Positions 1 to 35,009 of a stretch of DNA of 35,009 nt are shown here, piece after piece (positions within the stretch are counted from its first letter, which is position 1; the number at the start of each line of letters is the position of its first letter). The DNA lies in the NCBI RefSeq assembly GCF_000167195.1, contig NZ_AADV02000020.1, positions 1 through 35,009 on the forward strand. The letters are read 5' to 3'. A program made the position numbers and the translations under genes. The stretch is from Crocosphaera watsonii WH 8501. GTDB taxonomy: Bacteria; Cyanobacteriota; Cyanobacteriia; Cyanobacteriales; Microcystaceae. The notes beneath the pieces were generated by a model that worked only from the letters and a program-made list of their open reading frames with translations, made no database searches and was not told where the DNA came from.

Positions 1-1
1 G

Positions 2-703
2 AGAAGGATTTCTGGAATCCGAGAAGTAGGACCGTTCCGGCGAAATGTTTATCGGAAGAAGTCCATTCAACTGCCGAGAAAATGGTTTTCGAGCGACCAA
101 CAGGCAAGAGCGAAATCCAATGTGATGGTCGTAAATTATCGGTCAAGTAACTTCAATGCGAGAAAGATTAGAGCAGAACAATTGGATGTAGGTCGGGACT
201 TTATCCGAGGAGTAGATGTTAGTTGGGAGGAATTCTTTAAAACTAGCGACCGCCCAGAAGTAGAAAATTATGGTCGTCAAAATGCACTAGAATTTGAATG
301 GTTATCTGATAATAATTTGAGAACTCGTTCCTATCGACAAGCTATTACAAAACATCCTCAAACTGGAGAAATGGTATTTTTTAACCAGATTCAGTTACAT
401 CACATCTCATTTTTAGAGCCATCTATTCAAGAATCACTATTATCCTTATTCGGTGAAGAAAATCTACCGCGTAATGTTTATTATGGAGATGGTTCCCCCA
501 TAGAAAAGTCGGTTATTGACGAAATAACAGAAGTTTATCAAAGGTTAAAGGTGACTTTTTCTTGGAATAAAGGAGATATTTTAATGCTTGATAATATGTT
601 AACGGTTCATAGTCGAAATCCCTATATTGGCTATCGAAAAATCCTAGTAGCGATGGGGGAAATCAATAATAAGAATAATATAAAAGGAGGACATAATGTA
701 TAA
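2..703 (+). pseudogene. 5'-damaged Fe(II)/2-oxoglutarate (TauD/SyrP-like) hydroxylase, partial at window edge
   Basis: The frame is open from the window edge to the TAA at 701-703. From about nt 205 onward the protein matches the C-terminal half of the intact hydroxylase at 10395-11432, sharing ITKHP, LPRNVYYGDGS and the distal iron-ligand region (TVHSRNPY; His163 and Arg172 counting from a GTG at 122). The paralogue's N-terminal part, including the first iron ligands (HNE), is missing. In its place, nt 1 to about 205 encode an unrelated, GC-richer segment that I do not recognise. The GTG at 122 is therefore probably not a genuine start. Without the HxE pair the remnant should be inactive. 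It lies 161 nt upstream of NRPS-1, where an Asp beta-hydroxylase is expected. Alternatives are a rearranged allele or an assembly misjoin at the left edge. Confidence 0.75.
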
Positions 704-710
704 AAAATAA
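682..710 (+). promoter_or_regulatory. Strong Shine-Dalgarno followed by a four-codon ORF
   Basis: AAAAGGAGG (682-690) lies inside the last codons of the hydroxylase remnant. It is followed after five bases by ATG (696-698) opening only M-Y-K-K-stop (TAA 708-710). The other genes of this cluster lack such a strong ribosome-binding site. It may be a relic of a lost downstream gene or a translational spacer. Function is unknown. Confidence 0.4.
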
Positions 711-864
711 ATGCTTCATTTATGGGATTCTTCAGACTTATTGGGTACACACTATTTCTGGCTTATCCCTTAAAGCTTTCCTCTTTCTGCCACACAAGTA
801 TAAATAGGTTTCATATACTTTTCCAAACAACTTATTAACAACACAATCACACATTTAAAAAAAA

Positions 865-3800
865 ATGACAGAATTAACAACTAATGAAGGTTTTAGACTA
901 TCACCACAACAAAGACGTTTGTGGTCGTTACAAAAACAATCTTCTCCCTGTAAAGTTCAATGTACAATTCGACTAACAGGTGATATAAATCTCTCCTGTT
1001 TAAAGTCAGCAGTAGGCACGATCATTAAAAAACATGAAGTTTTAAGGACGAAATTTTATACTCAACCTGAACTAAAATGGCCTCTACAGGTGATTAGTGA
1101 TTCTGATTATTTTTCTTGGTTTGATATTGATTTAAGTAATAAAAAGACTGAAGAGCAAAAAGAATATATAGAAAAAATATTGCTAACGGAAAGACAAAGT
1201 AATACCGATGTTATTGTTAGTGCTTATTTATTCAATTTAGGTAAAGATGAATATTTACTGTTATTTAGTTTTCTAGGAATGAATGCTGATACAATCACTT
1301 TAAATAATTTAGTATCAGAAATTGGTCAAGATTATGTCGCTAATCTTTCTAAAAATGATTACGTGACTGAGGAGAATGATGTACTTCAATACCTGCAATT
1401 TTCTGAATGGCAAAACCAATTACTAGAAGATGAAGAAGAACCAGATAATCAAGCAGGTAAACAGTATTGGAGTGAGCAAAGTTCTGAACCCTTAAAAACT
1501 TTAGTCGCCCCTTATGAATATAAAAATGAGAAAAATAAATCTGAATTAGATTATAATTTTGTTAACAAGGAAATTCCTTCATCTATTGTTAACAGTCTTC
1601 TTCAAGTAGCTGATAAGCATGAAGCATCAATTGAGAGCATTTTATTAACAGCTTGGTCTTTACTAATACGAAGAATTACTAATCAAGAAGAGTTGATTAT
1701 TGGGACAGCTTTTCATGGAAGGGAATATGAAGAGGTAGAAAACTGTTTCGGGTTGTTGGCTAAATATTTACCTATTAATATTTCTCTACAATCTCAAGAT
1801 AAATTAACAGAGATTGTTGCTCAGGTACAAGAAGCGATCGCCAATAATATTGAGTGGCAAGATTACTTTAATTATTTTGAAAATTTAGAGGATACTAATT
1901 ATCCAGTGGGATTTGAATTTGCTGAACTACCGCATAAATATATTGTTGCTGATGTTAGTTTTGCAGTTGAACAATATTATGTTTGTTTAGAGTCATTTGA
2001 TATTAGTCTTAATTGTTATCAGGATCAAGATAAAATTTTGACTAACTTTTTATATAATTCTAATTATTATGAAAGGAAACAAGTAGAATACTTAGCAGAA
2101 CAGTTTTTAACATTATTAGAAAGTCTCATTAATAATTCTGAACAAACAATATCACAGTTTAAAATTATCAGTGATCGCCAGGAAGAACAGTTATTAGTTA
2201 AATTTAATCAAACGACTAAACAACATCATCAAGGAACCTTATGTCTTCATGAACGATTTACGCAGCAAGCAAAACAAACACCAGATAATGTTGCTGTTGT
2301 ATTCGAGGAGGAAAAATTAACGTATAGAGAACTCAATAATCAAGCAGAGAAATTAGCTGATTCCCTACAACAGTTAGGAGTGGAACCAAATGTATTAGTG
2401 GGAATTTTTCTAGATAGGTCTCATCTTTCCATTGTTGCCATTTTAGCAGTTTTCAAAGCAGGAGGGGCTTATTTACCATTAGATTCAAAAATGCCAGAAG
2501 AACGTTTGCATGGGATTTTAGAAGATGCTCAAGTACAAGTTTTATTAACAGAAGAAAAACTAGCTTCTCGTTTACCATCAGAGACAGCACAAGTATTATG
2601 TATAGATTCTCAACCCACCACTGTTGAGAAGTTCCAAAATAGCGATCAAAATCTTACGCCTAACGATCTAGCTTATGTTATTTACACCTCTGGTTCCACT
2701 GGTAAACCCAAAGGAGTTGCAGTAGAACATCGTCAACTATGTAACTATTTTAATAGTATTATTGAGCGACTAGACTTACCCGAAACAGCTAGTTTTGCCA
2801 CGCTTTCCACTTTCTCCGCTGATTTAGGCAACACAATTATCTTTTCTGCTTTGTGTACAGGGGGATGTTTACACATTATCGCTCAAGAAAGGATTACCAA
2901 TCCCATAACCTTAGCAGAGTATTTTCGTAACCATCCCATCGACTGTTTTAAAATCGTTCCGTCTCATTTGAACGCACTTTTAACAACAGTTAATGCTGAA
3001 GATATCTTACCCTCTAAATTACTGATTTTAGGGGGTGAATCTCTGAGTTGGTCTTTGGTCAAACAAATTCAGGAACTACAACCAAATTGTCGTATTTTGA
3101 ATCATTATGGACCAACAGAAACAACCATTGGTGTACTAACCTTTAAAGTCCCACAAGAAGAGCATCAATACGCAGCAACAGTGCCTATTGGTCGTCCCCT
3201 TGATAATACCCAGATATATTTACTTGATGAGTATTTACAACCGGTTCCCCTGTTAACACCTGGAGAAATTTATATTGGTGGGGCCAACCTGTCGCGAGGT
3301 TATTACAACCGTCCTGAACTAACCGAAGAACGCTTTATTATCAATCCTTTTGATCAATCAACTCGCTTGTATAAAACCGGTGATGTGGGACGATATCTGC
3401 CAGATGGTAGTATTGAATTTTTAGGAAGAAGCGATCGCCAAGTCAAGATTCGTGGTTTCCGTATAGAGTTAGGAGAAATCGAAGCTGTTCTATCTCAACA
3501 TCCATCTGTCAAACAAGCGGTAGTTACTGTACCAAAAGATGAAAAAGGTAATCAGCGATTAGTTGCTTATGTGGTGTTAGGTTCTCATAACACTGACCAC
3601 TTACAAGACTTTATGAGGATAAGACTACCTCAATATATGGTGCCTCATCGGTTTGTCACCCTCAAAACCATACCTGTTACTGCCAACGGAAAAATAGACT
3701 ATAAGGCATTACCAGCACCAAAAGAGGAAAATGATTATGTTGCGCCAAATACTCCCCAAGAAGAAACATTAGCAACAATTTGGGCTGAAATTCTCGGGTT

Positions 3801-5421
3801 AGAAAGAGTTAGTATTGATGATAACTTTTTCCAGCTAGGGGGTGATTCAATTATAAGTATTCAGGTCATCTCCAAAGCAAATCAGATGGGGTTGCAACTC
3901 ACTCCGCAACAGTTGTTTGAGTATCCAACAATTGCACAGTTGGCAGCAGTGGCCAAAACCAGGGAATCTATCAAAACTGAAACAGGTCCAGTAATTGGAG
4001 AAGCACCCCTGACCCCCATACAACATTGGTTTTTTGCTCAAGAATTGGCTGATTCCCACCACTGGAATCAATCAGTATTTCTAGAGATAAAGCAAGGTTT
4101 AGATTTTCAGGTATTGGAGAAAGTTGTCAAACAATTGCTTGAACATCATGATGTACTACGACAGCATTTTGAAGAAACAGAACAAGGTTGGCAACAAGTT
4201 AATGTTCCACCTGATGAGAGAGTACCAGTTTCAAGAATCGATTTATCAGGGGAATTAGCAACTAACCAAGAAGAGACAATAGCATCTATAGAAGCGGAGT
4301 TACAAGCTAGTCTTAATTTATCTAGTGGACCATTAATTAAAGTTGCTTATTTCGATCTAGGCCAAGACACTCCAGGGAAACTATTGATAATCATTCACCA
4401 TTTAGTGGTTGATGGTGTATCTTGGAGGGTTTTATTAGAAGATATGCAAACCGCTTATCAGCAACTTAGCCAAGGGGAAGAAGAAATTAATCTACCAATA
4501 AAAACCACATCCTTCAAACGATGGGCGGAAAAATTAAACGAATTTGCTGATTCTTCAGATGTGCTTAAGGAACTAGAATACTGGCAGAGTCAAACCCCAA
4601 ACCCCATTATTTCTTTACCCACGGATTTTTCCTTTTCCCAAGAGCAAACAGCTAATACATTAGCTTCTGCAAGAACCATATCAGTTTTACTAACTCCTCA
4701 AGAAACTCAAGACTTACTCCAAGAAGTTCCTAAAGCTTATAATACTCAAATTAATGATGTATTATTGACGGCATTAGTTCAGTCTTACTGTCAATGGACG
4801 AAAGGTAATTCACTTTACTTAACCTTGGAAGGCCATGGACGAGAAGACATATTTTCCGATGTCAACTTATCGCGCACAATAGGTTGGTTTACCACTCACT
4901 TTCCTGTTCTTCTCAGCTTAGAAAGTGCTTCATCTCCTGGAGATGCTCTTAAAACAATTAAAGAACAATTGCGGAGAATTCCTAAAAATGGCATGAACTA
5001 TGGCCTTTTAAAATACATTAACAAAAATAGTCCTTTTAAAAGCACACCTCAACCTGAATTAAAATTCAACTATTTGGGTCAGTTTAACCAGGTATTTCAA
5101 GAAACTTCTATTTTTCAACCGACTTCCAGAAAGACTAAGCTAGACCGTAGTCAGCGAGGGTCTCGTAGCTATTTACTAGAGATTGACGGTTTAGTAGGTA
5201 ATGGACAGTTCAAATTTAACTGGACTTATAGTCAGGATATTCATGACTCCAATACCATTGAAAGTTTCGCAGAGAACTTTACCCAAGCACTACGTAACAT
5301 AATTGCCCATTGCCAAGATCCAGAAGTAGGAGGTTATACTCCTTCAGACTTTCCAGAAGCAGAAGTAAGTCAAACAGAACTTGACCAACTACTTGCCAAA
5401 ATTGGTCAAATAGATGGGTAA
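865..5421 (+). CDS. NRPS-1: interface(C-like)-A(Asp)-T-E
   Basis: A 1518-residue NRPS acting in the cytoplasm. Domains: a condensation-superfamily domain (about 1-440), adenylation (about 460-950), carrier (phosphopantetheine Ser995 in GGDS) and epimerisation (about 1065-1500). The first domain lacks the HHxxxDG histidines: the site reads LGMNADT, residues 137-143, keeping only Asp142. This matches the non-condensing interface domains that recruit Asp beta-hydroxylases. Adenylation pocket residues aligned to GrsA give D-L-T-K-I-G-H-I-G plus the invariant Lys, one conservative change from the known Asp code. The E domain has His1178/His1179, Asp1183 and EGHGRE (Glu1322), so the residue should become D. 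Predicted role: load L-Asp, beta-hydroxylate it on the carrier, and epimerise it. An upstream condensation domain should lie left of the window. The start at 865 follows a poly-A stretch with no clear Shine-Dalgarno. Confidence 0.93.
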   Translation: MTELTTNEGFRLSPQQRRLWSLQKQSSPCKVQCTIRLTGDINLSCLKSAVGTIIKKHEVLRTKFYTQPELKWPLQVISDSDYFSWFDIDLSNKKTEEQKEYIEKILLTERQSNTDVIVSAYLFNLGKDEYLLLFSFLGMNADTITLNNLVSEIGQDYVANLSKNDYVTEENDVLQYLQFSEWQNQLLEDEEEPDNQAGKQYWSEQSSEPLKTLVAPYEYKNEKNKSELDYNFVNKEIPSSIVNSLLQVADKHEASIESILLTAWSLLIRRITNQEELIIGTAFHGREYEEVENCFGLLAKYLPINISLQSQDKLTEIVAQVQEAIANNIEWQDYFNYFENLEDTNYPVGFEFAELPHKYIVADVSFAVEQYYVCLESFDISLNCYQDQDKILTNFLYNSNYYERKQVEYLAEQFLTLLESLINNSEQTISQFKIISDRQEEQLLVKFNQTTKQHHQGTLCLHERFTQQAKQTPDNVAVVFEEEKLTYRELNNQAEKLADSLQQLGVEPNVLVGIFLDRSHLSIVAILAVFKAGGAYLPLDSKMPEERLHGILEDAQVQVLLTEEKLASRLPSETAQVLCIDSQPTTVEKFQNSDQNLTPNDLAYVIYTSGSTGKPKGVAVEHRQLCNYFNSIIERLDLPETASFATLSTFSADLGNTIIFSALCTGGCLHIIAQERITNPITLAEYFRNHPIDCFKIVPSHLNALLTTVNAEDILPSKLLILGGESLSWSLVKQIQELQPNCRILNHYGPTETTIGVLTFKVPQEEHQYAATVPIGRPLDNTQIYLLDEYLQPVPLLTPGEIYIGGANLSRGYYNRPELTEERFIINPFDQSTRLYKTGDVGRYLPDGSIEFLGRSDRQVKIRGFRIELGEIEAVLSQHPSVKQAVVTVPKDEKGNQRLVAYVVLGSHNTDHLQDFMRIRLPQYMVPHRFVTLKTIPVTANGKIDYKALPAPKEENDYVAPNTPQEETLATIWAEILGLERVSIDDNFFQLGGDSIISIQVISKANQMGLQLTPQQLFEYPTIAQLAAVAKTRESIKTETGPVIGEAPLTPIQHWFFAQELADSHHWNQSVFLEIKQGLDFQVLEKVVKQLLEHHDVLRQHFEETEQGWQQVNVPPDERVPVSRIDLSGELATNQEETIASIEAELQASLNLSSGPLIKVAYFDLGQDTPGKLLIIIHHLVVDGVSWRVLLEDMQTAYQQLSQGEEEINLPIKTTSFKRWAEKLNEFADSSDVLKELEYWQSQTPNPIISLPTDFSFSQEQTANTLASARTISVLLTPQETQDLLQEVPKAYNTQINDVLLTALVQSYCQWTKGNSLYLTLEGHGREDIFSDVNLSRTIGWFTTHFPVLLSLESASSPGDALKTIKEQLRRIPKNGMNYGLLKYINKNSPFKSTPQPELKFNYLGQFNQVFQETSIFQPTSRKTKLDRSQRGSRSYLLEIDGLVGNGQFKFNWTYSQDIHDSNTIESFAENFTQALRNIIAHCQDPEVGGYTPSDFPEAEVSQTELDQLLAKIGQIDG

Positions 5422-5435
5422 TAAATGTTGATATT

Positions 5436-5460
5436 CTCATTGCCTAATAAAGGCAGTGAG
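5436..5460 (+). other. Intergenic hairpin between NRPS-1 and NRPS-2
   Basis: CTCATTGCCT and AGGCAGTGAG form a 10-bp stem with one G-T pair around a 5-nt AATAA loop. No T-run follows, so it is more likely an mRNA-stabilising or processing hairpin than an intrinsic terminator. The 92-nt gap and shared strand suggest NRPS-1 and NRPS-2 are co-transcribed. Confidence 0.5.
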
Positions 5461-5513
5461 TCCTAACTCCTACAAACTTAATTTTAACCTTCCCTAACCT
5501 TGAGATTTCCCAG

Positions 5514-8500
5514 ATGAAAACAGACAACATCCAAGACATATACCAACTTTCGCCAGCACAGCAAGGATTACTTTTTCATACTCTTTATGCCCCTGAATCA
5601 ACTGCATATTGCGATCAGTATAGAATAGGCTTTAAAGGTGATTTTAATACTTCAAATTTTGAGAAAGCATGGCAAATAACAACCGAACGTCACGCCGCTT
5701 TTCGTACCTGTTTTTTCTGGGAAGAAGTCAAAGAACCAGTGCAAGTAGTGTATCGAAAAGTGACACTAGAAATAGAGAATATTGACTGGAGAGACATTGA
5801 TGCAGAAACGCAAGAAGAGAAATTAGATATATTTTTAAAAGCTGATCAACGTCGCAGTTATGAACTTTCAAAACCGCCTTTAATGCGTCTAGTGTTAATT
5901 CAAACAGATGAAGATGGTTATCAATTTATTTGGAGTAACCATCATATTCTCTTTGATGGTTGGTCGCGATTTATATTGTTTAAAGAAGTTTTAGAAATAT
6001 ACCAAGCATTAAATAATGGGAACCCAATAAAACTCCAAACCCCTTTCCCTTACCGAAAATATATTGCTTGGTTGCGAGAGCAAAATTTATCTGAAGCAGA
6101 AGCTTTCTGGCGACAGGAACTTCAAGGCGTAACTGCATCCACACCCTTAGTGGTAGATAAATTAACCAGTAGTACATCCGAGACGGAAGAATATATCGAG
6201 GAGGATGTTGTCTTATCCCTAGAAAACACAGAGAAACTTAAGGCTCTGGCACAACAAAATCAATTAACCATCAATACTCTGATCCAAGGGGTTTGGGCTT
6301 TATTGTTGAACCGTTATAGTGGGGACGATAATGTTATTTTTGGGGCAACTACTTCTGGTCGTCCCATCAACTTACCAGGGGTAGAATCAGCCGTTGGTTT
6401 ATTTATTAATAGTTTGCCAGTACGGGCAAAGGTTAATCAAGACGATTTACTTATACCCTGGTTGAAAACACTTCAAACCGAACAAGCAAAGGCTCGTCAA
6501 TATGAGTGGTGTCCGATGGTACAAATTCAAGGATGGAGTGAAATACCAAAAGGAATACCATTATTTAATAGTTTGGTTATTTTTGAAAATTACCCCGTAG
6601 ATACCGCGTTGAGTCAAAGAAACGAAAACTTACAAATTGCTGATTTTAAAGTTATTAATCGAACAAATTATCCTTTAACTATTCTCGTTAGCTGTAAGAA
6701 ACAGTTATCCTTCAAAGTTATCTATGATCTAAGCTCTTTTGCTCCTGCTAATATTAAGCGGATGTTGGGACATTTGCAGACATTATTATCAGCAATGCTT
6801 GCTAACCCACAACAATGTTTGTCAGATTTACCTTTACTAACAGAAACTGAGCGACATCAATTACTTTATGAGTGGAATAATACAAAAGTTGAGTATTCCC
6901 AAGATCAATGTATCCATCAATTATTTGAAGCTCAGGCAGAAAAAACACCCCATGCAGTAGCAGTAGAGTTTGAAGACCAAAAATTAACTTATCAGCAACT
7001 CAATACAAAAGCTAATCAACTCGCCCATTATTTGCGTTCTTTAGGAGTCAAACCAGAGATATTAGTCGGAATTTGTGTGGAACGCTCTTTAGAGATGGTG
7101 ATTGGACTCTTAGCCATCCTCAAAGCAGGAGGAGCTTATGTTCCTATCGAGCCAACTTACCCAACTGAGCGTATTCAGTATTTGCTCGAAGATTCCAAGG
7201 TTGCGATTTTATTGACTCAAAACCATTTAACAACAACCTTACCTGAGTATCAAGGGCGTATTATTTGTTTAGATACAAAGTCTGAACTGATGTCAAATGG
7301 GGGTAAACAGAACCTTGTTAGTGAATTATCAATCGATAATTTAATCTACATCATTTATACTTCAGGCTCCACAGGAAAACCAAAGGGAACCATGAACACT
7401 CATCAAGGAGTTGTTAATCGTTTACTTTGGATGCAGGATACTTATCAATTAACTACAAGAGATCGAGTCTTGCAAAAAACCCCCTTTAGTTTTGATGTAT
7501 CTGCTTGGGAGTTCTGGTGGCCATTGATGACGGGAGCTTGTTTAGTTGTTGCTCAACCAGAAGGACATAAAGACCCCACCTATCTTATTAAGCTGATCAA
7601 AGAACAACAAATAACAATCCTTCATTTCGTTCCTTCAATGTTGCAAATTTTTCTTGAAGAAGCTGATGAGGAATCATGTAGTAGTTTGAGAGAAGTATTT
7701 TCTAGCGGAGAAGCACTGACAGTTGCATTGGAAGAAAAGTTCTTTAGCCGTCTGAAAGCAGAATTACACAATCTTTATGGACCAACAGAAGCAGCTATTG
7801 ATGTCACCTTCTGGCAGTGCCAAGCCAATAGTCAACGCTCAAGTGTACCCATTGGTCGTCCTATAGCTAATACTCAGACATACATTTTAGATGTTAATTT
7901 GCAGCCTGTTCCAGTGGGTGTACCAGGAGAATTGTATTTAGGAGGTGTACAATTAGCACGGGGTTATCTTAATCGTCCAGAATTAACGGCAGAAAGATTT
8001 ATTGAGAATCCATTTAGGGAAAACTTTGGCTATTCGCGTTTATACAAGACAGGAGATTTAGTTTGTTATCTACCCGATGGCAATATTGAGTATTTAGGAA
8101 GATTAGATAACCAAGTTAAAATACGAGGTCTGCGTATTGAATTAGGAGAAATTGAAGCACAAATCGCTCAATACGAAACAGTTAAAGAAGCCGTAGTGAT
8201 AGCCAGAGAGGAGATAGCAGGGGATAAAAGATTAGTCGCTTATCTTGTTCCTCAAGAAGAGTCAACAGTTAACTCCAGTAAGTTGAGGAAATTTTTAAGA
8301 GAAAAACTGCCTAACTATATGATTCCCAGTGCTTTTGTAACATTAGAAGAATTACCTCTAACACCCAATGGCAAGATTGATCGTAAAGCCTTACCTGATG
8401 ATATTGGAACACAAATATCATCAGATGAGATAGTGCTTCCCTCAACACCTATTGAGAACTTATTAGCAGGTATTTGGGCTGAAATATTGGGGATAGAAAC

Positions 8501-10133
8501 AGTAGGGATTAATAATAACTTCTTTGAATTAGGAGGACATTCCTTAATTGCTACTCGTGTAATTTCTCAAATTCGACAAGTATTTAAAGTAGATATTCCT
8601 ATTCGTTATTTATTTGAAAAACCCACTATTACCCAATTAGCAGAAGAAATTGAGAAAGCAATTAAGTTAGATACCCCTATCGAAGTAACCAGTATTAAAC
8701 GAGTATCTCGTGAACAAGAATTACCCCTATCCTATGCCCAACAGAGACTATGGTTTCTTACTCAATTAGACCCTGATAGTCCTGCGTATAATCTTCATTT
8801 TTGTCTTCGTCTCTCAGGTCCACTTAACATAGACGCACTGTCAGCAAGCATTAATGAAATTGTGAAACGACATGAAGTATTACGGACGAATTTTACTGCT
8901 GTTGAGGGTCAACCCTTTCAAGTCATAAATCCTGAGTCTAATCTCCCCATTCCAATGATCGATTTAAGGGATTTTACTCCATTGGAACAGGAAAAGGAGA
9001 TATATCACTTAGCTAAAAAAGATGTATCACAACCGTTTGATTTAGAGAACTCTCCTTTATTACGAGTAACTTTGCTGAAATTAAATACAGAAGATCATGT
9101 CATATTGCTAACAATGCACCATATCATATCAGATGCTTGGTCTATGGGAGTATTTGTTGAGGAAATAGCCCAATTGTATCCATCATTTTCCGCAGGAAAA
9201 ACCCCCACACTTGCAGAATTGCCGATCCAGTATGCAGATTTTGCTGTTTGGCAACGCCAATGGTTACAGGGAGAAGTTTTACAAACCCAGCTTGATTACT
9301 GGAAGCAACAATTAGGAGATACCTATACTCCGTTAACATTTCCTCAGTCATCTTCTGGTTCAAAGGTTAAAACAAATAAGGGGGCAAAACAATCCTTTAT
9401 GTTGTCAAAAGACCTAACCGAAGCTATCAATTTATTGTGTCGTCAAGAAGGGGTAACCTTATATATGACCCTGCTGAGTGTCTTCCAAGTGTTACTCCAT
9501 TATTTTACAGGTGCCGAGGACATTCGTGTTGGTTCACCAATCGCTAATCGTAATCGAGTTGAAATTGAAAAATTGATTGGATTTTTTATTAATACTTTGG
9601 TTTTACGTATTGACTTATCTGGGAATCCTAGTTTTCGAGAACTATTAGTACGAGCGCGCAAAGTTACCTTAGACGCTTATGCTAATCAAGATGTCCCTTT
9701 TGAAAAATTAGTAGAGGAACTACAACCAGAAAGAAATCTCCATGATAATCCCCTATATCATGCCTGGTTCGTTCTCCAAAATACACCAACACCGAAGGTA
9801 GAGTTATCTGATTTAACCCTCACATCCTTTGACATTGAAAAGGATGCGGTGCGACACGATCTACTTTTGGGAATGTCGGAAACTTCAGAAGGGCTTGGTG
9901 GCGAATTTAAGTATAAAACTGACTTGTTTCCTGAGGCGACTATTGCTCAATTCATTGAACATTTAAAAGTAGTTTTACAACAGATTGTAGAGCAACCAAA
10001 TACTACTATTCAGGAAATTTCTACCATGCTAGTTAAAAAAGATGAACAACAACAACAAATACAAAAACAAAAACTTCAAGCAAAAGAAATTGACAAATTA
10101 AAAACAATCAGGAGAAGAACTATTCGGAGCTAA
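5514..10133 (+). CDS. NRPS-2: C-A(Ser)-T-C
   Basis: A 1539-residue NRPS. The first C domain has an intact HHILFDG (His143-Gly149) and follows an E-domain protein, so it probably accepts a D-configured donor. The adenylation domain (about 465-955) has pocket residues D-V-W-H-F-S-L-I-D plus Lys, a classical Ser code. The carrier serine is Ser1010 (FFELGGHSL). A second full C domain (from about 1069) carries HHIISDA (His1202-Ala1208), with Ala replacing the usual Gly. No adenylation domain follows it: the protein ends in a Gln-rich coiled segment and a basic tail, KLKTIRRRTIRS. The terminal C domain therefore most likely serves in trans the Asp module of NRPS-3, whose own C-like domain lacks the catalytic histidines. 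Predicted role: add L-Ser to the D-beta-hydroxy-Asp intermediate and join the chain to the second beta-hydroxy-Asp. Confidence 0.93.
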   Translation: MKTDNIQDIYQLSPAQQGLLFHTLYAPESTAYCDQYRIGFKGDFNTSNFEKAWQITTERHAAFRTCFFWEEVKEPVQVVYRKVTLEIENIDWRDIDAETQEEKLDIFLKADQRRSYELSKPPLMRLVLIQTDEDGYQFIWSNHHILFDGWSRFILFKEVLEIYQALNNGNPIKLQTPFPYRKYIAWLREQNLSEAEAFWRQELQGVTASTPLVVDKLTSSTSETEEYIEEDVVLSLENTEKLKALAQQNQLTINTLIQGVWALLLNRYSGDDNVIFGATTSGRPINLPGVESAVGLFINSLPVRAKVNQDDLLIPWLKTLQTEQAKARQYEWCPMVQIQGWSEIPKGIPLFNSLVIFENYPVDTALSQRNENLQIADFKVINRTNYPLTILVSCKKQLSFKVIYDLSSFAPANIKRMLGHLQTLLSAMLANPQQCLSDLPLLTETERHQLLYEWNNTKVEYSQDQCIHQLFEAQAEKTPHAVAVEFEDQKLTYQQLNTKANQLAHYLRSLGVKPEILVGICVERSLEMVIGLLAILKAGGAYVPIEPTYPTERIQYLLEDSKVAILLTQNHLTTTLPEYQGRIICLDTKSELMSNGGKQNLVSELSIDNLIYIIYTSGSTGKPKGTMNTHQGVVNRLLWMQDTYQLTTRDRVLQKTPFSFDVSAWEFWWPLMTGACLVVAQPEGHKDPTYLIKLIKEQQITILHFVPSMLQIFLEEADEESCSSLREVFSSGEALTVALEEKFFSRLKAELHNLYGPTEAAIDVTFWQCQANSQRSSVPIGRPIANTQTYILDVNLQPVPVGVPGELYLGGVQLARGYLNRPELTAERFIENPFRENFGYSRLYKTGDLVCYLPDGNIEYLGRLDNQVKIRGLRIELGEIEAQIAQYETVKEAVVIAREEIAGDKRLVAYLVPQEESTVNSSKLRKFLREKLPNYMIPSAFVTLEELPLTPNGKIDRKALPDDIGTQISSDEIVLPSTPIENLLAGIWAEILGIETVGINNNFFELGGHSLIATRVISQIRQVFKVDIPIRYLFEKPTITQLAEEIEKAIKLDTPIEVTSIKRVSREQELPLSYAQQRLWFLTQLDPDSPAYNLHFCLRLSGPLNIDALSASINEIVKRHEVLRTNFTAVEGQPFQVINPESNLPIPMIDLRDFTPLEQEKEIYHLAKKDVSQPFDLENSPLLRVTLLKLNTEDHVILLTMHHIISDAWSMGVFVEEIAQLYPSFSAGKTPTLAELPIQYADFAVWQRQWLQGEVLQTQLDYWKQQLGDTYTPLTFPQSSSGSKVKTNKGAKQSFMLSKDLTEAINLLCRQEGVTLYMTLLSVFQVLLHYFTGAEDIRVGSPIANRNRVEIEKLIGFFINTLVLRIDLSGNPSFRELLVRARKVTLDAYANQDVPFEKLVEELQPERNLHDNPLYHAWFVLQNTPTPKVELSDLTLTSFDIEKDAVRHDLLLGMSETSEGLGGEFKYKTDLFPEATIAQFIEHLKVVLQQIVEQPNTTIQEISTMLVKKDEQQQQIQKQKLQAKEIDKLKTIRRRTIRS

Positions 10134-10220
10134 ATCAACTTCAAATCTGAGTTTGGTATTGAGATTTAATCTTTTTTTAATACAATCAGAGTTTTAAAAT
10201 ACCAAAACCCTTACCCCATA

Positions 10221-10347
10221 AGTAGTCGGACATAAATAAACAGCACTGTATTAAGAAATATTAATCAGTCTAAAAACCTTATCTTTTACCTGTTCGCCGT
10301 TCCCTGTTCCCTTGCCTGACAATTAACTTTAAATATGTCTGACTACT
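10221..10347. mobile_element. MITE-like element inside the NRPS cluster
   Basis: The ends AGTAGTCGGACATA and TATGTCTGACTACT are near-perfect inverted repeats, each flanked by TA, about 127 bp in all. This fits a non-autonomous element with TA target duplication (IS630/mariner-like style). There is no coding capacity. It fills the gap between NRPS-2 and the hydroxylase. Confidence 0.65.
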
Positions 10348-10394
10348 TATCTAACAAAACTAAACAATGAAACCACTATTGAGAAAATTTAACA

Positions 10395-11432
10395 ATGAAC
10401 AAAGTAGATTTTAAACAAAAGCTCAAGAAATTAGGGACAGTTAGGCGTAAATCTATCAGTGTGTCCCAAGAGGATTTAATTCGGACATCTTATTTACAAT
10501 CAGATGATTCTCTTCCATTAGTTGTTCAACCCAAAGTTGCTGCTTTAAACTTGGCAACTTGGAGTGAGCATAATCGAGTTTTGATTGAGAATAAATTATC
10601 AAAACAGGGAGCAATTCTTTTTCGAGATTTTCAGTTAAAAGATGTAATTCAATTCCAAAAATTTATTCAAGAAATTTCTGAAAACATACTGGAATATTCT
10701 TATCGATCAACACCCCGTAGTAATGTTTCAGACAAGATTTATACTTCTACTGAATATCCCGCTAAGCATCATATTCTCCTCCATAATGAGATGTCTTATT
10801 CTCGTAAATGGCCGATAAAAATCGCCTTTTATTGTATCAAGAAAGCTAACGAAGGTGGAGAAACTCCTATTGCTGATAGTCGTAAAGTTTTTGCCCGTAT
10901 CAACACAAAAATTAAAGAAAAATTTATGGATAAAAAGGTAATGTATGTGCGAAATTACGGGGCAGGATTAGATTTAACCTGGCAAAACGCATTTAATACT
11001 AACGACAAATCAGAAGTTGAAACCTATTGTCATCAAGCAGGAATTGAATTAGAATGGCGTGATAAGGATAATTCTGATGTTGACCTAAGAACTCGTCAAG
11101 TTTGTCAAGTCATTACCAAACATCCTAAAACATTAGAAACAGTTTGGTTTAATCAGGCTCACTTATTCCATATTTCCAATATAGAACCAACAGTTCGTGA
11201 ACAACTTTTGGCAAATTTTCAAGAAGAAGATTTACCCCGCAATGTTTATTATGGGGATGGGTCTAAGATTGAGAATTCTATATTAGAGGAGATTCGAGAA
11301 ATCTATCAACAAGAATCAATCATATTTCCTTGGCAAGAGGGCGATGTATTGTTGCTAGATAATTTGCTTTATGCTCACGGAAGAAGACCATTTAAAGGTT
11401 CACGTCGTGTGGTTGTAGGAATGGCTAACTAG
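10395..11432 (+). CDS. Fe(II)/2-oxoglutarate-dependent Asp beta-hydroxylase (SyrP/TauD family)
   Basis: A 345-residue TauD/TfdA-fold enzyme. The iron triad is visible: His130 and Glu132 in LHNEMSYS, and His328 in YAHGRRPF. Arg337 or Arg338 is placed to bind the 2-oxoglutarate carboxylate. SyrP-type relatives hydroxylate carrier-bound Asp at C-beta in siderophores and syringomycin-like peptides. Here it lies directly upstream of NRPS-3, which has an Asp adenylation domain behind a histidine-less C-like (interface) domain, exactly the expected partnership. Since the copy upstream of NRPS-1 is truncated, this enzyme may have to serve both Asp modules. The N-terminus (KKLGTVRRKSISVS) resembles the C-terminal tail of NRPS-2. 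Hydroxylation of Asp is inferred from context; the family assignment is firm. Confidence 0.9.
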   Translation: MNKVDFKQKLKKLGTVRRKSISVSQEDLIRTSYLQSDDSLPLVVQPKVAALNLATWSEHNRVLIENKLSKQGAILFRDFQLKDVIQFQKFIQEISENILEYSYRSTPRSNVSDKIYTSTEYPAKHHILLHNEMSYSRKWPIKIAFYCIKKANEGGETPIADSRKVFARINTKIKEKFMDKKVMYVRNYGAGLDLTWQNAFNTNDKSEVETYCHQAGIELEWRDKDNSDVDLRTRQVCQVITKHPKTLETVWFNQAHLFHISNIEPTVREQLLANFQEEDLPRNVYYGDGSKIENSILEEIREIYQQESIIFPWQEGDVLLLDNLLYAHGRRPFKGSRRVVVGMAN

Positions 11433-11488
11433 AACAATTATTCCTCACATCTTGCACCTGACCTTGAATAATCGATTTTCACTTAAAT

Positions 11489-11504
11489 GATAAGGTATTT
11501 TATC
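11489..11504. promoter_or_regulatory. Possible regulatory dyad upstream of NRPS-3
   Basis: GATAA and TTATC are separated by six bases, about 100 nt before the NRPS-3 start. The half-sites resemble those of iron-regulator (Fur) boxes, but the spacing is not a canonical match and the region is AT-rich. Low confidence. Confidence 0.2.
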
Positions 11505-11605
11505 GGTTTTCAAACTTTTTAAAATCGTTTTATCGATACTCAAAAAAGCTTGGTGTAAGATGTCAGTATCAGAAAATTTATTCTTAATTTTACCAGGTAT
11601 TTATT

Positions 11606-14600
11606 ATGGAAAACGAACAACTACAAGGTTTTAGATTATCACCTCAACAAAATCATATATGGCTTTCCCAACAAAATGAGAATATATTATCTCATCGTGT
11701 TCAATGTGCGGTAACAATTACGGGAGATTTAGATGTTGAGGTATTAGAAACTGCTTTACAAAACATTGTGGATCAATACGAAGTTTTCCGAACTCGTTTT
11801 TCCTGTCTTCCTGGAATGACAGTCCCTTTACAAATAATAGCTGACAACGAAAAAGTTTGTATTAACAAATTAAATTTAGTTGATTTGTCTCAGGAAGAGC
11901 AAGAAGATATAGTTGAATTAACATTTACTAAATTAAAAGAAAAGTCTTTTCAATTTGAGGAGAGAAATCCTTTACACATAGAACTGTTAACTTTATCAAC
12001 AACAAAGCATACATTAATATTGAGTTTATCGGCCTTAATTGCAGATAGTTTTTCTCTCAGGAATTTGGTAGAAAAAATTAGTTGTTTCTATGAAGCTTGT
12101 TTGAGAAATCAAGATATTATTGATGAACCCATTCACTATGTAGATATTGCTGAATGGCAAAATGACCTTTTAGAGTCACCAGAGTCTGAATTTGGGAAAG
12201 AATATTGGCTCAAACAAAACATAAACTTAAGTGATAACTTGTCACCTTGGTTTGAAAATAAACAAGGTCTGACTTCACCACTTAAAACTATTGATTTTAC
12301 TTCCAATATCAATAGTGAACTACTTCAGAAAATTGAATTATTAACTGAGATATATAATGTTAATCAATCTAACGTTTTCCTAGCTTGTTGGCTAATCTTA
12401 CTTGGAAGAATTAGCAACCAATCTGATATTTTTATTGGGATAGGTAGCGATGGGAGGAAATATGAGCAACTAATGGAAGTATTAGGACCTTTAGCTAAAT
12501 ATCTACCCCTTTCATATCAATTAGAATCAGATTCAAAATTTAGCCAAGTCTTAAAAAATATCAATGAATTAGTTGAAAATTCCTGCGAAACGCAAGAATA
12601 TTTTGAGTGGGCAAAAACAGAAAATACTGAACTCTTTTGTCCAGTTGTTTTTGAATTTGAAGAATTTCCAGAAGAATATACTACATCAAACCTATCTTTT
12701 TCTTTTGAGCAGCAATATTCTTGCATTGATAATTTCAAACTGAAATTGTCTTGTTTGCGGAAAAAAGAAACTCTAATTACCAAATTTTATTTTGATTCTA
12801 GTCGATATAATGCTGAAGATATCAAAACTGTATCAGAACAGTTTCAAAATTTATTGCAAAGTGCAGTTAAAAATCCCGAAATTCTCATTGGCAAGCTAGA
12901 TATTTTGAACCCTAACCAAAAACAAAAATTCTTAGTTGAGTTCAATGATACAGAGAAACAATACCAACCAGAGCAATGTATTCACAAACTATTTGAGGAA
13001 CAAGTAAAACGTAAACCTGATAAGGTTGCTGTTGTATTTGAAGAACAGCAATTAACTTACAACGAATTAAATGTAAAGGCTAATCAATTAGCAAATTATT
13101 TACAGAATCAAGGTATTAAGCCAGATAGTTTAGTAGGAGTTTATTTAGAGCGATCGCTCTTATTTGTTATTGCGATACTCGCTATCCTTAAAGCAGGTGG
13201 AGCTTATCTTCCCCTAGATCCGGCACTGCCAGCAGAAAGTGTAGTCTATCGAATAGAAGATGCTAAAACACCCATAATTATCACACAAGAATCCTTACTG
13301 AAAAAAATTTCTGACCTAGAAAAACAGACCATATCTATCGACAAAGACTGGGAAATAATTGCAAATCAGAAAACTAGTCCCCCAGAAAATGATGTTACCA
13401 GTAAAGATTTAGCTTACGTGCTGTTTACATCTGGTTCCACAGGTAAACCTAAAGGTGTTGCTGTTGAGCATCGGCAACTTTTTAACTACATAAATGCTAT
13501 AGAAGATAGATTAAATCTTTCAGTTTGTAGTCAATTTGCTTTAGTTTCTACCTTTGCCACCGATCTAGGTAATACCGTTATTTTTCCGGCTTTATGTGGT
13601 GGTGGATCTCTTCATATACTTTCATCGGAAATTACTACTAACCCCGAAACCTTTGCCGAATATTGTCATCATAATTCCATCGATTGTCTGAAGATTGTCC
13701 CCTCTCACCTAAATGCTTTGTTAACCGCTTCTCATCCTGAAATAGTATTACCAAAAAAACGATTAATTGTTGGTGGTGAAGCTTGTTCTTGGCAATTAAT
13801 TGAAAGAATTAAAACATTAGCCCCTCAATGTTCTATTTTTAATCATTACGGGCCAACAGAGACCACTATCGGAGTCTTAACCTATCCAGTTAATCTTCAG
13901 CAAACTATTAACCATGCTAAAACTGTACCTATTGGTCGTCCCATTGCCAACACCCAAATTTATGTTTTAGATTCCTATTTACAACCGGTGCCTATCGGTG
14001 TACCAGGAGAATTATATATTGGGGGCGCAGGAGTAACTAGAGGTTATCTTGAAAGACCGAAACTTACCAAGGAAAGATTTATTGTTAATCTTTTTGAAGA
14101 CTTAGAGCAAGTAGTTCCTCATCAACCTGAGTTAGATATTAATAAATCCAGAGATAACTTGTCAAAATCAGAAGTATTCAAGCCTGATAATCTGCTTAAA
14201 AAAGTCCAAAATTATAACTCCGAATTTGTAACTTCTAACTCGAAAATTCAAAACTCTAACTCTGAACTTGTAACTTCTAACTCCGAAGTTCAAACTGCCA
14301 ACTTAGGTAGTCAAAGTCTGTATAAGACAGGTGACTTAGTCCGCTACTTACCAGACGGCAATATAGAGTTTATTGGACGAATTGATAACCAAGTTAAAAT
14401 CAGAGGTTATCGTATCGAACTAGGAGAAATTGAGGCAACACTGAGACAACACAATGGTGTTAGGGAATCTGTCGTACTATCTCATGAGGAAGAATCAGGG
14501 AATAAGTATTTGGTAGCTTATGTCGTTCCTGAAAAGCAATTTACCCTGACGACGGCTGAGTTACAAGGGTTTTTACAAGATAAATTACCATCCTATATGG

Positions 14601-17587
14601 TTCCCCCAACCTTCATTTATCTCAACGCTTTGCCACTTTTGCCCAGTGGAAAGGTAAACCGCAGGGAATTACCAGCACCAGATAGCAGAGCTAATTTGAC
14701 AGGAAATTACGTGGCACCTCGTACAGCTAATGAGAAAAAACTAGCTGAGATTTGGGCAAAAATGCTTCAACTCGAACAGGTGGGAATTTATAATAACTTT
14801 TTTGAGTTGGGAGGAGATTCCATTCTCAGTATGCAGATTATCGCCAAAGCTAACCAAGCAGGGCTACAATTAACACCGAGACAATTTTTTGAATACCAAA
14901 CCATTGCTGAATTAGCAGCAGTGGCAGCTACTAATAAAAAGATCGAAGCAGAACAAGGATTAGTCAATGGTTTAGCACCTCTTACTCCCATTCAACACTG
15001 GTTCTTTGAAGAGAATTTTATTGAGAAGCATCACTGGAATCAATCAGTTTTCCTCGAAGTGCGAGAAAGAATTAACCCCGATTTGCTAACAGAAGTGTTA
15101 AAAGAATTACTTAAGCATCATGATGGCCTGCGCTTACGCTATTCTTTTGAGGAAACTGGTTGGCAGCAAACTTATGCTGACTTTGATGAAACAGTGCCAT
15201 TGACTTGTTTCGATTTCTCAAACTTATCTAAGTCTGAGCAACAATCAGCGATTACCACTAAGGCCACAAAATTGCAGAGCAGTTTAAATCTAACTGAAGG
15301 GCCTTTACTACAAGTTGCTTTATTTGACTTAGGAAAAACTCAGTGCCAACATCTACTAATTATTGTTCACCATTTGGTGGTTGATGGGTTATCTTGGCGT
15401 ATTTTGCTCGAAGATTTACAAATAACGTATGGGCAAGTTAGCCAAGGGGGAGCTATCGAATTGCCCCTGAAAACAACCTCATTTAAACATTGGGCGCAAC
15501 GATTACCAGAATATGTCCAGTCTCAATTATTACCACAAGAATTAGATTACTGGTTAACCCAGATTCCCAGTGAAACTGTCCCTTTGCCTGTCGATTTTCC
15601 TGATGGGAATAACACTCTTGCTTTGGCTGAAACAGTATCAATGACTTTGAGTCAAGAAGACACACAAGCTTTATTAAAAGAAGTTTCAGGTACTTATGAA
15701 ACTCAAATTAATGAGGTCTTATTAACAGCTTTGGTGCAAGCTGTTGAACCCTGGATTGCTTCTCGTTCACTATGTATTAATTTAGAAGGTTATGGAAGGG
15801 AAGAAATCTTTGATGATGTCGACTTATCCCGTACTTTAGGCTGGTTCAGCACTATTTTTCCAGTGTTTCTCGATCTTAAAAAGACAACAGACATACAAAC
15901 TGCTCTAGAGTATGTTAAAACTCAACTGCGGAGTATTCCCAATCATGGTATAGGTTATGGTTTGTTGCGTTATCTGAGTGAGGAACAAGGGGCATTTTTG
16001 CGAGAGCGAATGCCAAATCCAGAAATTAGATTTAATTATTTAGGTCAATCTGACCAAGTATTCGATGATTCCGCTTTATTTTCCCCTGCTAAAGAATTTA
16101 CCGGCGCAAAAAGAAGTTTACTGTCTCATCGTAACTATTTACTGGATATTAATGGAATTGTTGCAGGGGGCCAATTAGGAATAAGTTGGACCTATAGCAA
16201 AGAAATTCATAAGAGAGTTACTGTGGAAGCGATCGCTAACAGATATATGGAGAAGCTCAAAGAAATTATTACTTATTGTCAGTCTAGATCCCCTCAAAAA
16301 GATTCCTTAGCATCCAATAGAATCTTATCTACTCCTCAAACAAAAAATCCTTTAACAACTGGGAAAATTACCCTAGATGTTTTAAATGCTGAAGCAGTAT
16401 TAGATCCTAAGATCCAGCCTGAAACCTCTTTTAAGTTTGTGGAGGAACCATTTAATATATTTTTAACGGGGGCAACAGGGTTTGTCGGAGTTTTCTTACT
16501 CTATGAACTCCTACAACAAACCGATGCTACGGTTTATTGCTTAATCCGAGCTACTGATATTCAATCAGGAATGAATAAGCTGAAGCATCATCTTGAATCT
16601 AATCTTCTATGGCACGAATCCTTTAGTAAGCGTATTGTTCCAGTGATTGGAGATTTATCTAAACCGCTTTTAGGTCTTGGTGAGAAACAGTTTCGCATGA
16701 TGACTAATAAAGTTGATGTAATTTATCATAATGCGGCTTCAATTAATCTTGTTCATTCATACACTGCTTTGAAAGCATCTAATGTTTTAGGGACTCAAGA
16801 AATCCTCAGATTAGCCAGTCAAGTAAAAGTTAAACCCGTTAATTATATTTCAACTTTGAGCGTTATATCTTCTCGGGATCATGCTCAGGTGAAAGAAATT
16901 CAACAACTGTATAACTTTGATCATCAAGGAATTCCCTCTGGTGGTTATGCTCAAACTAAGTGGGTTTCAGAAAAGTTAATTACTATTGCACAAAGTCGAG
17001 GAATTCCTGTTTCTATTTATAGATTAGGACGAGTATCAGGCCATAGCAAAACTGGTGTCTGTAACAAAGATGATCGTTTGTATAGAATGATTGTCGGTTT
17101 TATACAGATGGGTTGTGTACCAAATTCCAACACTGTTGTTGATATGACCCCTGTAGACTACATCACCAAAGCTTTAATTTATTTATCGAGGAGAGAACAA
17201 TCCCTGAGTAAAATCTTTCATTTATCGAATCATCAGCCCATTAACTCTTTTCAGCTTTTTGACTGGATACGTGAGTTTGGTTACTCAATTGAGCAAATAT
17301 CTTTTGAGCAGTGGCAAACAAAATTAATGAGTGACTCCGAAAATGGTTTAGATAATCCACTGTATCCTTTAATTCCCTTTTTTGCTGGGAAGAGTGGCAA
17401 AGCTGCTCTTAAACAAGCGTCCTCCGAACAAACTGCCCACAGAAAATCATCCAACTCTCGATGTCAGAACACAGCCGATGGACTAGCAGAATCTTCCATT
17501 GTCTGCCCTCCAGCAGATGCAAAATTATTGAACACCTACTTTTCTTATTTAATTAAAAATGGTTTTTTGAATCCTCCCTCTCGTTAA
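11606..17587 (+). CDS. NRPS-3: interface(C-like)-A(Asp)-T-E-thioester reductase
   Basis: A 1993-residue terminal NRPS. The N-terminal C-like domain (about 1-440) again lacks HHxxxDG histidines: the site is SALIADS (142-148), with Asp147 kept. The adenylation pocket reads D-L-T-K-I-G-H-I-G plus Lys (Asp). The A domain carries an extra segment of about 70 residues (about 831-904) rich in NSE/TSNS repeats before the YKTGD motif. Carrier Ser1072; E domain (about 1125-1560) with His1255/His1256, Asp1260 and EGYGRE (Glu1394, Tyr1396 replacing the usual His). The C-terminal reductase (from about 1615) has the nucleotide-binding TGATGFVG (1621-1628) and catalytic Tyr1781-x3-Lys1785. Predicted role: install the second beta-hydroxy-Asp, epimerise it, and release the chain reductively as an aldehyde or alcohol rather than an acid or macrocycle. 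Confidence 0.93.
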   Translation: MENEQLQGFRLSPQQNHIWLSQQNENILSHRVQCAVTITGDLDVEVLETALQNIVDQYEVFRTRFSCLPGMTVPLQIIADNEKVCINKLNLVDLSQEEQEDIVELTFTKLKEKSFQFEERNPLHIELLTLSTTKHTLILSLSALIADSFSLRNLVEKISCFYEACLRNQDIIDEPIHYVDIAEWQNDLLESPESEFGKEYWLKQNINLSDNLSPWFENKQGLTSPLKTIDFTSNINSELLQKIELLTEIYNVNQSNVFLACWLILLGRISNQSDIFIGIGSDGRKYEQLMEVLGPLAKYLPLSYQLESDSKFSQVLKNINELVENSCETQEYFEWAKTENTELFCPVVFEFEEFPEEYTTSNLSFSFEQQYSCIDNFKLKLSCLRKKETLITKFYFDSSRYNAEDIKTVSEQFQNLLQSAVKNPEILIGKLDILNPNQKQKFLVEFNDTEKQYQPEQCIHKLFEEQVKRKPDKVAVVFEEQQLTYNELNVKANQLANYLQNQGIKPDSLVGVYLERSLLFVIAILAILKAGGAYLPLDPALPAESVVYRIEDAKTPIIITQESLLKKISDLEKQTISIDKDWEIIANQKTSPPENDVTSKDLAYVLFTSGSTGKPKGVAVEHRQLFNYINAIEDRLNLSVCSQFALVSTFATDLGNTVIFPALCGGGSLHILSSEITTNPETFAEYCHHNSIDCLKIVPSHLNALLTASHPEIVLPKKRLIVGGEACSWQLIERIKTLAPQCSIFNHYGPTETTIGVLTYPVNLQQTINHAKTVPIGRPIANTQIYVLDSYLQPVPIGVPGELYIGGAGVTRGYLERPKLTKERFIVNLFEDLEQVVPHQPELDINKSRDNLSKSEVFKPDNLLKKVQNYNSEFVTSNSKIQNSNSELVTSNSEVQTANLGSQSLYKTGDLVRYLPDGNIEFIGRIDNQVKIRGYRIELGEIEATLRQHNGVRESVVLSHEEESGNKYLVAYVVPEKQFTLTTAELQGFLQDKLPSYMVPPTFIYLNALPLLPSGKVNRRELPAPDSRANLTGNYVAPRTANEKKLAEIWAKMLQLEQVGIYNNFFELGGDSILSMQIIAKANQAGLQLTPRQFFEYQTIAELAAVAATNKKIEAEQGLVNGLAPLTPIQHWFFEENFIEKHHWNQSVFLEVRERINPDLLTEVLKELLKHHDGLRLRYSFEETGWQQTYADFDETVPLTCFDFSNLSKSEQQSAITTKATKLQSSLNLTEGPLLQVALFDLGKTQCQHLLIIVHHLVVDGLSWRILLEDLQITYGQVSQGGAIELPLKTTSFKHWAQRLPEYVQSQLLPQELDYWLTQIPSETVPLPVDFPDGNNTLALAETVSMTLSQEDTQALLKEVSGTYETQINEVLLTALVQAVEPWIASRSLCINLEGYGREEIFDDVDLSRTLGWFSTIFPVFLDLKKTTDIQTALEYVKTQLRSIPNHGIGYGLLRYLSEEQGAFLRERMPNPEIRFNYLGQSDQVFDDSALFSPAKEFTGAKRSLLSHRNYLLDINGIVAGGQLGISWTYSKEIHKRVTVEAIANRYMEKLKEIITYCQSRSPQKDSLASNRILSTPQTKNPLTTGKITLDVLNAEAVLDPKIQPETSFKFVEEPFNIFLTGATGFVGVFLLYELLQQTDATVYCLIRATDIQSGMNKLKHHLESNLLWHESFSKRIVPVIGDLSKPLLGLGEKQFRMMTNKVDVIYHNAASINLVHSYTALKASNVLGTQEILRLASQVKVKPVNYISTLSVISSRDHAQVKEIQQLYNFDHQGIPSGGYAQTKWVSEKLITIAQSRGIPVSIYRLGRVSGHSKTGVCNKDDRLYRMIVGFIQMGCVPNSNTVVDMTPVDYITKALIYLSRREQSLSKIFHLSNHQPINSFQLFDWIREFGYSIEQISFEQWQTKLMSDSENGLDNPLYPLIPFFAGKSGKAALKQASSEQTAHRKSSNSRCQNTADGLAESSIVCPPADAKLLNTYFSYLIKNGFLNPPSR
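14100..14318 (+). repeat. In-frame low-complexity repeat insertion in the NRPS-3 adenylation domain
   Basis: DNA here contains repeated units of the type TAACTCCGAA and TTGTAACTTCTAACTC, encoding SEFVTSNS and SELVTSNS. It replaces the few residues that join the PF motif to LYKTGD in NRPS-1. Similar 'aactcctaactccgaa' repeats are common in cyanobacterial intergenic DNA, and one occurs at about 26400-26428 in this window. The reading frame stays open throughout. Confidence 0.7.
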
Positions 17588-17892
17588 CGAAGTCCCCAAA
17601 TTAGGGACTTCCATAATAATAATCACCGGATCTCAGATCCCGATCGATCCCTATTTTCCACCAGTTCAGAACATAACGAAGAAACCGATGATTATTTACT
17701 GGGATCTTCCTCAGAGAGAGTGGCGATCATTCGTTTTTAATTGAACTGACTCAAACTGAAAAGTAAATGATCACACTGGTTATTAAGTGAACAAACGTGC
17801 ATATTAGGATTCAATCTGTTTTATTCCGTTTTAATGCTCACTCTTTATACCCTACCCATTCGTAAACTTTTTCAAAATAGAGACACACAAAG
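17588..17892 (+). other. 305-nt intergenic region between NRPS-3 and the aldo/keto reductase
   Basis: Apart from the hairpin, about nt 17621-17742 is open in two forward frames and contains a Glu/Asp/Ser-rich possible peptide, ending shortly after GERVAII-like codons at TTTTTAA. It lacks a convincing start and I recognise no family, so it may be decayed coding sequence. The remainder shows no clear feature. Confidence 0.3.
17589..17611 (+). terminator. Hairpin just after NRPS-3
   Basis: GAAGTCCC and GGGACTTC form a perfect 8-bp stem around a 7-nt loop, beginning two bases after the stop codon. No T-run follows, so Rho-independent termination is only possible, not shown. Confidence 0.45.
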
Positions 17893-19071
17893 ATGATGAT
17901 TTCAGGAAAAGCAACAAGAGAAGGAACCCAACGTTACAAAGAACGGCACATAAAAAATTGTCATTCAAATTTCTTTCATGAAGTTGGGGAACTCACTCTC
18001 AGTTCTATTGGCCTGGGTACCCTTACTCCCCCATTAAATGAGCAGATTTATAATTTGCTCACTAAAGCAGTTGAAGAATCAATCCGCAATGGAGTCAACA
18101 TGATTGACTCTTCCATCAGCTATGCTTATGAGCAAGCAGAACGTAGAGTAGGAGAGGGTATTCGCAATCTTATTGAGTCAGGAGAAGCATCAAGGGATGA
18201 ACTAGTTATTTGTACAAAAGGAGGGATATTACCACATCCAACAAAAAATCGAGTTGAGTGGTTTGCTCAGAACTATATTGAGCCGAGTCAGTTCAGTATC
18301 AAGAAAACTGATCTTGTAGGAACTCGGTACTGTATCCACCCAGAATACCTTCAGGATCAACTGGATCGCAGTCTTGATAATCTTGGGGTTGAGACTATCG
18401 ATATTTATTATATTCATAACCCAGAAAGACAGCTATCAAAATTTTCGCCCGATGTATTCTACAGTAAATTAAGAACTGCTTTTGAAGTAATGGAGGATGC
18501 CGTTGCATCTGGGAAAATCGGGGCTTATGGTATAGCTACTTGGGAAGGATCTCGTCTCCCTAGAACTGCTCGTAAATACATAGATTTAGCAAGAATAAAG
18601 TCTGTCGCTCAAGAAGCAGCAGGGAACAAAGAAGACAAACTCAAATTTATTCAACTTCCCTTGAATATGATCAGGCTAGAACCTCTCCTTTTGCCGACTC
18701 AGACAATTAATGGAAAAGCAGTTTCCATGTTAGAAGCGGCTTCTCATTTGGGCATTTTTCCAGTAGCCAGCCATTCTATTCATAAAGGGAGAATTGCTCA
18801 AAGAATTCCGGAAGATATCATTTCTGCTTTTGACAATAACTTTTTAAATGATTATCAACGCGGACTTCAATTTACCCGAAGTACTCCTGCTCTTGCCAGT
18901 GCGCTTGTGGGTATGACAAAACTAGAACATATTAAACAAAATTTAGCTCTTAAGGAGGTTTCATCCATTGAAAGAAAGAATTTCCGGAATATGACTCATT
19001 CAATTGAAGGAGCGTTATTTTTTCATTATAACTTTAGGCTCTTTTCCCATTATATCAAAACTATTTGGTAA
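17893..19071 (+). CDS. Aldo/keto reductase family oxidoreductase
   Basis: A 392-residue protein with the AKR catalytic tetrad in order: Asp72, Tyr77, Lys109 (VICTKGG) and His175 (YYIHNPE). The AKR fold uses NADPH to reduce carbonyls. It is longer than a typical AKR (about 280-330 residues). It lies 305 nt downstream of NRPS-3 on the same strand and upstream of an IS copy, so it is the last likely cluster gene. Because NRPS-3 ends in a thioester reductase that can yield an aldehyde, this enzyme may reduce that aldehyde to an alcohol. That role is inferred from position only. Confidence 0.85.
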   Translation: MMISGKATREGTQRYKERHIKNCHSNFFHEVGELTLSSIGLGTLTPPLNEQIYNLLTKAVEESIRNGVNMIDSSISYAYEQAERRVGEGIRNLIESGEASRDELVICTKGGILPHPTKNRVEWFAQNYIEPSQFSIKKTDLVGTRYCIHPEYLQDQLDRSLDNLGVETIDIYYIHNPERQLSKFSPDVFYSKLRTAFEVMEDAVASGKIGAYGIATWEGSRLPRTARKYIDLARIKSVAQEAAGNKEDKLKFIQLPLNMIRLEPLLLPTQTINGKAVSMLEAASHLGIFPVASHSIHKGRIAQRIPEDIISAFDNNFLNDYQRGLQFTRSTPALASALVGMTKLEHIKQNLALKEVSSIERKNFRNMTHSIEGALFFHYNFRLFSHYIKTIW

Positions 19072-19279
19072 AGTGAAAAATGCCTTTAAAAAAAGAAAAA
19101 TCAACTGACATAACTATGCTATAGTCTATTGCTGGTTCTAACCCCGGATTTCTCACAAATTAATTTGAAAGCCCAATCCAGAGATGAAAAATGATAATTT
19201 TTAGGACTAATAGAAATTTTGAATATAGATGAATAAAAAAATTGACTTTGATTATCCAAAAGTTGAGTTTAAGAGGGAA

Positions 19280-19318
19280 TAATTAGGGTTTGCTGAATAA
19301 AAGCAAAACCCTAATTAT
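19280..19318. repeat. Palindromic scar at the IS deletion junction
   Basis: AATTAGGGTTTGC and GCAAAACCCTAATT pair, with one bulged A, around a short TGAATAAAA loop. The hairpin core is absent from the intact copy and replaces roughly 0.85 kb of transposase sequence. The GGGTTTGCTGAATAA motif resembles an insertion-sequence end. Confidence 0.65.
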
Positions 19319-20026
19319 TCCGATAATTCTTTGTAATTCGTCTAAGGCTCCATCGGCTGGATCTACATTAGATGAACGAAGTTTAGCAACTAATAAATGA
19401 TGCCCACAGAAAATATATAAAGGAGCATAACATACTCCGTGATAATAACTATTAAAAAATGCCCCTTCTTGATTACCATGTACTTGGTCATCCGTGACAT
19501 CCATATCTAATATAATACTTAAGGGAGGTTTTTTATAAGACTCTAAAAAAAATTCGACAAAAGATTTTTCAATGGCTTCAAAGTTGGGTTCTATTTTATG
19601 ATAACGACTCGTTTTTTGGTCGAGAATAGTCTCAGGACAATATTCCAATCTATTAATTGTACTTTTTCCAGCTAACCATCCCTTTTTATCTTCAAGTTCA
19701 TTAAGCTTTTCTAAAGCGATCTTAAGGGCAGGATCGTGACGTAATTTATCATGGTCATTGACATCTTCATAGCCTAAAATAATTCCATAAAGCCTTTGTG
19801 CTAATAACTCATGAACGGAATGATCTACATAAGATTGATGACGATGATCTTGAAAACAGTTACCAAACTTCTCGGTAATTCCCAGTTTTTTATCCAACTC
19901 AGCTATCCAGACAATCCCCGCATCTGAAGTGATTAGTCCCCCATCAAAATTAGCGATTATTTCTTTTCCTTTCTGTTTACTAGAGTTGATTACTTGACGA
20001 GGGGTTCGGGGATGACTGGGACTCAT
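19316..20026 (-). pseudogene. IS1380-type transposase, N-terminal fragment
   Basis: About 237 residues of an IS1380-family DDE transposase starting MSPSHPRTPRQVIN. It includes the first catalytic acidic segment ILDMDVTDD (Asp174/Asp176) and HGNQEGAFF, and ends after LDELQRIIGIIR. The last codons (VLLLFSKP, to the stop at 19283) come from the palindromic scar. The second Asp and the Glu of the catalytic triad are lost, so it should be inactive. Confidence 0.85.
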
Positions 20027-20211
20027 TAAATCAGTTTAAGGTAAATTGCTTTAATAATTAAATTATAGCATATTTTATTCTAACAATCTAGTACTATTAG
20101 AGATTTTATTAATAATTTTTTTGGAAAAATGAGTGATTGATTTATCTTTTCATCTTTGTCTAATTCGGGTTGATTTTAACTTAAAATCTGACAACAGACT
20201 GTTGGTTGGGG

Positions 20212-20277
20212 AAATCTGCGATCGCTCTGTTCAAACCCACTTCCTGTAAGGCTTCTGTGTTTGGCGATCGCAGATTT
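20212..20277. repeat. Subterminal inverted repeat with two HIP1 sites (IS copy 1)
   Basis: AAATCTGCGATCGC (20212-20225) and GCGATCGCAGATTT (20264-20277) are perfect 14-bp inverted repeats just inside the right end of the element. The same structure occurs at about 30639-30704 in the other copy, so it belongs to the IS. Confidence 0.8.
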
Positions 20278-20292
20278 TGTGAGAAATTCGGG

Positions 20293-20977
20293 TTTAGCAA
20301 CTCCAGGTATTTTAAAGGAACCTTCTCCTTGGGTTAGAGTTGAAAATTATGCTGATTTTTCTATTGTCTATCAAATTGGTTTATTTATAGATAATTATGA
20401 AACAATGTTGAATATTCGCAACGATTTTGTTATTCGTATTTGGTATGCGGCGAAACGATATCATTTAACTATTCCCTATCCTATTCAGACAGAATATCAA
20501 ATGAATGTGGCAGAAATGCCCAAAGCAAACCCCATGCAGCAAGTAACAGAAGTAATGCGATCTCTACCGAATTTTGGTAATGTAGCTGCGGAAAGGTTTA
20601 TTGAAGAAGAAAACGCCAGTAATATTCGCTATTATGCCCAAGGAGAATGGGTATTTGCAGAGGGAGAAAGGATTTTAGGATTATATTTAATTTTAAATGG
20701 TCATGCCACTATTTTAGTGAGAAATAATCAGGGAGAAAACCAAGAAATTGCCTGTTTAGGAAAAGGGGAATTTTTTGGGGAGAAAATTCTCCTCACAGGG
20801 GAATGTAGTGATGTTTCTGTCATCGCTTTAGATGACTTAGAAGTTGCGGTATTATCCCCTGAAGTCGTGGCTACTTTATTAGAACAAATGCCTAGACTAT
20901 CTCAAGAGTTTAGTGAGTTATTAGAAACAAGAAGAAAAGAAGTCATCAAAGCAAAAAATAAAACTCAGGAATTTTAA
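20293..20977 (+). pseudogene. MscS-type channel with C-terminal cyclic-nucleotide-binding domain, 5'-truncated
   Basis: The native reading begins LATPGILKEPSPWVRV right at the IS end. The following FIDNYETMLNIRNDFVIRIW and IPYPIQTEYQ are typical of the cytoplasmic MscS C-terminal domain. A cNMP-binding (cap-like) domain follows (GEWVFAEGERILGLYLIL, GKGEFFGEKILL). All membrane helices and the pore segment are missing because of the IS. An apparent start inside the IS (TTG, 20261) is an artefact. Whole proteins of this type gate under membrane tension, possibly tuned by cyclic nucleotides. What remains is at most a soluble fragment, and no 5' half is present elsewhere in the window. Confidence 0.85.
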
Positions 20978-21053
20978 CACCCCTATTTTGGGATCTGGAA
21001 ATTACGTTAAACTAGAATAGTTAAAAATTTTCACTAAAACCTTTAAACAAACA

Positions 21054-21692
21054 ATGGATCTCACTGCTTTAAGAGAAAACTATACCCGTAACGGTTTAAC
21101 TAGAGATGATTTAAAAACCGATCCCTTTAAACAGTTTGAAAAGTGGTTTCAAGAAGCCACAGAAGCAGAGTTACCAGAACCAAATGCTATGAGTTTAGCC
21201 ACTGCTTCTGCTACTGGGGAACCCTCTATTAGAACAGTTCTGTTAAAATATTTTGATGAGGATGGATTTGTCTTTTTTACCAACTACGAAAGCAAAAAAG
21301 CGCAACAAATAGAAGAAAATCCTCACGTTGCTTTATTATTTTTGTGGCTTCCTTTAGAACGTCAAGTAAAAATCCAAGGAACTGCTACCAAAATTCCTAC
21401 AGCAGAGTCCTTGAATTACTTTACCAGTCGTCCAAGAGGCAGTCAATTAGGGGCTTGGTGTTCGGCACAAAGTTCCGTTATTTCCTCACGAAAACTGTTA
21501 GAAATGAAGTTTGAAGAATTAAAGTATAAATTTCAACATGGGGAGATCCCTTTACCTTCTTTTTGGGGAGGATATCGAGTTAAACCGAAAAGGTTTGAAT
21601 TTTGGCAAGGACGACCAAACCGTTTACACGATCGCTTCTCTTATACTTTAAAAGAGGAAACAACCTGGGAAATTGCTCGTTTAGCCCCCTAA
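21054..21692 (+). CDS. pdxH: Pyridoxamine 5'-phosphate oxidase
   Basis: A 212-residue cytoplasmic FMN enzyme oxidising pyridoxamine/pyridoxine 5'-phosphate to PLP. Diagnostic segments include RENYTRNGL, the FMN/substrate-binding [43 protein letters not shown], and the C-terminal [13 protein letters not shown]. Length matches the family (about 210-220). Its stop codon directly abuts the stop of the convergent gun4. The upstream 76 nt separate it from the mscS remnant, and an AT-rich promoter may lie there. The gene looks intact. Confidence 0.95.
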
Positions 21693-22433
21693 TTATCCAT
21701 TGTTCATTGTGAATTCAGACCAAGCAGGATGGGCAAATAAAGAAGCAGCTACCCTTACCCCTCTTAGTTGATTTAAGAGGGGAAGATGGCCAACTGGCGC
21801 ACTCATATCCCAAGTAAATTGATTAGGGTATTGAGTCCAATTATTATCATTTTTCCAGCCAATTTTTGGCCATAATTTAGGAAAGTCTTTCCCCACGGAT
21901 AACCATAACTTTCGTTGTACAGAAAAGCCAAATTTTCCCTCTGAATGCAACCGCCATAAGTTATCAATGGTTTGTAAATCCGTTGTAGGAAACTGGTCTA
22001 CTTCTGTAAAATAAACCCATTTACGCTGTACTGCCCCATGTCCAGCTAATTCACACAAGAGACGACGGGTGAGGGTATCTGCGTCTTGAAACTTTTGTTC
22101 AACTAACAATTGATTCAGGGGTTGATAATCGAGATTACGTTGAGAATTAAGAGGTATAATACCATCAGGAAAATGGGCTTTAATAAATTCTTCTGTAATG
22201 GGTTCTTTTAATGTATAAAGCTGCCCATAGACTTTACCTCGTACAATATCAACTTCATTAACATCCGATGTTTGTAGAAACTTCATTAATACTTGCCAAC
22301 CTTCTTCTCTAAGTGCGATTAATTGGGGAATTAATTGAAGTTGGTCTTTTTGTTTCCCGTTAATAAACTTATCTGTCAGTTGGGAAAGATTTTCGTCTGT
22401 ATTTTCGATTGTAGCGGTTTGCTGGTTAGTCAT
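21693..22433 (-). CDS. gun4: Gun4, tetrapyrrole-binding regulator of Mg-chelatase
   Basis: A 246-residue protein with an N-terminal helical-bundle domain and the GUN4 core (about 90-240): LNQLLVEQKFQDADTLT, WVYFTEVDQFP, LWRLHSEGKFGFSVQ, and NQFTWDMSAPVGHLP. Gun4 binds protoporphyrin IX and Mg-protoporphyrin and stimulates ChlH of Mg-chelatase in chlorophyll synthesis. Length and two-domain layout match the true cyanobacterial Gun4 rather than GUN4-kinase fusions. It converges with pdxH with no gap between the stop codons. Confidence 0.93.
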   Translation of the reverse strand: MTNQQTATIENTDENLSQLTDKFINGKQKDQLQLIPQLIALREEGWQVLMKFLQTSDVNEVDIVRGKVYGQLYTLKEPITEEFIKAHFPDGIIPLNSQRNLDYQPLNQLLVEQKFQDADTLTRRLLCELAGHGAVQRKWVYFTEVDQFPTTDLQTIDNLWRLHSEGKFGFSVQRKLWLSVGKDFPKLWPKIGWKNDNNWTQYPNQFTWDMSAPVGHLPLLNQLRGVRVAASLFAHPAWSEFTMNNG

Positions 22434-22614
22434 AAAACTATTCTGGGAAACTAACAGTAATGCTTTTTATTGTTTAGATCCATATTAGTTAGCTAACATA
22501 AATCTAAAGTTTTATCAAGACCACTGTGTAATAGGAAAAAAGGACAATGATCACTCATTGACCGCTACTAATATTATCTCAAAAAGAGGCTAACTTTAGA
22601 AGCCAAATCATCGA

Positions 22615-22857
22615 TTAATTTAAGTCATGACCCAAAATTTCGGGTTCAGTAAGTTCGTCTGACATTTCTAAAACAGCGCGGATCACTGGTTTCATCAGAG
22701 AAGGATCTCCCTTTTCATCATCCTCAAAACGACAACGTTTTGCCCTTCTCGAAACTTGTTCCACAATACGATAACGGTTTGAAGCCGCACTCATCAAGCG
22801 ATGGGCTCGCTCCACCATTTCACCAGAACTAACAGAAAAATCTCTAAGCATTGTCAT
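22615..22857 (-). CDS. rpoZ: RNA polymerase omega subunit (cyanobacterial type)
   Basis: 80 residues. LMSAASNRYRIVEQVSRRAK followed by MKPVIRAVLEMSDELTEPEI is the cyanobacterial omega signature. Omega assists assembly and stability of the beta-prime subunit of RNA polymerase and, in cyanobacteria, association of the principal sigma factor. The annotated ATG (22857-22855) overlaps by one base the stop of a three-codon ORF that sits nearer the Shine-Dalgarno. The C-terminal tail is short, and the gene appears intact. Confidence 0.9.
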   Translation of the reverse strand: MTMLRDFSVSSGEMVERAHRLMSAASNRYRIVEQVSRRAKRCRFEDDEKGDPSLMKPVIRAVLEMSDELTEPEILGHDLN

Positions 22858-22878
22858 TAATCACTCATAACCGCCTCC
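22857..22878 (-). promoter_or_regulatory. Shine-Dalgarno plus three-codon upstream ORF overlapping the rpoZ start
   Basis: On the minus strand AAGGAGG is followed by CGGTT and ATG AGT GAT TAA; the final A of TAA is the first base of the rpoZ ATG. The strong site is thus best spaced for the mini-ORF, suggesting that rpoZ is translated by termination-reinitiation. Confidence 0.5.
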
Positions 22879-23004
22879 TTGACACTACCAAACGAGGGTA
22901 AAGAACAATGGAAGAGGAGGATAGGGAAAGATTAATATCTATGAGGCAGAAAGTGAAGGGCTCTCCCTTATTTATGGTGATCAGGAAATTTTACCTGATC
23001 GTAG

Positions 23005-23072
23005 GGTGGGTTAGGTGCGGATTTGATTTTGATAAAAACTTATGATGTTTTTATTCGCACCGTAACCCACCA
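23005..23072. repeat. GGTGGGTTA palindromic repeat, copy 1
   Basis: GGTGGGTTAGGTGCG pairs with CGCACCGTAACCCACC across a loop of about 35 nt. This is a typical cyanobacterial intergenic hairpin element. Confidence 0.65.
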
Positions 23073-23125
23073 TTTTAAATATGTAGTCTGTTGTACTTTT
23101 TACACCACACTGTCGGGAGAGCCAT

Positions 23126-23266
23126 CCTAAACAGCTAAAATCAGCAGAAAACTGGGAAAAAGCCATTTATACAGAAGCAGAATTTAATTTTATTAGAGGT
23201 GAATGGACTCCCAAAGATAAAGCAGCAAATGAAGCCAAAATCCAGGAAATTAGAGACTTAAACTAA
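23126..23266 (+). pseudogene. C-terminal remnant of an unrecognised gene
   Basis: An open stretch of 46 codons to TAA (23264-23266) reading PKQLKSAENWEKAIY and then EAEFNFIRGEWTPKDKAANE. Codon use and composition look coding, but there is no start or upstream part. It is bracketed by the two GGTGGGTTA palindromes. I do not recognise the family. Confidence 0.45.
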
Positions 23267-23274
23267 TTGGATCT

Positions 23275-23342
23275 GGTGGGTTACGGCGAGTTAACCTATC
23301 AATAATTACTATCAACTCCTAATTATCGCCTAACCCACCCTA
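23275..23342. repeat. GGTGGGTTA palindromic repeat, copy 2
   Basis: GGTGGGTTACGGCGA pairs with ATCGCCTAACCCACC across an AT-rich loop. The arms match those of copy 1, but the loop differs. Confidence 0.65.
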
Positions 23343-23406
23343 CGCAAAGGTTTAACGTTTAGCTGTAGGCCGATGCACTCCCCACCTTACTCGGTCAAAC
23401 TATACA

Positions 23407-24558
23407 TCAACTCTTGAACACTTGGGATGCAGCAGCAATACCAGCACCAGAAGTGGCTCCCTGATGACCTAACTTTTGTAATGTGGCTTCTAAAGCAGCG
23501 ATCGCAGTTAACACATCTCGTTCACTGACAAACCCTAAATGGCCAATGCGGAAGATTTTCCCTTTGAGGTGATCTTGTCCACCAGCTAAGGCAATATCAA
23601 ATTCTTTTTTCATGGTAGAACGAATAGCCTCTGCTTCAACCGTAGAAGGCATAACCGCAGTAACAGCGTAACTAGCCACTTCATCGGCAGCAAAGGGGGA
23701 TAACCCTAAACCTTTAACCGCGGCACGGGTGGCTTGGGTTAAGCGTTGATGACGGGTAAACATGGCTTCTAACCCTTCTGCTTTCATCATCTCTAAAGCC
23801 ACTTGTAACCCATACATGAGGTTGACTGGGGGGGTAAAAGGGGAACTACTTTTATCCGTTGCTTTTTTGTAAGCCCCTAAATCTAAATAAAACTTAGGTA
23901 AAGTAGCTGTTTCGTAGGCTTTCCAAGCTTTAGGACCAACAGCTACAAATCCTAGTCCGGGAGGGATCATATAGCCTTTTTGGGAGCCTGAGGCCACCAT
24001 ATCGAGTCCCCATTCATCCATTGGTACATTGACAGCACCTAAACTGGTGACAGCATCCACCATGATTAAGGCTTCTCCGTGTGCCTTAACATAGCTATTG
24101 ATGGTTTGAAGGTCATTGAGAACCCCTGTAGAGGTCTCAGAATGGGTGATAATAACCGCTTTGATGCTTTTATCGGTATCGGCTTCTAACTTGGTTTTAA
24201 AGGCTTCTGGATCGAGGGGTTTACCCCATTCTGCGGTGATTTCTTCTACTTCTAAGCCAAAGGCACGGGAAATTTTTCCCCAACGTTCCCCGAACTTGCC
24301 GTTATTCCCCACTAAAACGCGATCGCCAGCACTCAAGAAATTGATAATTCCGGCTTCCATGGCCCCAGTACCACTGGTGGTTAACATGAGGACATCGTTT
24401 TGAGTCTGATGAAGCCATTTGAGGTTTTCGGTAATTTCCCCAATAATTTGGCTAAAATCTCCACTACGGTGTCCAATGGGATGTTTAGCCATTGCTAAAA
24501 GAACACTCTCAGGGACAGGGGTTGGCCCTGGAATCATCAGCATATGTTTATCTTGCAT
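23407..24558 (-). CDS. Class V aminotransferase (alanine/serine-glyoxylate aminotransferase)
   Basis: A 383-residue PLP enzyme. It opens MLMIPGPTPVPESVLLAM, has the PLP-phosphate loop TTSGTGAMEA, and carries the Schiff-base lysine Lys194 in SGSQKGYM. These are hallmarks of the small soluble hydrogenase-subunit/alanine-glyoxylate aminotransferase group. The probable reaction is transamination of glyoxylate with alanine or serine, which in cyanobacteria fits photorespiratory glycolate recycling. Substrate preference cannot be read from sequence. An AGGAG ribosome-binding site precedes the ATG. Full length. Confidence 0.92.
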   Translation of the reverse strand: MQDKHMLMIPGPTPVPESVLLAMAKHPIGHRSGDFSQIIGEITENLKWLHQTQNDVLMLTTSGTGAMEAGIINFLSAGDRVLVGNNGKFGERWGKISRAFGLEVEEITAEWGKPLDPEAFKTKLEADTDKSIKAVIITHSETSTGVLNDLQTINSYVKAHGEALIMVDAVTSLGAVNVPMDEWGLDMVASGSQKGYMIPPGLGFVAVGPKAWKAYETATLPKFYLDLGAYKKATDKSSSPFTPPVNLMYGLQVALEMMKAEGLEAMFTRHQRLTQATRAAVKGLGLSPFAADEVASYAVTAVMPSTVEAEAIRSTMKKEFDIALAGGQDHLKGKIFRIGHLGFVSERDVLTAIAALEATLQKLGHQGATSGAGIAAASQVFKS

Positions 24559-24734
24559 TCAGTCTTTACTCCTGCTTCTTTTTTCTCGATAGATCAGCCC
24601 CTGTTTTTTCCACAGAGATAGGTTGCTGCCAAGAATTAATTGACCTGTTCCTTTCCAGACTAAAAAAATCCTCGTCTCCTATGGGTTTTTTTAAGCATTA
24701 ATTCAGATTTTGTGACTGGGGAGAGGTGATTATC

Positions 24735-25454
24735 CTATGAAGGATGAGAAGATAGCCAAGCAGCAATTTGTGGAGTTTGACTAATAATAGTTTTCAATGC
24801 CTCTAATTTAGGATAATTTTTAAATATATCTTTTGGGGGTTCATAGGGGCCAAACGGTTCCTTAATGTAGAAAGATACTGAGTCATCGGTCCAATGGGAG
24901 GCATAGGGATCTAAAGTATCTAGCAGGTCAAATACAGCTAAATCTGCCCAAGTTATTGAATCAGTAATCAAAGATGATGAACTTTTGTTATTAGAAATTA
25001 TTTGCTCAAAGGTGTCAAAATGTGATGGCAAAATAACTTTAAAAAATTCATCAAGTTTTTCTACTTTTTCTTGGTCAGAGCGCATAGTCATGACAAACTT
25101 TCCTTCTTTGGTTACTCGATCAACATAACAGCCATAAAATAAGTCTAATAAGTCTCGCCAAGCATCAACAACCATATCAGATAAACCAGCTTCAATGTCA
25201 TTTGATGGGTACAAATCAGCTAATTTAGCAGCATAACGAGCCATGGCACAAGATTGGCCGATGATCTGATCGTCTACCATAAGCACTGGTAGTTGCTGAA
25301 AGGGCAGTTTTCCTCCATCTCTCATTGAAAGATATTCAGAAAAAGAAAGTCTTTGATCGCTAAAAGGTATTTGACCATAAACCAAAACAAGACGAGTTAG
25401 TTCGGCTCTACCTTTACCATCATTGAAATAAAATACAATAACATTTTTGCTCAT
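24735..25454 (-). CDS. Glutathione S-transferase-like protein (sigma/Nter-thioredoxin type)
   Basis: 239 residues. An N-terminal thioredoxin-like domain opens VIVFYFNDGKGRAELTRLVL, with the cis-Pro in QQLPVLMVDD and the glutathione-binding QSCAMARYAA (Gln-Ser). A helical C-terminal domain contains SITWADLAVFDLL. The pattern resembles sigma-class and prostaglandin-D-synthase-like GSTs. It probably conjugates or reduces electrophiles with glutathione; the substrate is unknown. AGGAGAGGG precedes the ATG. It is separated by 176 nt from the aminotransferase on the same strand. Confidence 0.88.
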   Translation of the reverse strand: MSKNVIVFYFNDGKGRAELTRLVLVYGQIPFSDQRLSFSEYLSMRDGGKLPFQQLPVLMVDDQIIGQSCAMARYAAKLADLYPSNDIEAGLSDMVVDAWRDLLDLFYGCYVDRVTKEGKFVMTMRSDQEKVEKLDEFFKVILPSHFDTFEQIISNNKSSSSLITDSITWADLAVFDLLDTLDPYASHWTDDSVSFYIKEPFGPYEPPKDIFKNYPKLEALKTIISQTPQIAAWLSSHPS

Positions 25455-25512
25455 TTCCCTCTCCTCTTTAGCAACGAAAAATTAATACAAAATTAATTAA
25501 ATTAGCTTAATT

Positions 25513-26268
25513 TTACTGGCTCAAAGCCTTCAAAAAACTTTGCATACTAGCGAAAATTCCTCCTTTTTTCGGTTGAGGTTGATTGCTGTCATCTTCTTCC
25601 CCTTTTAAAGCATTATTAACTAAAATATCTAAGGCTTCTCCCATGGGTTTTTGCCCTTGTTCGGCAATTAATTCATAACCATCTTCTTTTTCTAAGAATA
25701 CTAACCAAGGGGAGGGATAGGAACGTAATACCACCACATCGTCTAAAGGACGAAAATAATACACAGATTCTAATGTACTAATAAACCTGTCTCGTAGTTG
25801 ACGGGCTGCGTAACCAATGCCCACAATAGAGACATCTTCTAATTGAGGAATTAGCAGAATAACGGGGCGATCGCCGGCTAACTCACACAATTTTTCCACC
25901 GTTTCTACTTCCACTGAAGAGGGACAAACTAATAAAAAGATTTCATCGGCTTCAGAAATTTTCCTTTCTATACCTGTTGCTCGACTGCCTAAGTCTGTTA
26001 CCCGAAAAGGGGTTTCTCCCCAGTCTCTTCTGGCTAAGGCCGCGGCCCCAGTGTCGGGAAAAATAACTTTTAACCCTGATTGTTGCCCTTCAAATAAAGT
26101 GGTAAACTCTAGAGCCAATGCTTGAGCTTGTATGGCAATTTCTGGGATAACAATTTCTAAACAAATACGTCCAACTCCAGATTCTAGGGCAATTTTCGCT
26201 GCTTCTTTGGCTTGGGAAACTGCTTGTTCTAAACTGTTGGGAACTTCAACCATGATGGGGTTTTTCAA
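25513..26268 (-). CDS. DUF1995 family protein
   Basis: 251 residues, soluble, no signal peptide or membrane segment. The family is found in cyanobacteria and plastids (including LPA3-like proteins). Visible features are VEVPNSLEQAVSQAKEA at the start, LKVIFPDTGAAALARRDWG, and a Rossmann-like repetition of hydrophobic strands (EIFLLVCPSSVE, RPVILLIPQLED). The C-terminal YYFRPLDDVVVLRSYPSPW is also typical. No catalytic motif is seen. Biochemical function is unknown, and a link to photosynthetic assembly is only by analogy to plant members. Confidence 0.8.
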   Translation of the reverse strand: MKNPIMVEVPNSLEQAVSQAKEAAKIALESGVGRICLEIVIPEIAIQAQALALEFTTLFEGQQSGLKVIFPDTGAAALARRDWGETPFRVTDLGSRATGIERKISEADEIFLLVCPSSVEVETVEKLCELAGDRPVILLIPQLEDVSIVGIGYAARQLRDRFISTLESVYYFRPLDDVVVLRSYPSPWLVFLEKEDGYELIAEQGQKPMGEALDILVNNALKGEEDDSNQPQPKKGGIFASMQSFLKALSQ

Positions 26269-26636
26269 TAATGGACAATGGATAATGGATAATGGATAAT
26301 TGCCTCTTCCTAAAAGAGAAGAGGATTGAAAAAGAGGAAATAGTTGATTTTTTCTCCTTGGAAGGAAAGGTTTTCAATTGAATTAATTAAACCTGAGTGC
26401 GGAATTCGGAGTTAGGAGTTCCGAGTAGGGGTCAACGGCCGTTGCCCCCTACATTGTTAACGAAAGAATCAGTGTTTGAAACTTCTGATTTTGATGAGTT
26501 GTCTATAAATTTCCTTATATCGAACTCAAGTTAATTAATTATCAATTATCCATTGCTAAGAGGCGATCTCTACTCTTATTGTACAAGAGTGAGCGACAAT
26601 GGAAAATAGATAGCTTGATAGTAAGAGTAAAATAAG
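26269..26636. other. 368-nt divergent intergenic region with simple repeats
   Basis: Contains a (GGATAAT)n-like tandem stretch at about 26271-26300 and a cyanobacterial CGGAGTTAGGAGTTCCGAG repeat at about 26405-26428, then AT-rich sequence that should include the promoters of the two divergent genes. No coding potential is seen. Confidence 0.55.
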
Positions 26637-27206
26637 ATGATTATTGGTATTTTAGCGATCCTTTCTGCATCCGCAGCGGCCGGCATGAGAATTGCGTTAC
26701 CTTTATTAATTGTGGGCTTGCTTCGTAGTGATTTATGGTCACAAGTTCCTTTACTTTCTGCCATTCCGCCTCCAGTTTTGATTGGAATTTTAACCAGTTG
26801 GTCTTTGTTTGAGTTATTTGGTTCAAAAAAGTTATTAGGACAGAGAATTTTACAGATTATACAATTGATTTTTAGTCCTTTGGTGGGCGGTTTATTAGCG
26901 GTTACTGTGGTTAAAATAGCTAATTTAGAAATGAGTCCTTTATGGTTAATTGGAGTTATTGGGGGATTATTAGCTTTGGTTTTAAAATTAGTCCAAGTTG
27001 GGTGGTTTTTTCGCTTAAGAGGTTTACCTATATGGGTTATTTTTATTGAAGATATTATTTGTATTTTATTAGTTTTGTTTACTTTTGATGCCCCACAAAA
27101 TGGGGGCTTAATTGCTTTGCTGTTGTTATGGATCGCTATCAGAAGTTCAACTGCTTGGCGCAAATGGTATCAGCAAAGTAGTCAAGTTTCTGATACTGAT
27201 AACTGA
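26637..27206 (+). CDS. DUF4126 integral membrane protein
   Basis: 189 residues with about five hydrophobic helices: an N-terminal SASAAAGMRIALPLLIVGLL segment, then VLIGILTSWSLFELFG, LIFSPLVGGLLAVTVV, LIGVIGGLLALVLKL, and IEDIICILLVLF. The SAxxAGxR motif near the first helix is characteristic of DUF4126. Function is unknown. The overlapping reverse frames here are shadows with Asn/Ile/Lys-rich noise. It converges with the GST gene at 27215, leaving eight bases. Confidence 0.82.
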   Translation: MIIGILAILSASAAAGMRIALPLLIVGLLRSDLWSQVPLLSAIPPPVLIGILTSWSLFELFGSKKLLGQRILQIIQLIFSPLVGGLLAVTVVKIANLEMSPLWLIGVIGGLLALVLKLVQVGWFFRLRGLPIWVIFIEDIICILLVLFTFDAPQNGGLIALLLLWIAIRSSTAWRKWYQQSSQVSDTDN

Positions 27207-27214
27207 ATTTAACT

Positions 27215-27901
27215 TTATCTTCTTCCCTGGTTAAATAAAATCTTTTTAGATTCTTCTGTAATAGTTGCTCCCGTTTTCAAGTTTTTAGATATTTCATAAG
27301 CTTTTTGTACAGCCGGACGATTTTGTACAGCTTCAAACCATCTTTTAAGATTAGGAAAATATTCTAAGTTTTGCTGTTGTTGTTGATGGGGTACTATCCA
27401 AGGATAAACTGCCATATCGGCAATTGAATAATCCTTTGCGATATATTCCCTATCCTGTAAACATTTATCTAAAACCCCATAAAGTCGTTCCGTTTCTTTG
27501 ACATATCTATTAATAGCGTAGGGTACTTTTTCTGGAGCATACTGACTAAAATGATGATTTTGACCTAACATGGGTCCCAGTCCTCCCATTTGCCAAAATA
27601 ACCACTGCATAACCTCCATTTCCCCCCGTATATCTGTAGGTAAAAATTGGTTGATTTTCTTGGCTAAATATAATAGAATCGCCCCCGATTCAAAAATACT
27701 AATGGGTTCACCACCATCAACAGGTGAATGGTCAATAATAGCAGGAATACGATTATTAGGAGAAATTTTCAGAAAATCAGGATAAAATTGTTCTCCTTTG
27801 CCAATATTAACTAATTTAATATCATAGTTTAATTGAGCTTCTTCTAAAAAAATCGTGATTTTGTGGCCGTTGGGGGTTGTCCAATAGTAGAGATCAATCA
27901 T
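27215..27901 (-). CDS. YfcG-like glutathione S-transferase
   Basis: 228 residues. The N-terminal thioredoxin fold begins MIDLYYWTTPNGHKITIFLE with the TPNGxK motif of nu-class (YfcG/YghU) GSTs. GKGEQFYPDFLKISPNNRIPAI and FESGAILLYLA complete the glutathione site. The helical domain includes QMGGLGPMLGQNHHF and SIADMAVYPWIV. E. coli relatives act mainly as disulphide-bond reductases with glutathione. Intact, and the length matches the family. It is unrelated in detail to the other GST in this window. Confidence 0.9.
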   Translation of the reverse strand: MIDLYYWTTPNGHKITIFLEEAQLNYDIKLVNIGKGEQFYPDFLKISPNNRIPAIIDHSPVDGGEPISIFESGAILLYLAKKINQFLPTDIRGEMEVMQWLFWQMGGLGPMLGQNHHFSQYAPEKVPYAINRYVKETERLYGVLDKCLQDREYIAKDYSIADMAVYPWIVPHQQQQQNLEYFPNLKRWFEAVQNRPAVQKAYEISKNLKTGATITEESKKILFNQGRR

Positions 27902-27994
27902 AATTATTTATTGTCACAACACACCCGAAATTGTACCTCATTATGTAATAATTTAGGTAATAATTGTGCAAGCTTTACCAGATTTGTTTGATTA

Positions 27995-28139
27995 TATAGC
28001 AATCACCGAATGATTCATGAGAACATCAAGATCCCCCCTTCAGTTCCCCCCTTAAGACCCCGTCGTTAACGACGGGGTTTGGGGGTTAGGGGGGATAAGT
28101 TTCAACATTAATTCTCACAACTGATAAATGATTGCTATA
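27995..28139. mobile_element. MITE-like palindrome with TATAGCAATCA ends
   Basis: TATAGCAATCA (27995) pairs with TGATTGCTATA (ending 28139). The inner parts (GATTCATGAGAA with TTCTCACAACTGATAAATGA, then the C-run and G-run arms) also pair down to a perfect GACCCCGTCGTT/AACGACGGGGT-type centre. About 145 bp, no ORF. Confidence 0.65.
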
Positions 28140-28284
28140 GTTATCAGAGTATCCTTGAATGGGTTGCAATGGATAAGGGTGCAGAAAGTGGAAGAACGAA
28201 AAATCTCCCTAACGTCCTAACCACAATGCGTATTGCTATAACTGGGTTCAGAAGAGGTTAACAAACATTAACCTCCCCAAAAAA

Positions 28285-28482
28285 GTCTTAGATTAGAGAC
28301 TGTTTGTAAAGAAAAAATGATCCCCCTCAATCCCCCTTACTAAGGGGGACGTTTTATCATTTCCTCCTTTTAGTTCCCCCCTTAGTGATCCCCCCTTTAG
28401 TTCCCACCTTACAAAGGGGGGTAGTGGGGTAGTGGGGGGATCAAGAGAGTTAAGATTGACTTAACAAACACTCTTCTTAGAC
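28285..28482. mobile_element. MITE-like palindrome with GTCTTAGA ends
   Basis: GTCTTAGATTAGAGACTGTTTG (left) aligns imperfectly with the reverse complement of CAAACACTCTTCTTAGAC (right). Internally ATGATCCCCC pairs with GGGGGATCA, and several CCCCCCTT/AAGGGGGG runs are present. About 200 bp, no ORF. Confidence 0.55.
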
Positions 28483-28657
28483 TTTAACCGTTATTAGCTT
28501 TATTTTGTTTCTTTTGAGCTAATTTACGCTTAAAAGATACACCAAATCCAACTACTTATATTTTCATGTAAACGTTTAGTTTTTAGCAAAAGTATAGACT
28601 GGTACTTTAGTTAGAGTCTATAGTAGATAATGAAGGAAACCTATAGTTATTAAAAAG

Positions 28658-28721
28658 ATGGAAACCATAACCATTCCCAAAGGATTCAAAATAACTCCCC
28701 AACAATTTGAACAACTCGCTA
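28658..28721 (+). pseudogene. 5' fragment of a Uma2 (DUF820)-like gene, cut by the IS
   Basis: ATG at 28658 opens METITIPKGFKITPQQFEQL, which resembles the N-terminus of cyanobacterial Uma2-family endonuclease-like proteins. The IS end begins right after it. In-frame reading runs into the IS and stops within ten codons. The rest of the gene is not present beyond the IS, where toxin-gene sequence lies instead. Confidence 0.6.
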
Positions 28722-30718
28722 CCCGGATTTCTCACAAATTAATTTGAAAGCCCAATCCAGAGATGAAAAATGATAATTTTTAGGACTAATAGAAATTTTG
28801 AATATAGATGAATAAAAAAATTGACTTTGATTATCCAAAAATTGAGTTTAAGAGGGAATAATTATATTAACTTTTGATTTTCTCCACGATAAATAAGACT
28901 AAATGAAAGTATCAGTCAGTCAACAACTTATGATAGATATCTTTTTTAGAAAACAACTTATTCTACTTATCCAGTATTAGGAATAGTTTTAATTCTTTTG
29001 TTAGCAATAGACAAAATATCTTGATAAGGACAAGCACTAGCTATAGCGATAATAATTCTTCTACAACTAATCTTTATTCTGGCTCCCAACTTAAGAAGAT
29101 TTAGACGTATTCTTCCCACAGTTGCTTTAGCCAATGAAGTTTTTTTTAAACAGTGTTGACGAAAAGCATTTATGAGAACATAAGCCCAGGAATGTATCCA
29201 TAATCTTAGTTGATTACTTTGAAATGTTTGAGTTGAAGTTCTATCAGCTAACAAGTCTAATTGTTGTTCTTTAATCCGATTTTCCATCTCGCCTCTCGGA
29301 CAGTATTTTTTTGTATAAAGTTTTGAGGGTGGAATTTTTGAAGCGGGCAAAGATGTCACCACATGGCGCATTTTTAAGCCATCACTTCCATAACAAACTT
29401 TTGTCACTACTCTTCTTTGACAACTCCATGACTTTTCTGTTTTATAACGAATAGAGCGATACCAAGTAGAAATTGGTACTAATTTTTTAACTTCTTCTAA
29501 ATCTTCTTTTTTCTGAAATAAACTATCCATTAATTCAGTTATTGGAGCTAGTTTTTTTTCATATTCATGTTTGGCTTTTTCAATTACATCATCCGCTCGT
29601 AACTTAAGAACGCCATTTATTCCCATAGCTATAACATAATCAACTAAAGGCTGATTTTCACAAAAATAGAAGATTTCTTCACGGGCATAGGCACTATCAC
29701 CCCTAACTAGGATATGAGTCTCTGACCATTTTTTCTCTAATTAGTCCGATAATTCTTTGTAATTCGTCTAAGGCTCCATCGGCTGGATCTACATTAGATG
29801 AACGAAGTTTAGCAACTAATAAATGATGCCCACAGAAAATATATAAAGGAGCATAACATACTCCGTGATAATAACTATTAAAAAATGCCCCTTCTTGATT
29901 ACCATGTACTTGGTCATCCGTGACATCCATATCTAATATAATACTTAAGGGAGGTTTTTTATAAGACTCTAAACAAAATTCGACAAAAGATTTTTCAATG
30001 GCTTCAAAGTTGGGTTCTATTTTATGATAACGACTCGTTTTTTGGTCGAGAATAGTCTCAGGACAATATTCCAATCTATTAATTGTACTTTTTCCAGCTA
30101 ACCATCCCTTTTTATCTTCAAGTTCATTAAGCTTTTCTAAAGCGATCTTAAGGGCAGGATCGTGACGTAATTTATCATGGTCATTGACATCTTCATAGCC
30201 TAAAATAATTCCATAAAGCCTTTGTGCTAATAACTCATGAACGGAATGATCTACATAAGATTGATGACGATGATCTTGAAAACAGTTACCAAACTTCTCG
30301 GTAATTCCCAGTTTTTTATCCAACTCAGCTATCCAGACAATCCCCGCATCTGAAGTGATTAGTCCCCCATCAAAATTAGCGATTATTTCTTTTCCTTTCT
30401 GTTTACTAAAGTTGATTACTTGACGAGGGGTTCGGGGATGACTGGGACTCATTAAATCAGTTTAAGGTAAATTGCTTTAATAATTAGATTATAGCATATT
30501 TTATTCTAACAATCTAGTACTATTAGAGATTTTATTAATAATTTTTTTGGAAAAATGAGTGATTGATTTATCTTTTCATCTTTGTCTAATTCGGGTTGAT
30601 TTTAACTTAAAATCTGACAACAGACTGTTGGTTGGGGAAATCTGCGATCGCTCTGTTCAAACCCACTTCCTGTAAGGCTTCTGTGTTTGGCGATCGCAGA
30701 TTTTGTGAGAAATTCGGG
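28722..30718 (-). mobile_element. IS1380-like element, full-length copy
   Basis: Ends CCCGGATTTCTCACAAA and TTTTGTGAGAAATTCGGG match the shorter copy at 19143-20292. The length of about 1997 bp fits the IS1380 family. The flanks differ in kind (Uma2-like fragment left, toxin gene right) and no direct target duplication is visible (CGCTA left, TAGAG right). It has the subterminal 14-bp inverted repeats with HIP1 cores just inside the right end. Confidence 0.87.
28967..30452 (-). pseudogene. IS1380-type DDE transposase, frameshifted
   Basis: The N-terminal part (30452 to about 29735) carries the first Asp (ILDMDVTDD). In the A6 run at about 29730-29735 (minus strand GAAAAAATGG) the frame shifts. 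Removing one A restores EKWSETHILVRGDSAYARE, with the second catalytic Asp, running on into MGINGVLKLRADD and the C-terminal half to 28967. The single lesion makes it nonfunctional unless ribosomes or polymerase slip on the A-run. About 495 residues when corrected, normal for the family. Confidence 0.85.
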
Positions 30719-30930
30719 TAGAGGAGTTGCCGAATTTCTTCTTCAAAAAAATTGTTCTCAAACGCAACAGAACAACGGAGGGGCATTTGTTCCAAGGTCA
30801 TGATGGCTTTGTAGATGCCTTCTAACCAACTTCTGGCATTGCGAGGAGAATAGCTACTAATCCAATAATATGCCTCTTTGATGCCTTGTTCTGCTTCAGG
30901 TTGGATGATAACTTGATATTTGTTGCTCAT
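30719..30930 (-). pseudogene. RelE/ParE-like toxin, 3'-truncated by the IS
   Basis: MSNKYQVIIQPEAEQGIKEA and YYWISSYSPRNARSWLEGI are typical of ParE/RelE-superfamily toxins, and the sequence stops matching at EEEIRQLLY, where the IS begins. About 70 native residues remain of roughly 95-100. The C-terminal strand with catalytic or target-binding residues is replaced by a tail of IS-encoded residues ending at 30607. The ATG lies five bases after the antitoxin stop, as in a toxin-antitoxin operon. Probably inactive. Confidence 0.8.
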
Positions 30931-30935
30931 TAGGT

Positions 30936-31217
30936 TTAGTCTAACTGGTCAAACATCTCATTAAAAAAGCTTTCTGCGGTTCTTCCTTGTCCTTCTTTCA
31001 TTTGGTCGAGTCCCCGTTTTATTCCTTTAAGGGTTTCAACAAGTTCTGCTGCGTTGAGTAAAGCTTGATAAGACTCAGCATCCTGTACTACAAGTTCTGC
31101 TTTGCCGTTAACAGTCAAAACAAGGGGATGTTTAGTTCGTTTAAGGTTTTCAACAAGTTCGCTAGTATTGCGCTTAAATTCAGTGAGGGAACGAATATCT
31201 TTAGTCAGGTCAAGCAT
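30936..31217 (-). CDS. Phd/YefM-family antitoxin
   Basis: 93 residues. The N-terminal Phd/YefM fold shows SLTEFKRNTSELVENLKRTK, HPLVLTVNGKAELVVQDAES and YQALL, and the C-terminal half is a charged toxin-binding region (KGIKRGLDQMKEGQGRTAES). Such antitoxins bind their own promoter and neutralise the partner toxin. Its partner downstream is truncated, so this is probably an orphaned antitoxin, which may still repress its operon. Confidence 0.87.
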   Translation of the reverse strand: MLDLTKDIRSLTEFKRNTSELVENLKRTKHPLVLTVNGKAELVVQDAESYQALLNAAELVETLKGIKRGLDQMKEGQGRTAESFFNEMFDQLD

Positions 31218-31304
31218 GGTTTAACATTGAATACGCATTTAATTCTATGCTAACTCTTAGCAGATGGTTTTGACCTGGAGATAAAAGAAAAAGCCCTATT
31301 TCTC

Positions 31305-33959
31305 TTAGAAATCATCAAAAATATCTAATTGTTCGATCAACTCCTGTTTATTTTTGGTGTTTTTTGTAGGATTAACTTTGGAAATACCTTCCCGTAATCC
31401 TAAAGCAATTTTACTGTGTTTTTCTATTTGATTCATAACTTGTTTTGCTCTATTAATTACAGAAGTAGGTAAACCAGCTAATCTTCCTGCTTCAATACCA
31501 TAAGATTTATCCGCACCTCCGGGCCTAACTTGATGTAAAAAGACAATTTCATTGGGTAATTCTTGAACAGTAACTTGATAATTAGCTATATTAGTAAGAA
31601 TAGAAGCAAGTTCATTTAATTCATGGTAATGAGTAGCAAAAATTGTCCTTCCTTGTATTTCTGTTCCTAGATATTCCGCCACTGCCCAAGCAATAGAAAG
31701 TCCATCAAAAGTTGCAGTTCCCCGTCCAATTTCATCTAATAAAATTAAAGATTTTTTGGTTGCATGATTTAAAATATTAGCTGTTTCGTTCATTTCTACC
31801 ATAAAAGTTGATTGTCCCGTTGCTAAATCATCCACCGCCCCCACACGGGTAAAAATGCGATCGCTAATGGCTAATTTTGCCCTTGTTGCAGGGACAAAAC
31901 TACCGGTTTGCGCCATTAATTGAATAAGTCCAACTTGTCTTAAATAACAGCTTTTTCCACTGGCATTAGGACCTGTTAAAATAATTAAGTCTGGGTTAAT
32001 TTCTCCTTGATTATCCCCCATATTCGTTGAGTTAGGGACGAATAAACCAGCGCCTAAAGATTGTTCAACTACGGGATGTCTCCCGTCCATAATTTCTATG
32101 ATTCTACTGTCGACAATTTCGGGGCAACAATAACCCTGAAAAACAGCAATCTCTGCCAACCCTGATAAGACATCAATGGCAGCCACAGCTTTAGCAATTT
32201 CTCGAATTTCTTGGGCTTTCTCTGCAACTTTTAAGCGCAATTCTACAAAAATTTCATACTCTAATTTATTGAGATCATCTTGTGCAGTTAAAATGCGGGT
32301 TTCTCTTTCTTTTAATTCAGGAGTAATATATCTTTCTTCATTGGTTAAAGTTTGTTTTCTAACATAATTTTCTGGTGCTTGTTCTGCTTTACTTCGAGGC
32401 ATACTTAAATAATAACCAAAGGTTTTATTATAGCCAACTTTTAGGTTAGTAACTCCTGTTCTTTCTCTTTCTGTAATCTCTAAATTAGCTAACCATTGAC
32501 GATCATCTTCTAAGCGTTGACGCATAGCGTCTAAATCACCATTAATCCCATCCCTAATTACACCGCCATCTTTTAAATGTAAGGGGGGAGACTCTACTAA
32601 ATGATCGATAACATATTGACCTAATTTCTCTAAGTCTGGGGGAACATTTTGTAGGGCTTTTAGATAAGGTGAATCACCTTGACTCGCTAATTCAGCTAAT
32701 TCTTTTAACTTGACTAATGACTCCGCTAGTGATAATAAATCTCTAGCATTAGCTGTTCCTGCACCAACTCTGCCACTAATTCTTTCTAAGTCATAAATAC
32801 TACGGAGTAATTGTCTTATATCTTGTCTTAAAGATGGATTTTCAATTAATTGTTTTATGGTATTTTGTCTAGCAACAATTCCTTTAATATTCAATAATGG
32901 TTCTAATAACCAACGACGTAAAGCACGACCTCCCATTGCTGTACAGGTGCGGTCTAATGCCCATAATAAGGAACCATGAAAACTGCCATCTCTCACAGTT
33001 TGAGTTATTTCTAAATTACGACGGGTTCGGTAATCTAAAATAAGGAAATTAACTTGACTATAAGTACGTAAAAGTTGTAAGGGAAATTGATGAGCTTTTT
33101 GGGTATCTTCTATGTAATCTAATAAACCGCCAGCTGCCCTAATAGCTAAGGGTGAATTTTCACATCCTAACCCTTCTAATGATCTTAGATGAAAGGTTAT
33201 TAATAGCTTACTTTTAGCTTCATTTAACGTAAAAGGACTTTGCGATCGCAGGGAATAACAAAAACAGTCTGGTAAGACATCAGCTAAATATTGAGACTTC
33301 TCTCCGGGGCGTAATAAACTATTAATATCGGGGGCATTAGTAGGGATTAAAATTTCTGCTGGTTGTAGCCTTAATAACTCTAAATTCAGATTAGTTAAAT
33401 CTTGGCATTGGGTAGTAAAAAATTCTCCCGTAGAAATGTCAGCGTAAGCAAGTCCCCAATGTTCTCCAGTAATAACAATAGCAGCTAAATAATTGTTCTG
33501 TTTTGCTGATAACATTCCATCATCTGTAAGGGTTCCAGGAGTCAATAATTTAGTAATTTTCCGCTCCACCATTCGCCCTTGTGCTGCTGCTTGTGCCGAG
33601 TCTTCTACTTGATCACAAATAGCCACAGCATAGCCCTTTTCTACTAATAAACGACTGTAACGATCCAAAGCATGATGAGGTACACCAGTCATGGCAACTC
33701 TGCCTATTTCTTTGCCACCTTCTTTACTGGTTAAATGTAATTCTAATTCTTGAGAAATAGTAACAGCATCTTGGAAAAAACATTCAAAAAAATCACCAAC
33801 TCTATACACTAATAAAGTGTTAGGATATTGTTCTTTAACCTCAACATAATGCTGATACATTGGAGTTAATTTCTTAGCCTCAAGGTGACGATAATCAGTA
33901 TGAGGTGAATCACTGGTGCCAATATTAGGGTTAGGGTTTGATTCTGAATAACTGGACAT
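31305..33959 (-). CDS. mutS: DNA mismatch repair protein MutS
   Basis: 884 residues. The N-terminal mismatch-recognition domain has the Phe-x-Glu motif (Phe57-Phe58-Glu59 in VGDFFECFF). Connector, lever and clamp domains follow. The ATPase domain has Walker A GPNASGKS (663-670), the STFMVEMNE signature, [12 protein letters not shown], and the ATHYHEL motif. MutS binds base mismatches and recruits MutL. The protein is full length for the MutS1 family, with a short Ser/Asn-rich N-terminal extension before KLTPMYQHY. It reads toward the antitoxin gene on the same strand; 87 nt separate them. Confidence 0.97.
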
Positions 33960-34136
33960 TGATAAAATAATGAGATAGTTTTCTTAAGTCAATCTATTAT
34001 AATCTATCTCAGATTAGGGGAATCAAGGAAATATAAGAAAAATATAGATATCTTATCATCTAGAATGAAATAGCTCTCTAAGAAAACTAAGTCAATATCT
34101 TTTAACGAGTCTGACTATAATAATTTTTGGAATATT

Positions 34137-35009
34137 AGACCTCTTGCAAAAGTTTTTCGTGGTATAATAAAAGATTATTCATTTTTTGCATAGCCACCAT
34201 TGGTAAAGCGATCGCACTCTCATAGTGGCGATCGCCTGAACCCCAAAAATCAATTAAGTTTTAAAACAAGAATCGTTGTATAATTATTAAAGATAACTAT
34301 TCAGCTAAGAAAATTGATTTGATAATGAAATATTGGCAAGTTAAAAAGTTAAAAGAGACCGAATTCAAGCGTTTGACAGGAGTAAAAAAAAACTTTCAGA
34401 GTGATGGTTCGCACTGTCAAAGCTTATCTAAAAAGAAAAAAGAAACCCGGACGTAAACCAAAATTAATAGTTGAAGACCACATTCTCATAATGCTTGAGT
34501 ATTTAAGAGAATATAGGACTTATTACCATATTAGTCTAACGTGGAAAATGTCCGAATCTAACGTTTGTCGCATTGTCCATAAAATCGAAAATATATTAAT
34601 AAAATCTCGTCAATTTCGACTACCTGGAAAGAAATAATTATGGAAAACGAATTATCAAGAGGAAATGGTAGTAATGGATGTCATGGAAAGTCAAATTGAA
34701 AGGCCGAAAAAACGACAAAAACAGTTTTATAGTGGAAAACAAAGAGAACATACTTTAAAAACAGTGGGGTCAAATTTGGGACATCAATAAAAGTTCTTGC
34801 TGATAAAGGCTATCAAGGAATAGGAAAAATTCATCAATTAAGTGAAACACCCATCAAGAAAAAGAAAGGGAAGAAGTTAAGCCAAGAGGAGAAAAAATAT
34901 AATCGGCAACTAAATCGATTAAGAATCACAGTCGAACATATAAATCGTCGCTTAAAAATCTTTAAAATCCTTTCTTATCCTTATCGAAATCGTGGTAAGA
35001 GATTTAGAT
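34137..35009 (+). mobile_element. Degenerate IS5-like element, partial at right edge
   Basis: It begins near GACCTCTTGCAAAAG, which resembles the inverted ends of cyanobacterial IS5/IS427-type elements, and includes the broken transposase below. The right end lies beyond the window. The left boundary is tentative. Confidence 0.55.
34325..35009 (+). pseudogene. IS5-type DDE transposase with several lesions
   Basis: The start at 34325 reads MKYWQVKKLKETEFKRLTGV. One extra A in an A9 run (34384-34392) shifts the frame; the restored frame gives MVRTVKAYLKRKKKPGRKPK with an HTH (SLTWKMSESNVCRIVHKI). A TAA (34635-34637) interrupts after RLPGKK. Reading on gives VVMDVMESQIERPKKRQKQF (first catalytic Asp). 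After YSGKQREHTLKT about 28 codons are missing, and the sequence resumes in another frame with GVKFGTSIKVLADKGYQG (second Asp) and LRITVEHINRRLKI (Glu). At least three independent defects are present, so it is dead. Confidence 0.85.

Follow-up and report, generated by a model that had tools for sequence, protein, structure and literature searches.

We propose that the Crocosphaera watsonii WH 8501 locus described here is probably the downstream half of a lipoheptapeptide synthetase of the cyanochelin class, whose product would most likely be an excreted, photoreactive Fe(III) chelator. The window, meaning the whole stretch of 35,009 nucleotides that was analysed, is the start of contig C304 in a genome of 6,238,068 bases and 323 contigs. 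According to Pfam, NCBIfam and local HMMs, positions 865-17587 are laid out as I-A(Asp)-PCP-E, C-A(Ser)-PCP-C, TauD and I-A(Asp)-PCP-E-TD, and the ORF list of the window gives uninterrupted open frames at 865-5421, 5514-10133, 10395-11432 and 11606-17587, all on the plus strand. An initial annotation had read this region as an assembly line for a β-hydroxyaspartate (OHAsp) metallophore, and its individual claims are taken up below with the results that bear on them.

Domain organisation of the assembly line

The first NRPS gene of the window (865-5421) encodes an interface (I) domain (886-2184), an Asp-type A domain (2245-3714), a PCP (3757-3954) and an epimerisation (E) domain (3991-5397). 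The second (5514-10133) encodes a Ser-type A domain (6912-8396) and a PCP (8451-8651) between two C domains, which we take to be of the DCL type (5529-6863) and the LCL type (8712-10028), and the latter would serve the next OHAsp module. A stand-alone β-hydroxylase of the TauD/SyrP type follows in an open frame (10395-11432; PF02668, 155 bits), in which HxE and a distal His are visible in an alignment with CcsK. The last NRPS gene (11606-17587) combines an interface domain (11624-12925), an Asp-type A domain matched in two blocks (12980-14107 and 14312-14674), a PCP (14729-14926), an E domain (14960-16318) and a TD (16436-17584). The latter carries the motifs TGATGFVG and YAQTK and scores 357.7 bits with the thioester reductase model TIGR01746 (cut-off 213.35), in agreement with the reductive ending first proposed. 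The G+C content of the cluster (36-38%) is the same as that of its flanks.

Both Asp modules are thus accompanied by a TauD hydroxylase, as the initial annotation had stated, and both begin with the histidine-less, C-like domain that it had recognised. With HMMs built from relatives without the window sequences, the two reach 429 and 519 bits against the interface model versus 154 and 161 bits against the C model. The motif HHxxx[DE][GAS] occurs in 0/48 interface, 77/82 C, 39/48 DCL-type C and 34/39 E domains of relatives, as sorted by first-round HMMs whose seeds included the window domains. The absence of HHxxxDG and the profile scores above those for C domains argue for interface-domain identity in both cases. 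HHLVVDG is found in both window E domains, which likewise upholds the earlier reading of one E domain per Asp module.

Between the two blocks of the last A domain lies an Asn/Ser-rich insert of ~70 residues (14108-14311), which coincides with a 21/42-base tandem repeat (14202-14303) and is apparently a repeat element carried in-frame inside the NRPS gene. In several relatives, too, the HMM matches to A domains are split. Downstream of the TD, an aldo/keto reductase gene (17893-19071, plus strand; PF00248, 87 bits) is a possible tailoring gene that may convert an aldehyde to an alcohol. In Nostoc sp. UHCC 0926, a homologue with 58% identity comes directly after the TD module, and none was found in the covered stretches of four other Asp-TD clusters. 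Pieces of DDE_Tnp_1_4 transposases lie on the minus strand at 19283-20026, 28967-29626 and 29703-30452, the last two matching two halves of one transposase family model.

The contig edge and the probable upstream half

The window opens with the second part of a fused TauD hydroxylase (1-703, plus strand), the C-terminal domain of an NRPS on contig C305. The initial annotation had taken one hydroxylase gene (2-703) to be broken. We reject this reading, since the domain is cut by the contig edge: PF02668 positions 14-156 end C305 and positions 161-263 begin C304. Window positions 1-215 can be aligned, through many single-base gaps, to the ~250 bases that end C305; for positions 1-160 the alignment scores 62.5, and 300 shuffles average 17.0 (sd 2.9) and never exceed 29. 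This stretch overlaps C305 and has the many errors that a poor contig end would show, and its single-base deletions relative to C305 are to be read as assembly error rather than as a gene lesion. Elsewhere in the genome, another TauD fragment with an internal TAA was observed (G000:C134:6449-6763).

On C305, positions 17610-37014 form one stop-free frame that encodes a 6.5-kaa NRPS of the order FAAL-ACP, C-A(Phe)-MT-PCP, C-A(Ser)-PCP-E, C-A(Gly)-PCP, C-A(Gly)-PCP and C-TauD. Its first domain scores 641 bits with the cyanochelin B FAAL gene, and the frame has the FAAL-ACP layout of a fatty-acyl start. This NRPS is probably the missing upstream half, contributing (N-Me)Phe, D-Ser, Gly and Gly, with N-methylation suggested by the position of the MT in the Phe module. 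The expectation that an acyl starter and further modules lie beyond the window is therefore borne out by the FAAL and four additional modules, whereas the transport genes expected with them were not found among the flanking ORFs scanned.

Substrates, stereochemistry and predicted product

Pockets were read from an alignment of the seven A domains of the assembly line and six of cyanochelin B, the tenth residue being assumed to be K. The window pockets are, in order, DLTKIGHIG, DVWHFSLID and DLTKIGHIG, and those on C305 are DAWTIAGVC, DVWHFSLID, DILQLGMIW and DILQLGMIW. The same procedure gives DAWTIAAVC (Phe), DILQLGLIW (Gly), DLTKIGHVG (OHAsp4), DVWHFSLID (Ser, in a module that spans the record origin), DLTKIGHVG (OHAsp6) and DILQLGLIW (Gly) for cyanochelin B, in agreement with the residues of its NMR structure as given in PMC12628792. 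The Ser pocket of the window is identical to that of cyanochelin B, and the two Asp pockets and the C305 Phe pocket are each one position off their counterparts, so the initial assignment of Asp, Ser and Asp stands.

As both Asp modules contain an E domain, D configuration is implied at both OHAsp residues. According to a rule cited in PMC12628792, fused hydroxylases set S and stand-alone ones R at the β-carbon; by this rule, 2R,3S (erythro) is predicted for the first OHAsp and 2R,3R (threo) for the second. A D-erythro first residue, arising from a 3S-setting fused hydroxylase followed by epimerisation, would be unusual among siderophores.

In the proposed biosynthesis, the FAAL would activate a fatty acid, to which the C305 protein would add (N-methyl)Phe, D-Ser, Gly and Gly. 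The first window module would then take up Asp, which the fused TauD, possibly positioned by the interface domain, would β-hydroxylate before epimerisation. Ser would be added next, and a second Asp would be hydroxylated by the stand-alone TauD and epimerised in turn. The TD would release the chain as an aldehyde, and either the TD or the adjoining aldo/keto reductase may yield an alcohol. The predicted product is fatty acyl-(NMe)Phe-D-Ser-Gly-Gly-D-OHAsp-Ser-D-OHAsp with reductive release. This formula is concrete enough to be checked and would add a product of a marine unicellular diazotroph to the cyanochelin class. Because reduction at C1 spares the β-hydroxyl and γ-carboxylate of the last residue, both OHAsp units are predicted to remain able to bind Fe(III). 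Together they would supply four of the six Fe(III) donors; a third bidentate group is not predicted.

Hydroxylase phylogeny and related clusters

A tree of 104 hydroxylase rows separates fused and stand-alone enzymes at a branch with support 96/95, the window hydroxylase (10395-11432) falling with CcsK among the stand-alone enzymes and the fused ones grouping with CcsFGH; the split fused hydroxylase (C305/C304) was aligned and kept outside the tree. The sole stand-alone label on the fused side, at the start of locus L020, belongs to a gene truncated by the edge of the locus, and this gene is fused in L125. The window hydroxylase is sister to a Calothrix MAG enzyme (76% identity) and groups with it and with sequences of Cyanocohniella, Tolypothrix and Aliterella, apart from those of the same genus (L079, Cyanothece sp. 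BG0011; L089, Crocosphaera sp. MO_188.B44). We reject inheritance shared with congeners on the grounds of this separate placement and of the different layout that the clusters of G294, G296 and G297 have in the stretches covered; G294 and G297 are listed in the genus of the Crocosphaera genome.

Relatives were surveyed in 39 loci (L024-L062) and eight groups from seven organisms, many of which were truncated by the end of the locus and some of which overlap. The I-A(Asp)-PCP-E-TD end recurs in five other organisms, namely Nostoc UHCC 0926, G197 (spread across two overlapping frames), Pleurocapsales LEGE 06147, Kastovskya adunca and Nostoc foliaceum. The complete OHAsp-Ser-OHAsp-TD core is present in G197, with a first module that lacks E, and in Nostoc foliaceum FACHB-393, with E in both modules. 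Brasilonema UFV-L1 (L061) has the order OHAsp-Ser-OHAsp, and the TD is absent from its stretch, which stops at a contig end. Four genomes (G011, G081, G165 and G091) have an I-A-PCP-E-TD end with the pocket DSALIAEVW, which we take to be His-like. Related assembly lines with this end and pocket lie at L130, L133, L136 and L139, where the residue is perhaps β-hydroxy-His and would be released by reduction.

Uptake genes and the role of the product

The TonB barrel (PF00593) gave no match in three separate searches of the whole Crocosphaera genome, which is rated 99.95% complete, and FecCD (PF01032) has none over the cut-off, its one match reaching 24.9 bits against 26.5. FecCD is a weak criterion, because only 6/11 genomes compared exceed 100 bits, and G011 and G081 have clusters near a TonB gene without such a match. 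The sequence covered extends 17.6 kb upstream and 17.4 kb downstream of the synthetase genes, with scans of 12/18 ORFs of ≥90 aa in C305:1-20000 (the NRPS itself being one of the 18) and 16/18 ORFs of ≥80 aa after window position 17587. Among the flanking ORFs scanned, none matched a siderophore-binding protein, a TonB receptor or FecCD. A siderophore transport cassette beside the cluster was thus not found; an Opp-type permease (C305:7868-8824) and an MlaF/MlaD-like pair look generic. ExbB-type genes are present in the genome. Upstream of C305:17610, the best Fur-box match (13/19) was equalled or bettered in 52% of shuffles, in a scan that was also non-significant on the cyanochelin B promoter and significant on that of Trichormus.

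A hydroxylase match at E ≤ 1e-40 was obtained in 18 of 59 relatives (the Crocosphaera genome among the 18), and a barrel in 24. The barrel occurs in 16/18 genomes with the hydroxylase versus 8/41 without it (Fisher p 7e-7, ignoring shared ancestry), and within the family in 7/9 versus 4/27 (p 0.001, likewise ignoring shared ancestry). The two hydroxylase genomes without a barrel are G129, where the enzyme has an identity of only 37%, and that of Crocosphaera. The siderophore reading is supported by this association, by the domain order, pockets, motifs and hydroxylase kinship given above and by the receptor-linked kin in Nostoc foliaceum, G197 (TonB and FecCD genes upstream) and Nostoc UHCC 0926. 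Against it stand the uptake genes not found, the lack of a convincing Fur box, the existence of OHAsp non-metallophores and the lack of a predicted third bidentate group. As the flanking ORFs scanned hold no siderophore transport gene, and the genome no barrel, no FecCD over the cut-off and one truncated plug ORF, a siderophore function is suggested by kinship and not by the locus itself.

How the host would use such a chelator can be read in several ways. It is a serious possibility, though short of probable, that the producer does not re-import the complex: light would reduce the Fe(III) of the excreted chelate, and FeoB or other reductive routes would take up the freed Fe(II)/Fe'. The missing barrel and FecCD matches fit this account, as does one FeoB_C match over the cut-off, and the cluster-bearing genome G091 also lacks a plug match (plug search only), which speaks against the Crocosphaera host being unique. 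Cyanochelin B is described in PMC12628792 as photolysing within minutes, with UV light ending the iron monopoly. However, a barrel is present in 16/17 other relatives with the hydroxylase family, and FeoB, which is common and proves nothing alone, is missing from 2/5 genomes compared. With iron photoreduced outside the cell and no re-import of the complex, the molecule would be a leaky public good. With no receptor for the OHAsp lipopeptide, it would act outside the cell, dissolving Fe(III) that light then reduces. The full scenario, in which an open-ocean unicellular N2 fixer makes a receptor-free, light-driven, iron-mobilising OHAsp lipopeptide rather than a classic siderophore, and producer and neighbours alike take Fe(II), is at present speculative and rather improbable.

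A decaying siderophore system, in which the synthetase would be a relic with its frames still open after loss of the receptor, appears doubtful. The plug domain (PF07715) has a single match genome-wide, in a 463-aa ORF on C323 (L018, G000:C323:345001-365000, positions 12732-14120) that comprises AMIN and plug and whose frame stops soon after the plug; an unrelated RTX-like repeat follows in another frame. This truncated ORF would suit receptor loss, but it adjoins a different NRPS with Ser- and Cys-like pockets and one that we take to be Ala-like, and we reject it as the cognate receptor. For Crocosphaera watsonii WH8501, a table of Mirus et al. 2009 (PMC2771747) shows one TBDT, marked as incomplete. 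Transposase genes on both flanks of the cluster are also in keeping with decay, and Calteau et al. describe traces of mobile elements around most or all of the WH 8501 clusters (PMC4247773), yet ~35 kb of synthetase frames are open and their motifs intact.

It is unlikely that the product is instead a lipopeptide aldehyde or alcohol with a surface-active or antibiotic role, its OHAsp serving, for example, Ca2+ binding. Other peptides obtain reactive ends through TD release, which together with the siderophore transport genes not found would favour such a role. The OHAsp lipopeptide turnercyclamycin is a non-metallophore according to PMC12971057, but the hydroxylase, interface domain and core of the Crocosphaera line are akin to those of cyanochelin B and of receptor-linked clusters. 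That a receptor is missing from the assembled contigs, or has diverged beyond what the models detect, is quite unlikely despite the 323 contigs and a break that splits the cluster itself, given the flanking sequence covered and a PF00593 model that scores the cyanochelin B and Trichormus receptors at 161 and 232 bits and finds barrels in 10/15 genomes of one comparison, with Crocosphaera among the five without.

We thus retain the excreted, photoreactive chelator as the preferred reading. Its chemistry seems to be that of an ordinary family member, and the interest lies in a host that seems unable to import the product by the usual route. Synthesis is here parted from uptake, and chelator genes without a found receptor offer a natural test of photolytic siderophores as public goods, a question already raised for cyanochelin B.

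Comparison with known systems

Galica et al. (2021), in their work on cyanochelin A, reportedly found 26 further cyanochelin-like clusters, and the Crocosphaera cluster could be among them. Among the matches listed, no title or opening of an abstract mentions an OHAsp peptide of Crocosphaera, a weak negative with most subscription papers outside the coverage. Reitz et al. (2019) are said to have described siderophores with interface domains and fused β-hydroxylases, work that PMC12628792 and PMC12971057 also cite; in these systems a C-TauD fusion is followed by I-A-PCP, as in Crocosphaera. PMC12971057 distinguishes two cyanobacterial classes, CyanoBH_Asp1 and 2.

Among the closest systems is the cluster of Nostoc foliaceum FACHB-393 (L037, L195-L196), which shares the FAAL start and the core C-TauD, I-A(Asp)-PCP-E, C-A(Ser)-PCP-C, TauD, I-A(Asp)-PCP-E-TD. 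Its upstream residues differ, its core NRPS proteins are 50-55% identical to those of Crocosphaera, and TonB-receptor and binding-protein matches adjoin its FAAL gene, unlike at the Crocosphaera cluster. The cluster on plasmid pn1 of Nostoc sp. UHCC 0926 (L020) shares the I-A(Asp)-PCP-E-TD end and the aldo/keto reductase gene after it, but its line is longer, with other residues between the OHAsp units and with TonB and FecCD upstream. To our knowledge, no product has been assigned to either cluster.

Cyanochelin B is given in PMC12628792 as ...Phe-Gly-OHAsp4-Ser5-OHAsp6-ethanolamine7 with reductive release. Its assembly line (Leptolyngbya sp. NIES-3755, AP017310.1) and that of Crocosphaera have in common a FAAL start, upstream Phe and Gly, a fused and then a stand-alone TauD, interface domains, OHAsp-Ser-OHAsp and reductive release, which together with the pockets and hydroxylase kinship justifies the comparison with cyanochelins made at the outset. 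Unlike cyanochelin B, the Crocosphaera line lacks a PKS and a thiazoline module, carries a methyltransferase in the Phe module, has an additional D-Ser and second Gly, and has an E domain in each OHAsp module but not at the core Ser. A further difference is that siderophore transport genes were not found beside the Crocosphaera cluster. The Crocosphaera TD would act directly on OHAsp, whereas that of cyanochelin B follows a final Gly. The suggestion that two OHAsp units around one Ser with a reductive ending might define a new member holds insofar as a further member of the class is concerned; a unique core is rejected, as it is known from cyanochelin B and present in two other genomes. The predicted Crocosphaera product would be a further cyanochelin-class compound, built on a known core and with the reductase placed directly on its last chelating residue.
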